Position numbers and translations under genes: made by a program. Shown in pieces: positions 1 to 64,000 of a stretch of 64,000 nt of DNA. This DNA comes from Pseudomonas tritici (GTDB lineage Bacteria; Pseudomonadota; Gammaproteobacteria; Pseudomonadales; Pseudomonadaceae), in contig NZ_CP077084.1 of NCBI RefSeq assembly GCF_014268275.3, positions 2,666,001-2,730,000 of the forward strand, read 5' to 3'. Numbering within the stretch: the stretch's first letter is position 1; each line of letters opens with the position of its first letter. The notes below the pieces were generated by a model, which was not told the origin of the DNA, did not search any database, and worked only from the letters and a program-made list of their open reading frames with translations.

Positions 1-461
1 GGCTGGCCTTGATGCTGCTGGGGTTCGGCGCCGCAAACTTCATCGGCACGCTGCTGGCCGGTTGGCTGCTGGTGCGCTATCCGCTCGGCACATTGGTGCT
101 GATGCCGGTATTGGTCGGCGTCGCGGCGCTCGCCCTGGTGCTGGTGCCTGCCTCTCTGCCAGGCCAGGCGCTGCTGCTGGCGCTGTGGGGCATGGCCTTT
201 GGCGGGGTGCCCGTGGCCTGGTCGAACTGGGTGGCTCGCGCCGTGCCGGATCAAGCTGAAAGTGCGGGTGGCATGGTAGTGGCTTCGGTGCAGTCAGCCA
301 TCGCGGCGGGGGCGGCCGGTGGGGGGGCGATGTTCAGTGTCAGCGGCATTGCCGGTGTGTTTCTCGGCGCCGGTGTGCTGATGTTGTTGGCAGCCTTGTT
401 GATTGCGCTGCGGGTACACGTGCCGCGTGATGGCGCCGCTGGCGTACCGTTGCATCTTTAA
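1..461 (+). CDS. MFS transporter, C-terminal fragment (cut by window start)
   Basis: The reading frame is open from the first bases, so this is the last 150 or so residues of a larger protein. It is almost entirely hydrophobic, with about four to five membrane segments separated by short loops (for example an AGWLLVRYPLG loop and a GMAFGGVPVAWSNWVARAVPDQAE loop spanning residues about 62 to 85). The PDQAESAGG segment followed by a Gly/Ala-rich helix is typical of the C-terminal half of drug- or arabinose-efflux type major facilitator proteins. The substrate cannot be told from this part. It ends 103 bases before the glutathione transferase gene on the same strand. Confidence 0.75.
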   Translation, partial: LALMLLGFGAANFIGTLLAGWLLVRYPLGTLVLMPVLVGVAALALVLVPASLPGQALLLALWGMAFGGVPVAWSNWVARAVPDQAESAGGMVVASVQSAIAAGAAGGGAMFSVSGIAGVFLGAGVLMLLAALLIALRVHVPRDGAAGVPLHL

Positions 462-564
462 ACCGACCTTGCAGATTGGCCGGCATTCACGGTGTGACGC
501 GCCATCAACCTTTGGTTTAGTCTGGGGCGCTTCGCTGATCGCAAACGCCTCTGGAGCAGTAAGC

Positions 565-1398
565 ATGACCGATTACGTACCCCCGAAAGTCTGGACCTGG
601 GACACCGAAAATGGCGGCACCTTCGCCAGCATCAACCGACCCATCGCCGGCGCGACCCATGATCAGCAACTGCCGGTGGGAGAGCACCCGCTGCAGGTGT
701 ACTCCCTGGCCACGCCTAACGGTCAGAAGGTCACCATCCTGCTCGAAGAATTACTGGCCCTGGGGCACAGCGGGGCAGAATACGATGCCTGGCTGATCAA
801 GATCGGCGACGGCGACCAGTTCGGCAGCGGCTTTGTCGGGGTCAATCCCAACTCCAAGATCCCGGCATTGCTGGACCGCAGCGGCGCCACGCCGATTCGT
901 GTGTTTGAATCTGGTGCGATTTTGCAGTACCTGGCAGAAAAGTTCGGCGCATTCTTCCCGACTGAGCCTGCGGCGCGTGCGGAATGCTTGTCGTGGTTGT
1001 TCTGGCAGATGGGCAGTGCGCCTTACCTGGGCGGTGGTTTCGGGCATTTCTATGCGTACGCGCCAAGCAAAATGGAGTACGCGATCAATCGGTTTGCCAT
1101 GGAGACCAAGCGACAGCTGGATGTATTGGATCAGCGCCTGGCGGTGAGTGAATACATTGCCGGGGATGAGTACACCATCGCCGATATCGCGATCTGGCCT
1201 TGGTATGGCGGGTTGGTAAAAGGCCGTTTGTATGGCGCGGCGGAGTTTTTGGCGGTGCATGAGTACACGCATGTGTTGCGCTGGGCGGATGCGATTGAAG
1301 CGCGGCCGGCGGTGCAGCGGGGGCGTAGGGTGAACCGGGTATCCGGCGAGCCTGCGGAGCAGTTGGCCGAGCGCCACTCTGCAAGCGACCTGGATTAA
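565..1398 (+). CDS. yghU: YghU-type glutathione S-transferase / GSH-dependent disulfide-bond oxidoreductase
   Basis: A 277-residue cytosolic thioredoxin-fold protein. From memory it aligns end to end with E. coli YghU: KVWTWD near the N-terminus, NRPIAGATHDQQLPVGEHPLQ, YSLATPNGQKVTILLEELLALG, the glutathione-contact segment NPNSKIPAL then RVFESGAILQYLAEKFG, and the C-terminal GDEYTIADIAIWPW signature. YghU binds two glutathiones and acts as a disulfide reductase/peroxidase rather than a classical transferase. An in-frame start exists 54 codons upstream, but the ATG at 565 gives the family N-terminus MTDYVPPKVWTWD and follows a GGAG Shine-Dalgarno. The gene stands alone and is followed by a REPIN separating it from the convergent sugar-binding gene. 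Confidence 0.93.
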   Translation: MTDYVPPKVWTWDTENGGTFASINRPIAGATHDQQLPVGEHPLQVYSLATPNGQKVTILLEELLALGHSGAEYDAWLIKIGDGDQFGSGFVGVNPNSKIPALLDRSGATPIRVFESGAILQYLAEKFGAFFPTEPAARAECLSWLFWQMGSAPYLGGGFGHFYAYAPSKMEYAINRFAMETKRQLDVLDQRLAVSEYIAGDEYTIADIAIWPWYGGLVKGRLYGAAEFLAVHEYTHVLRWADAIEARPAVQRGRRVNRVSGEPAEQLAERHSASDLD

Positions 1399-1401
1399 AA
1401 C

Positions 1402-1491
1402 TGTGGGAGCGGGCTTGCTCGCGAATGCGGTGTGTCAGTCAACAGATTCATTGGCTGATCCACCGCATTCGCGAGCAAGCCCGCTCCCACA
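1402..1491. repeat. REPIN (paired inverted REP elements) between convergent genes
   Basis: Two inverted REP sequences: the left arm begins TGTGGGAGCGGGCTTGCTCG and the right arm ends CAAGCCCGCTCCCACA. They are separated by about 30 bases. The arms are near perfect over about 30 bases (extending through GCGAATGCGGTG / CACCGCATTCGC), so RNA from either strand would fold into a strong hairpin. Such doublets are a hallmark of the P. fluorescens group and here may limit read-through between yghU and the convergent sugar-binding gene. Confidence 0.93.
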
Positions 1492-1512
1492 TTTGGATTT
1501 GTGTACCCAAGT

Positions 1513-2439
1513 TTATTTGTAGCGCTGCTCAAACACCGCCACCTGTTCCGGCTTGATTAGCTCAAACGGCACCCACACTTCCGATTCAATCGGCTCGCCC
1601 TTGATCATCCGGATCGCCGCCTGCACCGCTTGGGTTGCCTGGGCTTTCGGGTCCTGAAACACCGACGCCGTCAGCAAGCCACGCTTGATCGCCGCCAGGC
1701 CATCGGGCAAGCCGTCGATGCCGATAATCGCCACCTCGCCCTTGGCTTTGCCGGCTTGCTGCAACGCCATGGCTGCGCCAATCGCCATTTCATCGTTGTT
1801 GGCGACGATCGCATCGAACTGTGTACCCGCCAGTAACCAGTTGCTGGTCAAGTCCATGCCCTTGCTGCGTTGCCATTCGGCGCTTTGCTGCTCCACCACC
1901 TTGATGCCGGGAAAGTCCTTGAGCACCTGTTTGGCGCCCTCGGTGCGGTCATGGGTGGCGTTTTGCGCAAGGTCACCCATGATGATCGCCACGTTGCCCT
2001 TGCCGCCAAGTTTTTCCGCGAGGTAGCGCATCTGCAATTGCCCGGCCTCGATGTCGTTGGAGGCCACGGTGACGACGCCCTTGGGCAGCGTGCGTTCATC
2101 CGGGTGGCGGTTGACGTACACCAGTGGCGTCTTCGCGGCGGTGGCTGCGCGGGTGATGTTGGCGGTGGCGGCGGTATCCACCGGCAGCACGATCACCGCG
2201 TCGACTTTCTGGTTGAGAAAGCCTTCGACCTGGTTGAGCTGGCGCACCACGTCGCCCTGGGCGTCTTCGAACTGGATCTGCACGTCCTGCTGTTGGGCGG
2301 CGGTTTCGAGGCCGGTGCGCACGTAGGTCATGAAGTTGTCGTCGACCCGGGCAATGCTCACGCCGATACGGTAAGCGGCGAACGTCCATTGGCTGAACAG
2401 CAGTAACAGCGTGGCAACGAACAACGAATAGCGGTTCAT
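1513..2439 (-). CDS. Periplasmic sugar-binding protein of ABC type (ribose/inositol family)
   Basis: A 308-residue secreted protein with an N-terminal signal peptide (MNRYSLFVATLLLLFSQWTFA) followed by a type I periplasmic binding fold: YRIGVSIARVDDNFMTYVRTGLE at the start, VDAVIVLPVDTAAT, TPLVYVNRHP, VASNDIEAGQLQMRYL, and ANNDEMAIGAAMALQQAG / IIGIDGLPDGLAAI near the C-terminus. This is the RbsB/MocB/IbpA pattern for pentoses, inositols and related polyols. The start at 2439 was chosen because it gives the signal peptide and lies after an AAGGGTGATCC-region ribosome site; an upstream extension would erase it. It is the last gene of a three-gene operon, 19 bases after the isomerase. No ATPase or permease follows, which is unusual for an uptake receptor. 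Confidence 0.9.
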   Translation of the reverse strand: MNRYSLFVATLLLLFSQWTFAAYRIGVSIARVDDNFMTYVRTGLETAAQQQDVQIQFEDAQGDVVRQLNQVEGFLNQKVDAVIVLPVDTAATANITRAATAAKTPLVYVNRHPDERTLPKGVVTVASNDIEAGQLQMRYLAEKLGGKGNVAIIMGDLAQNATHDRTEGAKQVLKDFPGIKVVEQQSAEWQRSKGMDLTSNWLLAGTQFDAIVANNDEMAIGAAMALQQAGKAKGEVAIIGIDGLPDGLAAIKRGLLTASVFQDPKAQATQAVQAAIRMIKGEPIESEVWVPFELIKPEQVAVFEQRYK

Positions 2440-2458
2440 AAGGGTGATCCTTTTATTG

Positions 2459-3238
2459 TTATAGGGTGAATGCTTGGCGGAAACGCTCCAAGGCCAGTTC
2501 GCTGTCGCCGCTGGCCCAGCCTTCCAGTCCGACCACGCCGCTGTAGCCCATGGCGTGCAACGCCCTGGCAATGGCCGGGTAGTGGATTTCTCCCGTGCCG
2601 GGTTCCTGGCGGCCCGGCACGTCGGCGACCTGGATTTCACCGATGGCGCTACCGGCGCGCTGGATCAATTCGATCAGGTTTCCTTCGCCGATCTGCGCGT
2701 GGTACAGGTCCAGGTTCATCTTCAGGTGTGGGCTGCCCACGGCTTCGATCAGCGCCAGGGTGTCGTCGGCGCGGGCGAATGGGGTGCCGGGGTGATCGAC
2801 GTCGGTGTTGAGGTTTTCCAGCAGGAACACGCGGCCGGCGTCTTCGCCCAGGCGGGCGATTTTTTCCAGGGTTTTGCAGGCGCTCAGCCACATGCGCGCG
2901 GTGGTCCGGGACACCGGCTGCACGGGCAGGCCGCCGTCACCCAGGCCGGTGCCGTGCAGGTTGAGGCTGGGGCAGTTCAATTGCTCGGCTACCCTCAAGG
3001 ATTCGCGGGCGCTGTCGAGCAATTGGCGGATGCCGTCGGGGTCGGTGAGGGTGCCGGTGATGTAGCCGGTCATCGAGGTGAAATCGGCACCGGTGGCGGC
3101 GAGGGCATTGATGTCCTTGTCGGTCCAGTTCCAGATCTCGGCGCTGAACCCCAGCGCGTGAATACGCTGTACGCGCTCGATAAAGGGCAGGTCGAGAAAC
3201 ACCATCTCGGCACTGACCGCCAGTGTGAACGGGATCAT
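2459..3238 (-). CDS. Hydroxypyruvate isomerase-like TIM-barrel sugar isomerase
   Basis: A 259-residue soluble protein of the xylose-isomerase-like TIM-barrel superfamily, closest in pattern to hydroxypyruvate isomerase (Hyi/OtnI). Supporting segments are LDLPFIERVQRIHALGFSAEIWNW near the N-terminus, LNLHGTGLGDGGLPV, FLLENLNTDVDHPGTPFARA (metal-ligand Glu followed by the substrate loop), LKMNLDLYHAQIGEGNL, IGEIQVADVPGRQEPGTGEIHY and GVVGLEGWASGD. These carry the usual Glu, Asp, His and Glu ligand positions for a divalent metal. The true substrate is unknown; the neighbours suggest a ketose or inosose derivative. It overlaps the upstream dehydrogenase by four bases, so the two are translationally coupled. 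Confidence 0.85.
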   Translation of the reverse strand: MIPFTLAVSAEMVFLDLPFIERVQRIHALGFSAEIWNWTDKDINALAATGADFTSMTGYITGTLTDPDGIRQLLDSARESLRVAEQLNCPSLNLHGTGLGDGGLPVQPVSRTTARMWLSACKTLEKIARLGEDAGRVFLLENLNTDVDHPGTPFARADDTLALIEAVGSPHLKMNLDLYHAQIGEGNLIELIQRAGSAIGEIQVADVPGRQEPGTGEIHYPAIARALHAMGYSGVVGLEGWASGDSELALERFRQAFTL

Positions 3239-4254
3239 CGCTGGGCTCCCTGCACGGCGACGGCCTTGCCCGTTTCGAACGACTCGATGCAGGCGCGCGC
3301 AATCGCCAGGGCCGCGCGCGCATCTTCGCCGCTGGCCAGGGGCTTGGCGCCGCTGCGCAGGCAGTCGACGAAGTGGTTGAGCTCGGCAATGTAGGCGTCG
3401 CGCAGCAGGTCAGTGTCCAGGCGTAGAGTGTCGGCCTGGATGCCTTGGGCCAGGTAGCGCACCAGGTCGGATTCAGTGACGCTGCCCATGCTCAGCATGC
3501 CTGCGCTGCCGAACACTTCGCCGCGCACATCGTAGCCATACACGGCCTGGAAGTTGGCCTCGGCGGTGGCAATCGCGCCATTGTCGAAGCGGATCGTGAC
3601 CACGGCGGTGTCGAGGAAACCTTTGCTTTTGTATTCCGGAGCGATCAGGGCGTCGGCCATTACGTACACCTGTACCGCTTCGGCGCCGGGGTTGAGGTAG
3701 CGCAGGGTGTCGAAGTCGTGGATCAGGGTTTCCAGGAAAATCACCCATTGCGGTGAAGCGGCCGGGTTGTTCAATGCCGGGTCGCGGGTCAGCGAGCGCA
3801 ACAGTTGCGGCGTGCCGATACGGCCGGCGACGACGTCGAGGTGGGCAGTACGGAAGCTTTTGGCGAAACGCCGGTTGAAGCCGACCTGCAAGGGCACCCG
3901 CGCATCGGCTGCGGCGGCGATGGCGCGGTCGGCTTCGTCCAGGGTGATGGCCATCGGTTTTTCGCAGAAGATGCCTTTGCCGGCGCGCGCGGCGCTGATC
4001 ACCAGTTCGGCGTGGCTGCGCGCGGGGGCGGCGATGAGTACGCCGTCGATATCCGGGTCGTCGAGCAGTTGTTGCGGGTCGGTGTAGACCTTGGCTACCC
4101 CCAGTTCAGCGGCAAGGCGGGCGGCTTGGCCCGGAGTCGGGTCGGCAATGGCGGCCAGGCTGGCACCGGGGATGTGTCGCGCAGCCGTGAGTCCGTGGAA
4201 GCTGCCCATGCGACCAGCCCCGATCAAGCCAAGGCGGATGTTCTGTGTACTCAT
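3235..4254 (-). CDS. Gfo/Idh/MocA-family NAD(P)-dependent dehydrogenase (inositol 2-dehydrogenase-like)
   Basis: A 339-residue oxidoreductase. The N-terminal Rossmann fold shows LGLIGAGRMGSFH (residues about 8 to 20) and the family signature GIFCEKPMAI, whose Lys is the conserved catalytic residue; later comes FNRRFAKSF and, after QWVIFLETLIHDFDTLRYL, the conserved His/Asp pair for polyol oxidation. This is the IolG/MocA/scyllo-inositol dehydrogenase architecture at normal length. It is the first gene of the minus-strand operon, 60 bases downstream of a sigma-54 promoter. By context it would oxidise the sugar or polyol bound by the operon's periplasmic protein, before isomerisation. The exact substrate cannot be read from sequence. 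Confidence 0.88.
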   Translation of the reverse strand: MSTQNIRLGLIGAGRMGSFHGLTAARHIPGASLAAIADPTPGQAARLAAELGVAKVYTDPQQLLDDPDIDGVLIAAPARSHAELVISAARAGKGIFCEKPMAITLDEADRAIAAAADARVPLQVGFNRRFAKSFRTAHLDVVAGRIGTPQLLRSLTRDPALNNPAASPQWVIFLETLIHDFDTLRYLNPGAEAVQVYVMADALIAPEYKSKGFLDTAVVTIRFDNGAIATAEANFQAVYGYDVRGEVFGSAGMLSMGSVTESDLVRYLAQGIQADTLRLDTDLLRDAYIAELNHFVDCLRSGAKPLASGEDARAALAIARACIESFETGKAVAVQGAQR

Positions 4255-4313
4255 GAAATAAACCCCTTTTTATTATTGGCCTCAGGACAGTCCTGATGGG
4301 CGAAAAGGTAGGA

Positions 4314-4328
4314 GCAAGGGCTGTGCCA
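4314..4328 (-). promoter_or_regulatory. Sigma-54 promoter of the dehydrogenase-isomerase-binding protein operon
   Basis: On the minus strand the sequence reads TGGCAC, five bases (agccc), TTGC, which matches the -24/-12 RpoN consensus exactly. The -12 element lies about 60 bases before the start codon at 4254. The divergent neighbour is a sigma-54 activator, which fits a dedicated regulator-promoter pair. Confidence 0.9.
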
Positions 4329-4378
4329 ATTCATAACTTGCTGATATTTATGAATTTATAAATGCATATAAACAAAAA

Positions 4379-4428
4379 GTGTTCATTCTGATGACATGTC
4401 TATACTGACATGTCAAAAACATGAACAC
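4379..4428. promoter_or_regulatory. Candidate upstream activating site for the sigma-54 activator
   Basis: A compact symmetric cluster: outer inverted repeat GTGTTCAT (4379-4386) and ATGAACAC (4421-4428) enclosing two TGACATGTC copies (4392-4400 and 4406-4414), the second within the perfect palindrome TGACATGTCA. It lies 50 to 100 bases upstream of the RpoN promoter and directly abuts the activator gene, so one site could serve both activation and autoregulation. This is inferred from symmetry and position. Confidence 0.7.
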
Positions 4429-4430
4429 GG

Positions 4431-6401
4431 ATGCCCCCAATGACCATGACGTTCAGCGTGCAAGACCTCGACTACCTGACGGCCTTGGGGCCTGCCGCGC
4501 TGAATGACGGACCTGTGTCCGCGCTGGAGCAGGCGTGGCGGGAGTGCCTGGCCGGCCGGGTCGAGCGCCCTGGCGACGTCCGGCAAGTCATCTGGGATTC
4601 CTGGCGGCGCAGCGTCGAGGCCGGTATCGATCCCGATGACAGCGGGTATCGCTTCGTGGCGCCCCGCGACCTTGATGCCACCCTGGCAACTCACCGCGTG
4701 CTGATCGCTACCGCCGCGCAAGTCATGCACGGCTTGCTGGCCTACAACCCGCGCGGCCATATCAACCTCACTGATGCCGACGGCACCACCCTGTATTTCT
4801 GCGGGCTGGACATCACCCCGGTGGGCAGCCGCCTGCTGGAATCCGTGCAAGGCACCAACTGCACCGGGTTGGCCCTGGCCGAAGATCGCCTGGTGTATGT
4901 GCTGGCCGAGGAAAATTTTGGTCGTGGCCTGCGCCAGCGCCGCATGCACTGCGCCGCCGCGCCGATCAAGAATGCCCAGGGTGAAACCCTGGCGATGCTG
5001 ACACTCACCGCCGAGCCCGGCTGGTTTCACTTTCATACCCTCGGCACCGTGCAGGCGGCGGCCGAAGCCGTATCACGGCAGATGGCCCTGCAAGGCCTGC
5101 TGGAAGAACAGCAAACCGTCCTCGAAGTGCTCAACGAAGGCCTGGTGGTGCTGGACGCGCGCGGCTGCATCAAGGCGCTCAACCGCTATGCCCGGCAATT
5201 GTTCCGGGTGGGGCTGGAGCTGATCGGTCGCCCGTTCCAGCACCTGGGCCGCAGTGAGTTGGGTGATGCGACGGGGGAGCCTGTGCGCGACCTGGATTGC
5301 ACCTTTCATCTGCACGACCGCAGCCAGCTCGCTTGCCTGGTTTCAGTCTGCCCGCTGGAGCAGGGCGGGGTGATCGTATCGGTGCGCGAGAACCGCCGTA
5401 TCCGCGAAATTACCCGGCGCATTATCAGCACCCAGGCCCGCTACACCTTTGAAACTATCCAAGGCCACTCGCGCGCTATCCAGGACGCGCTGCACCTGGG
5501 CCGCATCGCCAGTCGCAGTGAGTCCACCACCTTGATCCTCGGCGAAAGCGGTACCGGCAAAGAGCTGTTTGCCCAAGCGATCCATAACGGCAGCGACCGT
5601 TGCACTGGGCCCTTTGTGGCGGTCAACTGCGGCGCCATCCCGCGAGACCTGGTGCAAAGCGAGCTATTCGGGCATGTCGAAGGCGCGTTCACCGGCTCAG
5701 CCCGTGGCGGCTCAGCGGGCAAGTTCGAACTGGCGGAGGGCGGCACTATCTTCCTGGATGAGATTGGCGACATGTCTTTCGATGCCCAGGTCAGCCTGTT
5801 GCGGGTGTTGCAGGAGGGTGAAATCACCCGCGTGGGGGCGAAGAGTTCGCGCCAAGTGAACGTGCGCATCATCGCCGCCACCAATCGCAATTTGAGCCAG
5901 GCGGTGGCAGAGGGCGCGTTTCGCGAAGACCTCTACTACCGCCTCAACGTGTTGAACCTGACCGTGCCGCCACTGCGCATGCGCCGCGACGATATACCGC
6001 TGCTGGCGCGGCACTTTCTTGCCCGCTGCGCGCGTTCACTGCGTAAATCGGTGCAGGGTTTTTCCCCGGACGCCATGGCGCTGCTCTCGGCCTACGGCTG
6101 GCCGGGTAATGTGCGGGAGTTGGAAAACAGCATTGAACGGGCAACCAACCTGGCGACGGGTGAACTGATCCAGCCTGTCGACCTGCCCTTGGAAAGCAAG
6201 CCGCGCGCAACGCTGCGCACTGACGAAGCGCAACCGCCCCAGAACCTGAGCAGCCATGAAATGCACGCCATCGTCGCCGCGCTCGAAAGCACCCGCGGCA
6301 ACATCCGCCTGGCCGCCCGGCAGCTAAACGTGTCGCGGGGCGGGTTGTATAACAAGATGAGCCGGTTCGGCCTGAATGCCACGGATTTTCGTGGCGGCTG
6401 A
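4431..6401 (+). CDS. Sigma-54-dependent transcriptional activator, AcoR-like (GAF-PAS-AAA+-Fis HTH)
   Basis: A 656-residue enhancer-binding protein. An N-terminal GAF-type sensor (about residues 60 to 210) is followed by a PAS-like segment (about 220 to 320), then the sigma-54 interaction AAA+ domain with Walker A GESGTGKE near residue 370, the sigma-54 contact loop GAFTGS near 420, Walker B GGTIFLDEIGD, and a C-terminal Fis helix-turn-helix ending LNVSRGGLYNKMSRFGL. This layout is that of AcoR, which senses a small metabolite. It is divergent from the dehydrogenase operon with its RpoN promoter, so it most likely activates that operon when the substrate is present. Alternative in-frame starts at 4440 and 4446 cannot be excluded; the ribosome site is weak. 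Confidence 0.92.
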   Translation: MPPMTMTFSVQDLDYLTALGPAALNDGPVSALEQAWRECLAGRVERPGDVRQVIWDSWRRSVEAGIDPDDSGYRFVAPRDLDATLATHRVLIATAAQVMHGLLAYNPRGHINLTDADGTTLYFCGLDITPVGSRLLESVQGTNCTGLALAEDRLVYVLAEENFGRGLRQRRMHCAAAPIKNAQGETLAMLTLTAEPGWFHFHTLGTVQAAAEAVSRQMALQGLLEEQQTVLEVLNEGLVVLDARGCIKALNRYARQLFRVGLELIGRPFQHLGRSELGDATGEPVRDLDCTFHLHDRSQLACLVSVCPLEQGGVIVSVRENRRIREITRRIISTQARYTFETIQGHSRAIQDALHLGRIASRSESTTLILGESGTGKELFAQAIHNGSDRCTGPFVAVNCGAIPRDLVQSELFGHVEGAFTGSARGGSAGKFELAEGGTIFLDEIGDMSFDAQVSLLRVLQEGEITRVGAKSSRQVNVRIIAATNRNLSQAVAEGAFREDLYYRLNVLNLTVPPLRMRRDDIPLLARHFLARCARSLRKSVQGFSPDAMALLSAYGWPGNVRELENSIERATNLATGELIQPVDLPLESKPRATLRTDEAQPPQNLSSHEMHAIVAALESTRGNIRLAARQLNVSRGGLYNKMSRFGLNATDFRGG

Positions 6402-6414
6402 CCGCGTCGCAGGG

Positions 6415-7995
6415 CTAGGGCTTCAACTGCTTCCAGTCAATCGCAAAGCGCGCCAGGTATTTACGCAGGCGATCCGCATCGTTGGGCTGGGCCTTGGCCT
6501 GGCGGGATACACCGAACAAGCGGCGGCCGGCGTCGGATAGGCTATCGGATTGCAGGCACACCTCGATGACGGCCTTGAGTTGCAACTGGTCGAACAGGTC
6601 CAGGTCGGCGGGCAGCAGGGTGTGTGGCTCGGACAGCCCCCAGGCGTAGCGCAGGCGTTGGATTTCTTCTTCGGCCTGGGCCTCATCGATACGTCCGCTG
6701 TCGGCCAGGGTCGCCATGCGCGTGATCGACGCAGACAGCTCGCGAAAGTTACCCTGCCACGCCGCTTCGCTGGAACAGGCGAACGCCAGGTAGCGGCGGC
6801 GCGCTTCGAGGTTGAAGCGCACGCGGCGGCCTTGCTCGCGGGCGTGGCGCTCCAGCTCGAAATCGATATTGGGCTCGATGTCTTCGCGCCTCCCCGCCAA
6901 GCCCGGCAGATCAAAGGTCCACAGGTTGATGCGCGCGTACAGGTCTTCGCGGAACAGCCCTTCGGCCACGCGCCCGCGCAGGTCGCGATGGGTGCCGGCG
7001 ATGATCAGGAAGTCACTGGCCACTTCGCGGTCGGCGCCCATGGGGTAGAAGCGCTTTTCTTCGATGGCTTTAAGCAGCATCGCTTGTTCATCAGGGCCCA
7101 GTTCGCCGATTTCATCAAGGAACAACATGCCGCCATCCGCCGCGCGCAGCAGGCCGTCGCGCGCGTTTTGTGCGCCGGTGAAGGCGCCCTTGGTATGCCC
7201 GAACAACGCCGACATAGCACCATCGCCGCGCAGCGTGGCGCAGTTGACTTCCACGAAGCGCCCTTGCACTTGATGGCGGCTGCGCTTGAGTTCGTAGATG
7301 CGGCGGGCGAGGAACGACTTGCCCGCGCCCGTGGGGCCGATCAGCAGCATCGGCGCCGTGGAGCGCACGGCCACGCGTTCGATCTGCTCGATGGAGGCAT
7401 TGAACGCGCTGTTGCGTGTGGCGATCCCCGACTTGAGAAACGCCAGGCCTTCCAGGCGCTGGTGGGCGAAGCGTGAGGCGATGCGGTCGTAGCGTGACAG
7501 GTCGAGATCGATCAGGGTGTGTGTGCCCGTGGCGGGCGCGGTGTCGTCAAGGCGGCGGCTGGGCGCGGTCTGGATCAACCGAGCGGGCAGGTTGCGCGCC
7601 TCGGTCAGCAGGAACCAGCAAATCTGCGCCACGTGCGTACCGGTCGTGATGTGGACCAGGTAGTCCTCGTGTTCGGTGTCGAAGCGGTAGTCGGTGGTGA
7701 AGTCGTGCAGCGCGCCGTAGACCTCTTCGAAATCCCAGGGGTCGTTCAGCGGCATGGGGTGCAGGCGCACCTCGGTGTGGGGCGAGATCTGCTGGACATC
7801 GGCGCGCAGCCGCTCGGCGAGGCTGACGTCCCGGGCGTCGATGTCGTGGATCAGCTCCAGGCGATCAATCTGCAGGGTGTCCTGCTGGCACAGGCCGACG
7901 CTGGGGCGCCAGTGGTTCCAGCGGTTGGCACCTTTGCCGACGCGATCCAGTTTGGAGCCGATAAACCCGATGGCGACGGTGCGCTTGTGTTTCAT
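6415..7995 (-). CDS. rtcR: RtcR, sigma-54-dependent activator of the RNA-repair operon
   Basis: A 526-residue protein. The N-terminal half (about 1 to 180) is the RtcR sensor, a CARF-like Rossmann domain starting KRTVAIGFIGSKLDRVGKG and containing DYLVHITTGTHVAQICWFLLTEAR. The AAA+ domain follows with Walker A GPTGAGKS (near residue 218), sigma-54 contact loop GAFTGA, and Walker B GGMLFLDEIGEL. The C-terminus has a short DNA-binding part with RLFGVSRQAK. In E. coli RtcR is autoinhibited by the N-terminal domain and activates rtcBA after RNA damage. Here it is divergent from rtcB across 213 bases that contain a sigma-54 promoter. It converges with the AcoR-like gene, with 13 bases between stops. 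Confidence 0.96.
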   Translation of the reverse strand: MKHKRTVAIGFIGSKLDRVGKGANRWNHWRPSVGLCQQDTLQIDRLELIHDIDARDVSLAERLRADVQQISPHTEVRLHPMPLNDPWDFEEVYGALHDFTTDYRFDTEHEDYLVHITTGTHVAQICWFLLTEARNLPARLIQTAPSRRLDDTAPATGTHTLIDLDLSRYDRIASRFAHQRLEGLAFLKSGIATRNSAFNASIEQIERVAVRSTAPMLLIGPTGAGKSFLARRIYELKRSRHQVQGRFVEVNCATLRGDGAMSALFGHTKGAFTGAQNARDGLLRAADGGMLFLDEIGELGPDEQAMLLKAIEEKRFYPMGADREVASDFLIIAGTHRDLRGRVAEGLFREDLYARINLWTFDLPGLAGRREDIEPNIDFELERHAREQGRRVRFNLEARRRYLAFACSSEAAWQGNFRELSASITRMATLADSGRIDEAQAEEEIQRLRYAWGLSEPHTLLPADLDLFDQLQLKAVIEVCLQSDSLSDAGRRLFGVSRQAKAQPNDADRLRKYLARFAIDWKQLKP

Positions 7996-8014
7996 GGGTA
8001 GACCAAAATATAAG

Positions 8015-8100
8015 TAACGATATGTGAGGATATGAAGTTGACGATCGGCTTGTCATGGTTTTTTTAGGTGTGAGTTATCATTTGTTAAAAATAACGATAT
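8015..8100. promoter_or_regulatory. Repeated TAACGATAT motifs, candidate RtcR binding sites
   Basis: The nine-base word TAACGATAT occurs at 8015-8023 and again at 8092-8100 in an AT-rich stretch between rtcR and rtcB, with a reverse-oriented GTTATC at 8074-8079 between them. Spacing upstream of the RpoN promoter (about 45 bases from the nearer copy) fits enhancer sites for RtcR. The assignment is inferred from repetition and place only. Confidence 0.5.
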
Positions 8101-8142
8101 AAAACAATTAGATAAGTATTTTTAGAACGGCTTTTAAAAAAC

Positions 8143-8157
8143 TGGCACGCCCGCTGC
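8143..8157 (+). promoter_or_regulatory. Sigma-54 promoter of rtcB operon
   Basis: The sequence TGGCAC, five bases (gcccg), CTGC differs from the RpoN -24/-12 consensus at one position and retains the essential GG and GC dinucleotides at correct spacing. It lies about 50 bases before the rtcB start, as expected for an RtcR-controlled operon. Confidence 0.85.
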
Positions 8158-8208
8158 TATGTCTCTATCAACGCCGCAGCGCCGGCTTTCAAAAAAAGAA
8201 TCGAGATC

Positions 8209-9435
8209 ATGCAAGAGAAAACCTACCAACTGCTGGAAGTCGCCGACGGCAAGCCGATCAAACTCTGGACCCAGGGCGTGCCCGTCGAGCCCGAGGCCCG
8301 CCAGCAACTGATGAATACCGCCAAGATGCCGTTTATCTTCAAGCACCTCGCGGTGATGCCGGATGTGCACTTGGGCAAGGGTTCGACCATCGGCAGCGTG
8401 ATCCCTACCGTGGGCGCAATCATCCCGGCAGCGGTGGGCGTGGATATTGGCTGCGGCATGATCGCCGCGCGTACCACGCTGACCGCCAGCGACTTGCCCG
8501 ACAACCTCCACGGCCTGCGTTGCGCCATCGAGGCCGCCGTACCCCATGGCCGCACTCGCAGCCGTAAAGGCCGCGACAAAGGGGCATGGGAAGACGTGCC
8601 GGCCCAGGCCGATCAGGCATGGACGGCGTTGCATCCGCGCTTCAAGGCGATCACTGACAAGTACCCGCAACTGGAACGCAGTAACAACCGCCAGCACCTC
8701 GGCACCCTGGGCGGCGGCAACCACTTTGTCGAGGTGTGCCTGGATGAAGCCAACCGTGTCTGGTTCATGTTGCACAGCGGTTCGCGTGGCGTGGGTAACG
8801 CCATCGGCAACCTGTTTATCCAGTTGGCCCAGGCGGACATGCAGCAACACCTGGCGAATTTGCCGGACCGCGACCTGGCGTATTTCGAAGAGGGCAGCCA
8901 GCACTTCGATGACTACGTGGAAGCGGTGGGCTGGGCTCAGGATTTCGCCCGGCAGAACCGCGAGTTGATGATGCGCGCGGTGGTCCAGGCCACACGCCAA
9001 GTGATCAGCAAACCGTTTGAAGTGGCGCTGGAAGCGGTGAACTGTCATCACAACTACGTGCAAAAAGAGCGGCATTTTGGCGAAGACATCCTGGTGACGC
9101 GCAAGGGCGCGGTGTCGGCGAAGAAGGGCGAGCTGGGGATTATTCCGGGCTCCATGGGCGCCAAAAGCTTCATCGTGCGTGGACTGGGCAACGAAGAGTC
9201 GTTCTGCTCGTGCAGCCACGGCGCCGGCCGCACCATGAGCCGTACCAAGGCGAAGAACACCTTCACCCTGGCCGACCAGATCCGCGCAACAGCCCATGTG
9301 GAGTGCCGCAAGGACGCCGATGTGATCGATGAAATTCCGATGGCCTACAAGGACATCGACCAAGTCATGCACGCCCAGCGCGAGCTGGTGGAAGTGCTTC
9401 ACACCTTGCGTCAAGTGGTGTGCGTCAAAGGATAA
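8209..9435 (+). CDS. rtcB: RtcB, RNA-splicing ligase (3'-phosphate/5'-hydroxyl joining)
   Basis: A 408-residue GTP- and Mn-dependent RNA ligase, the same length as E. coli RtcB. Visible motifs in order are MPDVHLGKGSTIG, VDIGCGM (metal-binding Cys), GTLGGGNHFVEV, MLHSGSRGVGN, NCHHNYVQKE, PGSMGAKSFIV and CSHGAGRTMSRTKAK, the last containing the His that accepts GMP. It joins RNA ends left by ribotoxins and other cleaving nucleases (2',3'-cyclic phosphate or 3'-phosphate to 5'-OH). It is the first gene of a three-gene operon controlled by RtcR, followed 13 bases later by a nucleotidyltransferase gene. Confidence 0.97.
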   Translation: MQEKTYQLLEVADGKPIKLWTQGVPVEPEARQQLMNTAKMPFIFKHLAVMPDVHLGKGSTIGSVIPTVGAIIPAAVGVDIGCGMIAARTTLTASDLPDNLHGLRCAIEAAVPHGRTRSRKGRDKGAWEDVPAQADQAWTALHPRFKAITDKYPQLERSNNRQHLGTLGGGNHFVEVCLDEANRVWFMLHSGSRGVGNAIGNLFIQLAQADMQQHLANLPDRDLAYFEEGSQHFDDYVEAVGWAQDFARQNRELMMRAVVQATRQVISKPFEVALEAVNCHHNYVQKERHFGEDILVTRKGAVSAKKGELGIIPGSMGAKSFIVRGLGNEESFCSCSHGAGRTMSRTKAKNTFTLADQIRATAHVECRKDADVIDEIPMAYKDIDQVMHAQRELVEVLHTLRQVVCVKG

Positions 9436-9448
9436 GAGGGGAATAGAG

Positions 9449-10237
9449 ATGGAAAGGGAAGAACGCCACCCATTGAGCGACGCCATGCGCGCGCGGGTGC
9501 TTCAGGAGTTGGAGCGCATAGAGCGCGAGCGCAATGTGACGGTGCTGTATGCCTGCGAATCCGGCAGCCGGGCCTGGGGTTTTGCCTCCACCGACAGCGA
9601 CTACGACGTGCGTTTTGTCTACGTGGAAAAACCTGATTGGTTCATGCAGGTGGATACGCCGCGCGACGTGATCGAACGGCCGTTGGATGACGAGTTGGAC
9701 GTGAGCGGCTGGGAGTTGCGCAAGACCTTGGGCCTGTTGCGCAAATCCAACCCCACGCTGCTGGAATGGCTTGATTCGCCGCTGGTGTATCGCCAGGAGA
9801 CCGCGGCCACGGCGCAATTGCATGCCCTGGCCGAGGCGTTCTACAGCCCGCCGGCGGCGCGCAATCATTACCTGTCGATGGCCAAGAAGAACTTTCGCGG
9901 CTATCTGCAAGGCGACACGGTGCGGTTCAAGAAGTACTTCTACGTACTGCGACCGTTGTTGGCAGTGCGTTGGATCGACCTGGGGCTGGGGCGGCCGCCG
10001 ATGACCTTCGCCGATTTGTTGAGCACAGTGGATGACGCACAACTGCTCGATGAGGTCGCAACCCTGCTGGTGTTGAAACGCAATGCCGGGGAAGCGGCCT
10101 ACGGGCCACGGCGCCCGGCATTGCACGCCTACATACAGCGTGAACTGGAACGCGAAGTGCCGGTATTGCCACGCACCCATGAAGACTCCCAACAACTGGA
10201 CCACTACCTGCGGGACACGGTCAAACGCTTTGCTTAA
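9449..10237 (+). CDS. Predicted nucleotidyltransferase (YcgL/COG3541-like) in the rtc operon
   Basis: A 262-residue soluble protein with a polymerase-beta-type nucleotidyltransferase core: CESGSRAWGFASTDSDYDVRFVYV (residues about 36 to 59) supplies the GS motif and the two catalytic aspartates of the DxD pair (D51, D53). The rest (KNFRGYLQG, RFKKYFYVLRPLLAVRWI) matches predicted nucleotidyltransferases of the YcgL group. Its substrate is unknown. The ATG at 9449 was chosen because it follows AGAGGGGAATAGAG and avoids overlap with rtcB. Its place between rtcB and rtcA, with 8 bases to rtcA, argues for a role in RNA end processing or in making a signal for the repair system; this is inference. 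Confidence 0.85.
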   Translation: MEREERHPLSDAMRARVLQELERIERERNVTVLYACESGSRAWGFASTDSDYDVRFVYVEKPDWFMQVDTPRDVIERPLDDELDVSGWELRKTLGLLRKSNPTLLEWLDSPLVYRQETAATAQLHALAEAFYSPPAARNHYLSMAKKNFRGYLQGDTVRFKKYFYVLRPLLAVRWIDLGLGRPPMTFADLLSTVDDAQLLDEVATLLVLKRNAGEAAYGPRRPALHAYIQRELEREVPVLPRTHEDSQQLDHYLRDTVKRFA

Positions 10238-10245
10238 GGATAGAT

Positions 10246-11271
10246 ATGAAACAGGACCTCATTGAACTCGACGGCGCCATCGGCGGTGGCCAGGTACTGC
10301 GCAGCGGGCTCAGCCTGTCGATGGTGACCGGGTTGACCCTGCGCATCAAAAACATCCGCGCCAAGCGCAGTCGGCCAGGCTTGATGCGTCAACACCTGAC
10401 CGCCGTGCTGGCGGCGGCGCAGGTCTGTGGTGCCAAGGTGCAAGGTGCTGAACTGGGCTCGCAAACACTGGTGTTCGAACCCGGGCCGATTCAAGGGGGC
10501 GAATACCGGTTTTCAATTGGCACAGCCGGCAGTTGCACCCTAGTGCTGCAGACCTTGTTGCCGGCATTGCTGCGCGCACCCACGGCCAGCCGCGTGACGA
10601 TCTGCGGCGGCACCCATAACCCGCTGGCACCGCCGGTGGACTTTCTGCAGCGCGCCTGGCTTCCATTGTTGCAGCGTATGGGCGCGCGCATCGAATTGAG
10701 CCTGAACCGCTACGGGTTTGTACCGGCTGGCGGTGGTGAGTTAGAGGCGTTTATCCAACCCAGCGAGCTGATGCCGCTGCAGTTGATGCAGCGCGGAAAA
10801 CTGCTCGCAGCCCGCGCGGTAACCCTTAACGCAGGGTTGCCCGCCCAAGTGAGCGAGCGCCAGTTCAAGCGCGTGCGCCAGCGTCTATCGTTTGCGGACA
10901 CGCAACTGTTCCCGGTCGAGATTGACCCGGAACAGGGCCCAGGCAACGTGCTGATGCTGGAGTTCGTCCACGAGCATGTCACCGAACTATTCAGTGCCTT
11001 TGGCATGGCCAAGGTGCGCGCCGAAACGGTGGCCGACCAGGCTATCGACCAGGCCAGTGAGTGGCGAGGCACCGACACGGCAGTAGGCGAACACCTGGCC
11101 GATCAGTTGCTGTTGCCAATGGCACTGGCGGGTGGTGGCCGTTTCACCACGTCGCACATGAGCGAGCATTTGCACAGCAACATGCTGGTGATCCAGCGCT
11201 TCCTGCCCGTGGTGATCGAGAGTCACATTCTGGAGGCGGGCGGCTTGAAGGTCGAGTGCCGAGCGCGCTAG
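10246..11271 (+). CDS. rtcA: RtcA, RNA 3'-terminal phosphate cyclase
   Basis: A 341-residue ATP-dependent enzyme converting RNA 3'-phosphate to 2',3'-cyclic phosphate. Signatures are IELDGAIGGGQVLRSGLSLS at the N-terminus, RPGLMRQHLTAV, GTAGSCTLVLQTLLP, GGTHNPLAPPVDFLQRAWLP, RYGFVPAGGGE and GRFTTSHMSEHLHSN, where the conserved His near the C-terminus is the AMP-acceptor. Normal family length. It is the last gene of the rtcB operon. Its end overlaps by four bases the end of the convergent LacI-family gene. Confidence 0.96.
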   Translation: MKQDLIELDGAIGGGQVLRSGLSLSMVTGLTLRIKNIRAKRSRPGLMRQHLTAVLAAAQVCGAKVQGAELGSQTLVFEPGPIQGGEYRFSIGTAGSCTLVLQTLLPALLRAPTASRVTICGGTHNPLAPPVDFLQRAWLPLLQRMGARIELSLNRYGFVPAGGGELEAFIQPSELMPLQLMQRGKLLAARAVTLNAGLPAQVSERQFKRVRQRLSFADTQLFPVEIDPEQGPGNVLMLEFVHEHVTELFSAFGMAKVRAETVADQAIDQASEWRGTDTAVGEHLADQLLLPMALAGGGRFTTSHMSEHLHSNMLVIQRFLPVVIESHILEAGGLKVECRAR

Positions 11272-12311
11272 AGATTCTCCGACGTCACAATCTGCGGCGG
11301 TATATGCACCCGATGCCGCACCGGATCGAACCCCTCGGCGCTCTGCAATTCCACCATCAACGCCACCAATGCCACGGCCGTCCGCCCCGGCTGCGAGTCC
11401 ATCACCACATCAATCAAACCCTGGCTCAGCGCTTGGCGCGACAGCTCGGTCGATTCCTGCAAAATGCAACACAACGTCGGCCGTTTGGGCAGTTGGGCCA
11501 GGGCGCTGATGATGCCATCACCGCCGCCGCCCACCACGCACAGCCCGCGCAGGTCACTGTGACGGCTGATCAGGTCGAGGGTGGCTTCTTCGGTGATGTC
11601 GCAGTTATCCAGGTTGATCAGCGGCTCCAACGGCTTGAGCCCCGGCGCGTGCTCGGCCAGGTAGCTGTGCAGGCCTTCGACCCGCGCCTGGTGGCCGAGA
11701 AAACGATGGCCGCCGAGCAAGATCCCCACGCTGCCTTTGCGTGCGCCGCAGGTGCGGGCGAGCAACCAGCCCATGGTGCGGCCGACCACGTGGTTGTCCT
11801 GGCCCACATAGGGCTCCTCGGCGTTTTCGTGGATATCCGAAAGCAGGGCGACCACCGGCACGCCGGCTGCGCGGATCTGCGTCAGGCAGGCGTTGATCAG
11901 TGGGTGGGCAAAACTGACCACCGCGAGGCCATCGCACTGCACGGCCAACTGTTCGATTTGCGCGACGATGGCGCTGGGCGTGCGATCGATGATGTATTCG
12001 AACTGGCATGTGAGGTTGGCACCGGCATGCTGCTCGGCTGCATCGCTGATGGCACGGGCCAGGTTGGCGTAGAACGCCTGGGCGGTGCCCAGCAACAGGA
12101 TGCCTAGGCGGTAGGTCGGGCGCCGTTCGCGAATGCGCTGGCCAATCAGCCGCGCGGCAAAGTAACCCACGGCTTCGGCGGCCTGGAACACCTGTTCGGC
12201 TGTGTCAGGATTGACCGGCGCACGGGCATTCAATACCCGGTCGACGGTGGCCACACTCAGCCCGGCCTGGGCGGCGACGGTGGCAATGGTTGGGCGTTTA
12301 TTGTTGTTCAT
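11268..12311 (-). CDS. LacI-family transcriptional regulator
   Basis: A 347-residue repressor-type protein. The N-terminal helix-turn-helix and hinge read RPTIATVAAQAGLSVATVDRVLNARAPVNPDTAEQVFQAAEAVGY, followed by a periplasmic-binding-like sugar sensor (YRLGILLLG, GLAVVSFAHPLI, PVVALLSDIHE, GSVGILLGGHRFLGHQARVEG, GLCVVGGGGDGI). This sensor class belongs to the CatR/ribose-binding subset with a type I fold. It is divergent from the desaturase-ferredoxin operon, and a perfect palindrome lies just before its own start. It probably controls that operon and itself in response to a sugar or polyol. Confidence 0.93.
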   Translation of the reverse strand: MNNNKRPTIATVAAQAGLSVATVDRVLNARAPVNPDTAEQVFQAAEAVGYFAARLIGQRIRERRPTYRLGILLLGTAQAFYANLARAISDAAEQHAGANLTCQFEYIIDRTPSAIVAQIEQLAVQCDGLAVVSFAHPLINACLTQIRAAGVPVVALLSDIHENAEEPYVGQDNHVVGRTMGWLLARTCGARKGSVGILLGGHRFLGHQARVEGLHSYLAEHAPGLKPLEPLINLDNCDITEEATLDLISRHSDLRGLCVVGGGGDGIISALAQLPKRPTLCCILQESTELSRQALSQGLIDVVMDSQPGRTAVALVALMVELQSAEGFDPVRHRVHIPPQIVTSENL

Positions 12312-12329
12312 GACAAGCCCCTTGAGCGT

Positions 12330-12349
12330 CTTGATAGAAAACTATCAAG
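12330..12349. promoter_or_regulatory. LacI-family operator palindrome
   Basis: A perfect inverted repeat CTTGATAG-AAAA-CTATCAAG lies 18 bases before the regulator's start codon. A second half-site CTTGATAG with an overlapping GATAG occurs at 12366-12379, between the palindrome and the divergent operon. Arms of eight bases and AT-rich centre suit a dimeric repressor. Binding is inferred. Confidence 0.75.
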
Positions 12350-12473
12350 CTCCGCTGGGCCTGGATGATAGCTTGATAGGGAATGGATTCAAGGCCTTGA
12401 GGGTGATTTAGGCGTTCTCTATCGTGGGTTTCACAAAGCACCTGAAACCACCCGCTTGCGGAGAACAATAACA

Positions 12474-13568
12474 ATGCCTGAACACACCGCTCATCCCGCC
12501 CGCCGCGACTACAGCCTCACCGGCCCCGAAGCCGCCCGCGCTTTTGATAAAGGCCTGGTCTCGGCCAGTTGGTACCAGTCGCCCGTCTCGCGTAAACGCA
12601 TGAAAGAACTGATGCAGCGCCGCGACGGCCCGGCCTTGCTCGACACCGCCATCTGGATGACCGCGCTGTTCGCCACTGGCTTTGGCGGCTATTGGTTCTG
12701 GGGCACCTGGGCCTGCGTGCCGTTTTTCCTGGCCTATGGCGTGCTGTACGGCACCGCGTCTAACCCGCGCTGGCACGAAACCGGCCATGGCACGGCGTTC
12801 AAAACCCGTTGGATGAACGACGTGCTGTACCAGGTTGCAAGCTTCATGTGCATCTTCGAGCCCCATGTGTGGCGCTGGAGCCATGCCCGTCACCACACCG
12901 ACACCATCGTCGTCGGCCGCGATCCGGAGATTGTCGAGCCGCGCCCACCGCGCTTCTCGATGATGTTCTTGAGCCTGTTCAATTTGCCCCTGGCCTGGAA
13001 GACATTCAGCGGCGTGGCGCGCCATGCCATTGGCCGGATGAGTGCCCAGGAGGCAGACTTTATCCCCGAATCCGAATGGCCCAAGGTGTTCCGCGCGGCG
13101 CGAATCTGGGTCGGCATCTACGCCGTGGTGATCGGCACCGCCTTGTACCTGCACAGCTGGCTGCCGCTGATGCTGATTGGCCTGCCGAGTATCTACGGTG
13201 CCTGGCTGGGCTATGTTTTCGGCCTCACTCAACACGTGGGCCTGGCCGAGGACGTGCTCGACCACCGCAGCAACTGCCGCACCATTTATATGAACCGTGT
13301 GCTGCGCTTTATCTACATGGACATGAACTACCACCTCGAACACCACATGTACCCGATGGTGCCGTATCACGCCCTGGCGCAATTGCACGAAGAAATACGC
13401 GGCGACTGCCCGCCGCCGTACGCGAATATTTTCGAGGCGTACAAGGAAATCCTGCCGACCATCTGGAAGCAGCGCAGTGATCCAAACTATTTCATCCAGC
13501 GCCCGATACACCCGCGAACCGAACCGGCGGCCAATGCCCCGGTGCATGCAGAAGCCGCTGCCGGCTGA
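12474..13568 (+). CDS. Membrane fatty-acid desaturase/hydroxylase family oxygenase (MocD-like)
   Basis: A 364-residue integral membrane di-iron oxygenase. Three histidine boxes are visible: HETGH near residue 101, HARHH near 137 and HLEHH near 287, with membrane segments around residues 55 to 95 and 215 to 250. The start at 12474 follows GCGGAGAACAATAAC. It heads an operon with a Rieske ferredoxin and a ferredoxin reductase, which supply electrons. This three-part arrangement is that of MocD-MocE-MocF of rhizobial rhizopine catabolism, proposed to remove an O-methyl group, rather than of lipid desaturation. The substrate here is not established. Lipid or alkane hydroxylation remains possible. 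Confidence 0.88.
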   Translation: MPEHTAHPARRDYSLTGPEAARAFDKGLVSASWYQSPVSRKRMKELMQRRDGPALLDTAIWMTALFATGFGGYWFWGTWACVPFFLAYGVLYGTASNPRWHETGHGTAFKTRWMNDVLYQVASFMCIFEPHVWRWSHARHHTDTIVVGRDPEIVEPRPPRFSMMFLSLFNLPLAWKTFSGVARHAIGRMSAQEADFIPESEWPKVFRAARIWVGIYAVVIGTALYLHSWLPLMLIGLPSIYGAWLGYVFGLTQHVGLAEDVLDHRSNCRTIYMNRVLRFIYMDMNYHLEHHMYPMVPYHALAQLHEEIRGDCPPPYANIFEAYKEILPTIWKQRSDPNYFIQRPIHPRTEPAANAPVHAEAAAG

Positions 13569-13596
13569 ACTCCCTCCAAGAACAAGAGAAAACGCC

Positions 13597-13917
13597 ATGA
13601 ACGATCAATGGATCGACGTCTGCGCCGTGGGCGAAATAGACGAAGAAGACGTGCTGCGCTTCGACCATGGGCCGCACACCTACGCGGTGTACCGCTCGGC
13701 CGACAATGAATTTTTCGCCACCGCGGGTCTGTGCACCCACGAAAAAATTCACCTGGCCGACGGCCTGGTGATGGACCACATCATCGAGTGCCCCAAGCAC
13801 AACGGGCGCTTCGATTACCGCACCGGCAAGGCCATGGGCGCGCCGGTGTGCGTCAACCTCAAGACCTACCCGGTGCGGGTCGAAGCGGGGCGGGTATTGC
13901 TCGCCGTCACGGCTTGA
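13597..13917 (+). CDS. mocE: MocE-family Rieske [2Fe-2S] ferredoxin
   Basis: A 106-residue soluble ferredoxin with a Rieske cluster site: C46-x-H48 in GLCTHEKIHLADG and C65-x2-H68 in IECPKHNGRFDYRTG. The spacing and the loop between match bacterial Rieske ferredoxins of aromatic or rhizopine oxygenases (MocE type). It begins 28 bases after the oxygenase stop and ends by a one-base overlap with the reductase start, showing tight coupling. Its role is to pass electrons from the flavin reductase to the di-iron oxygenase. Confidence 0.93.
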   Translation: MNDQWIDVCAVGEIDEEDVLRFDHGPHTYAVYRSADNEFFATAGLCTHEKIHLADGLVMDHIIECPKHNGRFDYRTGKAMGAPVCVNLKTYPVRVEAGRVLLAVTA

Positions 13918-15119
13918 TGATGAACGAGGCTCTGATTATCGTCGGCGCCGGCCATGCCGGTGGCCGTGCGGCGCTGACCTTGCGCGAAGAAGGTTATACC
14001 GGGCGGCTGATACTGATCGGCGATGAGCCGCACCTGCCCTACGAGCGGCCGCCGCTGTCCAAAGGCCTGTTGCAGGGCACAGCGGATTTGGCCGGGTGCA
14101 GCCTGTGCGACAGCGCGCGGCTGGCCGAACTGGACATTGAGCATATCGCCTGTAATCCGGTGACTCGCTTGGAGCCGCAACACCATCGCCTGCAACTCGC
14201 CGACGGCCAGTGGCTGCCGTATGCCGGTCTGCTGTTGGCCACTGGCGGCAGGGCACGACGATTGCCTCAGGCGCAGGCCAATGTGCTTTACCTGCGCACC
14301 CACGATGAGGCGCTGGCCTTGCGCAGTGTCCTGAACCCCGGCACGCGGCTGATGGTGGTGGGTGGCGGGTTTATCGGGCTGGAAGTGGCGGCGACAGCAC
14401 GCGGCCTGGGTTGTGAGGTGACGGTGCTGGAAGCCGGACCGCGCCTGGCGGGCCGGGTGTTGCCGGCGGTTATCTCCCAAGCGTTGCTGGATTTGCATCG
14501 TCGCCAAGGGGTGGATGTGCGTTTGAACGTGGCGCTGGAATCCATCCAGGCCGACGCCGTGCTGTTGGTGGACGGGCAGCGGTTGCCCTGCGACTGGGTG
14601 GTGGTCGGCATCGGCATGCAGCCCAACATCGAACTGGCCGCATTGGCAGGGTTGGAAGTAGGGCAGGGCATTCGTGTCGATGCGTACCTGTGCACCAGCG
14701 CGCCGAACATTTATGCAGCCGGCGACGTGTGTGAGTTTGAGCGCGACGGCCTTTATCAGCGTCAAGAAACCTGGCGCAACGCCGAAGCCCAGGGGCGGCA
14801 TGCGGCGCTGAATATGTTGGGGCGCAATGTGCCGTTCGAGACACTCCCCGGCTTCTGGTCCGATCAGTACGATTGGGGTGTGCAGACCGTGGGTGTGATC
14901 ACGCCGCTTACGGTCAGTCGGCCATTGCCGGGCGGCGGCTTGCTGCTGTTCTACCTGGATGCCGAGCATCATCTGCACGGTGCGTGCGGTTGGGCGCCGG
15001 GCAACAGCGTGGCCAAGGACATCAAGCTGTGCGAACGCCTGATCACAGCACGCGTTGCGCTCAATACGACCAGCCTGGCCGACCCCGAACTGTCCCTCAA
15101 ACACATCCTGCGAGGCTGA
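13917..15119 (+). CDS. FAD/NAD-dependent ferredoxin reductase (MocF-like)
   Basis: A 400-residue flavoprotein. The N-terminus LIIVGAGHAGGRAALTLREEGY is the FAD dinucleotide-binding site, LPYERPPLSKGLLQG is the signature of oxygenase-coupled ferredoxin reductases, LMVVGGGFIGLEVAATARGLG is the NADH site, and IYAAGDVCEF is the second FAD motif. It oxidises NADH and reduces the adjacent Rieske ferredoxin. Start codons at 13917 and 13920 are both possible (ATGATG); the first overlaps the ferredoxin stop by one base. The following isomerase starts one base after its stop. Confidence 0.93.
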   Translation: MMNEALIIVGAGHAGGRAALTLREEGYTGRLILIGDEPHLPYERPPLSKGLLQGTADLAGCSLCDSARLAELDIEHIACNPVTRLEPQHHRLQLADGQWLPYAGLLLATGGRARRLPQAQANVLYLRTHDEALALRSVLNPGTRLMVVGGGFIGLEVAATARGLGCEVTVLEAGPRLAGRVLPAVISQALLDLHRRQGVDVRLNVALESIQADAVLLVDGQRLPCDWVVVGIGMQPNIELAALAGLEVGQGIRVDAYLCTSAPNIYAAGDVCEFERDGLYQRQETWRNAEAQGRHAALNMLGRNVPFETLPGFWSDQYDWGVQTVGVITPLTVSRPLPGGGLLLFYLDAEHHLHGACGWAPGNSVAKDIKLCERLITARVALNTTSLADPELSLKHILRG

Positions 15120-15120
15120 T

Positions 15121-15936
15121 ATGCGCCAATTCCTGGTGTTCCAATCCCTGTGGGCCATGCAAACCGAGCCCGGCCCCCTCGAAGCCCAGCTCGAGCGCAT
15201 CAAAGCCGCCGGTTTCGACGGCATCACCGACCATTACTTCAAGCCCGCCGACGTTTCACGCCTGCACGCCGCCGCCACGGCCAGGGGCTTGCAGATCGAA
15301 GGCCAGCTGTTTCCGCAATCGGTGGATGATCTGGCGGCGGCACTGGACGTAATCAGCCGCTACGGCTGCCACCACCTCACCCTGCAAGCCGACGTGCGCC
15401 CGCGCACCCAAGCCGAGGCCGCGCGGTTGGTCGAAGGCTGGCAGCGCTTGGCCGAGCAGGTGGACTTTCCTGTGCTGCTGGAAACCCATCGTTATCGGCT
15501 CACCAATGATCTGTTGTTCACCCTCGACCTGCTGGCACAGATGCCCGATTTGAAGCTGCTGGCCGACCTGTCCCACTACGTGGTTGGGCGTGAGTTGCCG
15601 GAGCCAGGGGCCGATGAAGATGATGAACAGATCCGCACGATATTGCGCCACAGCTGGGGCTTCCATGGTCGCGTGGCCAGCAGTGAACAGGTGCAGGTGT
15701 CGCTGGACTTTCCCCAGCATCAAGGCTGGGTACAGCGTTTTACCCAGTGGTGGCGCTACGGGATCGAAGACTGGCTGGCCCGGCCCGATACGCCGCAAAG
15801 CCTGAGCTTCACCTGCGAATTGGGCCCGCCGCCCTATGCGATCACCGGCGCGGATGGGCGTGAGATCAGTGATCGCTGGGCGGAAGCGCTGAAGCTGCAG
15901 GCGCTGATTCGGCAGGTGTGGCAGAGCTGTCAGTGA
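15121..15936 (+). CDS. Sugar phosphate isomerase/epimerase-like TIM-barrel protein
   Basis: A 271-residue soluble protein of the xylose-isomerase-like TIM-barrel superfamily. Visible landmarks are LEAQLERIKAAGFDGITDHYF, CHHLTLQADVRPRT, FPVLLETHRYRLTNDLLFTLDLLAQMPDLKLLADLSHYV and the C-terminal ELGPPPYAITGADGREISDRW. The Glu in VLLETH and the Asp and His in ADLSHYV are plausible metal ligands. It is the last gene of the LacI-linked operon and directly follows the reductase. It might act on the product of the oxygenase; the substrate is unknown. It is distinct from the TIM barrel of the first operon. Confidence 0.82.
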   Translation: MRQFLVFQSLWAMQTEPGPLEAQLERIKAAGFDGITDHYFKPADVSRLHAAATARGLQIEGQLFPQSVDDLAAALDVISRYGCHHLTLQADVRPRTQAEAARLVEGWQRLAEQVDFPVLLETHRYRLTNDLLFTLDLLAQMPDLKLLADLSHYVVGRELPEPGADEDDEQIRTILRHSWGFHGRVASSEQVQVSLDFPQHQGWVQRFTQWWRYGIEDWLARPDTPQSLSFTCELGPPPYAITGADGREISDRWAEALKLQALIRQVWQSCQ

Positions 15937-16009
15937 TGACCTTGGACCCGGTGTTCAAGACAAAGCAGCTCCCAGATTAGATTTGTGTTGGTTTTAAGAT
16001 AGCGTCAGT

Positions 16010-16882
16010 TCAACTCAACAACCCGGTACTCACCGCCACAATCAGGAACATCCCCAGCAGCGCGCGATAAATCACGAACGGCCAGGTGGAGAATCGCTCC
16101 AAAAACTTCATCAGGCCCCAGATCGCAAAAAACGCCGAGACGCTCGCCACCACCAAACCAAAGATCAAATGCGGCCAGGCATGGGCCGGCATATCGGCGT
16201 GCAGCAGCACCCACAGTTCTTTCAAACCGGCGAGGGCGATGGCGGGCAGGCCCAACAGGAAAGAAAAGCGCGCCGCTTCCTCACGTTTGAAGTTGAGAAA
16301 CAGTGCCGCCGTCAGCGTGGAGCCGGAGCGCGACACCCCTGGAATCAACGCGCCAATCTGCGCCACTCCCACGATCAACGCATCCCGCAGGCGCATTTCA
16401 CTCACCTCCCGGGTGTGGCGTGCACGGACTTCCGCCACCGCCATCAGAATCGCCATGACCACACAGGAAATCCCGATCACCATCAGCCCACGCAACGGCG
16501 AGTTGCAGGCATTCAAGGTCGAAGACAGCGCCAGGCCGGCGATGCCGATAGGAAGGGTCGCCAGCACTATTGCCACCGCCAGCTTGAACCACCGGTCGTT
16601 GTAGTCACCCCGGCGCACCGCGCTGATGCTGCCGGTGGTCACTTGGCGTACATCGCGCCAGAAATAACTGACCACCGCGGCCAGTGCCGCCAACTGCATG
16701 GCTGCGGAAAACGCCGAGCCGGGGTCTTGCCAGCCGAGCAGGGCGGGTACTACGCGCATATGGGCGGTGGACGACACCGGCAGCAGTTCAGTAATGCCCT
16801 GGATCACGCCCAGGATGAAGATCTGCAGGTAGTCCAGGGAGGCAAAACCTACATCCAGGCCGGCGGTACAGACGTTTGTCAA
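16010..16882 (-). CDS. uppP: UppP/BacA undecaprenyl-diphosphatase
   Basis: A 290-residue integral membrane phosphatase recycling undecaprenyl pyrophosphate for cell-wall synthesis, which also gives bacitracin resistance. Both active-site regions are present: LGVIQGITELLPVSSTAHM (residues about 24 to 42) and LIPGVSRSGSTL with the catalytic Ser/Arg. About eight membrane helices can be seen, and length is slightly above the usual 265 to 275 because of an 18-residue N-terminal extension that could reflect a later real start. No gene neighbours share its function. Confidence 0.94.
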   Translation of the reverse strand: MTNVCTAGLDVGFASLDYLQIFILGVIQGITELLPVSSTAHMRVVPALLGWQDPGSAFSAAMQLAALAAVVSYFWRDVRQVTTGSISAVRRGDYNDRWFKLAVAIVLATLPIGIAGLALSSTLNACNSPLRGLMVIGISCVVMAILMAVAEVRARHTREVSEMRLRDALIVGVAQIGALIPGVSRSGSTLTAALFLNFKREEAARFSFLLGLPAIALAGLKELWVLLHADMPAHAWPHLIFGLVVASVSAFFAIWGLMKFLERFSTWPFVIYRALLGMFLIVAVSTGLLS

Positions 16883-17062
16883 AATACATGTCCTTGAAAA
16901 AGAGCGGCAATTTCGCGGAGTTTATTCGAAATGTTTCAAGGTTTCGGAAGGGGCAACACCTTTTTGCATTCGGTTCAGCAAGTAGAAAGGTTGGCCACGC
17001 TATTGGACCTGTGCCCAGGTTTTGTGAACAATGGCGCCCTGCGTTTTTTCAATGAGGGTCCC

Positions 17063-17569
17063 ATGCCTGAAACCACCGTCGAATTGATCCAGACCGGCCC
17101 TGAAGAAGCCGAGCTGATCCGCAATCTCTACCAGTATTACGCCTATGAGTCCTCGGACTGGGAACAGGAAGATGTCGAGGCGGACGGCCGTTTCTACATT
17201 CACGACGAACACCTGGCCCGCTATTGGCAAGACCCGCAATGGAGCGCCAACCTGCTGCTGGTCGATGGCTACATAGCCGGCTTCCTGCTGATCGAAGGCA
17301 GCGAACTGCCGGGTATCGACGCTCTGGAACTGGCTGACCTGTTCATCCTCAAGCGCTATCGGCGCAAAGGCATCGGCCGCGCCATCGCCAGCCAGGTGCT
17401 GTGCAGCGGCGAGGCGGATTGGCTGGTGCGCTTTTACGACCAGGATGAAGTGTCCCAGGCGTTCTGGCGCACGGTGCTGGACAACCTGCCGCGCCCGGTA
17501 CAGGCGATTGAGTTGGCGGATGATCCGCAGTTGGTGAGTTACCTGGTGACACGCGCGGTGTTGCACTAA
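17063..17569 (+). CDS. GNAT-family N-acetyltransferase
   Basis: A 168-residue protein with the GNAT fold: LIRNLYQYYAYESSDWEQED at the N-terminus, then LADLFILKRYRRKGIGRAIASQVL (residues about 90 to 113), whose RRKGIGRA is the acetyl-CoA pyrophosphate-binding loop, then VRFYDQDEVSQAFWRTVL. The ATG at 17063 is preceded by AATGAGGGTCCC and gives a normal family N-terminus; an open frame extends 44 codons upstream but lacks a good ribosome site. The substrate is not predictable. It is a single gene facing away from uppP. Confidence 0.85.
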   Translation: MPETTVELIQTGPEEAELIRNLYQYYAYESSDWEQEDVEADGRFYIHDEHLARYWQDPQWSANLLLVDGYIAGFLLIEGSELPGIDALELADLFILKRYRRKGIGRAIASQVLCSGEADWLVRFYDQDEVSQAFWRTVLDNLPRPVQAIELADDPQLVSYLVTRAVLH

Positions 17570-17649
17570 GCGCGAGGTTGAACTTAACGCAGGGGGGCGC
17601 CTCAGAGGCTTGTCGGCCGCTGGGGCCCTGAATTTCACAAGGATGCGAA

Positions 17650-17916
17650 ATGAACACGTCTTCTCTGTTCAAACACCTGCTTGGCGCTGCGGTGCTGCTG
17701 GCCTTGGGCGGTTGCCTGACGATGTCGGGCGATTACAAGGTCACCGCAGTGGACGCCAACGGCGCCCCGGTCAAAATGGTTTTCACCACCCGTGGCAGCG
17801 GCATCTACTCCGTGCGTAACGCGTTCTGCCTGAACTACCCCAAGGGCACGGTGACCATCCGCGACCTGAACACCGGGGAAGAACTCAGCAGCGAAAGCCC
17901 TTACCACTGCCGCTAG
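17650..17916 (+). CDS. Small lipoprotein of unknown function
   Basis: An 88-residue protein with a lipoprotein signal: short positive N-terminus, hydrophobic core LLGAAVLLA, and lipobox LGGC with the acylated Cys at residue 22. The mature part of about 66 residues (DYKVTAVDANGAPVKMVFTTRG) looks like a small beta domain and carries two further cysteines (NAFCLN and the C-terminal YHCR) that could pair in the periplasm. No known family was recognised. AAGGATGCGAA precedes the start. It lies alone between the acetyltransferase and the convergent regulator. Confidence 0.75.
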   Translation: MNTSSLFKHLLGAAVLLALGGCLTMSGDYKVTAVDANGAPVKMVFTTRGSGIYSVRNAFCLNYPKGTVTIRDLNTGEELSSESPYHCR

Positions 17917-17921
17917 ACGCT

Positions 17922-18857
17922 CTAGCTCCTGAACAACGCCTGCTGCATCGCCTGCGGCGGCTGCCCGAACGCCCTGAGAAACGCCTGGCGCATGCGTTCG
18001 CGGTCACCAAACCCGGTCTCACGGGCCACCACTTCCACGGGATGACGACTGGTTTCCATCATCGCCCGTGCGGCCTCTACCCGCAGGGACTCGATCGCCT
18101 TGGCCGGCGTTTGCCCGGTTTCTTCGCGAAACACCCGGCTGAACTGGCGTGGGCTCAGCCGGGCAACATCGGCCAGGGCTTCCACCGAGAGATCATGGGT
18201 CAGGTTCTCACGGGCATAGGCCAGGGCCAGTTGTACGCGGTCTGACTTGGGGTCCAGTTCCAACAGTGCCGACAACTGCGATTGTTCACTGCCCCGACGT
18301 TGGGCGATCACCAGCTTGCGTGCAATGCGCCGCGCGAGGTCGCTGCCCAGGTCGTTCTCCACCATTGCCAACGCCAAGTCCACCCCGGCGCTCATGCCGG
18401 CGCCGGTCCATACCTGGCCGTCGACGACGAACAACTTGTCTTCTTCCAGGTGGATATCCGGGTAGCGCTTGCGAAAGGCCGGCGCGTGAATCCAATGGGT
18501 GGTGGTGCGCTTGCCCTCCAGCAAGCCGGCTTCTGCCAGCACGAAGATGCCCATGCACAACGAGGCGACGCGTCGCGATTGGGCTGAGGCGGCCTTGACC
18601 AGTTCCAGCAGGTTCGCTTCCGGCAGGCGAAACTCCAGGTAGCCGCTGACGATAAGCGTGTCGTAGCCCTGCGGCCGTATCGGCATGGTGTTCACCGAGA
18701 ATCCCTGGGAGGTCATCACCGCGCCGCCACTTTCCGACACCAGGTGAAACTCATAGGCCGGCTCGCCGCGCAGCAGGTTTGCACACTCGAACACCGAGCC
18801 CAGGCTGAGGCTCAAGGATTGGAAGTTCGGGTAAACCATCAGCGCAACGCTGTGCAT
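17922..18857 (-). CDS. GlxA-family AraC-type regulator with DJ-1/PfpI sensor domain
   Basis: A 311-residue regulator. The N-terminal DJ-1/PfpI-like domain (about 1 to 165) begins MHSVALMVYPNFQSLSLSLGSVFE and contains the nucleophile-elbow-like VASLCMGIFVLAEAGLL. The C-terminal AraC/XylS domain reads LSVEALADVARLSPRQFSRVFREETGQTPAKAIESLRVEAARAMM and VVARETGFGDRERMRQAFLRAFGQPP. The start at 18857 gives the family N-terminus; 33 upstream in-frame codons are not typical. It is divergent from the TetR-DJ-1-NemA operon, with 172 bases between starts. Confidence 0.9.
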   Translation of the reverse strand: MHSVALMVYPNFQSLSLSLGSVFECANLLRGEPAYEFHLVSESGGAVMTSQGFSVNTMPIRPQGYDTLIVSGYLEFRLPEANLLELVKAASAQSRRVASLCMGIFVLAEAGLLEGKRTTTHWIHAPAFRKRYPDIHLEEDKLFVVDGQVWTGAGMSAGVDLALAMVENDLGSDLARRIARKLVIAQRRGSEQSQLSALLELDPKSDRVQLALAYARENLTHDLSVEALADVARLSPRQFSRVFREETGQTPAKAIESLRVEAARAMMETSRHPVEVVARETGFGDRERMRQAFLRAFGQPPQAMQQALFRS

Positions 18858-18997
18858 CGCATGTCTCCAGAAGCGTGGGAGGGGGGATTGTCGGTGGCTG
18901 CCGGAAAAACGGCAACCGACTTTGCCGCATGTCCGGAATCCTTGCGGATCTGACATTGTGCGCGTTTTACCCGGCCCCTAACATTCACTCAACGAAC

Positions 18998-19012
18998 TAG
19001 ACGACTGGTCTA
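18998..19012. promoter_or_regulatory. NemR-like operator before the TetR gene
   Basis: The inverted repeat TAGAC-GACTG-GTCTA lies 17 bases upstream of the TetR-family start codon. It resembles the TAGACC-type box bound by E. coli NemR. The position suits autorepression of the three-gene operon. Inferred from sequence resemblance. Confidence 0.7.
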
Positions 19013-19029
19013 ATCGGACGGGATGAAAA

Positions 19030-19659
19030 ATGAGCCGCGAAACTAAAAGTGCAAGGCAGACGATTCTGGAAAGTGCGCAGCCAATTGTGGGCGCCAAGGG
19101 ATTTTCTGCCGTGGGGTTGAACGAAATACTTCAAGCCGCCGATGTGCCTAAAGGCTCGTTCTATCACTACTTCAACTCTAAAGATGCGTTCGGGGTGGTA
19201 TTGCTCGACACCTATTTCGACAACTACTTGAGCGGTATGGAACAGCTGTTCAATCAGCCGGACTTATCCCAGCACGCCAAGTTGATGCGCTATTGGCACC
19301 GCTGGATCGACAACCAGACCAGTTGCACCGACGCGGGCAAATGCCTTGCCGTCAAACTGGGTGCAGAGGTGTCAGACCTTTCAGAGCCGATGCGCCTGGC
19401 CCTGCAGCGCGGCACCGCACGCACTATCGCGTTGCTCGCAATTGCCTTGCAACGCGGCATCGAAGACGGCTCGCTGAAGGTTGCGCAACACCCTGAAAGC
19501 CTGGCCCAGCGCTTGTATGCGTTGTGGTTGGGGACCAGCGTCATGAGCAAGATCACACGTACTTGCGCGCCGTTCGACGAGGCGCTGTGGCTGACCCAAC
19601 ACCTGTTGGGCAGCCCTGGACACACTGACGCTCACACCTATCGAGGCACTGGAAAATGA
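19030..19659 (+). CDS. NemR-like TetR-family repressor
   Basis: A 209-residue TetR regulator. The N-terminal helix-turn-helix is ILESAQPIVGAKGFSAVGLNEILQAADVPKGSFYHYFNSKDAF. The ligand domain includes CTDAGKCLAVKLGAEVSDLSEPMR, where C105 aligns by eye with the reactive Cys106 of E. coli NemR; C99 lies nearby. NemR is inactivated by electrophiles and HOCl through this cysteine and derepresses nemA and a glyoxalase. Here the gene is followed by a DJ-1/PfpI protein (overlapping by four bases) and an OYE-family reductase, matching this role. Confidence 0.9.
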   Translation: MSRETKSARQTILESAQPIVGAKGFSAVGLNEILQAADVPKGSFYHYFNSKDAFGVVLLDTYFDNYLSGMEQLFNQPDLSQHAKLMRYWHRWIDNQTSCTDAGKCLAVKLGAEVSDLSEPMRLALQRGTARTIALLAIALQRGIEDGSLKVAQHPESLAQRLYALWLGTSVMSKITRTCAPFDEALWLTQHLLGSPGHTDAHTYRGTGK

Positions 19660-20333
19660 AAGTATTAATGGTACTGACCTCTCACGACCAGCTTGGCGAT
19701 ACCGGGCGCAAGACCGGCTTCTGGCTCGAAGAATTTGCCGCACCGTATTACGCGTTCAAGGACGCCGGCGCCGAGGTGGTGCTGGCCTCCCCGGCGGGCG
19801 GTCAACCGCCGCTGGATCCGGTGAGCGACCAGCCGGACTTCCAGACCGAACAGACCCATCGCTTCGCCGCCGACCCGGCTGCACAGCAGGCCCTGGCCAC
19901 CACACTGAAACTGGAAACCGTCAACGCCGACGCCTTCGACACCGTGTTTTACCCAGGCGGCCACGGCCCGCTGTGGGACCTGGCGGAGTCACCGGTCTCG
20001 ATTGCCCTGATCGAGTCCTTCGAACGCGCTGGCAAACCGATCGGTTTTGTCTGCCACGCACCGGGCGCACTGCGTCACGTCAAGGCGGTCAATGGCGACC
20101 CGTTGATCAAGGGCCGTCGCGTCACCGGGTTCTCCAACTCGGAAGAAGCGGCGGTGGAGTTGACCGACGTGGTGCCGTTCCTGATTGAAGATGAGTTCAA
20201 GAAACTCGGCGGCCATTACGAGAAGGGCGCCGATTGGCAATCCTTTGTCATCACAGATGGCCTGTTGGTCACTGGGCAAAACCCTGGCAGTTCCAGCGAT
20301 GTGGCCAAAGCCCTGCTGACACTCACCGCTTAA
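19656..20333 (+). CDS. Type 1 glutamine-amidotransferase-like DJ-1/PfpI family protein
   Basis: A 225-residue soluble protein related to Hsp31/DJ-1 glyoxalases and deglycases. It starts MKVLMVLTSHDQLGDTGRKTGFWLEE, has DTVFYPGGHGPLWDL, and a nucleophile elbow FVCHAPGAL with the catalytic Cys near residue 132. C-terminal residues include HYEKGADW and LLVTGQNPGSS, usual for the group. These proteins convert methylglyoxal to lactate or act as stress chaperones. In this operon it takes the place of the glyoxalase gloA beside nemA in E. coli, so aldehyde detoxification is the likely job. Confidence 0.88.
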   Translation: MKVLMVLTSHDQLGDTGRKTGFWLEEFAAPYYAFKDAGAEVVLASPAGGQPPLDPVSDQPDFQTEQTHRFAADPAAQQALATTLKLETVNADAFDTVFYPGGHGPLWDLAESPVSIALIESFERAGKPIGFVCHAPGALRHVKAVNGDPLIKGRRVTGFSNSEEAAVELTDVVPFLIEDEFKKLGGHYEKGADWQSFVITDGLLVTGQNPGSSSDVAKALLTLTA

Positions 20334-20352
20334 TCTAAAAAAACGCTGTATT

Positions 20353-20380
20353 CATTGGCGACTTTTATAAGTCGCCAATG
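20353..20380. terminator. Perfect 12-bp hairpin between the DJ-1 and OYE genes
   Basis: CATTGGCGACTT, loop TTAT, AAGTCGCCAATG form a perfect stem 20 bases after the DJ-1 gene stop. No U-tract follows on the plus strand, so it may act as a weak attenuator or as an mRNA-stabilising hairpin within the operon rather than a full terminator. Confidence 0.5.
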
Positions 20381-20412
20381 CTTTAGCACGTCCGCAATTT
20401 GGAAAACTTTAC

Positions 20413-21537
20413 ATGACTGACAATGTTCTGAGTACGCCGGTAAAACTGGGTCACCACACGTTAAACAACCGTATCGTCCTGCCGCCGTTGACGCGCCAGC
20501 GCAGCGCTCAGCCTGGCGATATCGCGACCGACCTGATGGCCGAGTATTACCGCCAGCGTGCCACGGCTGGTTTCATGGTCAGCGAAGGTACGCAGATCGA
20601 GCCGCGTGGCCAGGGTTATGCGTGGACGCCGGGCATTTACACCCCGGCGCAGATCGACGGCTGGCGCAAAGTCACCGACGCGGTGCACGCCGAAGGCGGG
20701 GTGATCTTTGCCCAGTTGTGGCACGTTGGCCGGGTCTCGCATAACGCGTTGCAGCCAGACGGCGCCGCACCCGTCGCGCCGTCGGCGATCCAGGCGCAGC
20801 AGGCCAAGGCCTTTATCGAAACCGGTCCTGGCGTGGGCGAGCTCAAGCAGCCGCCGGTACCGCGTGCATTGAGCGCTCTTGAGATCGAAGAGTTGGTCGG
20901 GCACTACGCCCAGGCCGCACGCAATGCACTGGATGCCGGGTTTGACGGGGTGGAAATCCATTCGGCGAATGGGTACTTGGTCAACCAGTTCATCTCGGCC
21001 CATGCCAATCAGCGTGACGATGAGTACGGCGGGTCACTGCACAATCGCTTGCGCTTTCTGCGTGAAATCGTTGAGGCCGTGAGCGCCGTGGTCGGGCCGG
21101 AGCGCCTGGGTGTGCGATTCTCGCCCTTGTTCAGTGGCACTGATCAGGATCGCGTGTACATCGGCCTGGTAGAAGACGACCCGCATCGCACCTATATCGA
21201 AGCGATCAAAGTGTTGGAAGAGTCAGGCATCGCCTATGTGTCCATCGCTGAAGCCGACTGGGACAACGCCCCAGTCTTGCCGGAATCGTTCCGCCGCGCG
21301 GTGCGCGAAACCTTCAGTGGCCGCATCATCTACGCCGGTCGCTATACCGCTGAACGCGGCGCTGGTCTGGTAGAAGCGGGGTTGGCGGACTTGATTGCGT
21401 TCGGGCGGCCATTCATTGCCAACCCGGACCTGCCGCAGCGGATTTTCAACGGATGGCCGTTGAACCCGTTGAAGGCCGAGGGGTTGTATGGCGGGACGGA
21501 AGCGGGGTACATCGATTACCCGGTGTACGCCAAATAG
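20413..21537 (+). CDS. nemA: NemA-like alkene reductase (Old Yellow Enzyme family)
   Basis: A 374-residue FMN-dependent reductase that uses NAD(P)H to reduce activated alkenes, nitro compounds and maleimides. OYE signatures in order: LNNRIVLPPLTRQRS, GTQIEPRGQGYAWTPGIYT, FAQLWHVGRVSH (FMN and substrate His), AARNALDAGFDGVEIHSANGYLVNQFI (the conserved HSANGYL substrate-binding segment), and C-terminal GLADLIAFGRPFIANPDLPQR. Full family length. It lies 79 bases after the DJ-1 gene with a hairpin between them. With the NemR-like repressor it makes an electrophile-response operon. Confidence 0.95.
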   Translation: MTDNVLSTPVKLGHHTLNNRIVLPPLTRQRSAQPGDIATDLMAEYYRQRATAGFMVSEGTQIEPRGQGYAWTPGIYTPAQIDGWRKVTDAVHAEGGVIFAQLWHVGRVSHNALQPDGAAPVAPSAIQAQQAKAFIETGPGVGELKQPPVPRALSALEIEELVGHYAQAARNALDAGFDGVEIHSANGYLVNQFISAHANQRDDEYGGSLHNRLRFLREIVEAVSAVVGPERLGVRFSPLFSGTDQDRVYIGLVEDDPHRTYIEAIKVLEESGIAYVSIAEADWDNAPVLPESFRRAVRETFSGRIIYAGRYTAERGAGLVEAGLADLIAFGRPFIANPDLPQRIFNGWPLNPLKAEGLYGGTEAGYIDYPVYAK

Positions 21538-21549
21538 CCCTGCGACGCT

Positions 21550-21649
21550 GATCCATGTGGGCGCTGGCTTGCCTGCGATAGCGTCACCTCGGTTCAACTG
21601 AATGACCGAGGTGTCTGCATCGCAGGCAAGCCAGCTCCCACACTGGATC
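21550..21649. repeat. REPIN between convergent genes nemA and quinone oxidoreductase
   Basis: Inverted REP arms TGTGGGCGCTGGCTTGCCTG and CAGGCAAGCCAGCTCCCACA, flanked by GATCCA / TGGATC and with an inner stem CACCTCGGTTCA / TGACCGAGGTG. The whole doublet is about 100 bases and lies in the 133-base gap between two converging genes. It belongs to the GGCTTGCCTGCGA subfamily, different from the element at 1402-1491. Confidence 0.9.
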
Positions 21650-21670
21650 TTCACAAGGCCTGGATCAGCG

Positions 21671-22669
21671 TCACTCCACCCGCAACACAATCTTCCCAAT
21701 ATGGTCCCCACCCTCCATCCGCGCATGCGCCTGGGCGGCGTCGGTGTAGGCGTACACCTTGTCGATGATCGGCAAGCACCGCCCGGCGGCCAGTACCGGC
21801 CAAATGTATTCGCGCAGTTGTTCGGCAATGGCGGCTTTTTCGTCTTTGCTGCGTGCTCGCAGGAGTGAGCCGGTAATCACCGCGCGTTTGCCGAGAATGC
21901 TCAGCAGATCGACATCATTGGCCTTGGCGCCGCCGAGGAAGCCCAGCATCACCAAGTGACCGTCCATGGCCAAGGCCTTGAGGTTGTTGTTGAGGTAGGA
22001 GGCTCCCATGATGTCGAGGATCACATCGACGCCCTGGTTGTCGGTCTGCTGCGCAATGACTTCGGCAAAATCCTGCTCGCGATAATTGATAGGTTCAGCG
22101 CCCAGCTTGGCAATTGCGGCACATTTGTCGGCGCTGCCAGCGGTGGCAAACGCCTGGATGCCAAACTCGCGGCACAGCATCAAGGCGGTGGTGCCGATGC
22201 CGCTGGTACCGCCGTGAATCAACACGCGCTGACCGGTGTGTGCATCGCCAAGGCCGAACAGGTTGGCCCACACGGTGAAGAACGTTTCCGGCACGGCGGC
22301 GGCTTGAATCCAGTCCATGCCCTCAGGGATCGGCAGGGCCTGGCTGGCCGGCACGCTGCAAAACTGTGCGTAACCACCGCCATTGGTCAAGGCGCAGACC
22401 TTGTCGCCCACCTGGTATGCGTTCACGCCTTCACCCAGCGCCACCACTTCACCGGCTACTTCCAACCCGGGGATCGGGCTGAAGCCGGGTTTCATCGGGT
22501 ACTTGCCGGCACGTTGCAGGGCGTCAGGCCGGTTGACCCCGGCGGCATGCACGCGGATCAGGATCTCGCCGGGGCCTGCGACAGGCACCTCGGCGCGGCG
22601 CGGTTGCAGCACTTCAGGCCCGCCAGGGGTGGTGATTTCGATCAGGGTCATTTCTTGAGGAAGCGTCAT
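21671..22669 (-). CDS. NAD(P)H-quinone oxidoreductase, PIG3/Qor type (zinc-free MDR family)
   Basis: A 332-residue medium-chain reductase. The N-terminal GroES-like domain reads MTLIEITTPGGPEVLQPRRAEVP, then VHAAGVNRPDALQRAGKYP and PIPGLEVAGEVVALGEGV. The nucleotide-binding part is VLIHGGTSGIGTTALMLCREFG, then NYREQDFAEVI and VILDIMGASYLNNNLKAL. No zinc-ligand cysteines are present, as in quinone oxidoreductases and PIG3. It probably reduces quinones or enones. It overlaps by four bases the end of the MFS gene upstream, so both are transcribed together. Confidence 0.92.
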   Translation of the reverse strand: MTLPQEMTLIEITTPGGPEVLQPRRAEVPVAGPGEILIRVHAAGVNRPDALQRAGKYPMKPGFSPIPGLEVAGEVVALGEGVNAYQVGDKVCALTNGGGYAQFCSVPASQALPIPEGMDWIQAAAVPETFFTVWANLFGLGDAHTGQRVLIHGGTSGIGTTALMLCREFGIQAFATAGSADKCAAIAKLGAEPINYREQDFAEVIAQQTDNQGVDVILDIMGASYLNNNLKALAMDGHLVMLGFLGGAKANDVDLLSILGKRAVITGSLLRARSKDEKAAIAEQLREYIWPVLAAGRCLPIIDKVYAYTDAAQAHARMEGGDHIGKIVLRVE

Positions 22670-23898
22670 TTCAGATTACCTGCAGCGATGAGCGTATGGG
22701 TTGGGACCGTGTCGAGCGGCCGACGGTTCAGCAGGAACATGCCCAGTTCCAGTGCCAGGGCAACGACGATGGCGCCGGCGGCGATCATGAACAACAGCGC
22801 GTGTTGCCCGCCACTGCTGTTGAACAGTGCCGAATAAGCAAACCCGGACAGCGCCTGGAACGTCGCGAAGGACACTGTGGCGCGGCTCCATGCCACTTGT
22901 TGCTGGTGATGGTTGGGCAGCAACTCATGCACCCGCGCCAGTGCCAGCGGCACGATGCCCGGCGGGAATGAACCGAGGATCACTGCCAGCACCGCCAGGG
23001 CGGTAAACGAACCGGCAAACGGTAACAGGCCGACCGCAATCGCCTGCACCACCAGCACCACGCGAATACTCAAGCGGGCCCCGAGTTTATCGGCGAGGAA
23101 CCCGTAAGTCACCGGCCCCACAATCGCGCCCAGGCCGCACATTACCCAGATCATCGCGCCGATATGGGCGCCGTCACCCAAGCCACGGGCCACGTAATCC
23201 ACCAGGAACACCATCGCCGGCACCAAGCCCGCCGCCATAAAAGCGTACTGGGCGAACAACAGGTACACGCCAGAAGGTGTCGGTGCGCAAGTGTCTGCTC
23301 GTGCCGGTGCCTCATGCAGCGTACCGCTGGGCCAGGCGAACCAGCTCGCAACCGTCAACACCAGCGCCAACAGGCCGAGGCCAAACCAGGTCTGCTGCAA
23401 ACCCAGGCTCAACAGCGGCGGCACGATAGTGCCGGAGCCAGCAATGCCCAGGCCGATCCCCAGGAAGATCGCACCGCTGGCCAAGCCACGGCGTGCCGCC
23501 GGTACATGGGGCAATACGGTTGCCGCTACCAGCACCATGATTGCGCCACCGGCAATCCCCGACAACAAGCGCCAGGCGAAAAACCACACCACCGACAGCG
23601 CAAAGCCACAGGCGAAAAACGCCAGGGTCACCGCCACCATCATGATGCGCAGGGCGGTCTTGTTGGAGGTGCGCTGGGCGAGGGGGCGGCCGATCAGCGC
23701 GCCAATCAGGTAACCCACCAGGTTGGCGGCGCCGAGGTAGACCACGTCATTGGCGGAAAACCATTGGGCCTGGATCAGGCTTGGAATCAAAGGCGTATAG
23801 GCAAACCGCGCCAAGCCGATGCTGACCAGGCTGGCGCAGAGGCCGGCGAAGATGGGGAGCCAGACTGAGCTGCGGGGTGGGGCGTGAGTGTCGAGCAT
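22666..23898 (-). CDS. YbfB/YjiJ-family MFS transporter
   Basis: A 410-residue membrane protein with about twelve helices. The N-terminus LPIFAGLCASLVSIGLARFAYTPLIPSLIQAQWFSANDVVYLGAANLVGYLIGAL is characteristic of the YbfB/YjiJ transporters, and GRPLAQRTSN is the loop 2-3 motif. The start at 23898 follows a GGACCGCC region and gives the family N-terminus; an upstream extension of 38 codons overlaps the regulator promoter and was rejected. It is cotranscribed with the quinone oxidoreductase and divergent from a LysR gene, which likely regulates both. The exported or imported compound is unknown. Confidence 0.9.
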   Translation of the reverse strand: MLDTHAPPRSSVWLPIFAGLCASLVSIGLARFAYTPLIPSLIQAQWFSANDVVYLGAANLVGYLIGALIGRPLAQRTSNKTALRIMMVAVTLAFFACGFALSVVWFFAWRLLSGIAGGAIMVLVAATVLPHVPAARRGLASGAIFLGIGLGIAGSGTIVPPLLSLGLQQTWFGLGLLALVLTVASWFAWPSGTLHEAPARADTCAPTPSGVYLLFAQYAFMAAGLVPAMVFLVDYVARGLGDGAHIGAMIWVMCGLGAIVGPVTYGFLADKLGARLSIRVVLVVQAIAVGLLPFAGSFTALAVLAVILGSFPPGIVPLALARVHELLPNHHQQQVAWSRATVSFATFQALSGFAYSALFNSSGGQHALLFMIAAGAIVVALALELGMFLLNRRPLDTVPTHTLIAAGNLK

Positions 23899-23981
23899 GA
23901 TGGCGGTCCTGGGTATTTTTCTCTGGCGCCCAGCATAGCCAGGTTTGTTGATGCAATAATGCTGCGAATACACGGCGCAGC

Positions 23982-23997
23982 GATGCATATATGCATC
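23982..23997. promoter_or_regulatory. Perfect palindrome, candidate LysR regulator site
   Basis: GATGCATATATGCATC is a perfect 16-base palindrome 14 bases before the LysR start codon in the 112-base divergent gap. A related half GATGCAATAATGC lies about 30 bases further toward the MFS gene (near 23950). The location fits a LysR autoregulatory and activation site. Inferred. Confidence 0.65.
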
Positions 23998-24010
23998 ATA
24001 AGGGGCAGGC

Positions 24011-24886
24011 ATGAATTGGGATGATGCACGGGTCTTTCTGGCGGTCTGCCGCGAATCAACGCTGCGCGGCGCCGCACGGGTGTTGGGCGTGGATCAGGCC
24101 ACGGTGGGTCGACGAGTCAACGCCCTGGAAAAGTCCCTGAGCGCCACCTTGTTCCTGCGCACGTCCGAGGGCTATGCGCTGACGGCCGTGGGCGAGGCCG
24201 CCTTGCGTTCAGTGGAGAAAATGGAGCGTTCGGCCCTCGACCTGGAACGCCAGATCCAAGGCCTGGACGACCGCCTGACCGGCACTGTGCGGGTCAGCAC
24301 CACGGACTCCCTGGCCATCGACTTCCTGATTCCGGCCATCGCCTGCCTGCACGACAAACACCCCGACGTGCGCGTGCAGCTGGACGCCTCCACCCAGATC
24401 CTCAGCCTGGCCAAGCGCGAAGCCGATATCGCTGTGCGCAACACCCGCCCCGACAATCCTGACCTGATCGCCCGGCGCATCGCGCGTTGGCCGCTGGGGC
24501 TGTTTGCCTCGCAGGCCTACATCGACCGCCACGGCGTTCCCGAGCCGGGCAGCCTGTTCGAAGGCCATGACTTGGTCGTTTATCAGCCCTACCTGCAAAG
24601 CCAGAAAGACCTGACCCTGGTCTCCGAACCGCTGGGGCGCGGGCGCATTGTTGCGGCCCTGAGTTCAAGCCTGTTGGTGCGCCGCTCTATTGCTGCGGGC
24701 ATCGGCATCGGCGAAATCCCGGTGTACACCGGCGAACGTGACGGGCTGGTACGTCTGTGGCCCGAGCGCACGCGGCCGTTGCCGTACGACGTGTGGCTGG
24801 TGACCCACGCCGATCTGCGCCACACCGCGCGAGTGCGGGTGGTGATTGATGAAATCGTCGCAGCATTTGCCGGTACGGGGGAGTGA
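24011..24886 (+). CDS. LysR-family transcriptional regulator
   Basis: A 291-residue LTTR. The N-terminal helix-turn-helix is NWDDARVFLAVCRESTLRGAARVLGVDQATVGRRVNALEKSLSATLFLRTSEGYALTAVGE, the short-linker form seen in the group with MNWDDAR starts. The effector domain shows GTVRVSTTDSLAIDFLIPAI, READIAVRNTRPDNPDLIARRIARWPLGLFAS and GIGEIPVYTGERDGLVRLWPE. It is divergent from the MFS-quinone oxidoreductase pair and probably controls them. Confidence 0.93.
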   Translation: MNWDDARVFLAVCRESTLRGAARVLGVDQATVGRRVNALEKSLSATLFLRTSEGYALTAVGEAALRSVEKMERSALDLERQIQGLDDRLTGTVRVSTTDSLAIDFLIPAIACLHDKHPDVRVQLDASTQILSLAKREADIAVRNTRPDNPDLIARRIARWPLGLFASQAYIDRHGVPEPGSLFEGHDLVVYQPYLQSQKDLTLVSEPLGRGRIVAALSSSLLVRRSIAAGIGIGEIPVYTGERDGLVRLWPERTRPLPYDVWLVTHADLRHTARVRVVIDEIVAAFAGTGE

Positions 24887-24963
24887 GGTCAGCACAGGCT
24901 TGCAAGCAGGCGGATGGCGCCGTTGACACAATCGACGTTTGTCTCGACCAACAGAGAGCACGT

Positions 24964-25350
24964 ATGAACGAATCAAAACAACAGGACCTGGGGTTGTTGT
25001 TTCTACGGGGCAGCGGGGCGCTGTTCCTGCTGTGGGTGCACGGTTTGCCGAAACTGTTGAACTACAGCGAACAGCTGCAGCTGATCGAGGACCCGTTTCA
25101 CTTGGGCGCTCACATCACGCTGCTGCTGGCGATATTTGCCGAGGTGCTGTGCCCGCTGCTGATCATTGCCGGGGTGCTGGTGCGCCTGGTGTGCCTGCCG
25201 ATCCTGGCGGTGCTGTTGATCGCCATGCTGGTGGTGCACCCGGAGTGGACGTTGCTGGAAGGGCAATTCGGCTGGCTGCTGTTGATCATTTTCAGCAGCG
25301 TGTTGGTCGCCGGGCCGGGGCGTCTGGTCGTGAGCCAACGTTTCTCCTGA
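24964..25350 (+). CDS. DoxX-family membrane protein
   Basis: A 128-residue protein with four membrane segments: LFLRGSGALFLLWVHGLPKLL, ITLLLAIFAEVLCPLLIIAGVLVRL, LPILAVLLIAMLVV and GWLLLIIFSSVLVAG. The RxxxGxxFLxHGxxKL-like beginning and the FAEVxCPLLLIxG helix are typical of DoxX/DoxD-like proteins, which are linked to redox and thiol stress but lack a settled activity. The ATG at 24964 follows AGAGAGCACGT; the open frame extends upstream into the LysR end and was not used. Confidence 0.85.
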   Translation: MNESKQQDLGLLFLRGSGALFLLWVHGLPKLLNYSEQLQLIEDPFHLGAHITLLLAIFAEVLCPLLIIAGVLVRLVCLPILAVLLIAMLVVHPEWTLLEGQFGWLLLIIFSSVLVAGPGRLVVSQRFS

Positions 25351-25352
25351 GC

Positions 25353-25377
25353 AAAAAAAGGCCGGGCAAGCCCGGCC
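25353..25377 (-). terminator. Rho-independent terminator of the chloroperoxidase gene
   Basis: GGCCGGGC-AA-GCCCGGCC (25360-25377) next to seven A residues at 25353-25359. Read on the minus strand it is a strong GC stem followed by a U-tract, 28 bases after the stop of the hydrolase gene. It may also slow transcription from doxX on the other strand. Confidence 0.9.
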
Positions 25378-25405
25378 GAAATAAGGAGAGGGTGGTTCAG
25401 GTGTT

Positions 25406-26224
25406 TCAGCGGTTCAGGAACGCCAGCAGGTCTTCATTCAAGGCCTGGGCATGGGTCACGGCGAAACCGTGTGGTGCGTCCTTGTAGACCTTCAGCTCGG
25501 CGCCTTTGATCGAAGCCGCGGCGGCTTTGCCGGTGGTTTCGAACGGTACGATCTGGTCGCCGTCACCGTGGATGACCAGGGTCGGCACGTCAATCTTGGC
25601 CATGTCCGGGCGGAAGTCGGTTTCGGAGAAGGCGGTGACGCAATCCACGGTCGATTTCAGTGACGCCAGCATTGCCACCTGCAGGGTCTGCGTCAGCACG
25701 CCTTCGGAGACTGTCTGGCCCTTGTTGATACCAAAGAACGGCGTGTTGAAATCGCTGATGAATTGCGCGCGATCCTTCAGCAGCCCGGCCTTGATGCCAT
25801 CGAACACTTCAGTCGGCACGCCCTGCGGGTAATCCGGTTTCTGGCCGAACAGAGGCGTCACCGCACCCAGCAGTACCAGGCCGGCGACGCGGGCGCTGCC
25901 GTGGCGGGCGATGTAGCGCGCCACGTCGCCGCCGCCCATGGAGAAGCCCACCAGGGTCACGTCCTTGAGGTCCAGGTGTTCGATCAACTGCGCGATATCG
26001 TCGGCGAAGGTGTTGTAGTCGTTACCCGTCCACGGCTGGTCCGAGCGCCCGAAGCCACGGCGGTCAAACGCGATGGTGCGAAAACCACGGCTGCTCAGGT
26101 ATTCCATCTGGTATTCCCACATGTCGGCATCCAGCGGCCAGCCGTGGCTGAACAGCACGGGCTTACCGCTGCCCCAATCCTTGAAGTAGATCTGGGTACC
26201 GTCTTTGGCAACGAATGTGCTCAT
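25406..26224 (-). CDS. Alpha/beta hydrolase of the non-heme chloroperoxidase / aryl esterase group
   Basis: A 272-residue serine hydrolase. Motifs: FSHGWPLDADMWEYQMEYLSSRGFRTIAFDRRGFGRSDQPWTG at the N-terminal side, nucleophile elbow GFSMGGGD (catalytic Ser near residue 96), acid residue in VIHGDGDQIVPFE, and catalytic His in DAPHGFAVTHA. This is the pattern of cofactor-free chloroperoxidases such as the P. fluorescens aryl esterase, active as esterases and, with organic acids, in perhydrolysis. MSTFVAKDGTQIYFKDWG is the usual start. Monocistronic, with its own terminator. Confidence 0.94.
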   Translation of the reverse strand: MSTFVAKDGTQIYFKDWGSGKPVLFSHGWPLDADMWEYQMEYLSSRGFRTIAFDRRGFGRSDQPWTGNDYNTFADDIAQLIEHLDLKDVTLVGFSMGGGDVARYIARHGSARVAGLVLLGAVTPLFGQKPDYPQGVPTEVFDGIKAGLLKDRAQFISDFNTPFFGINKGQTVSEGVLTQTLQVAMLASLKSTVDCVTAFSETDFRPDMAKIDVPTLVIHGDGDQIVPFETTGKAAAASIKGAELKVYKDAPHGFAVTHAQALNEDLLAFLNR

Positions 26225-26314
26225 GGAAAACTCCTTGGTGAATAGGCTGGAAAACTCAGGATCACTATTGCCCTTAAGCGTTTCGAGGGCTTGTACGGGT
26301 GTGCTTGCTTGGGG

Positions 26315-27706
26315 TTACCAACTGAACTTGAGCTCGACCCCCAGGTAATTGCTGTCATCACCGCCCGCATCGCGCAGGGTCTGGCCGACGTCGTAGTGCA
26401 CGGCTTCGACGGCGCCGGTGAGGTTGGCGTTGAACACATAGTCAGTGCGCAGTTGTGCGTAGGCGCCGGTCCAGCGATCACCGCTGCCAGCGGTGCCGGC
26501 CACCGGCAGGTTGGGCTGGGTGTACACCGCATCGCTGGTGGTTTGCCGCCAGAGCAGGCCGATGGCGGTTTGCACGCTGAGCTTGTCGATCGGCTTGACG
26601 GTGATCGACGGCTTGAAGTGGATCAGGTTGCTGTAGCCCGTGTAGCCTGCGAGGGAAAAGTAGTAGCCGTTGGGAAACAGCGGGTTGAATGTGCCGACAG
26701 TGCCATCCCCGGTCTTGCGGTCGCCCGAGGCAATGTCCAATTGCAGGCCGAGGCGCGGCTTCCAGGCCAGGCTGTCAAAGGTGTAGCCCGTGCGACTGCC
26801 ACCGGCCCAGGCGCGGATATCCTTGTTGCCCACCGAGCCACTTTGCAGCATCGCTTCGATGTCCCAGTCAAAGCCCATGGCCGCGCCGCCCAGGCGGGCG
26901 TCGAACAGGTGGCGGGTTTCGTCGCCGTCCGCGTCAAGGTAGTGCGCCGCGCTGCGTTCATACACGCCGTAGTAGGCCGACAGTTCGTTTTTACCGCCCA
27001 CCAGCCGCTCGACCCGCACCATGTGGAAGCGTGCGTCACTATTGGATTTGTCGTCGAAGTGGCGCCCGTCCTGATACTGCACCGGCTGGCTGGCAATTCC
27101 GATAAAGCGCCAGTTCGACGTCTCCCAGTCCGCCCACAGCGCATCGAAGGATTGCCGCACGTTCGGGCCATCCCGCGATGAGATGAAGCGCTGCAAGTCG
27201 AAAGCGAAATCCTGGCGCCCGACACGTGCTTTCAGCGTGCCGCTGCTGAAGGCATTGACGTATTCGGCAAAGGCCAGGCGCAGGTCGACGCGGTTCTGGT
27301 CGGCGCCGCCGATCGTCGTCTTGTCATACGCGCGCACGTCTTCAAGCTGGGTGAACACCCGCCAGTTTTCGTTCAGGTGCAGGTCGGCATGCACCTGGAA
27401 GCGTTGGATCAGGTAGCGATCACGCTTCACATCGCGCACGCCAAAACCACTGGCATCGTTCATCTCGAAGCGCTCGCGCAACGTGGCGCCCAGGGACAAG
27501 TAGGTGAACGGGTTGGCAGCTGACAATGGGATGTACTTCAAATTGTCCAACGGCTGCGTGCGCAGCGCCGGGTTTTGCAGTACCGACCAGTCTTCCTGCC
27601 AGCGGTTGGCCTTGATGGTCGGGCGTGTCGCTTGCTCGTCGGCGTGGACGCCGCCGGCGAGCAGCGGCCACAGCACGGCCAGGCCCCAGCCTGTGCGACG
27701 CTTCAT
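26315..27706 (-). CDS. Alginate-export-family outer-membrane porin
   Basis: A 463-residue outer-membrane protein with a signal peptide (MKRRTGWGLAVLWPLLAGGVHA) and an extended beta-barrel of the Alginate_exp family (AlgE-like). Supporting segments: LRERFEMNDASGFG, YLIQRFQVHADLHLNENWRVFTQLEDVRAYDK, VDLRLAFAEYV, RVGRQDFAFDLQRFISSRDGPNVRQSFDALWADWE, and a barrel end NYLGVELKFSW terminating in aromatic W. Family members outside the alginate operon serve as solute porins of unknown specificity. It overlaps by four bases the end of the VOC gene and is cotranscribed with it. Confidence 0.9.
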   Translation of the reverse strand: MKRRTGWGLAVLWPLLAGGVHADEQATRPTIKANRWQEDWSVLQNPALRTQPLDNLKYIPLSAANPFTYLSLGATLRERFEMNDASGFGVRDVKRDRYLIQRFQVHADLHLNENWRVFTQLEDVRAYDKTTIGGADQNRVDLRLAFAEYVNAFSSGTLKARVGRQDFAFDLQRFISSRDGPNVRQSFDALWADWETSNWRFIGIASQPVQYQDGRHFDDKSNSDARFHMVRVERLVGGKNELSAYYGVYERSAAHYLDADGDETRHLFDARLGGAAMGFDWDIEAMLQSGSVGNKDIRAWAGGSRTGYTFDSLAWKPRLGLQLDIASGDRKTGDGTVGTFNPLFPNGYYFSLAGYTGYSNLIHFKPSITVKPIDKLSVQTAIGLLWRQTTSDAVYTQPNLPVAGTAGSGDRWTGAYAQLRTDYVFNANLTGAVEAVHYDVGQTLRDAGGDDSNYLGVELKFSW

Positions 27707-28599
27707 TTTGCCGCGTTGAGTTGGTGAATCTCCGCGACATAGCCGCCCGGGAACTCGACCAAAGCGCTGCGACGGCCTTTGCTGTCAAAGGCAGGCACCA
27801 GCACTGTGGCGCCGGAGCCAGTGGCCTTGCCCAGGGTCGCCGCCAGGTCAGCCACCTGATAGCCGGTGGTTTCATGGCCGAACGGGTAGGGCAGTTGACC
27901 GTTGGTGACCAGCACCGCCATGCGGCCGAACGGCGACTCGATGTCGACGCGGCGATAAGTGCCGCTGGCTTGACCGATATCCACGCCCGGTGCGTGCCTG
28001 TCATCGGCCAGGACTTTGCCGTGGGAGAAGCCCAGGAACGACTTGATAAAGCTGTCGGCACGGTCGGCGCTGAGGTACACGCGGTTTTCCGGCACGGTCT
28101 GGAACGCGGCGTAATCCGGGGTCTTGGTGTGCCAATAGAGCTGCATATTCACGCCGCCTGGCCACTGCACCACGGCGTCACGCCCGATCGGGTCGGGGAA
28201 GTCGCTGACGATCACCGCCGCACCGTTTTCCCGGGCGGCCTTGAGCGCTGCGTCCATGTCCTTGACCAGGTAACCGTTGCGCTCCTGGCCGAACGGGTGC
28301 GGGATCGGCGTGGTGAAGCCAAACAACGACACCGTGCCCGCCGGGGTCTGCAGCAATTGCGAGGTGGTGCTGCTCGGCACCGGCAGCACGTTCACCACCA
28401 CCTGGGCCGTGCTTTTGCCGCCGAAGGTGGCCAGGAAACTCTGGGCAAAACGGTCGACATCGGCCGGCGCCACATAGACGTGGCTGGTGTCATATTGCGG
28501 GGCCACCGCTACCGCGGGTGTTGCCGCAAAGGCACTGCCCATCATGGCCCCGGCCAGCAACGTGACAGCCAGCGATACCGTCCTCACTTTTTTACACAT
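27703..28599 (-). CDS. Secreted VOC-superfamily (glyoxalase-like) protein
   Basis: A 298-residue protein with a signal peptide (MCKKVRTVSLAVTLLAGAMMGSAFA) and two vicinal-oxygen-chelate repeats: about residues 35 to 155 (TSHVYVAPADVDRFAQSFLATFGG ... YLVKDMDAALKAARENGAAVIVSDFPDPIGRDAVVQWPGGVNMQLYW) and about 165 to 295 (NRVYLSADRADSFIKSFLGFSHG ... VEFPGGYVAEIHQLN). Periplasmic location is unusual for glyoxalases. The start at 28599 gives the signal peptide; the 35 upstream codons would mask it. It precedes the porin in a two-gene operon and is divergent from the alcohol dehydrogenase. Substrate unknown. Confidence 0.85.
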   Translation of the reverse strand: MCKKVRTVSLAVTLLAGAMMGSAFAATPAVAVAPQYDTSHVYVAPADVDRFAQSFLATFGGKSTAQVVVNVLPVPSSTTSQLLQTPAGTVSLFGFTTPIPHPFGQERNGYLVKDMDAALKAARENGAAVIVSDFPDPIGRDAVVQWPGGVNMQLYWHTKTPDYAAFQTVPENRVYLSADRADSFIKSFLGFSHGKVLADDRHAPGVDIGQASGTYRRVDIESPFGRMAVLVTNGQLPYPFGHETTGYQVADLAATLGKATGSGATVLVPAFDSKGRRSALVEFPGGYVAEIHQLNAAK

Positions 28600-28739
28600 G
28601 CCCACTCTCCAGCGTCTTGAGAAAGTCAGGAGCTTAGGGGCCGCGCAGTAACGCGGATTGTATGGACGTGCTCGGTTGAACGATTCAGCGTCTATGCGGG
28701 TCATCTGACTTCCAGCATCCGATCACACAGGTGAACGAA

Positions 28740-29807
28740 ATGGCCAAGACTTACAGCTACGCCGCCCAGAACGCCAAGGATTCCCTCAAGCCCTTTACCT
28801 TCGAGCGCCGCTCGCCGGGGGCGGATGATGTACAGATCGACATTCTCTATTGCGGGGTTTGCCACTCCGACCTGCACACCGCGCGCAACGAATGGAATAA
28901 CACCCTGTACCCCTCCGTACCCGGCCATGAAATCGTCGGCCGCGTCACGGCAGTAGGCGCCAATGTCAGCCAGTTCAACGTCGGTGATTTGGCGGGTGTC
29001 GGCTGCATGGTCGACAGCTGCCAGCACTGTGCGTCCTGTGCCGAGGGCGAGGAGCAGTACTGCGAGAGCGGCTTTACCGGCACCTACAACGGCCCGGTAT
29101 TCGGCGGCGAAAACACCTTTGGCGGCTACTCCGACAGCATCGTGGTCAAGGAGAAGTTCGTGCTGCGCATCTCCCACGACGCTTCCAACCTGGCCGCCGT
29201 CGCGCCGCTGCTGTGCGCGGGCATCACCACCTATTCGCCGCTGCACCACTGGAAGGTTGGCCCCGGCAAGAAGGTCGGTATAGTCGGTCTCGGTGGCCTG
29301 GGCCATATGGCGGTGAAGATCGCCCACGCCATGGGCGCGCACGTCACGCTGTTCACCACCTCACCCAACAAACGCGAAGACGGCCTGCGCCTGGGCGCAG
29401 ACCAAGTGGTGGTATCGAAAAACCCGGACGAAATGGCCAAGGTCGCCAACAGCCTGGATTTCATCCTCAACACCGTCGCCGCACCGCACGACCTAGACGC
29501 CTTCCTCAACCTGCTCAAGCGCGACGGCACCATGACCCTGGTCGGTGCACCCGACAGCCCGCACCCGTCGCCCACCGTGTTCAACCTGATCTTCAAGCGC
29601 CGCAGCCTGGCCGGCTCCCTGATCGGTGGCATCCAGGAGACCCAGGACATGCTGGACTTCTGCGCCAAGCACGGGATTGTCTCGGACGTGGAAATGATCG
29701 ATATCCAAGGCATCAACGAGGCGTATGAGCGGATGCTCAAGGGCGATGTGAAGTACCGGTTTGTGATTGATATGGACAGCTTGAAAAAGGAAAGCCACGC
29801 GGCTTGA
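28740..29807 (+). CDS. NAD(P)-dependent zinc alcohol dehydrogenase (YahK/cinnamyl type)
   Basis: A 355-residue cytosolic MDR dehydrogenase. Catalytic zinc ligands are in CGVCHSDLHTARNEW and PGHEIVGRV; structural zinc ligands are the four cysteines in CQHCASCAEGEEQYC; the coenzyme fold is KVGIVGLGGLGHMAVKIAHAMGAHVTLFTTSPNKRED. The sequence pattern matches E. coli YahK and YjgB-like aldehyde reductases of broad specificity, usually NADPH-dependent. ATG at 28740 follows ACAGGTGAACGA; a GTG nine bases upstream is in frame and possible. The gene ends just before a REPIN. Confidence 0.95.
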   Translation: MAKTYSYAAQNAKDSLKPFTFERRSPGADDVQIDILYCGVCHSDLHTARNEWNNTLYPSVPGHEIVGRVTAVGANVSQFNVGDLAGVGCMVDSCQHCASCAEGEEQYCESGFTGTYNGPVFGGENTFGGYSDSIVVKEKFVLRISHDASNLAAVAPLLCAGITTYSPLHHWKVGPGKKVGIVGLGGLGHMAVKIAHAMGAHVTLFTTSPNKREDGLRLGADQVVVSKNPDEMAKVANSLDFILNTVAAPHDLDAFLNLLKRDGTMTLVGAPDSPHPSPTVFNLIFKRRSLAGSLIGGIQETQDMLDFCAKHGIVSDVEMIDIQGINEAYERMLKGDVKYRFVIDMDSLKKESHAA

Positions 29808-29827
29808 GATACGCTGTAAGTCCAAAC

Positions 29828-29931
29828 TGTGGGAGCGGCGGTTCGACGCTTCGACTTGCTCGCGAATGCAGAGTGTCAGTCACTGATGATTTGACTGATC
29901 CACCACATTCGCGAGCAAGCCCGCTCCCACA
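29828..29931. repeat. REPIN with an interrupted left arm
   Basis: The right arm is the standard GCGAGCAAGCCCGCTCCCACA. The left arm begins TGTGGGAGCGG but carries about 16 extra bases (GCGGTTCGACGCTTCGA region) before CTTGCTCGCGAATG, so the two arms pair only with a bulge. It lies between convergent genes. Confidence 0.88.
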
Positions 29932-29966
29932 TTTGTCACATGTGTACTCAGACAATTTCTAACGGC

Positions 29967-30266
29967 TCAAGGCCGCTGCGGCTTCACCGACGTACCAAAC
30001 GTGTTGCCCATACGCACACTGGTCGCCGCCGGAGTGGCTAGACCCACTTTATTGGGCTGCCGCTTTTCGACGGAAATGTTCTGTGCCTCCTGGTTCTTCT
30101 TCGCCGCCTGTGCCGCATTCGTGTCATTGCCCATCTGCTGGCTCAAACAACCGTAGTCGGGCGCCTTATACCCATCCACCGTGACCTCTGCGCAATTGTC
30201 GGCATGGGCACTCAAGGGCAGGGCGACGCACAGCAACAGGCTGACAAGGGACGGTAACACGTTCAT
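29967..30266 (-). CDS. Small secreted protein of unknown function
   Basis: A 99-residue protein with a clear signal peptide (MNVLPSLVSLLLCVALPLSAHA). The mature part of about 77 residues begins DNCAEVTVDGYKAPDYGCLSQQMGNDTNAAQAAKKNQEAQ, carries two cysteines that could pair, and then is polar, rich in Asn, Gln and Ala, with a basic Pro end. No family recognised. It is divergent from vreA, separated by about 200 bases. Confidence 0.7.
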   Translation of the reverse strand: MNVLPSLVSLLLCVALPLSAHADNCAEVTVDGYKAPDYGCLSQQMGNDTNAAQAAKKNQEAQNISVEKRQPNKVGLATPAATSVRMGNTFGTSVKPQRP

Positions 30267-30468
30267 TCAGGGCCTCCTGGCAGGCCCGGGAGGTGGGCCG
30301 TTATGGCTAGCAAGTCTAGTGCAGCAGGCCTTACGTCACTGTGATGTTTTTTTTGCTATCACCGTAACATCAGGTTCATAAACTGGCCTCAGGATGACGG
30401 TTTTCTAGGGCGCGTCGGCCGTGCAGCGATGCAGAGCAGGGGGTGAACAGGGAGTCTGGAGGCGCGTC

Positions 30469-31128
30469 ATGTGCGCCCTGGTCTTGCTGTTGCTGCTGGC
30501 CGGTGGTCGTACGGCACTGGCAGCGTCACCCCTGCTGTCGTTGGACCTGCCGGCGCAGGACCTGGAGCACGCACTGCAAGCCTACAGCCGCGCCACCGGG
30601 ATGGCGGTGCTGGTGGACCGCGAGTTGACGCGGGGCCGGCGCTCGATTGGGGTGCGCGGGCGCTTTACGGCGCAAGAGGCACTGGCGATGTTGCTGACAG
30701 GGAGTGGCCTGATGGCACGTTATGCACGCAACGATGCGTTTACCTTGCAGACACCGCAGGTCAGCCAGCCGCCGCCCACCCAGGGTGCGGCTGCACGCAG
30801 CGTCGCGCGGATCAACAACAGCTACGCGACGGCGTTGCAACACGCCATAGAAACCAGCCTGTGCCGTTCGCCGCTGACCCGGCCCGGTAGTTTTCGCGCG
30901 CTGGTGCAGGTATGGGTCAACCCGGACGGGGTGATTGAACACAGTCGGCTGGTCAGTTCCACCGGCGATGAACAACGCGATGAAGCACTGGTGCGCAGCC
31001 TGAGTGCGGCCCGGGTCGAACGCCCGGCGCCGAGCTCAATGCGCCAACCGGTGACTTTACTTTTGATGCCCGACACAACAGGAACGCGCATGGAATGCAC
31101 AGTAGCGAAAGGAACCTGGGGCGGATGA
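30469..31128 (+). CDS. vreA: VreA-like receptor component: STN signalling domain plus TonB-C-like domain
   Basis: A 219-residue exported protein. After a signal peptide (MCALVLLLLLAGGRTALA) comes an STN (secretin/TonB N-terminal short) domain, LDLPAQDLEHALQAYSRATGMAVLVDRELTRGRRSIGVRGRFTAQEALAMLLTGSGLMARYARNDAFTL, the signalling module of FecA-like receptors. The second half (about 115 to 215; FRALVQVWVNPDGVIEHSRLVSSTGDEQRDEALVRSL) resembles a TonB C-terminal domain. No beta-barrel follows, as in P. aeruginosa VreA. The ATG at 30469 follows CTGGAGGCGCG and gives the signal peptide. Stop and vreI start overlap as ATGA. It likely passes a periplasmic signal to VreR. Confidence 0.9.
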   Translation: MCALVLLLLLAGGRTALAASPLLSLDLPAQDLEHALQAYSRATGMAVLVDRELTRGRRSIGVRGRFTAQEALAMLLTGSGLMARYARNDAFTLQTPQVSQPPPTQGAAARSVARINNSYATALQHAIETSLCRSPLTRPGSFRALVQVWVNPDGVIEHSRLVSSTGDEQRDEALVRSLSAARVERPAPSSMRQPVTLLLMPDTTGTRMECTVAKGTWGG

Positions 31129-31670
31129 AAAATACCGGGCACAGTCCGATGGTCAGCTTGTTCCTGGCCTCCTACGAAGACTTCAAGGTGCGTTTGCGCA
31201 AGCGCCTGGGCTCGGAGGACCTGGCCAACGACGTGCTGCACGAAACCTACCTGCGGGTCGACCGCATGGACGTGCCGCCGAACCTGCAACAACCCAACGC
31301 CTACCTGTACCGCATGGCCTTGAACATCGCCGCCGACCGCCGCCAGGCCGACGCGCGTCTGCTCACCGGCAGCGAAGTGGAGGAACTGTTGCAAAGCGCC
31401 GACGAAGCCCAGGACCCGTCGCGGGTGGTGGGTGGCCAGAAAGAAATCCAATCCTTGGTCAAGGCCCTCTACGAACTGCCGGCACGCCGCCGCAAGATCC
31501 TCATCGCCGCGCGACTGGAAGAAGCCCCGCACCTGGAAATTTCCCAGCGTTTCGGCATCTCCACGCGCATGGTCGAGAAGGAAATCAAGGCAGCCCTGGG
31601 CCACTGTGCCAAGCGCCTGGAAAGAAAAGTGATTCAGCGGTTCGGTCCCGGGGCCGGAAAACCGTCTTAG
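31125..31670 (+). CDS. vreI: VreI-like ECF sigma factor
   Basis: A 181-residue sigma-70 family factor of the FecI (iron-starvation) type. Region 2 is FLASYEDFKVRLRKRLGSEDLANDVLHETYLRVDRMD ... NAYLYRMALNIAADRRQADAR and region 4 is QSLVKALYELPARRRKILIAARLEEAPHLEISQRFGISTRMVEKEIKAALGHCAKRLERK. The start at 31125 overlaps the vreA stop. In P. aeruginosa VreI drives the hxc, pdt and exbBD genes downstream; the same neighbours follow here, so the targets are likely the rest of this window. Confidence 0.94.
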   Translation: MKNTGHSPMVSLFLASYEDFKVRLRKRLGSEDLANDVLHETYLRVDRMDVPPNLQQPNAYLYRMALNIAADRRQADARLLTGSEVEELLQSADEAQDPSRVVGGQKEIQSLVKALYELPARRRKILIAARLEEAPHLEISQRFGISTRMVEKEIKAALGHCAKRLERKVIQRFGPGAGKPS

Positions 31671-31707
31671 TGTCGAGTCCCTGATAAATCCGTGAGTACG
31701 TGCGCGC

Positions 31708-32634
31708 TTGAATATTTTTAGCCTCTCCACTGCCCGGCAATCCGCCGCCAGCCCCCTGCACGATGAAGCCCGCGACTGGCTGCTCCTGCTGACCTCGGGC
31801 CGCGCCACCGTGGCCGACGCCAAGGCCCTGCAGGCCTGGTGCGCGCAGAGCACGGAACATGCCCAAGCGTTCGAACAGGCCAAGGCGTTATGGCGCGACG
31901 TGGTCCCGGCCCTTGAACAGGTGTCGCAACCGCGCAGCTTTGGCCGTCGTGCCTTCCTGGGCGGTGCGATTGCTGCCTCGGCGGCCGTGGTGATGGTCCG
32001 TGCCGGCGTACCGGGCGGTTTCGCCGGACTCACGGCGGACTACCGCACCGAAGTCGGCGAGCAGCGCCAGGTGATGTTGAGCGAAGGAATAAGCCTGGAA
32101 CTCAATACCCAGACGCGCATCAGCCGAGTGGGGCAGGGCATTGAATTGCTTGAGGGTGAAGTCGAGGTGCTCGCCCACATTGCGCAGCCGCTCAAGGTCC
32201 AGGCCGGCGAAGGCTGGGTCAGTGCGGCGCAGGCCCGCTTCAATGTGCGCAACACCGACCACAACGTGTGCGTGACCTGTATCGAGGGCTCGCTCATGGT
32301 GGACATCGCCGGGCGCAGCGTGCGCCTGGACGGTGGCCGGCAACTGACCTATGGCAACGTCGGGGTCAGCGAAGTGACCACGGTAGACACCCAGGCGGTG
32401 GTTGCCTGGCGTGAACAGGTCCTGGTGTTCAACAACGCCACGCTGGCGACGGTGGTGGATGAGATCAACCGCTATCGACCGGGGATGCTGGTGTTGCTGA
32501 ACAGAGAACTCGGCCAACGCCGGGTGCAGGCGCGGTTCAGCTTGCAGCAGTTGGCAGGGGTGGCGTTGTTGATTCGCGATGCGTATGGGGCCAAATGTAC
32601 GGAATTGCCGGGTGGAGTGGTGTTGTTGAGTTAG
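31708..32634 (+). CDS. vreR: VreR-like FecR-family anti-sigma factor
   Basis: A 308-residue inner-membrane sigma regulator. Cytosolic N-terminal anti-sigma part (about 1 to 85, ARDWLLLLTSGRATVADAKALQAWCAQSTEHAQAFEQAKALWRDV) is the FecR_N pattern; a single membrane segment (RRAFLGGAIAASAAVVMV, about 93 to 110) follows; the periplasmic FecR domain includes YRTEVGEQRQVMLSEGISLELNTQTRIS and VEVLAHIAQPLKVQAGEGW, and a C-terminal STN-like part VLVFNNATLATVVDEINRYRPGMLVLLN. No ATG or GTG fits; an in-frame stop lies just upstream, so the start is the TTG at 31708. Its end overlaps by four bases the end of the convergent hxcW. Confidence 0.92.
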   Translation: MNIFSLSTARQSAASPLHDEARDWLLLLTSGRATVADAKALQAWCAQSTEHAQAFEQAKALWRDVVPALEQVSQPRSFGRRAFLGGAIAASAAVVMVRAGVPGGFAGLTADYRTEVGEQRQVMLSEGISLELNTQTRISRVGQGIELLEGEVEVLAHIAQPLKVQAGEGWVSAAQARFNVRNTDHNVCVTCIEGSLMVDIAGRSVRLDGGRQLTYGNVGVSEVTTVDTQAVVAWREQVLVFNNATLATVVDEINRYRPGMLVLLNRELGQRRVQARFSLQQLAGVALLIRDAYGAKCTELPGGVVLLS

Positions 32635-33251
32635 TTCAACGACCTCAACGGCCCCACCACCTGGCGATATTTTTCCACGCCTAGCGGCGTCTGCCGCACC
32701 AGGCTGATTTCCAGCCCCAGCGGGTCCTCGCGGCGATTACCACTCAACTGCCGCCATCCCTTATCCGCCTCCCACACCCGCACCTGCAAATCGCTCACGC
32801 CGGTCAACACCACCACGCCATCCTTCGCTGCCGGCAGCGGATAGCGGTCCCGCGCGGGCGCCGCTGCCCGATACAACGAGTCGCCTTTGAGCCACCAGCG
32901 AACCCGTTGCAGCCCGTCACCTGCCACCGGGGCGCTGCGGATCACGTCCAGGCGAAAGCCCTTGCTGTCGGAACTGCGCACCGTCACCGCAGCCAGCCCC
33001 TCTGTTTTAGCCGCCCCATCTTCCGGCGCGCTGGGGACGGCGAGTTCAACACTGGCCCGCAAGCTGATATCCCGCTGCATCTGATTCAACGCTCTCAGCA
33101 GCACCTCTGTTTGCTCGGTGCTCGCCTGCAAATGCTGATCAGCGCGGGTCACGCTGTCGAGGCCGCGCCAGGCGATCACGCTGACCAACGCCATCAGCAT
33201 GATCGCCACCATCACTTCGATCAGGGTGAAGCCTTGCTGGGCGTTGTTCAT
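32631..33251 (-). CDS. hxcW: GspJ-type minor pseudopilin of the Hxc type II secretion system
   Basis: A 206-residue pseudopilin. Prepilin leader MNNAQQG followed by FTLIEVMVAIMLMALVSVIAWRGLD (cleavage after G7, Glu at +5). The GspJ-specific N-terminus AWRGLDSVTRADQHLQ and LRALNQMQRDISLRASVEL region fit HxcW/XcpW. It belongs to the pseudopilus tip. The start at 33251 is set by the leader and overlaps the hxcU stop by four bases. It is on the minus strand, convergent with vreR. Confidence 0.92.
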   Translation of the reverse strand: MNNAQQGFTLIEVMVAIMLMALVSVIAWRGLDSVTRADQHLQASTEQTEVLLRALNQMQRDISLRASVELAVPSAPEDGAAKTEGLAAVTVRSSDSKGFRLDVIRSAPVAGDGLQRVRWWLKGDSLYRAAAPARDRYPLPAAKDGVVVLTGVSDLQVRVWEADKGWRQLSGNRREDPLGLEISLVRQTPLGVEKYRQVVGPLRSLN

Positions 33252-33700
33252 GGCTGGCTCACCACGCGCATCAAGCCGGCGGCGTCGCGTTGCAGGCTGA
33301 GGCTGTGTTGCCCATCGGACAGCACCACCCGCAGCGGTGGGTTGATCCATTCGGCATTCAGCACCAGGGTTTGCCGGGGTTCGATGTTGATTTGCATTGG
33401 CGTGCTTTCCCATAGCCGTGGGCGCAGTTGGTCGTCGTTTTTAAACGTCTCGATACCTGTCCCATCATCCCTTTGACGATTGAAGCGAAAGCCCTTGGCA
33501 TCGGCCCGCCAGGTGATGGGGCGGCCGTCGGCGTGGGCTTCGGCCTGGGCGACTTGCAGCAGTTGGCTCAGGCGCTCGGCGTCTTTGCGCAGCAGGTGCA
33601 GTGGGTCGGGTTTGATCGTGAGGCTGATGGCGGCGCTGGCGATGCCGATGATCACCAGCACGACCATCAGTTCGATCAGGGTGAAGCCTTGCTGTTTCAT
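33248..33700 (-). CDS. hxcU: GspH-type minor pseudopilin of the Hxc system
   Basis: A 150-residue pseudopilin with leader MKQQG and FTLIELMVVLVIIGIASAAISLTIKPDP (cleavage after G5, Glu at +5). The globular part includes RKDAERLSQLLQVAQAEAHADGRPITWRADAKGFRF, the usual GspH sequence between the first helix and the beta domain. First gene of a two-gene minus-strand unit with hxcW. It is divergent from hxcP with 93 bases between the starts. Confidence 0.93.
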   Translation of the reverse strand: MKQQGFTLIELMVVLVIIGIASAAISLTIKPDPLHLLRKDAERLSQLLQVAQAEAHADGRPITWRADAKGFRFNRQRDDGTGIETFKNDDQLRPRLWESTPMQINIEPRQTLVLNAEWINPPLRVVLSDGQHSLSLQRDAAGLMRVVSQP

Positions 33701-33793
33701 CGCGCGCTTCCTGGAAAACTGGGGAGTGTGTGAAATAAAAGCGTGCGAATTGACCTGTAGGCTGGTGCGACGGACAAACAGGAGGTCCACCCC

Positions 33794-34225
33794 ATGGCAT
33801 TTGCCCATCGTTTCACCCTGGCCCATGGCGTGCAGGCGCTGGGTGTGTTGGCCGCACTGGCTGGCCTGGCGGTCTGGACGCCGCTGCTGCTCACCAGTGC
33901 CGAATCCCATACGCCCCAAGCCACGCCCCAGGCATTGGCGGCGCGCAGCGATAACCCGGCGCTGCAATGGTTTTCCAATGCGCCGACGGCGCTGCAGGTG
34001 AAGGTCACCGGCGTGCTGGCAGGTGCTCGTGGTGCGGTGGCCATCCTCAGTCTGAATGACGGCCCGCCGCGCAGTTTTCTGCTGGGTGAGCGCCTCAGCC
34101 CCGGCGTGCGGCTGACGGCCATCGAAGGCGATGGTGTGGAGATAGAACGCGGTGGCGAGAAACTGCGCGTCAACCTCGACAAGCTGCCGCAGGGGCCCGC
34201 GTTGCCCATGCTCACTCGGCCATGA
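33794..34225 (+). CDS. hxcP: GspC-type inner-membrane protein of the Hxc system, short form
   Basis: A 143-residue bitopic protein. A membrane segment (ALGVLAALAGLAVWTPLLLT) is followed by a linker and an HR (homology region) domain: LQVKVTGVLAGARGAVAILSLNDGPPRSFLLGERLSPGVRLTAIEGDGVEIERGGEKLRV. The usual C-terminal PDZ or coiled-coil domain is absent, making it shorter than XcpP or PulC. The HR domain connects the inner-membrane platform to the secretin. Strong AGGAGGTCC ribosome site. Its end overlaps by 14 bases the end of the convergent hxcV. Confidence 0.88.
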   Translation: MAFAHRFTLAHGVQALGVLAALAGLAVWTPLLLTSAESHTPQATPQALAARSDNPALQWFSNAPTALQVKVTGVLAGARGAVAILSLNDGPPRSFLLGERLSPGVRLTAIEGDGVEIERGGEKLRVNLDKLPQGPALPMLTRP

Positions 34226-34577
34226 CCTGGGTGTCCAGGCGGGCCAGTGGCGGCGCTTCGCGGCTGGCGTCGAGCACCTGCAGGTTGACCTGAAACAGGC
34301 GCCCATCGGCGTTGATGGTCTGCTCGCACCGCAGTTTCAAGCGGCCCTGGTCGCACTCGAAGTTTTTCTTGCCGCTGCGCAGGTGCCCCTCCAGGCGCAA
34401 CTCCGCCAGGCGACTTTGCGCCGCCAGCAACGCGATCGACTTGTCGCGCAACAAGCCGTTGCTCTGGGTCATCAGCCCGGCCACGCGCACGGCGGCGGCC
34501 ATGGCCACGGCGATGATTGCCAGCGCCACCAGCACCTCGATCAGGGTAAAACCTTGCTCCTTGCGTCGGCCGTACAT
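34212..34577 (-). CDS. hxcV: GspI-type minor pseudopilin of the Hxc system
   Basis: A 121-residue pseudopilin with leader MYGRRKEQG and FTLIEVLVALAIIAVAMAAAVRVAG, cleavage after G9, Glu at +5. The body (NGLLRDKSIALLAAQSRLAELRLEG, FECDQGRLKLRCEQTI) has the two cysteines and size expected for GspI/XcpV. It is part of the pseudopilus tip with hxcW, hxcU and hxcX. It is a single gene on the minus strand between hxcP and hxcT, which are on the plus strand. Confidence 0.92.
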   Translation of the reverse strand: MYGRRKEQGFTLIEVLVALAIIAVAMAAAVRVAGLMTQSNGLLRDKSIALLAAQSRLAELRLEGHLRSGKKNFECDQGRLKLRCEQTINADGRLFQVNLQVLDASREAPPLARLDTQVMAE

Positions 34578-34725
34578 GGCGCTCTCAAAGCCGGGAAACA
34601 GGCCCGCAGACTAGCGCCGGCAGTTGACCGATTGGCGACCGAACCTCCCGAGGATTTTCAATACGACTGACATGTGTTCTTGCAACACTGCGCCACGAAT
34701 TGCACTCAAGCCAAGGAATGTCGAG

Positions 34726-35175
34726 ATGGATATCGCGCGCCTAACGTCCCCATTGCCAGGCCCTCGCGGGCAGCGTGGCTTCACGTTGATCGAGATCATG
34801 GTGGTGGTGGTCATCCTCGGGATCCTGGCCGCGATGGTGGTGCCCAAGGTCCTCGATCGGCCGGACCAGGCACGGGCCACCGCAGCGAAGCAGGACATCG
34901 GCGGGTTGATGCAGGCGTTGAAACTCTATCGCCTGGACCACGGCACTTATCCGAGCATGAACCAGGGTTTGAAAGTACTGGTGGAACGCCCGGCGGATGC
35001 GAAGAACAACAACTGGCGCGCCTACCTGGAACGCCTGCCCAATGACCCTTGGGGCCACCCTTATCACTACCTCAACCCGGGCGCCAATGGCGAGGTCGAC
35101 GTGTTCTCCCTCGGCGCCGACGGCCAGCCGGATGGTGACGGCGTGAATGCCGATATCGGCTCCTGGCAGTTGTAA
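34726..35175 (+). CDS. hxcT: GspG-type major pseudopilin of the Hxc system
   Basis: A 149-residue major pseudopilin. After an unusually long 18-residue leader (ending GPRGQRG) the mature part is FTLIEIMVVVVILGILAAMVVPKVLDRPDQARATAAKQDIGGLMQALKLYRLDHGTYPSMNQGL, with the canonical GspG C-terminal calcium-loop part NDPWGHPYHYLNPG and FSLGADGQPDGDGVNADIGSW. The start at 34726 follows a GTCGAG site and is the nearest consistent ATG. It is the first of five closely spaced plus-strand genes hxcT-X-Y-Z-Q. Confidence 0.95.
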   Translation: MDIARLTSPLPGPRGQRGFTLIEIMVVVVILGILAAMVVPKVLDRPDQARATAAKQDIGGLMQALKLYRLDHGTYPSMNQGLKVLVERPADAKNNNWRAYLERLPNDPWGHPYHYLNPGANGEVDVFSLGADGQPDGDGVNADIGSWQL

Positions 35176-35183
35176 GGCGCGCC

Positions 35184-36053
35184 ATGAAACGGTATTCGCC
35201 CCCAGCGGCGAAGCAGCGCGGCATGGCGATTATCAGCGCGTTGCTGATCGCCGCGGTGGTGGCGGTACTGGCCGGCGCCATGCTCACGCGCCAGACCGTG
35301 TTCACCCGCAGCCTGGAAGCCGAGCAGTTGCGCATCCAGGGCCAATGGCTGTTGCAAGGTGGCCTTGAGCGCAGCCGGCAGATGCTCTGGGACGCGCGCC
35401 AAAAAGACGTGCTGACCCGCCTCGATCAACCCTGGGCCCGTGCCCAAGGTGGCGTGTTTGAGGGGCGGATTGTGGACGAGCAGGGCAAGTTCAACCTGCG
35501 TAACCTGGTCAATCGCCAGCAGGTGGACACCGAGCAGTTGCAGAGCTTCGAGCGGCTGTGTCGCCTGATCGGCGTCGACCCGGCGGTGAGTCGGCGTATC
35601 AGCCAGCGAGTGATCGCCTCTTATGTCCCCCCCGCCAAATACCCGATGCTGCGCAGCCTGGATGACTTGAGCGGGATCGAAGGTCTCGACCCTATCGTGT
35701 TGCAGCGCATGCAGGCGTATATCAGCGTGTTGCCGGGCCCTACCTGGGTCAACGGCAATACCGCCAGCGCCGAAGTGCTCAGCGCGGTGGTGCCACAGCT
35801 CAGCGTGTCCCAGGCCCATGGGCTGGTGGCCGAGCGTGACGGTGGGCACTGGTTTATCAACCGCGGGGATTTCGTCAACCGCTTGCGGCTGCCCCACATC
35901 GAGGTGGACTCGGTGCAAGTGGGCATTACCAGTGAGTGGTTCCGCTTGCAGGGGCAGGCTCGCCGTGAGCAGCGGCGGGTGACGATTGATGCGTTGTTGC
36001 ATCGCCCCGAAGACCGCGAGCCACGGGTGATCTGGTCGCGGGTGGGTGTATGA
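35184..36053 (+). CDS. hxcX: GspK-type minor pseudopilin of the Hxc system
   Basis: A 289-residue pseudopilin, larger than the others. The leader ends AAKQRG before MAIISALLIAAVVAVLAGAMLTRQT; position +5 is Ser rather than Glu, as is normal for GspK, which caps the pseudopilus. The large globular insert includes EGRIVDEQGKFNLRNLVNRQQVDTEQLQSFERLCRLIGVDP and SLDDLSGIEGLDPIVLQRMQAYISVLPGPTWVNGNTASAEVLSAVVPQL. It starts 8 bases after hxcT and overlaps hxcY by four bases. Confidence 0.94.
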   Translation: MKRYSPPAAKQRGMAIISALLIAAVVAVLAGAMLTRQTVFTRSLEAEQLRIQGQWLLQGGLERSRQMLWDARQKDVLTRLDQPWARAQGGVFEGRIVDEQGKFNLRNLVNRQQVDTEQLQSFERLCRLIGVDPAVSRRISQRVIASYVPPAKYPMLRSLDDLSGIEGLDPIVLQRMQAYISVLPGPTWVNGNTASAEVLSAVVPQLSVSQAHGLVAERDGGHWFINRGDFVNRLRLPHIEVDSVQVGITSEWFRLQGQARREQRRVTIDALLHRPEDREPRVIWSRVGV

Positions 36054-37108
36054 AACGCTTGCGCATTGGCTTGCCGCCGCTGGATCAGCTGACCCTTGAG
36101 AGCCAGGTAAAATTTGCCTGGCTGGACCGTGGCGTGGTCATTGAAGAGGGCTACGCAAGCCTGGCGCAGTTGGGCAAGGCCCGCCAGGCCGTGGAGTGTT
36201 TCCTGCACCCGCGCGACAGCTTGCTCACCAGCCTGGAGCTGCCACCGTTGCCGGCCGCGAAAACGGCGGCCGCCGTAGCCTGCGCCGCGCAGGCGTTGAT
36301 CCTGGGCCCGGTGGAACAGATGCAGGTGGCCCACGGCCCGCGTGAAAGCGATGGGCGCGTGCAGGTGGCTTGGGTGCCCAAGGCTGCTTTGGAGCGGTTG
36401 GCGCAGGTGCCACTCAAGCTGCGCGGCGTGTACCCGGCGCCCTATGCCTTGCCGGTGGGCACTGCGGCGCTGGACGAAGGTTATCTGTTGACGCGTGACA
36501 GCCTGCAACAAGGCGCGGTGCACCCGTTGGGCTTGCAGGCGCTGGGCGTGCAGCGGGTGGATGCGCAGCAACGTTGGAGTGGGCCAGTGCCCACATGGGG
36601 GTTGCACGGTCGCCTGCGCCAACCCTCGACTGCCGGATGGGGCAGGGCGCTGGCGTGTGTGGCGCTGGCGACGGCCATCTGGACCGTTGGGCTCAACCTG
36701 TACGCCGCGCGCCAAGTGGATGAAGGTCAGCGACTCAAGGCCTTGATGAGCCAGCAGGTGCGCCAGGCGTTTCCCGAATTGCCGGTGGTGCTCAACCCCT
36801 TGCAACAGGCCCGTCAGCAATTGGCTGCGCGACAGACCGGCGCGGCCGCAGACCCAGGGCAACGCTTCACCAGCCTCCTGCAACTGGCGGGCAGCAGCCT
36901 GCCGTTCATGGTCGGCAGCGTCGACAACCTGACCTTTGAACAAGGCCGCTTGCACGTGGAATTACTCGCCGACAGTCGTAACCCGACGGCTGAGGGTGAA
37001 TGGCAGGCGGCGTTGGCCCAGGCCGGCTTTACGGCCACCCGCGATGACCATGCCTGGACCATTGGCCCGGCGCCGGCAGCGGAAAAGCCAGGGGCCAGCG
37101 ATGAATAA
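36050..37108 (+). CDS. hxcY: GspL-type inner-membrane assembly protein of the Hxc system
   Basis: A 352-residue protein with a cytosolic actin-like N-terminal half (KRLRIGLPPLDQLTLESQVKFAWLDRGVVIEEGYASLAQLG ... VECFLHPRDSLLTSLELPPLPAAKTAAAVACAAQ), one membrane segment (GRALACVALATAIWTVGLNLYAA, about 195 to 220) and a periplasmic part. GspL recruits the GspE ATPase. It overlaps the next gene, hxcZ, by eight bases. Confidence 0.93.
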   Translation: MKRLRIGLPPLDQLTLESQVKFAWLDRGVVIEEGYASLAQLGKARQAVECFLHPRDSLLTSLELPPLPAAKTAAAVACAAQALILGPVEQMQVAHGPRESDGRVQVAWVPKAALERLAQVPLKLRGVYPAPYALPVGTAALDEGYLLTRDSLQQGAVHPLGLQALGVQRVDAQQRWSGPVPTWGLHGRLRQPSTAGWGRALACVALATAIWTVGLNLYAARQVDEGQRLKALMSQQVRQAFPELPVVLNPLQQARQQLAARQTGAAADPGQRFTSLLQLAGSSLPFMVGSVDNLTFEQGRLHVELLADSRNPTAEGEWQAALAQAGFTATRDDHAWTIGPAPAAEKPGASDE

Positions 37109-37613
37109 AGTGCAGCGACTGCGCAGCCAGGCCCAGGTGTTCTGGCGCGGCCTGGCCCTGCGCGAAAAACGCATGCTCGGCGGCGCCGGCCTGGTCCTGG
37201 CGAGCCTGCTGACCTGGCTGGTGCTGGTGCAGCCCGCGTTGAAGAAGATCGACTACTGGCAGGCCGAAACCCCCAAGTTACGTGCCCAGGCCGCCGCTTT
37301 GCAGGTGTTGTTGCAGGATGTCGCTGCGCCTCGCCAGGGCGATGAAACTGCGTTGCGCCAAGCCCTCGATGGCGCCGGCCTGCAAGGCCATTACCAGTTG
37401 CAGGCGCTGGAACCCGGCGGCTGGCGCCTGACCTTCGACAACGCCCCGGCCGATGCGGTGGTGGGGTGGCTGCTGGGCAATGCCCGCGCGTTTTCTCTGG
37501 AGGTGTCCGAGGCGCGTTTGCAGCGCACCCTCGACACCGTCGATAACTCGGCCGGCACTGTGTCCGGGACCGTTCGCATGGATCAGGCGCTTGGCGCTAA
37601 GGAAGCTTCATGA
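37101..37613 (+). CDS. hxcZ: GspM-type inner-membrane assembly protein of the Hxc system
   Basis: A 170-residue bitopic protein: short cytosolic N-terminus (QVFWRGLALREKRMLGGAG), one membrane segment (LVLASLLTWLVLVQPAL) and a periplasmic ferredoxin-like domain including LEPGGWRLTFDNAPADAVVGWLLGNARAFSLEVSEARLQRT. GspM partners GspL in the platform. The ATG at 37101 lies inside the end of hxcY. Its end overlaps the secretin start by four bases. Confidence 0.92.
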   Translation: MNKVQRLRSQAQVFWRGLALREKRMLGGAGLVLASLLTWLVLVQPALKKIDYWQAETPKLRAQAAALQVLLQDVAAPRQGDETALRQALDGAGLQGHYQLQALEPGGWRLTFDNAPADAVVGWLLGNARAFSLEVSEARLQRTLDTVDNSAGTVSGTVRMDQALGAKEAS

Positions 37614-39910
37614 AGTGGTCAGTCCCCCCTTTTCGCATGGTCGCGCCGCTGCTGGTGCTGGCCCTGAGTGCGTGCAGCAGTCAGTCAACCACGCCATTGC
37701 TGGTGGACAGTGAACTTGGCCAACCCTTGGCCGACACCCGCCGCAGCGGTGAGACGGTGTTGGATCGCCAGCGTGAACCCGCATCCCAACCGCCCGTCCA
37801 GCACCGGGTTACCAACAGCGCCCGCAGCCACGCCCCGGCGGTGGTCAAGGCCCGCAACCCACTGGGCGACCAGCCGGTGCAGCTCAATTTTGTCGACGCC
37901 GATATCCAGGCGGTAGTGCGCGCGCTGTCCCGCGCCACCGGCCAGCAGTTCCTGGTCGACCCACGTGTAAAGGGCAACCTCACCCTGGTCAGCGAAGGCC
38001 AGGTGCCGGCGCATCAGGCCTACGACATGCTATTGGCGGCGCTGCGCATGCAGGGCTTCAGCGTGGTCGATGTGGGCGGCGTCGCCCAAGTGGTGCCCGA
38101 GGCCGATGCCAAGTTGCTCGGCGGGCCGATCTACACGGCCGGCAGCAGCGGCATGCAAACCCGCACCTTCCGTCTGCAATATGAAAACGCGGTGAACCTG
38201 ATTCCTGTGCTGCGCCCCATCGTGTCGCCGAACAACCCGATCAATGCCTACCCCGGCAACAACAGCATTGTCATCACCGACTACGCGGAAAACCTCGCGC
38301 GTGTCGCGCAGATCATTAACGGCATCGACACCCCCAGCGCCATCGACACCGACGTGGTGAAGGTGCAGAACGGCATTGCCGTGGACATCGCCGCCATGGT
38401 CGCCGAGCTGCTGGAAACCCAGGGCGCCGACCAGACCCAGAAGATCAACGTGATCGGTGACCCGCGCTCCAACTCGATCATCATCCGCTCCGGCAGCCCG
38501 GAGCGTACCGACCTGGCGCGCAACCTGATCTACAAACTCGACAATGCACAAAGTAACCCCAGCAACATGCACGTGGTGTACCTGCGCAACGCCCAGGCGG
38601 GCAAGCTGGCGCAGTCGCTGCGCGGGTTGCTCACCGGTGAAAGCGACTCCGGCGTCAGTGACGATGCCCGTGGCAAGCTCAGCGCCATGGGCGGCAATGG
38701 CAAGAACACCGAAGGTGCGAGTAACGCGCAAAACAGCAGCGGCACACCCACTGGCAGTGGTGTGCAGTCGGGCTACGGCCAAACGGCCGGTTCGACCAGC
38801 AGCACCGCTAATGGCGGCATCTCCGGCGATGCAGACAGCGCGTTCAGCGCCGGCGGCGTGACCATCCAGGCGGACGCCACCACCAACACCTTGCTGATCT
38901 CCGCGCCGGACCCGCTGTACCGCAACCTGCGCGAAGTGATCGACATGCTCGACCAGCGCCGCGCCCAGGTGGTGATCGAAAGCCTGATCGTGGAAGTGAA
39001 CGAGGACGACGCCACTGAGTTTGGCGTGCAATGGCAGGCCGGTAACCTGGCGGGCAAGGGCGCTTTTGGTGGCGTGAATCTCGGCGGCAGCGGCGTGATT
39101 GGCACGCCCACCAGCCCGACCAGTATTGATGTGCTGCCCAAAGGCCTGAATATCGGGTTGGTCAACGGCACCGTGGATATTCCCGGCATTGGCAAGGTGC
39201 TCGACCTCAAGGTGTTGGCCCGCGCATTGAAGAGCAAGGGCGGCACCAATGTGCTGTCCACGCCGAACCTGCTGACCCTGGATAACGAAGCCGCGAGCAT
39301 TTTTGTGGGCCAGACCATTCCGTTTGTCACCGGCAGTTATGTGACCGGGGGTGGGGGCACCAGCAACAACCCGTTCCAAACCGTGCAGCGTGAAGAGGTG
39401 GGGCTCAAGTTGAATGTACGGCCGCAGATTTCCGAGGGCGGCACGGTGAAGCTGGATATTTACCAGGAAGTCAGCACCGTGGATGAGCGGGCTTCGGTGA
39501 CGGCGGGGACGGTGACCAATAAGCGCGCGATCGATACCAGTATTTTGTTGGATGACGGGCAGATCATGGTGCTCGGCGGGTTGCTGCAGGATGGGTATAG
39601 CCAGAGCAATGATGCGGTGCCGTGGTTGTCGGATATTCCGGGGTTGGGGGCGTTGTTTCGCAATGAGAAACGCAGTGTGAACAAGACCAACCTGATGGTG
39701 TTTTTGCGGCCTTACATTATTCGGGACAGTGGGGCGGGGCGCAGTATTACGTTGAACCGGTATGAGTTTATGCGCCGGGCGCAGGGGGGGTTGCAGCCGG
39801 AGCATAGTTGGGCGATGCCGGATGTGCAGGCGCCGCAGTTGCCTTCGGTGGAGAAGGCGATTCCTGGGCAGCAGGGGCCTCGGGCGGTGATTCGGGCGGT
39901 GCCTAAGTGA
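37610..39910 (+). CDS. hxcQ: GspD-type liposecretin of the Hxc system
   Basis: A 766-residue outer-membrane secretin. The signal ends in lipobox LSAC with Cys22, so it is a lipoprotein; P. aeruginosa HxcQ is likewise self-piloting and needs no pilotin. Periplasmic N0 (LNFVDADIQAVVRALSRATGQQFLVDPRVKGNLTLVSE) and N1 to N3 domains follow. A Gly/Ser/Asn-rich stretch at about residues 345 to 415 precedes the secretin core (VVIESLIVEVNEDDATEFGVQW; VLSTPNLLTLDNEAASIFVGQTIPFVTGSY; GLKLNVRPQISEGGTVKLDIYQEVS; ILLDDGQIMVLGGLLQDG). The stop is immediately followed by a palindromic repeat element, which separates it from hxcR. Confidence 0.97.
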   Translation: MKWSVPPFRMVAPLLVLALSACSSQSTTPLLVDSELGQPLADTRRSGETVLDRQREPASQPPVQHRVTNSARSHAPAVVKARNPLGDQPVQLNFVDADIQAVVRALSRATGQQFLVDPRVKGNLTLVSEGQVPAHQAYDMLLAALRMQGFSVVDVGGVAQVVPEADAKLLGGPIYTAGSSGMQTRTFRLQYENAVNLIPVLRPIVSPNNPINAYPGNNSIVITDYAENLARVAQIINGIDTPSAIDTDVVKVQNGIAVDIAAMVAELLETQGADQTQKINVIGDPRSNSIIIRSGSPERTDLARNLIYKLDNAQSNPSNMHVVYLRNAQAGKLAQSLRGLLTGESDSGVSDDARGKLSAMGGNGKNTEGASNAQNSSGTPTGSGVQSGYGQTAGSTSSTANGGISGDADSAFSAGGVTIQADATTNTLLISAPDPLYRNLREVIDMLDQRRAQVVIESLIVEVNEDDATEFGVQWQAGNLAGKGAFGGVNLGGSGVIGTPTSPTSIDVLPKGLNIGLVNGTVDIPGIGKVLDLKVLARALKSKGGTNVLSTPNLLTLDNEAASIFVGQTIPFVTGSYVTGGGGTSNNPFQTVQREEVGLKLNVRPQISEGGTVKLDIYQEVSTVDERASVTAGTVTNKRAIDTSILLDDGQIMVLGGLLQDGYSQSNDAVPWLSDIPGLGALFRNEKRSVNKTNLMVFLRPYIIRDSGAGRSITLNRYEFMRRAQGGLQPEHSWAMPDVQAPQLPSVEKAIPGQQGPRAVIRAVPK

Positions 39911-40053
39911 GTGTACATATCCGTTGCTGCGGTCACGGCCGCTTAGGGTTCCGCTCTTACAGCGGGTCACTTTTGGCAAACGCCCCAAAAGTAACCAAAA
40001 GGTCTTCGCCCCACCACTCGGCACCTCGCCTAGGCTCGGTGTGCCCTCACTCC

Positions 40054-40142
40054 GGCTTTGGAGCGTGGGCCGCCGCGATGGGCCATCCTTGGCCCAGCGC
40101 GGCTAACCCGGCGTCCTGCCGGGTTACCCACGCTCCAAAGCC
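40054..40142. repeat. Nested hairpin inside the palindromic element
   Basis: Perfect 16-base arms GGCTTTGGAGCGTGGG (40054-40069) and CCCACGCTCCAAAGCC (40127-40142) enclose two further stems, GGGCCATCCTTGGCCC (40079-40094 region) and TAACCCGG-cgtcct-CCGGGTTA. It would form a branched cruciform or RNA structure. Confidence 0.85.
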
Positions 40143-40252
40143 TGCGTTCGGCCAGCGTGGTTTTACGGGGCGCCTAAGATCAAAATCAAGAGCAAAAGCA
40201 GAGCGCGGCGGCCTTAGAACCGACCGGGTTTTTGAGGCCGATCTCGGTCACC

Positions 40253-40354
40253 TGTGGGAGCTGGCTTGCCTGCGAAGGCATCAACTGGATATGCCTGATT
40301 CACCTGGGCGTCCGCATCGCAGCAATGCGGCGATCCGACAAGCCAGCTCCCACA
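40253..40354. repeat. REPIN-type doublet inside the palindromic element
   Basis: Arms TGTGGGAGCTGGCTTG and CAAGCCAGCTCCCACA, of the same REP subfamily as the doublet at 21550-21649, lie near the centre of the larger element. This suggests insertion of a REPIN into the palindrome or the reverse. Confidence 0.85.
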
Positions 40355-40637
40355 GAAAAGCAACCTACGGTGCACAAAAAACTGCCTTTGCTCCACACCA
40401 CTCAAGCCGGCTGTCAGGCCGCTGTGCTTTCGCTTTTGATCTTGATTTTGATCTTAGGCGCCCCCCAAATCCCTGTCGGATTACGGGCACACCGAGCCTA
40501 GGCGAGGTGCCGAGTGTTGGGGCAAGAGCCCTTTGCTTACTTTGGGGCTTTTCCAAAGTGAGCCGCCGTAAGGGCGGAACCATAATCAGCCGTTACCGCA
40601 GCAACGGATATGTACACCTTCAAAAAGGGCCAACCCC

Positions 40638-42056
40638 ATGAGCCTTCTGCCCTACGCCTGGGCCAAATCCCAACGCATCCTCCTGCGCCCCGGCGAGCAA
40701 GGCATGCTACTGACGGTGTGCCCCTCGACCCCAGGCTGGTCCATCAGCGAAGTCCACCGCCAGTTCGGCCAGGCCCACCTCGAACAGGTGCGCGACGACG
40801 AACTCGACGGCCTGCTCACCAGCGCCTACGCCGACACCGGCAGCGCCGCCGCTGTAGTGGGCGCCGCCGAAAACGAGGTCGACCTCGACCGTCTGATGCA
40901 AGACATGCCCGAAATCACCGACCTGCTCGACACCCAGGACGGCGCGCCGGTGATTCGCATGATCAACGCCTTGCTCACCCAGGCCGCGCGCGACGAGGCC
41001 AGTGATATTCATATCGAACCTTATGAGACCCATTCCGTGGTGCGCTACCGCGTCGATGGCACCCTGCGTGACGTAGTGTCGCCGCGCAAGGCGTTGCATG
41101 GCGCGCTGGTGTCGCGCATCAAGATCATGGCCCAGCTCGATATCGCCGAGAAACGCCTGCCCCAGGATGGCCGCATCGCGCTGCGTGTGGCGGGGCGGCC
41201 GATTGATATTCGGGTGTCCACGGTGCCCACCGGGCATGGCGAGCGGGTGGTGATGCGGCTGTTGGACAAGCAGGCCGGGCGTTTGCAGTTGGAAACCCTG
41301 GGCATGGAGCCACAATTGCTCGCCCGCCTGGACACGTTGATCCGTCAGCCCCATGGCATTGTGCTGGTCACCGGGCCCACCGGCAGCGGCAAGACCACCA
41401 GCCTGTACGCCGCGCTGGCGCGGCTGGATGCGAGCACCAGCAATATCCTCACCGTGGAGGATCCGGTGGAATATGACCTGCCGGGCATCAGCCAGATCCA
41501 GGTCAACGCCAAGATCGACATGACCTTTGGCCTGGCCTTGCGCGCGATTCTGCGTCAGGACCCGGACATCATCATGATCGGCGAAATCCGTGACCTGGAA
41601 ACCGCACAAATCGCCGTGCAGGCTTCGCTTACCGGCCACTTGGTGCTCGCCACCTTGCACACCAACGACGCGGTGTCGGCGGTCAATCGTTTGATCGATA
41701 TGGGGGTTGAACCGTTCCTGTTGGCGTCGTCGTTGCTCGGCGTGTTGGCCCAGCGCCTGGTGCGGCGCCTGTGCCCGCATTGCAAGCAGGAAGACTTTGC
41801 CGCGCCCGGCACGTGGCGCCCGGTGGGCTGCGCGCAGTGCAACCAGATCGGCTACAGCGGCCGCACCGGTATCCATGAATTGTTTTGCGTCGATGACGAC
41901 GTGCGCAGCCTGATCCACCAGGGCGCCAACGAACAGGACCTGCGCCTGGCCGCGCGCCGTGCCGGGATGTTCAGCATGCGTGAAGACGGCGAACGTTGGG
42001 TGCGCAGCGGCGCCACCGCGCCCGAAGAAATCCTGCGCGTGACACGGGACGCCTGA
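40638..42056 (+). CDS. hxcR: GspE-type assembly ATPase of the Hxc system
   Basis: A 472-residue cytosolic hexameric ATPase. N-terminal GspE_N part, then ALLTQAARDEASDIHIEPYETHSVVRYRVDG, Walker A GPTGSGKTT near residue 246, Asp box ILTVEDPVEYDLPGISQIQVN, Walker B ILRQDPDIIMIGEIRD near 310, His box LTGHLVLATLHTND, and a zinc-binding four-cysteine loop (C-x2-C ... C-x2-C, residues about 378 to 401). The N-terminus is short compared with the ~500 residues of XcpR, lacking part of the first N domain. Its usual coupling to the secretin gene is broken by the repeat element. The stop overlaps the hxcS start by one base. Confidence 0.97.
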   Translation: MSLLPYAWAKSQRILLRPGEQGMLLTVCPSTPGWSISEVHRQFGQAHLEQVRDDELDGLLTSAYADTGSAAAVVGAAENEVDLDRLMQDMPEITDLLDTQDGAPVIRMINALLTQAARDEASDIHIEPYETHSVVRYRVDGTLRDVVSPRKALHGALVSRIKIMAQLDIAEKRLPQDGRIALRVAGRPIDIRVSTVPTGHGERVVMRLLDKQAGRLQLETLGMEPQLLARLDTLIRQPHGIVLVTGPTGSGKTTSLYAALARLDASTSNILTVEDPVEYDLPGISQIQVNAKIDMTFGLALRAILRQDPDIIMIGEIRDLETAQIAVQASLTGHLVLATLHTNDAVSAVNRLIDMGVEPFLLASSLLGVLAQRLVRRLCPHCKQEDFAAPGTWRPVGCAQCNQIGYSGRTGIHELFCVDDDVRSLIHQGANEQDLRLAARRAGMFSMREDGERWVRSGATAPEEILRVTRDA

Positions 42057-43267
42057 TGAATCGCTATCGCTACGAGGCTGCCGATGCCAGCGGCAAAGTC
42101 GAGGCCGGGCATGTGGAGGCCGACAGCCAGAGCGCGGCCTTCGCCAGTTTGCGCAGCCGGGGTTTGACCGCGTTGCTGGTGCAGATCGAAGGCGGCCAGC
42201 CCGCGGCGGCGGGCAGCAGCCTGTTCACTGCCAAACTCTCAGACAATGATTTGGCCTGGGCCACGCGGCAACTGGCGAGCCTGCTGGGCGCCAGCCTGCC
42301 GTTGGAGGCGGCGTTGAGCGCCACGGTGGAGCAGGCCGAGAAAAAACACATCGCCCAGACCCTCGCCGGTGTGCGCGCCGATGTGCGTGGCGGCATGCGC
42401 CTGGCGGAGGCGTTGGCGGCGCGGCCACGGGATTTTCCGTCGATCTACCGCGCGCTGATCGCGGCGGGGGAGGAGTCCGGCGACCTGGCCCAGGTGATGG
42501 AGCGCCTGGCTGATTACATCGAGGAGCGCAACAACCTGCGCGGCAAGATCCTCACTGCGTTCATCTACCCTGGCGTGGTGGGGTTGGTGTCCATAGGCAT
42601 CGTGATTTTTTTGCTGAGCTACGTGGTGCCCCAGGTGGTCAGTGCGTTTTCCCAGGCGCGCCAGGACCTGCCGGGGCTGACCCTGGCGATGCTCAACGCC
42701 AGTGACTTTATCCGTGCCTGGGGTTGGCTGTGTTTCGCCGGGATCGTCGGCGGTTTCTGGAGTTGGCGCCTGTATTTGCGCAACCCGGTGGCGCGTTTGA
42801 ATTGGCATAGCCGCGTCTTGCGCCTGCCGCTGATCGGGCGCTTTGTACTGGGCCTGAACACCGCGCGGTTTGCCTCGACCCTGGCGATTCTTGGCGGTGC
42901 CGGCGTGCCGTTGCTAAGGGCCTTGGAGGCGGCGCGGCAGACCCTGTCCAATGACCGCCTGAGCCAGTGCGTCAACGACGCCACCGCCAAAGTGCGCGAA
43001 GGCGTCAACCTGGCCCCGGCGCTGGCGGTGGAAAAGGTGTTCCCGCCGGTGCTGATCCACCTGATCGCCAGCGGCGAAAAAACCGGCTCGCTGCCGCCGA
43101 TGCTCGAGCGCGCGGCGCAGACCCTGTCGCGGGATATCGAACGCCGCGCCATGGGCATGACCGCGTTGCTGGAACCGCTGATGATCGTGGTGATGGGCGC
43201 CGTGGTGCTGGTGATCGTCATGGCGGTGCTGTTGCCGATCATCGAGATCAACCAGTTGGTCACCTGA
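42056..43267 (+). CDS. hxcS: GspF-type inner-membrane platform protein of the Hxc system
   Basis: A 403-residue polytopic protein with two GspF repeats: LAWATRQLASLLGASLPLEAALSATVEQAEK ... PSIYRALIAAGEESGDLAQVMERLADYIEERNNLRGKILTAFIYPGVVGLVSIGIVIFLLSYVVPQVV and FASTLAILGGAGVPLLRALEAARQTLSN ... FPPVLIHLIASGEKTGSLPPMLERAAQTLSRDIERR. Three membrane helices are visible, at about 170 to 195, 220 to 240 and the C-terminus LLEPLMIVVMGAVVLVIVMAVLLPI. The ATG at 42056 overlaps the hxcR stop. Last gene of the hxc set. Confidence 0.96.
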   Translation: MNRYRYEAADASGKVEAGHVEADSQSAAFASLRSRGLTALLVQIEGGQPAAAGSSLFTAKLSDNDLAWATRQLASLLGASLPLEAALSATVEQAEKKHIAQTLAGVRADVRGGMRLAEALAARPRDFPSIYRALIAAGEESGDLAQVMERLADYIEERNNLRGKILTAFIYPGVVGLVSIGIVIFLLSYVVPQVVSAFSQARQDLPGLTLAMLNASDFIRAWGWLCFAGIVGGFWSWRLYLRNPVARLNWHSRVLRLPLIGRFVLGLNTARFASTLAILGGAGVPLLRALEAARQTLSNDRLSQCVNDATAKVREGVNLAPALAVEKVFPPVLIHLIASGEKTGSLPPMLERAAQTLSRDIERRAMGMTALLEPLMIVVMGAVVLVIVMAVLLPIIEINQLVT

Positions 43268-43646
43268 CTGACGAAACCCACATTTGAACTGCGCCCATTC
43301 AGTTGGTTTGCCGACATCCTGGCCGCCACGCCCAACCTCGGGTTCCTCATTCCGTCACATCCCACCCCCCTCGACACACGCCACACCGCCTCCAGCAACC
43401 CCGCACTGAAACCTCGCTGTCACCTGCCCCGAAACCGCTCAAAACCATGACCAAAACACCCGAGAATCTTTTTAAAATCAAGGCGTTCCTCCCGAGGTTT
43501 TTTCCCATAACCGTCATCGGAAACTGCGACTTTCTCTCCATGGTTTTCACCCCTGGCCACCCCCGCAACATGGCTTGGGACCGAAGCCATGGCGTCATGC
43601 AAGAGCCATCTACCCAACGTACAAACACGACGAAAGGAGCTTCTTC
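43268..43646. other. 379-base intergenic region before the DING gene
   Basis: No gene is apparent here. The segment is C-rich on the plus strand for its first 150 bases, unlike the surrounding coding DNA, and then AT-richer around 43470-43510. It should hold the DING promoter. An ATAACCGTCATC sequence near 43507-43518 contains a PhoB-like GTCAT core, and a CTGTCAC half-site lies at 43417-43423, but neither forms a convincing two-repeat Pho box. No clear terminator for hxcS was found. Confidence 0.5.
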
Positions 43647-44831
43647 ATGTTTAAGCGCAACGTTCTCGCGGTATCCATGACCCTCGCTGCACTGTGCTCG
43701 GCACAGGCTGCATTCGCTGACGTAAACGGCGGCGGTGCAACCCTGCCACAACCGCTGTACCAGACTGCCGGCGTACTCACTACCGGTTTCGCCCCTTACA
43801 TCGGCGTGGGCAGCGGCAAAGGTAAACTGGCGTTCCTGAACAACGACTACAGCCAGTTCGGCACTGGCACCAAGAACGTGCACTGGGCTGGCAGCGACTC
43901 GAAGCTGAGCTCGTCTGAACTGTCGACCTACGCTTCCGCCAAACAACCTGCCTGGGGCAAGCTGATCCAGGTGCCTTCAGTCGCTACTTCGGTTGCCATT
44001 CCGTTCAACAAGGCTGGCGATGCAAACGTTGACCTGAGCGTTCAAGAGCTGTGCGGCGTGTTCTCCGGCCGTATCGTCGATTGGAGCGAAATCTCTGGCG
44101 CCGACCGTACCGGCCCGATCACTGTGGTTTACCGCACTGACAGCAGCGGCACTACCGAGCTGTTCACCCGTTTCCTCAACGCCAAGTGCACCGAAAACGG
44201 CGAGTTCGCTATCACCACTTCGTTCGGTTCCAGCTTCGCCGGTGGTCTGCCTGCAGGTGCTGTACCGGCCACTGGCAGCCAAGGTGTGATGACTGCCCTG
44301 GCAGCTGGCGACGGCCGCATCACTTACATGAGCCCTGACTTCGCTGCTTCCACCCTGGAAGGTCTGGACGACGCTACCAAGGTTGCGCGTGTAGGTAAGA
44401 ATGAAGAGACCGGTGCTGAAGGTAAGTCGCCAGCTCCGGGCAACGTTTCCGCTGCTATCGGCCAGGTACCGGTGCCTGCAGCCACCCCTGCCAGCATCCG
44501 CGCCAACCAGGACAACTGGGTACCTGTATTCGGCAAGAATGGTGTAGCCGGTGTTCAACCTTACCCAACCTCGGGCTACCCAATCCTCGGCTTCACCAAC
44601 CTGATCTTCAGCCAGTGCTATATCAACGCTGACCAGACCAACCAAGTACGTGGTTTCTTCACCAAGCACTTCGGCGCAACTGCCAACAACGACGCCGCCA
44701 TTTCGGCCAACCGTTTCGTGCCACTGCCAACTAGCTGGAAAACTGCCATCACCGAAACGTTCGTGACTTCCGGCAGCGATCTGAGCATCGGCAAAACCAA
44801 CATTTGTAACGGCAAAGGTCGTCCGCTGTAA
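43647..44831 (+). CDS. DING protein, PstS-like secreted phosphate-binding protein
   Basis: A 394-residue exported protein. The signal peptide (MFKRNVLAVSMTLAALCSAQAAFA) is followed by mature D25-VNGGGATLPQPLYQ, the family N-terminus close to the DINGGG that names DING proteins. Other landmarks: GVGSGKGKLAFLNNDYSQFG, VHWAGSDSKLSSSEL, FSGRIVDWSEISGADRTGPITVVYRTDSSGTTELFTRFLNAKC and GSQGVMTALAAGDGRITYMSPD, the phosphate-binding SGTTE being essential. Four cysteines could form two disulfides. Strong AAAGGAG ribosome site. In P. aeruginosa a DING protein is exported by Hxc, and this gene sits where the Hxc substrate LapA is found there. Confidence 0.96.
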   Translation: MFKRNVLAVSMTLAALCSAQAAFADVNGGGATLPQPLYQTAGVLTTGFAPYIGVGSGKGKLAFLNNDYSQFGTGTKNVHWAGSDSKLSSSELSTYASAKQPAWGKLIQVPSVATSVAIPFNKAGDANVDLSVQELCGVFSGRIVDWSEISGADRTGPITVVYRTDSSGTTELFTRFLNAKCTENGEFAITTSFGSSFAGGLPAGAVPATGSQGVMTALAAGDGRITYMSPDFAASTLEGLDDATKVARVGKNEETGAEGKSPAPGNVSAAIGQVPVPAATPASIRANQDNWVPVFGKNGVAGVQPYPTSGYPILGFTNLIFSQCYINADQTNQVRGFFTKHFGATANNDAAISANRFVPLPTSWKTAITETFVTSGSDLSIGKTNICNGKGRPL

Positions 44832-44860
44832 CCCAGGCTTTCAACGACCCGCAACACCTG

Positions 44861-44895
44861 ATCAGCAACGGCCTGTGCCGTTGCTGATTTTTTTT
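44861..44895 (+). terminator. Rho-independent terminator after the DING gene
   Basis: ATCAGCAACGGC-CTGT-GCCGTTGCTGAT is a perfect 12-base stem followed by a run of eight T. It lies 30 bases after the DING stop and isolates that gene from pdtA. Confidence 0.95.
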
Positions 44896-44910
44896 GCGTA
44901 CCAGCCCCAT

Positions 44911-44937
44911 GTGAACTTTCCATGACAGAAGTTCAGT
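44911..44937. promoter_or_regulatory. Motif shared upstream of pdtA and phdA
   Basis: TGAACTTTCCATGACAGAAG followed by TTCAG lies about 80 bases before the pdtA start. Nearly the same arrangement, TGAAGCTTTCATGACAAAAG then TTCGG, lies before phdA. The reverse strand gives CTGTCAT, a PhoB half-site. It may be a shared PhoB or VreI-sigma element; the assignment is open. Confidence 0.45.
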
Positions 44938-45017
44938 CGCGCCCCTCGCCAACCGCCTAACCCTCATACGTGAGCCTGTCTTGCTCCCTGCGTAATAACA
45001 AAGAAGGAAGATTCCCG

Positions 45018-48000
45018 ATGGTCCGCTGCAAATCACCGGTTAACCTGAAAGCCCAAGATACCGTGCTGCGCCTCAAGCCCCTGGCCCACGCCATTGCCTT
45101 GTTGATGGTGGCAGGCAATGCGCAGGCGGCTACAGCGTTCAGTTCCAGCTGGTTTGCCGACAAAGGCGCGACCCAGGCGGCGACTGCTGCACGGCTCAGT
45201 GCAGGGCAGGTGCCGGGGATTCCGACGCTGAATCAGCAGGCGCGGGTCAATCAGCAACTGGCGCGCTCCATCAGCACGCTGAACACCAGTGTCGCGGCGA
45301 TTGCAGCGCAGCAGGCGGCGCAGGCGGCGGGGCGGCAAGCGGCGTTTGGCCAGGTTTCGAACATTCCCGACGGACTGGGCAAGGGCGGCCTGCAGGTGGA
45401 TAACAGCCTCACCCAGGGTTGGCTCAACGCCAACGGGCCTAAGCAAAGCCAGTCGGGCGGCAAGACCACGGTGACCATCGAACAGACCGCCGACAAGGCG
45501 ATCCTCAACTGGGAGACCTTCAACGTCGGGCGCAACACCACGGTGGATTTCCAGCAGCAGTCCAGCTGGGCCGTGCTCAACCGCGTCAACGACCCCAACG
45601 CGCGGCCCAGTGAGATCCAGGGCCAGATCAATGGCGCCGGTACGGTGATGATCGTGAACCGCAACGGTGTGGTCTTCAGTGGCACCAGCCAGGTCAATGT
45701 GCGCAACCTGGTCGCAGCGGCAGGGAATATCACCGACGAGCAGTTCACGCAGCGCGGTATCTACGTCGACTCCACCGGCTCCCAACCGACTTTCACTGAC
45801 GCTGCGGGCAAGGTCGTGGTGCAGCGCGGTGCATTGATCCAGACCCACAACCCCGCCACCTCCACCGACGCCGGCGGCTATGCCTTGCTGCTCGGCTCGG
45901 AAGTCGAGAACGCCGGTACAATCATCACCGCCAAGGGCCAGACCACCCTCGCAGCCGGCGACAGCTTCTACATCCGCAAGGGCGTGGGCACCACCGGCAA
46001 CGATCGTTCCACCACCCGTGGTAACGAAGTGGCAACTAGCCTCAACGCCGGCAGCAGCGCCGGCAAGGTCACCAACAGCGGCCTGATCATGGCCTCTACC
46101 GGCGACATCACCCTGACCGGGCATCAGGTGCAGCAAAATGGTGTTGCGCTGGCCAGTACCTCGGTGGACACCCGCGGCACCATCCACTTGCTCAACTCCG
46201 CCACCGACGCCACCGGCAGCGTGACCCTGGGCGAAGGCAGCACCACTGCGATCCTGCTGGACAGCAGCGGCAGTACCGCGCTGAACAGCCAAAAGGGCAA
46301 CGGGCTGGTCAACCTCGACGGCACCCCTGCCAACCTGATCACCGGCCAGTTCAACAACCTCAGTGCCGTGGCTGACCGCACCGACCAGTCGCGTATCGAG
46401 ATCGTCAGCGGCGGCACCGTGGACTTCCAGAAAGGCTCGATCACCCTGGCCACTGGCGGGCAGGTGGCGGTCAGCGCGGCCGGCCGCAGCCTGGTGCGTG
46501 ATGGGGCGATGATTGATGTATCCGGGGCTGTCGGCGTCAAGGTGTCGATGGAATCCAACAACATCAAGATCAACGTACAGGGCAACGAGCAGCGCGATGC
46601 GCCGGTCAACCGTGACGGCGGCCAGTTGATCAACAATGATGTGTGGGTCGACCTGCGTGAGCTGGTGTTTGTGCCGGCCGGTACCAACGGTTACGCGACG
46701 GATCGCTGGTACACCGCCGGCGGCTTGCTGGAGGTGGGCGGTTACCTCGGTACCCAAGGCCACTCGGTAGGCGAATGGATGGCCCAGGGCGGCACCGTGA
46801 CCTTTACCGGCAAGGATGTGGTGACCCAAAAGGGCGCGCAGATCAACCTGTCGGGCGGCACCGTGGATGTGCAGGCCGGGTATATCCAGCAGACCTGGCT
46901 CAAGGGCCCGGATGGGCGTTTGTATGAGGTCTCCAACGCGCCGGGCGACATTCTCTATTCCGGGTTCTACAAAGGTTATGAGGACACCAGCAAGCGCTGG
47001 GGCCAGACCGATTATTACTACAACCCGATGATCGCCAAGCAACGCCGTTACGAGAGCGGCTATACCGTGGGCCGTGATGCCGGCAAGCTGGTGATCGGCA
47101 CCACCAGCGCGGTGCTCGAAGGTCAGGTGATCAGCGACGTGTTCCAGGGCGATCGCCAGACCCAAGCGCCGAACATCAACCTCGACGGTTACCAGCAATC
47201 GCAGAAGGCGATGGCCCAGCGCGCGCAGTTGATCATTGGCGGGTACACGCCGGTCTACAACAAGACCACCGGCACCCTGCGCTATGCCCTGACGGGCACC
47301 ACCGATCAGGTACTGATCGACAGCAATACACAGAAAATCGCCGATGGCCTGGACCTCACCACCGCCTTGCCGGCGGATCGCCAAGGCAAGATGGTGCTCG
47401 ACAGTGATCAGCTCAATGGCTACCAACTGGGCGCGATCAAGGTCGGTGCCACGCAGCAGATTACCGTCAACGGCGCGCTCAAGGTGGCGGACGGTGGCGA
47501 TATCACCCTGTTCGGGCCGGGTGTGAATATTAATGCCAACCTCACCGCCCACGGCGGAAGCATTAATGCAGGCAACATTCTTTACCAGGTCGATCCGCTT
47601 AAAGGCACAGTCCTTGATGCGATTGTGCCGGGGAATGGCGGTGTCAATGTTGCCTCCGGGGTCAAGCTGGACACCACGGGGCGCTGGAATAACCTGTTGC
47701 TGGAACCGACGAACAACAGCGGCGTGGCCTATGTGAACGGCGGCAAGGTATCGCTGCGCAGCACCGGCAACGTGAGCCTGGCGGCCGGCAGTGTGGTGGA
47801 TGCTTCCTCTGGCGGCATTCTCGGCCTGGATGGCAAACTCACCGGCGGCAAGGGTGGCGATGTGACCTTGGCTTCCCTCAGTAGCCTGGCGCTGGACGGC
47901 GAGATTCGCGGCTATGGCGTCAGCGGTGGCGGCACCCTGGCGTTGCAGGCACGCAAGGTGCAGATCGGCGACAGCGCCACCGTGCCTGACGCGGGCACCG

Positions 48001-51000
48001 TGCAGTTGGCCGCAGATTTCTTCAACAAGGGCTTCTCGGCCTATGACGTCACCGGCAACGAAGGGCTGCTGGTCACGGACGGCACCCAGGTAAATGTCAC
48101 CACGCCGGTCTATCGCTTGGGCGACCAGACCTCCGCTGCGCCCAGTGGCAGCGACCCGGCCACGGCCCTGGAGCGTTGGACGCCAGCGTTGTATCAGGAA
48201 GACGCGACCAAAGGCGTGCTGACCCAGCGCCGTGGCGCCAGCCTGACCTTGACCGCCGGCCACCAGGAGTCCACGGCCGCCGAACTGGCCACCACGGCGT
48301 TGACCGTAGGCCGGGGCGCGGTGATCAACGTTGACCCTGGCCAGGGCATCAACCTGCGCAGCGTTGGCCAGTTGACCCTGAACGGCACCCTCAATGCCTG
48401 GGGCGGGAGTGTCAGCCTGGGTGGTTTGACAGTGACGGTTTCAGAACAGGCTAACGCCGCTGGCCATGGCCGCTCGATCTGGGTGGGCGAGAACGCGCTG
48501 ATCGATGTTGCTGCGCGTGCGGTCACGGCGGTGAGCAGCCGTGGCGATGTCTACGGCCAGGTGCGTAATGGCGGCAAGATCAGCATCGGTGGCGACATCG
48601 ACCTGGCCACCGGCATTGCCAAGGCCAGCGACCTGTTTGTGGTCGTACGCGACGGCGCCCGCCTGGATGCTTCCGGCGCCCAGGCGGGCCTGGATATTCC
48701 GGGCCAGGGCCGGGTGCAGGTGGCCAGCAATGGCGGCAGCATCAGCTTCGCGTCCAACAACGGTCTGTACCTGGATGGTAGCTTCGTCGCCAGGGCCGGT
48801 GGCGTCGGCGCGGCGGGCGGCAGTTTGTCCGTGGCCCTGGAAAGTCCTTACTACGCCAAGAATGCCGTCACTGACCGCGTACTCAACCTTCGCGAACTGG
48901 TACTGAGTCAAACCCACCAGGGCAGCACATTGCCGGACACCGCCGACGCGGCGGCCGCCAGCCTGGAATATGGTCATGGTCGCCTTGGGGTGGACCAGGT
49001 CAGCGCTGGCGGGTTCGACAACCTCGCTTTGTTGAGCGACGGCGTGCTGGGTTTCGACGGTGACGTATCGCTGAAAATGGGCCAAAGCCTGCGCCTGTAC
49101 AGCGGCGCCATGGGGCTTACAGAGCAGGCTGCGGACAATTCACGTATCAACCTGTCGGCGCCGTACCTGCTGCTGGCGGGCATCCTTGAACCGTTGGAAG
49201 CCAAGGACCAGTACCTGCATCCGGTATTGACCAACGGCACGTCTCAACGCGCCAGCCAGGCGCTGTTTGCAGCCAACGCTAACCTGATTGATGTGCGCGG
49301 CAGCGTGCAGTTCGGCAATAACAGCAACCTGCCGCTGAGCGACACCAGCCTGGTAAATGTCGACCGCCGAGGGTTCGATGATGTGCAACTGACCAGCCAG
49401 GGCGACCTGCGCTTTCTGGCCGGGGCGGGGGCGGATGCGATCGCCACGGGTATCAGTACGCAACTGATGACCCGGGGGGACATGACCCTGCGTGCGGTGC
49501 AGTTGTATCCGGGGACCGAGGTTGGGGCGCGGGTACTGGCTGGCTTTCTGAGCGAACGTGATGGCACCAGCTTCAACTACGATCCAGACCGCACCCTGAC
49601 TATCGCCCGCACCGGCAACAGCAATGCCCAGATGCCCTACTCGGCGTTCGGCCGCTTTCAACTGGGAGCCGCCACCATCAAGCAGGGCGGCGTGATACGC
49701 GCGCCCCTGGGGCTGATTGAGGTTGGCGTTATGGGAGGCAACAGGGTCGAGTTGCTGCCCGGCAGCCTGACCTCGGTGAGCGGCAAGGGCCTGGTGCTGC
49801 CATACGGCGGCACGGTTGATGGTCAAGTCTACAAATACAACGGTAAGACCGTGACGTTTATCGGTCTGGGCGGACGAGACAACAACGGCCTGAGTGTCGG
49901 GTTGACGTTAGGGGGGCAGTCGGTTGCGGTGCTGCCTGACGCTACGGTGGAACTGTCCGGCGGCGGCGAACTGCTCGGCGCCGGGTTTATTTCCGGGCGC
50001 GGTGGTTCTACGGATGCGCGCTACAACCCGTTGGTACAATTCGGGGCGAATGGCGGGTTTGTGCTGCCGGGGCTGGGCACCAACCCGATCTATGCGATCG
50101 TGCCGGGTGCGCAACCGGGTTATGCCCCCGTGGCGCCGGAAGGGGGTGCAGTCGATCCGTTGATTGGCCAGCAAATCACGATTGGCGCCGGCGTACCGGG
50201 GCTTGCGGCGGGCACCTATACCTTGATGCCGTCCACCTATGCCTTGATGCCGGGCGCTTTCCGGGTGGAAATCAATGGCCTGGCCGGCCTCGGCAGCGAC
50301 AGCACGACCCAGGCCATGCGCAATGGCTCGTGGTCCACGTCGGGGCGCCTGTCCATCGCCAATACCGAGATTGGCAACAGCATTGCAAGCCAGGTGATTC
50401 TGACCTCTGCCGATACCCTGCGCCGCTATTCGCAGTACAACGAAACTGGCTATGCACAGTTCGCCGTAGCCGACGCCGCCAGGCTGGGTGTGCCACGCGC
50501 ATTGCTGCCGGTGGACGCTAAAACCCTGCAATTGATACTGCGAGCAGGCGCAGGGGAGGACTCCTTTTCGTTCCAGGGTATCGGTCGCTTTGAGGCAGCC
50601 GACGGCGGTTACGCCGGCACCGTTTCGCTGAACAGTTCAGGTGGAGGCGCCGGGCGAGACATCGAAATTATTGCGGCGGGCAAGGGCGCCACCAGTGGGT
50701 TTGCCGGTATTACCGTAGGGGCACAAAACCTCAATGCACTGGGCGCTGCACGCCTGGTGATTGGCGGGACGATGGTGGTCAATTATGGTCAGGGTGGCAA
50801 CTACGTCACCCTCAGTGGCGGTAATACGGGGGTCCTCACCCTGCGCGATGGCGCGACTCTGGCCGCGCCGGAAGTATTCCTGGTGGCCTCGACCGGCTCC
50901 ATCGTGGTTGAACAGGGCGCCTCCATCAATACCATCGGGCGCGGCAAGGCCAGTTATGATGCGCGCGATGGCTTTGTCTACAACTTGGCCAACGTATTGG

Positions 51001-54000
51001 CAGTGTCTAATGGCTTGCTCAATGTGGTCGCCCAGACGCAACCGCAGGCGGGTAAAGGTATCCAGATAGGGGTCTGCAACAGTGCGCCATGCAGTGGGCA
51101 AACTGCTCTGTATTCAGAAGGCAGCATCGTCGCCTTGACTGACAACACCTTGCAGATGAGCGATCAGGTGCGCTACGGCACCCGCCACCTCAACCTGGGG
51201 CTGGCCAGCATCAACGTCGGCAGCCCGCAAGCCCTGGCCGATGCGGCGGCGGCCAATCGCCTGCCGGCGGGCCTGACCCTCACCCAGGCAGTGCTCGACC
51301 GCCTGCTGCGCGGCGATACCCAGTTCGGCGCACCGGCCCTGGAAACCCTGCAACTGTCGGCACGCGACAGCTTCAACTTCTACGGCACCGCGACCCTGGA
51401 CACCTACGATGCGGTGACCGGCAAGTCTCTGTTGAACAACCTGATGCTCTCCACCCCGGCCATCTACGGTTCCGGCGGTGCGAATGATGTGGCGACTATC
51501 CACACCGCCAACCTGATCTGGCAGGGCGCCGAGGCGGCGCCTGGCACGGTGGTGGCGGGTGGCGCGGGCACCGGCGGCGGGCGCCTGGATATCAATGCCG
51601 AGCGCATTGAGTTCGGCTACGGCGAGTTTGCCCAGGCCAGCACCACAGCGACCTTGAACCGCCTGGCCCTGGGCTTTGCCAACGTCAACCTCAAGGCCAG
51701 CGACCGCATCACCGCCAACCATAAGGGCAGCCTCTCGGTGTACCAGAACCAGGGCGCCTATGACCCGGTCAAGGGTTTTGCCTACAGTGGCGGCAACCTG
51801 AATATCCTGACACCGTTGATGACCGGCGCGGCGGGCTCAGTGAACAAAATCACCGCCGGGGGTGCGATTGATATCAGTGCGTCGGCCGGCCCGGTGGGCA
51901 AGGTGGAGGGCCTGGGCGGCGAGTTGTCGCTGCAGGGCGACAGCATTCGCCTGGCCAGCGCGGTGGTACTGCCCAGCGGCAAGGTGACCCTGGGCGCCCG
52001 TGGTGACGTGGTGCTGACCGACAACGCATCGATTGATGTGTCCGGTCGCGCCATCGTGTTCAATGACCTGACCAAATACAGCGCGGGCGGTGAAGTGCTG
52101 CTGGAAAGCCGCGCAGGCAATGTACTGCAGGGGGCGGGCTCGACCATCGACCTGTCGGCCAACTACAACCAGGCGGGCAAGCTGCGCGCCGTGGCGGTGG
52201 GCGGCGCGGCCGGCACCGTCGACCTGGCGGGCAAGATTCTCGCCGGCAGCAGCGGCTACTACGATGCCGGCGGCACCCTGGTGCCGTACCTGGCAGGTGC
52301 GGTGGAGGTCCAGGCGCAGCACTTGGGCGGCAACGGCACCTTGAGCGACCAGTTTGCCGCGCTCAACCAGCGCCTCAACCAGGGCCAGGTGTATGGCACG
52401 CGCAGCTTCCAACTGAAACAGGGCGACCTGGTCATCGGCAATGGTGTCAAAGCCAACACCGTGAATGTTTCGGTGGACAACGGCAGCTTGCGCGTGACCG
52501 GCCTGGTGGACGCCAGCGGCGAGCGCGTCGGCAGTATCAACCTGGCCGGCAAGAACGGCCTGACCCTGGACGGCAGCGCTGTACTCGACGCCCATGGCAC
52601 GCAATTGCGCGTGGACAGCTACGGCAAGATCATTGATTCGCCGAACCGCGCCATCGTGGTGCTCGGTTCCGGCACCGGCCAGCTGACCCTGGCTGGCGGT
52701 GCGCGTATCGACCTGCGTCATGGCACCGATACTGCGACTGGCAATAACGGGCGCAACCGTGGCACGTTGGAACTGAATGCGCCGCGGTTGGGCGCGGATG
52801 ACATTGCCATCGACGCCAGTGGGCACCTGACCATCGACGGCGCGCGATCGATCGCCCTAAACGGCATGGCTACCTATGACGATGCCGATTTCGGCACGGG
52901 CACGACTGCCAGCGGCAGGCCGTATCAGGAAATCACCCAGGATTACCTAGATAAGAAGCACGACCTGAGCACGACGTTCATCAATGCGGCCTTGAAAAAT
53001 ACCAACCTGGTGCAGAACAAGCTGGCCGGCCTGAACAACGCGACCTACGGTGATACCTTTCACCTGCGCCCTGGCGTGGAAATCATCAGCAAAACCCCGG
53101 ATGGCGACTTGGTGGTGCAGGGAGACCTGGACCTGTCCGGCTATCGCTACGCGAGCCTGAAATCGCCGACCCAAGCGGTGACCGAGGCCGGCAGCCTGAC
53201 CCTGCGTGCCGGTGGTGATCTGAATATCTACGGCAGCATCAACGATGGTTTTGCAGAGCCGGCGGCGACCCCGGATGATACCGGCTGGGTGCTGCGCGCT
53301 GGCATTGACTACACCGGCGGCACGATAACGGTGCCCGGTGACGGCGTGACCCTGGCGGACGGCACCACGTTCCCTGGCGGCACGATTCTCAATTTCGACC
53401 TGCCGATCAAGGCCCGCAGCCTGACTGCCGGTACGCGATTGCCGGTGGCGGTGACCCTCAATTCGACCTTGGCATTGCCGGCCGGTACGGTCCTGGCGGG
53501 TGCGGTGCGTAATGCCTCGGGTACCGTGTTGTACCCGGCAGGCACGATATTGACTGCGCGCGTGAGCTTACCGAAAGACAGCATCCTGGATGCCGGTACG
53601 GTGTTGGTGAGCCTCACCAGTGTGAAGGCCATGACCTGGCCGGCGGGCGTGCCGTTACCTGGGAAACTGGGCAGCACCGCGATAGTGACCCTCAATGGTC
53701 CCAAGCTGCTGCTGCGCGGGGCCTTGTTGCCGGTGGGCACCGACGTCAAGCTGCAGGGTGGCGTGCCGTGGGTGAACCTGCGTACGGGGGGCGAGGGCAA
53801 GCTCTGGGCTGTGGCGCCGATGCTGGCCGAGGGCTCGCAGTCCTGGTCGATGCGTCTGGTGGCCGGGGCCGACACACAGGCGGCCGACAGTCGCTTGCTG
53901 CAGCCGCATCCAGAGGCGGGTAATCTCCGTTTGGCGGACAGCCACTCCTCCGTCAAGATTATCTCCGCCAATGATATTAGGGCGGGCAGTCCGCGTTTCA

Positions 54001-57000
54001 GCGTGATCCGCACCGGTGCGGCAGACCTCGAGCTGCTGGCCGGGGGCGACTTGAGCATGGATTCGCTCTATGGCGTCTATACCGCCGGCAGCTCCGCCGC
54101 GAGCGCGTCTGGCGAATGGTTCCCGGAAGGCGGCGGTAATTTGCTGGTTAAGGCGGGTGGCAACCTGACTGGGAACATCACCAGTGAAGCCCCGGACATT
54201 GATGATCGGCCGGTCGCGGGTGACGTGGGTAATGACTCCGCCAACGTAGGCGCTTGGTTGTGGCGTCAAGGCAATGGCCTGTCTGGTAGCCAGGCCCAGG
54301 CGACCAGTTGGTGGATCAACTTTGGCGCCTATACCCCTAACTATTTAATAAAAAATGCACCTGACCAGATGGTTGGCTTTACCGGCTTTGGCACGCTGGG
54401 CGGGGGTAACCTGAATGTTGACGTCGGCGGGGATGCCGGGATCCTGAGGCCACTGACATTGAACGGGGCCTTACCTGCGAGCGTTAACGCCCGTAGCCAA
54501 GGCCTGGTGTTGGCAGTGGGCAGCACCGGTCGGGTTGGGGCCGATGGCAGCCTGCAACTCACGGGCGGCGGCGATATGAATGTGCGGGTCGGCGGGGCGG
54601 TTAACCCTGGCAGTCAAATCACGTCGGGTCACCTTAATGGTGCGGTGGTAGATCTTCGCGGGCATGTTCAATTGACGGGCGGCGCCCTGGGTAGCTTGAC
54701 CTTGCGTTATGGCAACCGGTCAACGGATCAGAGCCCTGGCGAAGTCCGCGCCTACGATTCGATGCGCTCGACTTCCGCGACGGCGGCCGGGGGCTGGAGC
54801 CTGTTACCTGGGGACGCAACCTTCAGTGTGGCCACCCGTGGGGACCTGGTATTGCAAGATGTGGCCGATCCGGGCCGCGCGCCGCAAATGAATGCCTCGG
54901 CCTATGTGAAAGGCGCGGATCTTGGTTTTGGTCAGAGCTGGTTCAGTTTGTGGACCGAACGCACTGCGATCGATCTGTTCTCCGCCGGCGGCAACCTCAC
55001 GCCACTGACAGACACCACAGAGTCGGATATGGCGGCGGTATATCCCGCGACATTACGTGCGGTCGCGGCCAACGGCAGTCTGTATTACGGGCGTGCTTCG
55101 GCACTTAACAACAGCCCGCCACCGCCGCTCAAAGCGCTGGTGCTGGCGCCGTCGGCCAACGGTCAGTTGCAATTGCTGGCGGCGGACTCGATCTATGGCG
55201 GTGACTTGACCATCAGCCGCTCCAGCGCAGCACCGGATACCCTGGCGACGATCCTGCGCCCAGCGTTCCAAGGGTATGTCAAAGACCCCACGAGCGGAAA
55301 TTATCAACTGGTTGGCAGTAATACTTCCACGGATTCCGTTCGGGCCGATCTGGGCCGCGTCTCTCCCCTGTTTGCCTTCGGTCCGAATACCGCCAGCACG
55401 TCATGGGGCGATGCCTTGGACCCCGCGCGTTTCTATGCTGTAACCGGCGATCTGCTGGGCGTCAACAGCGGGCGTTCGATCACTATTACCACCGCTACCG
55501 ACCCGCGCTTTGGGCAGACCTATCATGAAGGCGCAGGCGCGGTGTGGATGTTGGCTGGGCGAGATGTCGTCAGCAGCGGCACAACCTTGAGTGGTGCCAG
55601 CGGCGGTGACGGTGGGAGTGGGGAATACACCATCGCCGGCAATCTGTTCGTCCACAACAGCCCCACCGATATCTCTATTGTCAGTGCCGGCCGCGACATC
55701 CTCTACAGCAGCTTCAACGTCGCCGGCCCCGGCAACCTCGAAGTGACCGCCGGCCGCAATATCCTGATGGATGACAAGGTCGGCATCACCAGCCTGGGCG
55801 CCGTGGCCGCAGGCGACAACCGCCCCGGCGCAAGCATCACGATGCAAGCCGGTGTAGGCCCCAACGGCCCGGATTACCTGCGCTTCGTCGAGGCCTACCT
55901 GAACCCCGTCAACCTGGCGCAACCGGGCGAATCGATCCAGGGCGGCAAGGTCGCCAAGACCTACGAAAATGAACTGGTCGGTTGGCTCGCCGCGCGCTTC
56001 GGTTTTATCGGCAGCCCCGACCAGGCCCGCACCTATTACGCGGCACTGCCGGCCGAACAACAACGGGTCTTCGCCCGCGACGTGTACTTCGCTGAACTCA
56101 AGGCCGCCGGCCGCGAGTACAACCAGGTCGGCAGTGTGCGCCAGGGCAGTTACCTGCGTGGCCGCTCAGCCATCGCCGCACTGTTCCCGGACAAGGACGT
56201 GTCCGGCAACCCGATCACCTACAAAGGCGACATCACGATGTTCGGCGGCGCTGGCGTGCACACCAACTTCGGTGGCTCGATTCAGATGTTCACCCCAGGC
56301 GGCAGCCAGACCTTCGGCATCGAAGGCGCGGCGCCACCGTCGACGGCGGGTGTGATTACCCAAGGTGCCGGTGATATCCAGCTGTACTCCATGGGCAGCA
56401 TCCTGCTTGGCCAGAGCCGCATCATGACCACCTTTGGCGGTTCGATCATGGGGTGGACCAGCGAGGGCGACATCAACGCCGGTCGCGGCTCCAAGACCAC
56501 CGTGGTGTACACGCCGCCCAAGCGTGTCTATGACAACTGGGGCAACGTCGGCCTGTCGCCGTCGGTGCCAAGCACTGGCGCGGGGATCGCGACCTTGAAC
56601 CCGATTCCGGAAGTGCCGGCGGGGGACATCGACCTGATCGCACCGTTGGGCACCATCGACGCAGGGGAGGCGGGGATTCGTGTATCCGGCAACGTCAACA
56701 TCGCCGCGTTGCACGTGGTGAACGCGGCGAATATCCAGAGCCAGGGCAAGTCGTCCGGGGTGCCGGTGTCAGCCACGGTCAACACGGGGGCCATGAGCTC
56801 GGCCAGCGCGGCGGGGGCAGCGGCATCCCAGGCGGCCGAAGACGCAGCACGCAGCCAGCAGGCGGCGGCCAAGCAGGGCCGGCCTTCGATCATGACGGTG
56901 GAAGTGTTGAGCCTGGGCAGCGAGCCGTTGCCGCGTGAACCGGAACCGCAGCAGAAAAATTCCGCCTACAACCCCAACAGCCCGGTGCAAGTGCTGGGCG

Positions 57001-57068
57001 CGGGGCCGCTGAGCGAACAGGCGCGGGCGCGGTTGACGGATGAGGAGCGCAAGCAGATCAGCTTATAA
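45018..57068 (+). CDS. pdtA: PdtA-like giant TpsA exoprotein (filamentous haemagglutinin family)
   Basis: A 4016-residue secreted protein. An extended signal peptide (MVRCKSPVNLKAQDTVLRLKPLAHAIALLMVAGNAQA) precedes an Ala/Gln-rich linker and the TPS domain (about 120 to 320): NWETFNVGRNTTVDFQQ, EIQGQINGAGTVMIVNRNGVVFSG (the NPNG motif reads NRNG). A very long beta-helical body of Gly/Asn/Thr-rich strands follows. The C-terminal part (about 3590 to 3900, including GPDYLRFVEAYLNPVNLAQPGESI and GDITMFGGAGVHTNFGGSIQMFTPGG) matches the DUF3739 end of such haemagglutinins, then an Ala-rich and Glu/Pro-rich tail. The start at 45018 has an AAGGAAG ribosome site. It is secreted by PdtB and probably acts as an adhesin. 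Confidence 0.96.
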   Translation: MVRCKSPVNLKAQDTVLRLKPLAHAIALLMVAGNAQAATAFSSSWFADKGATQAATAARLSAGQVPGIPTLNQQARVNQQLARSISTLNTSVAAIAAQQAAQAAGRQAAFGQVSNIPDGLGKGGLQVDNSLTQGWLNANGPKQSQSGGKTTVTIEQTADKAILNWETFNVGRNTTVDFQQQSSWAVLNRVNDPNARPSEIQGQINGAGTVMIVNRNGVVFSGTSQVNVRNLVAAAGNITDEQFTQRGIYVDSTGSQPTFTDAAGKVVVQRGALIQTHNPATSTDAGGYALLLGSEVENAGTIITAKGQTTLAAGDSFYIRKGVGTTGNDRSTTRGNEVATSLNAGSSAGKVTNSGLIMASTGDITLTGHQVQQNGVALASTSVDTRGTIHLLNSATDATGSVTLGEGSTTAILLDSSGSTALNSQKGNGLVNLDGTPANLITGQFNNLSAVADRTDQSRIEIVSGGTVDFQKGSITLATGGQVAVSAAGRSLVRDGAMIDVSGAVGVKVSMESNNIKINVQGNEQRDAPVNRDGGQLINNDVWVDLRELVFVPAGTNGYATDRWYTAGGLLEVGGYLGTQGHSVGEWMAQGGTVTFTGKDVVTQKGAQINLSGGTVDVQAGYIQQTWLKGPDGRLYEVSNAPGDILYSGFYKGYEDTSKRWGQTDYYYNPMIAKQRRYESGYTVGRDAGKLVIGTTSAVLEGQVISDVFQGDRQTQAPNINLDGYQQSQKAMAQRAQLIIGGYTPVYNKTTGTLRYALTGTTDQVLIDSNTQKIADGLDLTTALPADRQGKMVLDSDQLNGYQLGAIKVGATQQITVNGALKVADGGDITLFGPGVNINANLTAHGGSINAGNILYQVDPLKGTVLDAIVPGNGGVNVASGVKLDTTGRWNNLLLEPTNNSGVAYVNGGKVSLRSTGNVSLAAGSVVDASSGGILGLDGKLTGGKGGDVTLASLSSLALDGEIRGYGVSGGGTLALQARKVQIGDSATVPDAGTVQLAADFFNKGFSAYDVTGNEGLLVTDGTQVNVTTPVYRLGDQTSAAPSGSDPATALERWTPALYQEDATKGVLTQRRGASLTLTAGHQESTAAELATTALTVGRGAVINVDPGQGINLRSVGQLTLNGTLNAWGGSVSLGGLTVTVSEQANAAGHGRSIWVGENALIDVAARAVTAVSSRGDVYGQVRNGGKISIGGDIDLATGIAKASDLFVVVRDGARLDASGAQAGLDIPGQGRVQVASNGGSISFASNNGLYLDGSFVARAGGVGAAGGSLSVALESPYYAKNAVTDRVLNLRELVLSQTHQGSTLPDTADAAAASLEYGHGRLGVDQVSAGGFDNLALLSDGVLGFDGDVSLKMGQSLRLYSGAMGLTEQAADNSRINLSAPYLLLAGILEPLEAKDQYLHPVLTNGTSQRASQALFAANANLIDVRGSVQFGNNSNLPLSDTSLVNVDRRGFDDVQLTSQGDLRFLAGAGADAIATGISTQLMTRGDMTLRAVQLYPGTEVGARVLAGFLSERDGTSFNYDPDRTLTIARTGNSNAQMPYSAFGRFQLGAATIKQGGVIRAPLGLIEVGVMGGNRVELLPGSLTSVSGKGLVLPYGGTVDGQVYKYNGKTVTFIGLGGRDNNGLSVGLTLGGQSVAVLPDATVELSGGGELLGAGFISGRGGSTDARYNPLVQFGANGGFVLPGLGTNPIYAIVPGAQPGYAPVAPEGGAVDPLIGQQITIGAGVPGLAAGTYTLMPSTYALMPGAFRVEINGLAGLGSDSTTQAMRNGSWSTSGRLSIANTEIGNSIASQVILTSADTLRRYSQYNETGYAQFAVADAARLGVPRALLPVDAKTLQLILRAGAGEDSFSFQGIGRFEAADGGYAGTVSLNSSGGGAGRDIEIIAAGKGATSGFAGITVGAQNLNALGAARLVIGGTMVVNYGQGGNYVTLSGGNTGVLTLRDGATLAAPEVFLVASTGSIVVEQGASINTIGRGKASYDARDGFVYNLANVLAVSNGLLNVVAQTQPQAGKGIQIGVCNSAPCSGQTALYSEGSIVALTDNTLQMSDQVRYGTRHLNLGLASINVGSPQALADAAAANRLPAGLTLTQAVLDRLLRGDTQFGAPALETLQLSARDSFNFYGTATLDTYDAVTGKSLLNNLMLSTPAIYGSGGANDVATIHTANLIWQGAEAAPGTVVAGGAGTGGGRLDINAERIEFGYGEFAQASTTATLNRLALGFANVNLKASDRITANHKGSLSVYQNQGAYDPVKGFAYSGGNLNILTPLMTGAAGSVNKITAGGAIDISASAGPVGKVEGLGGELSLQGDSIRLASAVVLPSGKVTLGARGDVVLTDNASIDVSGRAIVFNDLTKYSAGGEVLLESRAGNVLQGAGSTIDLSANYNQAGKLRAVAVGGAAGTVDLAGKILAGSSGYYDAGGTLVPYLAGAVEVQAQHLGGNGTLSDQFAALNQRLNQGQVYGTRSFQLKQGDLVIGNGVKANTVNVSVDNGSLRVTGLVDASGERVGSINLAGKNGLTLDGSAVLDAHGTQLRVDSYGKIIDSPNRAIVVLGSGTGQLTLAGGARIDLRHGTDTATGNNGRNRGTLELNAPRLGADDIAIDASGHLTIDGARSIALNGMATYDDADFGTGTTASGRPYQEITQDYLDKKHDLSTTFINAALKNTNLVQNKLAGLNNATYGDTFHLRPGVEIISKTPDGDLVVQGDLDLSGYRYASLKSPTQAVTEAGSLTLRAGGDLNIYGSINDGFAEPAATPDDTGWVLRAGIDYTGGTITVPGDGVTLADGTTFPGGTILNFDLPIKARSLTAGTRLPVAVTLNSTLALPAGTVLAGAVRNASGTVLYPAGTILTARVSLPKDSILDAGTVLVSLTSVKAMTWPAGVPLPGKLGSTAIVTLNGPKLLLRGALLPVGTDVKLQGGVPWVNLRTGGEGKLWAVAPMLAEGSQSWSMRLVAGADTQAADSRLLQPHPEAGNLRLADSHSSVKIISANDIRAGSPRFSVIRTGAADLELLAGGDLSMDSLYGVYTAGSSAASASGEWFPEGGGNLLVKAGGNLTGNITSEAPDIDDRPVAGDVGNDSANVGAWLWRQGNGLSGSQAQATSWWINFGAYTPNYLIKNAPDQMVGFTGFGTLGGGNLNVDVGGDAGILRPLTLNGALPASVNARSQGLVLAVGSTGRVGADGSLQLTGGGDMNVRVGGAVNPGSQITSGHLNGAVVDLRGHVQLTGGALGSLTLRYGNRSTDQSPGEVRAYDSMRSTSATAAGGWSLLPGDATFSVATRGDLVLQDVADPGRAPQMNASAYVKGADLGFGQSWFSLWTERTAIDLFSAGGNLTPLTDTTESDMAAVYPATLRAVAANGSLYYGRASALNNSPPPPLKALVLAPSANGQLQLLAADSIYGGDLTISRSSAAPDTLATILRPAFQGYVKDPTSGNYQLVGSNTSTDSVRADLGRVSPLFAFGPNTASTSWGDALDPARFYAVTGDLLGVNSGRSITITTATDPRFGQTYHEGAGAVWMLAGRDVVSSGTTLSGASGGDGGSGEYTIAGNLFVHNSPTDISIVSAGRDILYSSFNVAGPGNLEVTAGRNILMDDKVGITSLGAVAAGDNRPGASITMQAGVGPNGPDYLRFVEAYLNPVNLAQPGESIQGGKVAKTYENELVGWLAARFGFIGSPDQARTYYAALPAEQQRVFARDVYFAELKAAGREYNQVGSVRQGSYLRGRSAIAALFPDKDVSGNPITYKGDITMFGGAGVHTNFGGSIQMFTPGGSQTFGIEGAAPPSTAGVITQGAGDIQLYSMGSILLGQSRIMTTFGGSIMGWTSEGDINAGRGSKTTVVYTPPKRVYDNWGNVGLSPSVPSTGAGIATLNPIPEVPAGDIDLIAPLGTIDAGEAGIRVSGNVNIAALHVVNAANIQSQGKSSGVPVSATVNTGAMSSASAAGAAASQAAEDAARSQQAAAKQGRPSIMTVEVLSLGSEPLPREPEPQQKNSAYNPNSPVQVLGAGPLSEQARARLTDEERKQISL

Positions 57069-57100
57069 GGCTTTGGAAAGGACCTCTCGATGTACCGTTC

Positions 57101-57128
57101 GGGGCGATCAATGATCGCCCCTTTTTTT
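57101..57128 (+). terminator. Rho-independent terminator after pdtA
   Basis: GGGGCGAT-caatg-ATCGCCCC followed by seven T, 32 bases after the pdtA stop. It separates pdtA from phdA-pdtB. Confidence 0.93.
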
Positions 57129-57143
57129 GGGCGTTTCTCGGTC

Positions 57144-57173
57144 TGCGGTGGGCGCTGGGTTGCCTGCGATGGC
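57144..57173. repeat. Single degenerate REP element
   Basis: GCGGTGGGCGCTGGGTTGCC-TGCGATGGC resembles one arm of the GGCTTGCCTGCGA REP subfamily seen at 21550 and 40253, without an inverted partner nearby. Confidence 0.6.
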
Positions 57174-57203
57174 TATGTGTTAGGCGCTAGAGGGTTTTTG
57201 GTT

Positions 57204-57343
57204 GGGGTACATATCCATTGCTGCGGTAACGGCTGATATTGGTTTCGCCCTTACGGCGGGTCACTTTGGGGCTCTTCCAAAGTGAGCCGCCGTAAGGGCG
57301 GAACCATAACCCGCCGTTACTTAAATAACGGATATACACCCCG
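57204..57343. mobile_element. Short copy of the palindromic MITE-like element
   Basis: About 140 bases with ends GGGGTACATATCC and GGATATACACCCC. The left 65 bases match the left end of the 707-base element (TACATATCC-TTGCTGCGGTAACGGC, CTTACGGCGGGTCACTTTGG) and the right 75 match its right end (CCAAAGTGAGCCGCCGTAAG, GGCGGAACCATAA, CCGTTAC). The middle is missing, so it is an internal-deletion form that folds into a near-complete hairpin. Confidence 0.85.
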
Positions 57344-57382
57344 ACCAACCATCAAAAAAATTGCCCCCCTCCCAATCCCAAA

Positions 57383-57407
57383 TGAAGCTTTCATGACAAA
57401 AGTTCGG
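57383..57407. promoter_or_regulatory. Copy of the pdtA-type upstream motif before phdA
   Basis: TGAAGCTTTCATGACAAAAG then TTCGG, about 100 bases before the phdA start, in the same layout as the motif before pdtA. Common control by PhoB or the VreI sigma factor is possible. Confidence 0.45.
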
Positions 57408-57502
57408 TAGCTCCCGGCCACCCCCGTCTCTCCTATGTAACGCGCTGGAGGCCGCCACAAGCTGCCTCCCCAGCCGTCAGCAAGACGCCAGGAGTGGGGC
57501 AA

Positions 57503-58105
57503 GTGGGAACTATGGAACGTTACTCGAAAGTAGGCATGCAGGAGCTCGACCAGCGCCTGTCGAAGATCGTTGAAGCCGCGCGCAAGAAGCCGGTTTCGGT
57601 GTACCGCTACGGTGCGCCGTGGGTGTGGATCGTCTCTCAGGACGACTGGCAGGGCGCGTTGAAGGAAGTGTCCAGCTACATCCCGGCGGGCCATTCCCTG
57701 GTGTTGCTGCGCCCGCAGATCGACGAAGTGCTCGACCAGCACCGTGAGTGGCTGTTGGCCGAATCCGCGATGTCGATCGCCCCGCACACTGTGCTGCAAG
57801 TCCTCTTGCTGCAACTGCTGTATTCGGTGCCCAGCGAGCAGCAACTGCATGAACAGCTGAACTACAACCTGCTGTTCCGCTGGTTCGTCGGCCTGGACCT
57901 GAACCAAAAGGTCTGGAGCCTTCATGTCCTCACCCGCGACATCGCCACGCTGCTGAATAACCCGCGTGCGGTGCAACTCATCCAGAAAATCATCGGTGAC
58001 GTGTTTTGTGGCGCCTTGCTGCACATGCCGGAGTTCTCGCTGAACTTCGCCCTGTTGCACACCTGGCTGGCACGCCACGGCAACACCTCGATCACCAGCA
58101 ATTGA
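57503..58105 (+). CDS. phdA: PhdA-like protein: Phd/YefM-like N-terminus joined to an IS5-transposase-type N-terminal domain
   Basis: A protein of about 200 residues. The first 50 (RYSKVGMQELDQRLSKIVEAARKKPVSVYRYGAPWVWIVSQDDW) resemble a Phd/YefM prevent-host-death antitoxin. The middle (TVLQVLLLQLLYSVPSEQQLHEQLNYNLLFRWFVGLDLNQKVWSLHVLTR) resembles the DUF772 N-terminal domain of IS5-type transposases, but no DDE catalytic domain follows. The syntenic P. aeruginosa gene PA0691 is, as I recall, named phdA and linked to control of biofilm lysis and DNA release. GTG at 57503 has an AGGAG site eight bases before it; ATG 57512 and GTG 57494 are alternatives. pdtB follows after 44 bases. Confidence 0.8.
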   Translation: MGTMERYSKVGMQELDQRLSKIVEAARKKPVSVYRYGAPWVWIVSQDDWQGALKEVSSYIPAGHSLVLLRPQIDEVLDQHREWLLAESAMSIAPHTVLQVLLLQLLYSVPSEQQLHEQLNYNLLFRWFVGLDLNQKVWSLHVLTRDIATLLNNPRAVQLIQKIIGDVFCGALLHMPEFSLNFALLHTWLARHGNTSITSN

Positions 58106-58149
58106 GCAGGCCGCATGCCGGGCAATCGGTGGCGGCGCAAAAAATCAGA

Positions 58150-59748
58150 ATGTCAGGGGGCGGTGTGGAGCATCTGTTCAAATTAACGCTGGCGCTGTGT
58201 TGCGTGACGCTGGGGAGCGTGACGCAAATCGCGTTGGCCGAGGAAGAGCAAGCGGCGCGCACGGTCGACGTCAACGAGTACTTCGTGCGCGGCAACACGG
58301 TGCTCGATGCGGCGACGATCGAGGAGGCTGTGTACCCGTTTCTCGGTCCGCAAAAGACCTTGGGCGATATCGAAGGCGCCCGCGATGCGCTGCAGAAGAT
58401 CTACCAGTCGCGGGGCTACCAGTCGGTGTTTGTCGAGCTGCCGGAGCAGAAGGTCGACGACGGTATCGTCTACCTGCAAGTCAGCGAAACCAAGGTAGGA
58501 CGCGTGCGTGTGGTCGGCGCCAAGCACTATTCGCCGGTGGAAATCCGCGAGCAGGTGCCGGCGCTGGAAGAGGGCGCGGTGCCGGACTTTGCCACGGTGC
58601 AAACCCAGTTGGCCGGCCTCAACCGCAGTGCCGGGCGTCAGGTCACGCCGCTGGTACGCGAAGGCCAGCGCCCCGGCACCATGGATGTGGATTTGCAGGT
58701 GGAAGACCAGAACCCCTGGCACGCCAGCCTCGGCCTGAACAACGACTACAGCGCCGACACCGAGAAGCTGCGCTCGGTGGCAACCCTGGGTTACGACAAC
58801 CTCTGGCAACTGGGCCACAGCATTTCGCTGACGTACTTCACCGCCCCCCAGGACACTGAGAATGCCAAGGTCTGGTCCGGTTCCTATACCGCCCCGTTGA
58901 ACGAGCGCTGGACCTTGCAGTTCTCCGGTTACCAGTCCGACAGCAACATCGCCACCATCGGCGGCAGCAACGTGTTGGGCAAGGGGCATTCCTATGGGGT
59001 GTCGGCGATCTACAACCTGCCCGCTGCCGGTAACTGGGCCAACTCGTTCTCGTTCGGGGTCGACTTCAAGGACTTCGACGAGGAAATGAAATTTGGCTCC
59101 AGCAGCGACCAAGTGCCGCTCAAGTACGCGCCATTCACGTTGGGCTACAACGGCTATCGCTACACCGAGCAATCCCAGCTGGGGCTTGGCTTGAACCTGG
59201 TCGTCGGCACCCGTGCGTTCTTCGGTTATGGCAGCGACGCCGAGGAGTTCGACTACAAGCGCTACAAGGCCAGCGCCAGTTTTGCCGTGCTCAAGGGCGA
59301 CCTGAATTACACCTACACCTTCGCCAACGATTGGCAGTCAGCCACCAAAAGTGGCTTCCAGCTGGCTTCGGGGCCGCTGGTCTCCAACGAGCAGTATTCC
59401 GCCGGCGGCGCCACTTCGGTGCGCGGCTACCTGGCGGCGGAGCGCACCGGGGATGAGGGTTACTTGCTCTCCCAGGAACTGCGCACGCCGTCCATGGCCA
59501 AGTTTCTCGGCAGTTATGTGCAGGAATGGCGCTTTTATGCGTTCGCCGAAGGCGCGCGCATGCGCCTGCACGACCCGCTGCCCGAGCAAGAAGACGAATA
59601 CAGCCTGGCCAGTGTCGGCCTGGGCACCCGCGCCAGTTTGAGCAAATGGTTGTCCGGCAGCCTGGATTGGGGCTACCCGCTGCTCGATGGACCGAACACC
59701 CAGAAACAGGACTCGCGACTGCACTTCAGTGTGCAGGCGACTTTCTGA
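58150..59748 (+). CDS. pdtB: PdtB-like TpsB outer-membrane transporter
   Basis: A 532-residue FhaC/ShlB-family protein that exports PdtA. After a signal peptide (LFKLTLALCCVTLGSVTQIALA) come two POTRA domains (DVNEYFVRGNTVLDAATIEEAVYPFLGPQKTLGDIEGARDALQKIYQSRGYQSVFVELPEQKVDDGIVYLQVSETKVGRVRVVGAKHYSPVEIREQ), then a 16-strand barrel with the lid motif region SAGGATSVRGYLAAERTGDEGY (conserved VRGY of loop L6) and terminal strand SRLHFSVQATF ending in Phe. The start at ATG 58150 is preferred; GTG 58165 is possible. Confidence 0.95.
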   Translation: MSGGGVEHLFKLTLALCCVTLGSVTQIALAEEEQAARTVDVNEYFVRGNTVLDAATIEEAVYPFLGPQKTLGDIEGARDALQKIYQSRGYQSVFVELPEQKVDDGIVYLQVSETKVGRVRVVGAKHYSPVEIREQVPALEEGAVPDFATVQTQLAGLNRSAGRQVTPLVREGQRPGTMDVDLQVEDQNPWHASLGLNNDYSADTEKLRSVATLGYDNLWQLGHSISLTYFTAPQDTENAKVWSGSYTAPLNERWTLQFSGYQSDSNIATIGGSNVLGKGHSYGVSAIYNLPAAGNWANSFSFGVDFKDFDEEMKFGSSSDQVPLKYAPFTLGYNGYRYTEQSQLGLGLNLVVGTRAFFGYGSDAEEFDYKRYKASASFAVLKGDLNYTYTFANDWQSATKSGFQLASGPLVSNEQYSAGGATSVRGYLAAERTGDEGYLLSQELRTPSMAKFLGSYVQEWRFYAFAEGARMRLHDPLPEQEDEYSLASVGLGTRASLSKWLSGSLDWGYPLLDGPNTQKQDSRLHFSVQATF

Positions 59749-59772
59749 CTTTTTCTTTCGGAGACTTCACCC

Positions 59773-61572
59773 ATGCAACGCCTATTCCTGAGCCTGTTGA
59801 TCTGCCTGGGCTTCGCGCTCCCGGCCACCGCCCATGCCTGGTGGCAGGACGATTGGCACTACCGCAAACAGATCTCGGTAGACACCACCGCCCAAGGCGC
59901 CGCGATCAACCAGGCCCTGGGCCGCACCGCGCTGCTGGTGCGCCTGCACACGGGCAATTTCACCTTTGACGGGGTGAAGGAAGACGGTGCCGACCTGCGT
60001 TTTGTCAGCGCCGATGACAAGACCGTGTTCAACCATCAGATCGAAAGCTTCGACCCGTTGATGGGCATGGCGCTGATCTGGGTCGATGTGCCCAAGGTCG
60101 AAGGCGGCCAGCGCCAGGACCTGTGGATGTACTACGGCAATCAGAAAGCCCCGGCCACCGCCAACGGCCAACTGACGTTTGATCCGAACTACACCGCGCT
60201 TTACCACTTTGATGGGGCCAATGCGACACCGCCCCGGGACACCACGGCCTACGCCAACACTGCACTGAACGCCACTGGCGCGAGCATTGACGGCGTGATC
60301 GGCCGCGCCTTGCAGTTCGGCGGCCAGCCCTTGATGTTGCCGGCCAGCCCATCGTTGCAGCACGCAGCCGGTGGCGCATTCACCTTCAGTGCCTGGCTGC
60401 GCCTGGACCAGGCCAGTGGCGAGCAAGTGGTGCTGGCCCGTCGCGACGGCTCTCACAACCTGCTGCTGGGCTTGAACCAAGGTATGCCGTTTGTGGAAAT
60501 CGACGGCCAGCGCGCCGTGTCGACCCAACCGCTGAACCCCGGCCAATGGCAGCACCTGGCGTTCACCGCCGAGGGTGAAAAGGTCTCGTTGTATGTGAAT
60601 GGCCGCGAAACCGCGACCCTCGCCGTCGCCTTGCCAGCGTTCAATTCCCAGTTGGCCATTGGTGCCGACCTGCCGGAAGCGGGCAGCACGCACCAGCCAT
60701 TCGCCGGGGCCATCGATGAGCTGCGCCTGTCCAAGGTGGCGCGCCCGGCCGCGCTGTTGCTGGCCGACGCCAGCGCCCAGGGCGCCGAGTCGAAGCTGGT
60801 GGCCTATGGCGTGGATGAAGAACAGTCCGGCATGGGCTTCGGCAGCCTGGGCTTCTTGCTTAATGCCGTACCGGTCGACGCCTGGGTGATCATCCTGGTG
60901 CTGGTGGCGATGATGTTCCAGTCGTGGGTCATCATGCTGCGCAAGAACCGTCAGGTCAGCCGCCTCAGCAGTGCCAACGAGGTCTTCCGCGAGCATTTCG
61001 CGCAGATCGGCACCCGCCTGGAAATGTACGCCGACGACACGCAATTGGCTGAGCGCCTGACCCATTCTTCGCTGTGGCGCCTGTACCTGGTGGCGGTCAA
61101 GGAAATCCGCACCCGTCGCGCCCAGGGCGCCGACACCTCGTCGGTCTCGGCTGCCACCATCGAAGCCATCCGCTGTTCCATGGACGGCGTGCGCACCCGC
61201 GAAAACCAGGCCCTCAGCTCCAAGCTCTCGACCCTGTCCAACGCCATCGCCGGCGGCCCGTACATCGGCCTGCTCGGGACGGTGCTGGGGATCATGGTGG
61301 TGTTCCTCGGTACCGCCATGGCCGGTGACGTGAACATCAATGCCATCGCGCCGGGTATGGCGGCGGCCTTGCTGGCCACGGCCATGGGCCTGTTTGTCGC
61401 GATCCCGGCGCTGTTTGGCTACAACCGCCTGATCACGCGCAACAAGGAAGTGAGTGCGGACATGCGCGTGTTTGTCGATGAGTTCATCACCCGCCTGGCG
61501 GAGATGCACGGCGAGAGCCAGCACAGTGAAGCCGCGCACCGCGCACCGCATCACGCACCGGTTCCGGCCTGA
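59773..61572 (+). CDS. DUF2341-LamG-ExbB fusion: periplasmic lectin-like domain on a TolQ/ExbB proton channel
   Basis: A 599-residue inner-membrane protein, far longer than the ~240 residues of normal ExbB. A signal peptide (MQRLFLSLLICLGFALPATAHA) leads to a DUF2341 domain (WWQDDWHYRKQISVDTTAQGAAINQALGRTALLVRLHTGNF ... GADLRFVSADDKTVFNHQIESFDP, about 23 to 130) and a LamG/concanavalin-like domain (ALYHFDGAN ... FTFSAWLRLDQASGEQVVLARRDGSHNLLLGLNQG ... WQHLAFTAEGEKVSLYVNGRE ... FAGAIDELRLSKVARP, about 140 to 330). The C-terminal third is MotA/TolQ/ExbB: AWVIILVLVAMMFQSWVIMLRK and GGPYIGLLGTVLGIMVVFLGTAMAG plus AAALLATAMGLFVAIPALFGYN. It corresponds to the exbB2 position of the P. aeruginosa locus. 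Confidence 0.93.
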   Translation: MQRLFLSLLICLGFALPATAHAWWQDDWHYRKQISVDTTAQGAAINQALGRTALLVRLHTGNFTFDGVKEDGADLRFVSADDKTVFNHQIESFDPLMGMALIWVDVPKVEGGQRQDLWMYYGNQKAPATANGQLTFDPNYTALYHFDGANATPPRDTTAYANTALNATGASIDGVIGRALQFGGQPLMLPASPSLQHAAGGAFTFSAWLRLDQASGEQVVLARRDGSHNLLLGLNQGMPFVEIDGQRAVSTQPLNPGQWQHLAFTAEGEKVSLYVNGRETATLAVALPAFNSQLAIGADLPEAGSTHQPFAGAIDELRLSKVARPAALLLADASAQGAESKLVAYGVDEEQSGMGFGSLGFLLNAVPVDAWVIILVLVAMMFQSWVIMLRKNRQVSRLSSANEVFREHFAQIGTRLEMYADDTQLAERLTHSSLWRLYLVAVKEIRTRRAQGADTSSVSAATIEAIRCSMDGVRTRENQALSSKLSTLSNAIAGGPYIGLLGTVLGIMVVFLGTAMAGDVNINAIAPGMAAALLATAMGLFVAIPALFGYNRLITRNKEVSADMRVFVDEFITRLAEMHGESQHSEAAHRAPHHAPVPA

Positions 61573-61583
61573 GGAGAGTTGCC

Positions 61584-62009
61584 ATGGCTTCTGTAAATGC
61601 CTCCCACGACGATGACGATGATGCCGCCGTCGACAGCATCAACATCACGCCCCTGGTGGACGTGCTGATGGTGGTGCTGGTGATGTTTATCCTCACCGCC
61701 ACTGCCCAGGTCTCGGGTATCCAGATTCACCTGCCCAAGGCCAGCGCTTCGGTGTCGTTGTCGGAGGCCAAGACCAAGGCGATCTCCGTGAACGACGGCG
61801 GCCAGGTGTTCCTTGACGCGTACCCGGTGACCCTTGGCGAACTCGAAGAGCGCCTGCGTATCGAGAAAGCGCTGAACCCGGATTTCCCGGTGATCGTGCG
61901 CGGCGATGCGATGGTGCAGTACCAGAAGGTGATCGAAGTGCTCGACTTGCTGCGCCGGCTGGAGCTGTCCCAGGTCGGGCTGGTCACCGGCAAGCCGAGC
62001 CAGGGCTGA
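61584..62009 (+). CDS. exbD: ExbD/TolR-family proton-channel subunit
   Basis: A 141-residue bitopic protein: SINITPLVDVLMVVLVMFILTATAQVSGIQIHLPKAS contains the conserved Asp of the membrane segment (PLVDVLMV), needed for proton conduction. Periplasmic part: AISVNDGGQVFLDAYPVTLGELEERLRIEKALNPDFPVIVRGDAMVQYQKVIEVLDLLRR. Starts 11 bases after the ExbB fusion with a GAGGAG site. It couples with the ExbB-like channel and the adjacent TonB-like protein. Confidence 0.95.
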   Translation: MASVNASHDDDDDAAVDSINITPLVDVLMVVLVMFILTATAQVSGIQIHLPKASASVSLSEAKTKAISVNDGGQVFLDAYPVTLGELEERLRIEKALNPDFPVIVRGDAMVQYQKVIEVLDLLRRLELSQVGLVTGKPSQG

Positions 62010-62012
62010 GCC

Positions 62013-62720
62013 ATGACCGCACAGATCCCAATCGCGCCACTGCCCGTGAAAAAGAAGCCGCCATTGCGCCCGTTGAAGTGGGGCGCGGGCCTGTTGCTGG
62101 GCGCCGTGGCGGCCTGGTTTTTGTGGCAGTGGGCCAATGACATGAGTGGCGTGCGCCGCGAAGCGCCCAAGGTGCCGACGATTATCCCGTTGCCGCCACC
62201 ACCGCCACCGCCTCCAGAGAAACCCAAGGAGCCCGAGCCCCAGGTCGAAGAAAAAGTCCCGGAGCCGGTGCCAAGCCCCGAACCCGAAGAGGTCAAGCCG
62301 GCCGAGGAAGCGCCGCCTTCGCCCAACGAAGACCTGGCCAACCCGATGCAGATCGATGGCGACGCTCAGTCCGGCAATGACGGTTTCAACATCGGCGCTG
62401 GTAAGGGCGGCGGCATGGCCGGCAGCGGTGGCGGCGGCGGGTTGGGTACCGGCACGTACAAGCAGTACCTGGCCGGCACCTATCAACGGCTGATGCGCGA
62501 AGACCCGGAATTACGCAAGAAGGCTTTCTCGATACAGATAGACCTGTGGTTGGGCACCGATGGCCAGGTCACTAAAGCGCTGGTGGCCAAGTCCAGCGGG
62601 GATGCCGAGACCGATGCCCAGATGCTCGCGCTGATACGTGCACCGCGTTCCACACAGAAGCCGCCGGCCTCGCTGACGCTGCCCATGCGCCTGTCCCTGA
62701 AGGGCCGGCGCCCGGATTAA
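62013..62720 (+). CDS. TonB-like energy transducer
   Basis: A 235-residue protein with one membrane segment (GAGLLLGAVAAWFLWQWAN, about 25 to 45), a Pro/Glu-rich periplasmic spacer (eight consecutive Pro after IIPL, then PEKPKEPEP-type repeats), a Gly-rich region and a TonB/TolA-type C-terminal domain (YKQYLAGTYQRLMREDPELRKKAFSIQIDLWLGTDGQVTKALVAKSSGDAETDAQMLALIR). The start lies three bases after the exbD stop. It probably takes energy from the adjacent ExbB-ExbD to an outer-membrane partner; the VreA-like component and PdtB are candidates. Confidence 0.9.
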   Translation: MTAQIPIAPLPVKKKPPLRPLKWGAGLLLGAVAAWFLWQWANDMSGVRREAPKVPTIIPLPPPPPPPPEKPKEPEPQVEEKVPEPVPSPEPEEVKPAEEAPPSPNEDLANPMQIDGDAQSGNDGFNIGAGKGGGMAGSGGGGGLGTGTYKQYLAGTYQRLMREDPELRKKAFSIQIDLWLGTDGQVTKALVAKSSGDAETDAQMLALIRAPRSTQKPPASLTLPMRLSLKGRRPD

Positions 62721-62763
62721 TTGAATGCTTTTTTCAACGGTTTTTTACAGGAGTTGCGTACAC

Positions 62764-64000
62764 ATGATTTCCCCCGTGAATCGACTGACCCTGGCGGTCG
62801 GCATGGTCATCGCGACCCTGGTCGGCCAGGCGACTGCAGCCCCGGTCGCGCCCTCGGAAAACGTCACTATCAACCTGATCCGCCTGTTGGTGCAGCAAGG
62901 CGTGCTCAAGCAGGAAACCGCCAATGGGCTGATCGCCCAGGCCGAAAAGGAAGCCCAGCAGGCACGCCAGGCCAATGCCGCGTCGGTGGTTGCCGCAGGC
63001 CCGGTCGCCGCGCCCGGCGACGTGCGTGTGCAATATGTGCCGCAGGCGGTCAAGGATCAGATCCGCGATCAGGTCAAGGCCGAGGTCATGGCCACCGCCA
63101 AGCAGGAAAACTGGGCGCAGCCCAATACGTTCCCGGACTGGATCTCGCGCATCAGCTTTGATGGCGATATCCGTTTGCGCGACGAGTCGCGCTATTTTTC
63201 GGGTAACAACAGCAACAACATCACTGACTTCGCGAAGCTCAATGACACCGGCCCCTACGACGTCAACAAAAACTCCAATACCAAGTTCCCACCCTTGCTC
63301 AACACCCGCGAGGACCGTGAGAACCTGTTCCGCCTGCGCGCACGCCTGGGCATGAAGGCGGTGATCTCTCCGGATTGGACAGCCGGCATACGCATCGCCA
63401 CCGGCTCTGACAATAACCCGGTGTCCACCACCCAAACCCTGGGCGGCGGTTTCGGCAAAAAAGACGTCTGGCTTGACCAGGGTTACCTCACCTGGGCAAC
63501 CACCGACTACATGAAGTTGACCGCCGGCCGCATCGGCAACCCTTTCTACTCCACCGACATGATGTATTCCAACGACCTCAACTTCGACGGTGTGGCCGCA
63601 GTCTTCAACCACGCCCTCAATAGTGAATGGGGCCTGTTCGGCACGCTCGGCGCCTTCCCGGTCGAATACACCTCCGACACTGCCAGCGCCAACGGTATCG
63701 ACAAGGAAGACAGCGAGACCAAATGGCTGTTCGGTGGGCAGATTGGCGCTGACTGGAAGATCAATCGCAGCAACCGTCTCAAGCTGGCGGCTGCCTACTA
63801 CCAGTTCCAGGACATCGAAGGCGAGCGCTCCAGCCCTTGCGCGCCATGGGCGGGCGCGGCGGGTTGCGACACCGACGGCACGCGCGTGGCCTTCATGCAA
63901 AAAGGCAACACCGTGTTCAACTTGCGTAACAACACCACCAACCCGGCTGATCCTGCCAGAACACCCGACCCGCAGTTCGTAGGCCTGGCGTCCAAGTTCG
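62764..64000 (+). CDS. Putative porin (cut by window end)
   Basis: The first 412 residues of an outer-membrane protein that continues past the window. A signal peptide (NRLTLAVGMVIATLVGQATA) precedes a coiled, Gln/Ala-rich segment (LIRLLVQQGVLKQETANGLIAQAEKEAQQARQANAA), then a barrel: ISFDGDIRLRDESRYFSGNN, LFRLRARLGMKAVISPDWTAGIRIATGSDNNPVSTTQTLGGGFGKKDVWLDQGYLTWATTDYMKLTAGRIGNPFYSTDMMYSNDLNFDGVAAVFNH. This is the putative-porin family found next to exbD/tonB in the P. aeruginosa locus. AGGAG ribosome site. Probably transcribed with the TonB-like gene. Confidence 0.9.
   Translation, partial: MISPVNRLTLAVGMVIATLVGQATAAPVAPSENVTINLIRLLVQQGVLKQETANGLIAQAEKEAQQARQANAASVVAAGPVAAPGDVRVQYVPQAVKDQIRDQVKAEVMATAKQENWAQPNTFPDWISRISFDGDIRLRDESRYFSGNNSNNITDFAKLNDTGPYDVNKNSNTKFPPLLNTREDRENLFRLRARLGMKAVISPDWTAGIRIATGSDNNPVSTTQTLGGGFGKKDVWLDQGYLTWATTDYMKLTAGRIGNPFYSTDMMYSNDLNFDGVAAVFNHALNSEWGLFGTLGAFPVEYTSDTASANGIDKEDSETKWLFGGQIGADWKINRSNRLKLAAAYYQFQDIEGERSSPCAPWAGAAGCDTDGTRVAFMQKGNTVFNLRNNTTNPADPARTPDPQFVGLASKF

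What the first reader, a model, noticed from the sequence alone, without database searches (positions are those of the whole stretch)
59773..62720. ExbB proton channel with a large periplasmic DUF2341-LamG head, beside a two-partner secretion pair
About 330 residues of lectin-like domains precede the channel part, and dedicated exbD and tonB-like genes follow. A proton channel that may sense or hold glycan or protein ligands, next to TpsA/TpsB genes, suggests that export, release or surface exposure of PdtA could be energised or gated by proton motive force, whereas two-partner secretion is thought not to need it. A role in powering VreA-linked signalling is the alternative. This is the best candidate in the window for an undescribed mechanism.
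Basis: partly seen in the sequence, partly recalled or inferred. Interest (0 to 1): 0.8.

Follow-up and report, generated by a model that had tools for sequence, protein, structure and literature searches.

The report
Proton-powered partner of a secretion system
In the genomes searched, a proton channel with a lectin-like head and one class of giant secreted proteins are present or absent together, which suggests that this kind of protein export, thought to need no energy supply, may have its own proton-driven helper.

Summary
Window 59773-61572 encodes a MotA/TolQ/ExbB-family channel with a DUF2341 + laminin-G head, followed by exbD, a TonB-like gene and (past the window end) Porin_5: the uncharacterised exbB2-exbD2-tonB4 set of the Pseudomonas VreI/PhoB regulon.

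New here: the headed channel tracks one TPS subclass, whose giant TpsA ends in DUF3739. Of 398 phylum genomes the same 14 hold headed ExbB (one a contig-edge fragment), DUF3739 and full-length Porin_5; TpsB occurs in 177. Of 179 Pseudomonas genomes the same 60 hold headed ExbB and DUF3739, although tpsA lies >20 kb away in 19 of the 42 with both on one contig. Of 94 loci, 81 have TpsB or DUF3739-TpsA within 500 bp of ExbB.

Linked TpsBs form one clade and lack the usual length ahead of POTRA1 (the plug). Linked TpsAs end in a conserved strand with no partner in the model. Channel threonines and the ExbD aspartate are kept; the ExbB/TolQ glutamate is lost.

Best reading: a dedicated Tol/Ton-type motor energises or gates export or display of the giant TpsA. 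The functional link is strong; energisation is inferred. TpsA-assisted uptake through Porin_5 is the main rival.

The parts
59773..61572 (+). headed ExbB (exbB2): signal peptide, DUF2341, laminin-G, TolQ/ExbB-type channel
59839..60822 (+). periplasmic head (about residues 23-350): DUF2341 59983-60231, Laminin_G_3 60364-60750
   Evidence: periplasmic side inferred from the signal-peptide-like N terminus ahead of the first channel helix
61141..61464 (+). MotA_ExbB channel domain (residues 457-564); Thr503 and Thr536 kept; the E. coli Glu176 position (residue 531, 61363-61365) is Ala
61584..62009 (+). exbD (exbD2), proton-path Asp conserved
62013..62720 (+). TonB-like protein (tonB4): hydrophobic stretch, long proline-rich stretch, TonB/TolA-like C-terminal domain
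62725..64000 (+). Porin_5 outer-membrane protein; runs past the window end (L002:3725-5464); coiled-coil, YbjN and PpiC genes follow in L002
58153..59748 (+). TpsB (pdtB), two-partner transporter of the short-N-terminus clade; exact start codon uncertain (ORF opens at 58006)
57494..58105 (+). phdA (PA0691-like), DUF772 transposase-type domain; lies between tpsA and tpsB; found in 14 of 94 loci
44970..57068 (+). TpsA (pdtA), 4032 aa: N-terminal extension, TPS domain at 155-416, DUF3739 at 3823-3933
56436..56768 (+). DUF3739 domain of TpsA, the family that co-occurs one-to-one with headed ExbB
56883..56918 (+). conserved stretch near the TpsA C terminus (residues 3972-3983), candidate docking strand
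30421..32634 (+). vreA (STN + TonB_2), vreI (sigma factor), vreR (FecR): signalling genes of the regulon

Best explanation
The headed ExbB, ExbD and TonB-like protein form a Tol/Ton-type inner-membrane motor dedicated to one subclass of two-partner secretion (giant TpsA ending in DUF3739, TpsB without the usual plug length, Porin_5). Shown here: headed ExbB and DUF3739 occur together without exception in the two genome draws, and the genes mostly adjoin. Inferred, in order: (1) ExbB makes a TolQ-like pentamer, so that five DUF2341-LamG heads stand in the periplasm round the TonB-like rod; (2) the TonB-like C-terminal domain reaches the outer-membrane partners, most likely the conserved strand at the end of TpsA, waiting in the periplasm, or the TpsB POTRA domains; (3) proton flow through ExbB/ExbD pulls on or releases that contact, and so drives the late stages of export, or gates retention versus release, of a chain of about 3,300-5,100 residues; (4) VreA, whose C-terminal domain is a relative of the TonB-like one, may read the same contact and report export status to VreR/VreI in species that carry it.
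For: Same 14 of 398 phylum genomes hold headed ExbB (13 shown with the head, G284 a contig-edge fragment from residue 308 on) and DUF3739; full-length Porin_5 (over 390 bits) is in the same 14, with matches under 120 bits in 6 further genomes. TpsB is in 177 of 398, in 13 of the 14. Same 60 of 179 Pseudomonas genomes hold headed ExbB and DUF3739 (sets equal); the DUF3739 gene is within 20 kb in 23, more than 20 kb away on the same contig in 19 and on another contig in 18, so this is not hitch-hiking. 94 loci: TpsB in the locus in 57, just past its edge in 22, DUF3739-TpsA only in 9, neither in 6; ExbD 93, Porin_5 86, coiled coil 75; TonB-like gene within 2.5 kb downstream 90; TpsB within 500 bp of ExbB in 55 and DUF3739-TpsA within 500 bp in 26 more. 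In the 6 with neither, DUF3739 is found elsewhere in the genome in all 6. Channel Thr pair 66 of 66 and ExbD Asp in 105 of 105 aligned rows make a working proton path plausible. Linked TpsBs (51 non-redundant of 74 full-length) split cleanly from 40 others (support 0.95) and are short ahead of POTRA1 (median 22 against 55 residues). A C-terminal stretch of TpsA is conserved after a variable linker and unstructured in the model. In P. aeruginosa one promoter transcribes phdA, pdtB, exbB2D2, tonB4 and PA0696-PA0701 (PMC4971064, passage).
Against: No energetics, interaction or phenotype data. Type V translocation is described as needing no energy source or gradient, and TpsA proteins have been translocated into liposomes without one (PMC5422565, passages). 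The Glu176 equivalent of ExbB/TolQ, reported as essential in E. coli (PMC8599685, passage), is Ala/Gly/Ser in 66 of 66 headed ExbBs and Glu in 16 of 16 headless relatives, so the channel may be altered; that paper argues that an ExbB lacking it probably does not work as ExbB. The TpsB next outside the linked clade (L167/L187) is short ahead of POTRA1 too, and has a 1242-aa TpsA and neither headed ExbB nor DUF3739, so that shortness does not by itself require the motor. Porin_5 co-occurs as tightly as TpsA, which equally fits uptake. A tonB4 transposon mutant was as virulent as wild type in the VreI-overexpression zebrafish test (PMC2729926, passage), though tpsA, tpsB and PA0696 mutants were too.
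Confidence: 0.55

Rival explanations
1. Ligand scavenging and uptake: TpsA, shown at the surface, catches a nutrient polymer; Porin_5 admits it; the ExbBD-TonB-like complex powers that entry, and the LamG heads hold the incoming glycan. This works like the H. influenzae HxuCBA set, where a TPS exoprotein serves a TonB-dependent receptor.
For: Porin_5 is as faithful a companion as TpsA (same 14 of 398; 86 of 94 loci). The head's laminin-G part is closest in fold to a domain of an arabinanase that was solved with arabinan bound. In P. aeruginosa the operon is a phosphate-starvation regulon (PMC4971064). HxuCBA is a precedent (PMC5422565).
Against: This Porin_5 protein matches no TonB-dependent-receptor family. 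In most loci ExbB sits directly beside tpsB or tpsA (81 of 94 within 500 bp) and Porin_5 follows TonB. In 37 Pseudomonas genomes tpsA lies far off or on another contig, yet ExbB and TpsA are never found one without the other.
Confidence: 0.25
2. Envelope tether: a Tol-like complex that keeps outer membrane and cell wall together where a very large exoprotein passes, with no direct energy input into TpsA.
For: ExbB scores better as TolQ than as ExbB (NCBIfam 151.3 against 77.5 bits; PDB 1.5e-32 against 2.7e-20) and ExbD better as TolR.
Against: No pal, tolB or cpoB among the downstream genes scanned in this genome; 164 of the 177 TpsB-bearing phylum genomes do without it.
Confidence: 0.1
3. The complex powers VreA/VreR/VreI cell-surface signalling and is not part of secretion.
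For: VreA has STN and TonB_2 domains, its C-terminal domain aligns with the TonB-like family (hhalign probability 98.5, E 1.5e-15), and the genes are co-regulated (PMC7035377).
Against: Sigma and anti-sigma genes are together in 19 of 94 loci, 17 of the 68 loci of 19 kb or more, while TpsB or DUF3739-TpsA genes are seen in 88 of 94. Pseudomonas vreAIR lies outside these flanks, so 19 is a lower bound.
Confidence: 0.07
4. Mere hitch-hiking: neighbours in a mobile or inherited block without joint function.
For: Distribution is patchy (60 of 179 Pseudomonas).
Against: Exact co-occurrence survives physical separation of 36 kb to 4.4 Mb in 19 genomes, and the gene set is found in records titled as Alpha-, Beta- and Gammaproteobacteria and Verrucomicrobia.
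Confidence: 0.02

Closest known systems
Two-partner secretion (type Vb; FhaB/FhaC, CdiA/CdiB, PdtA/PdtB)
   Same: TpsA with TPS domain and TpsB with POTRA_2 and ShlB barrel, over curated cut-offs.
   Different: Dedicated proton-channel genes and Porin_5; TpsB lacks the length for the H1 plug helix that is 'generally found in TpsB transporters' (PMC4490367, passages); TpsA has DUF3739 and a conserved stretch near its end.
TolQ-TolR-TolA / ExbB-ExbD-TonB motors
   Different: Below the curated NCBIfam cut-offs of tolQ, exbB, tolR and exbD; Glu176 equivalent lost; about 330-residue head.
HxuCBA haem-haemopexin system
   Same: TPS pair in one operon with an outer-membrane channel and a link to a Ton-type energiser.
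   Different: HxuC is a TonB-dependent transporter (PMC5422565, passage); here Porin_5 and ExbB, ExbD and TonB-like genes of its own.
Headed MotA/ExbB homologues ('GIT' A subunits with DUF2341 or DUF3450)
   Same: DUF2341 on an ExbB-type subunit is named there as an added domain of unknown function (PMC12505986, passages).
   Different: No partner is given in the passages seen; here it is tied to DUF3739 TPS.
PUMA3/VreI regulon of P. aeruginosa (PA0690-PA0701)
   Same: Same gene order; exbB2-exbD2-tonB4 'still uncharacterized putative TonB system' (PMC7035377, passage); association with TPS, ExbBD and PA0696 noted (PMC2729926, passage).
   Different: No head, DUF3739 rule, plug loss or energisation of TPS in the passages read. 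Whether PA0693 itself carries the head was not checked here.

Membership tests
Two-partner secretion (type Vb) | TpsB barrel (PF03865) and POTRA_2 (PF08479) | tested here: met
   87.6 bits (cut-off 22.7) and 62.9 (24)
Two-partner secretion (type Vb) | TpsA with N-terminal TPS domain (PF05860) | tested here: met
   95.5 bits (cut-off 33.5)
Two-partner secretion (type Vb) | N-terminal plug helix H1 plus linker ahead of POTRA1 (usual, not obligatory) | tested here: not met
   signal core to POTRA1 6-51 residues in 51 linked TpsBs (50 of 51 below 48), 48 or more in 37 of 40 others; FhaC has H1 of residues 1-32 and a 25-residue linker. Judged by length, not by structure
MotA/TolQ/ExbB superfamily (PF01618) | channel domain over cut-off | tested here: met
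   92 bits (cut-off 22.9); fold
TonB-system ExbB (TIGR02797) | curated equivalog score | tested here: not met
   77.5 bits against 206.2
TolQ (TIGR02796) | curated equivalog score | tested here: not met
   151.3 bits against 221
ExbB/TolQ | Thr148 and Thr181 (E. coli ExbB numbering) | tested here: met
   66 of 66
ExbB/TolQ | Glu176 | tested here: not met
   Ala 56, Gly 8, Ser 2 of 66; Glu in 16 of 16 headless relatives
TonB | TonB C-terminal domain over curated cut-off | tested here: not met
   TonB_C 14.9 of 24.6; TIGR01352 24.7 of 27.1; the profile of relatives reaches TonB and TolA in the PDB, so remote kinship is supported
HxuCBA-like uptake | TonB-dependent receptor in the operon | tested here: not met
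   Porin_5 is the only outer-membrane channel besides TpsB among the operon proteins scanned
Tol-Pal system | tolB, pal or cpoB beside the motor | tested here: not met
   in this genome the downstream genes are Porin_5, coiled coil, YbjN, PpiC, LysR
PMF-energised transport | loss of function on removing PMF or the ExbD Asp | not testable with these tools
   needs bench work

The most novel reading that the evidence does not exclude
A proton-motive-force-driven branch of two-partner secretion: a lectin-headed TolQ/ExbB-type motor works through a TonB-like rod on the periplasmic C-terminal strand of a giant DUF3739 TpsA (or on its plug-less TpsB) to drive, hold or release it, with VreA reading the same contact through a TonB-like domain of its own.
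Probability: 0.4. Interest if true: 0.9.

Novelty: new variant of a known kind. Interest (0 to 1): 0.74.

Why it matters
What drives two-partner export across the outer membrane is described as unclear (PMC8151025, passage), and a standard review says that no gradient powers it (PMC5422565, passage). A TPS subclass that, in the genomes searched here, is never seen without its own proton-channel genes makes the question directly testable by simple gene removals. It would also give a role to the DUF2341 head on ExbB-type proteins and to the orphan exbB2-exbD2-tonB4 genes of Pseudomonas, and it makes DUF3739 the marker of the subclass.

Tried and rejected
Rejected: (a) 'TpsB-less' loci. At first many loci seemed to have TpsA but no TpsB; the TpsA gene ran to the locus edge. 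Twenty fetched stretches, each shown to contain the first 60 bases of the locus, hold TpsB just upstream of TpsA; for L042 and L043 the coordinates say the same. (b) The extension before the TPS domain as a common feature: 94-121 residues in 17 of 39 measured linked TpsA N termini, 23-75 in the other 22. (c) Plug loss as a consequence of the motor: the sister TpsB is short too and lacks the motor. (d) VreA powering as the general role. (e) Porin_5 as a housekeeping porin: its full-length form is confined to the same 14 genomes of the 398.

Led nowhere: plasmid collection (one match of 80.5% over 8% of the query); the Foldseek 'pdb' search of the ExbB model never got a place in the queue, so only the VIA-align second look was obtained; the 2014 PdtA/PdtB paper is not held; whether P. 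aeruginosa PA0693 carries the head was not checked; a paper search for DUF3739 found none.

Limits of the counts. The 94 loci are those 80, 13 and L002 (the window's own). L046, a 3.8-kb contig-edge fragment (G284), was left out. L039 and L061 appear to be one record, and some genomes give two loci, so these are not 94 independent lineages. Several loci end at a contig edge, which makes absences uncertain. In one search, 81 of 398 genomes have some match; 'headed' was read from the table (255 bits or more, against 104 or less for the rest), G284 shows only residues 308-578, and at most three candidates per genome were scored. TpsB was not found in G284. In one search two of the 60 DUF3739 frames are short (387 and 631 aa open frame), so those TpsA genes may be broken. 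Some genomes are in both draws. The 40 comparison TpsBs were picked by me across bit scores, not at random; three fall below 48 residues (L167, L183, L160; L183 looks mis-aligned) and a few large values (107-236) look like wrong signal cores. Trees are single FastTree runs.
Full report
What is there. The window is part of a Pseudomonas chromosome (window = 2666001-2730000 of a 6.24-Mb contig; the named best protein relatives are Pseudomonas). ORF 59773-61572 is a MotA/TolQ/ExbB-family protein with DUF2341 and laminin-G domains ahead of the channel. The DUF2341 family has one match in this genome. Upstream lie tpsA (44970-57068, TPS domain and DUF3739), phdA and tpsB. Downstream are exbD, a TonB-like gene and, past the window end, Porin_5, a coiled-coil protein, YbjN and PpiC. 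vreA, vreI and vreR lie at 30421-32634. This is the VreI regulon known from P. aeruginosa (PMC2729926 and PMC7035377, passages). There one promoter transcribes phdA, pdtB, exbB2D2, tonB4 and PA0696-PA0701, and another transcribes pdtA alone (PMC4971064, passage).

Co-occurrence. In 398 genomes drawn evenly from the phylum, 81 match the full-length query at E 1e-25 or better, and 14 of these are headed ExbB by score and coverage (one, G284, is a contig-edge fragment that starts at residue 308). DUF3739 is found in 14 genomes, the same ones. Full-length Porin_5 (over 390 bits) is found in the same 14; six other genomes have matches below 120 bits. TpsB is found in 177, including 13 of the 14. 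In 179 genomes of the genus, headed ExbB is in 60 and DUF3739 in 60, and the sets are identical. ExbB and DUF3739 lie within 20 kb on one contig in 23, 36 kb to 4.4 Mb apart on one contig in 19, and on different contigs in 18, some of them perhaps assembly breaks. Physical linkage therefore cannot explain the match. Genomes are related, so naive odds would overstate it; but the pattern repeats within one genus and across seven families of the phylum draw.

Neighbourhoods. From 94 loci chosen by ExbB alone (80, 13, the window's own L002), TpsB lies in the locus in 57 and just beyond its edge in 22, a DUF3739 TpsA alone is seen in 9, and neither in 6 (L040, L082, L088, L109, L121, L125). TpsB is within 500 bp of ExbB in 55, and a DUF3739 TpsA frame in 26 more; in L114 and L120 other genes lie between. 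Twenty of the 22 were confirmed by fetching the stretch, finding the locus start in it and TpsB beside it; L042 and L043 rest on coordinates. The six exceptions come from genomes that have DUF3739 (L040 = G268, the other five). ExbD is present in 93, Porin_5 in 86, the coiled coil in 75, and a TonB-like gene within 2.5 kb downstream in 90. Two layouts recur: tpsB-exbB-exbD-tonB-porin with tpsA apart or downstream, and tpsB-tpsA-exbB-exbD-tonB-porin. Record titles name Alpha-, Beta- and Gammaproteobacteria and Verrucomicrobia.

The TPS side. 51 non-redundant linked TpsBs split without error from 40 others (support 0.95). The stretch between signal-peptide core and POTRA1 has a median of 22 residues (6-51; 50 of 51 below 48) in the linked set and 55 in the others, 37 of 40 being 48 or more. 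In FhaC, H1 covers residues 1-32 and a 25-residue linker follows; H1 is 'generally found in TpsB transporters' (PMC4490367, passages). The linked clade lacks that length, so probably the plug. Its sister in the tree, the TpsB of L167/L187, is short as well (16 residues) but has a 1242-aa TpsA and no match to the DUF3739 or headed-ExbB models in 20 kb, nor in its genome (G294 is in neither the list nor that). Among 38 TpsA C termini, a poorly conserved linker is followed by a conserved stretch (V at 32, L at 28, G at 29 and G at 34 of 38 in its main columns); 7 of the 38 end exactly there, one of which (L114) lacks the motif. In the model of the window's TpsA end the beta part finishes near residue 121 of 225, a helix spans 135-163, and the conserved stretch at 165-176 has no assigned structure and low confidence (mean pLDDT 74.7, pTM 0.49).

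Reading. TonB-family domains are known to pair with short strands of their partners (recalled). A conserved strand at the TpsA end, a TonB-like rod with a proton channel, and a transporter without its own plug are what one would expect of a motor that acts on the tail of a giant exoprotein. That is inference; no complex could be predicted here. VreA's C-terminal domain is a relative of the TonB-like domain (BLASTP 2e-6; hhalign probability 98.5), so VreA might read the same contact.

Rivals. Uptake through Porin_5, with TpsA as catcher, fits the co-occurrence just as well and is the chief rival. A Tol-like tether and powering of VreA signalling are less likely. Existing mutants do not decide: tpsA, tpsB, tonB4 and PA0696 transposon mutants were all as virulent as wild type in the VreI-overexpression zebrafish test (PMC2729926, passage).

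Literature. [quoted passage not shown] DUF2341 on ExbB-type subunits is named as of unknown function (PMC12505986, passages). Searches for a described TPS-ExbBD motor gave lists, most of them cut to the best 10-20 papers, in which by title and start of abstract I saw only the PUMA3 papers, the stator paper and the HxuCBA papers as bearing on it. The library lacks most subscription papers, among them the 2014 PdtA/PdtB study.

Verdict. Observation confirmed; functional tie to a TPS subclass strong; energisation plausible and testable. New variant of a known kind.

Noticed in passing
57494-58105: The gene called phdA in P. aeruginosa matches the DUF772 transposase domain and the N-terminal part of IS5/IS1182 transposases, and no Phd family in those scans; it is found in 14 of 94 loci, so it may be a domesticated transposase piece inside the operon.
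   Followed up: partly
30421-31128 and 62013-62720: The C-terminal domain of VreA is a relative of that of the TonB-like protein, hinting that sensor and motor touch the same partner.
   Followed up: partly
L187:9061-14394: The TpsB that is sister to the linked clade, also short ahead of POTRA1, with a 1242-aa TpsA and no motor: a natural comparison for when the motor became needed.
   Followed up: partly
L042, L082, L105, L108, L111, L113-L115, L117, L118: Two exbD genes in tandem follow the headed exbB in these loci.
   Followed up: no
44970-57068, L035, L057, L062 and others: 17 of 39 measured linked TpsAs carry a roughly 100-residue extension between signal peptide and TPS domain, the other 22 do not.
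   Followed up: partly
L040 (G268): Here the motor genes sit apart, while TpsB, Porin_5 and DUF3739 lie within 5 kb of each other on another contig, which ties Porin_5 to the TPS pair.
   Followed up: no
L069, L070, L085, L093, L096, L101, L102, L110: The headed ExbB, with TpsB in the locus, occurs in records titled as Verrucomicrobia groups.
   Followed up: no
L005 - L014: Loci from the genome search are not turned to the strand of the match, so a reference such as L006:1501-3249:+ can read the wrong strand.
   Followed up: yes
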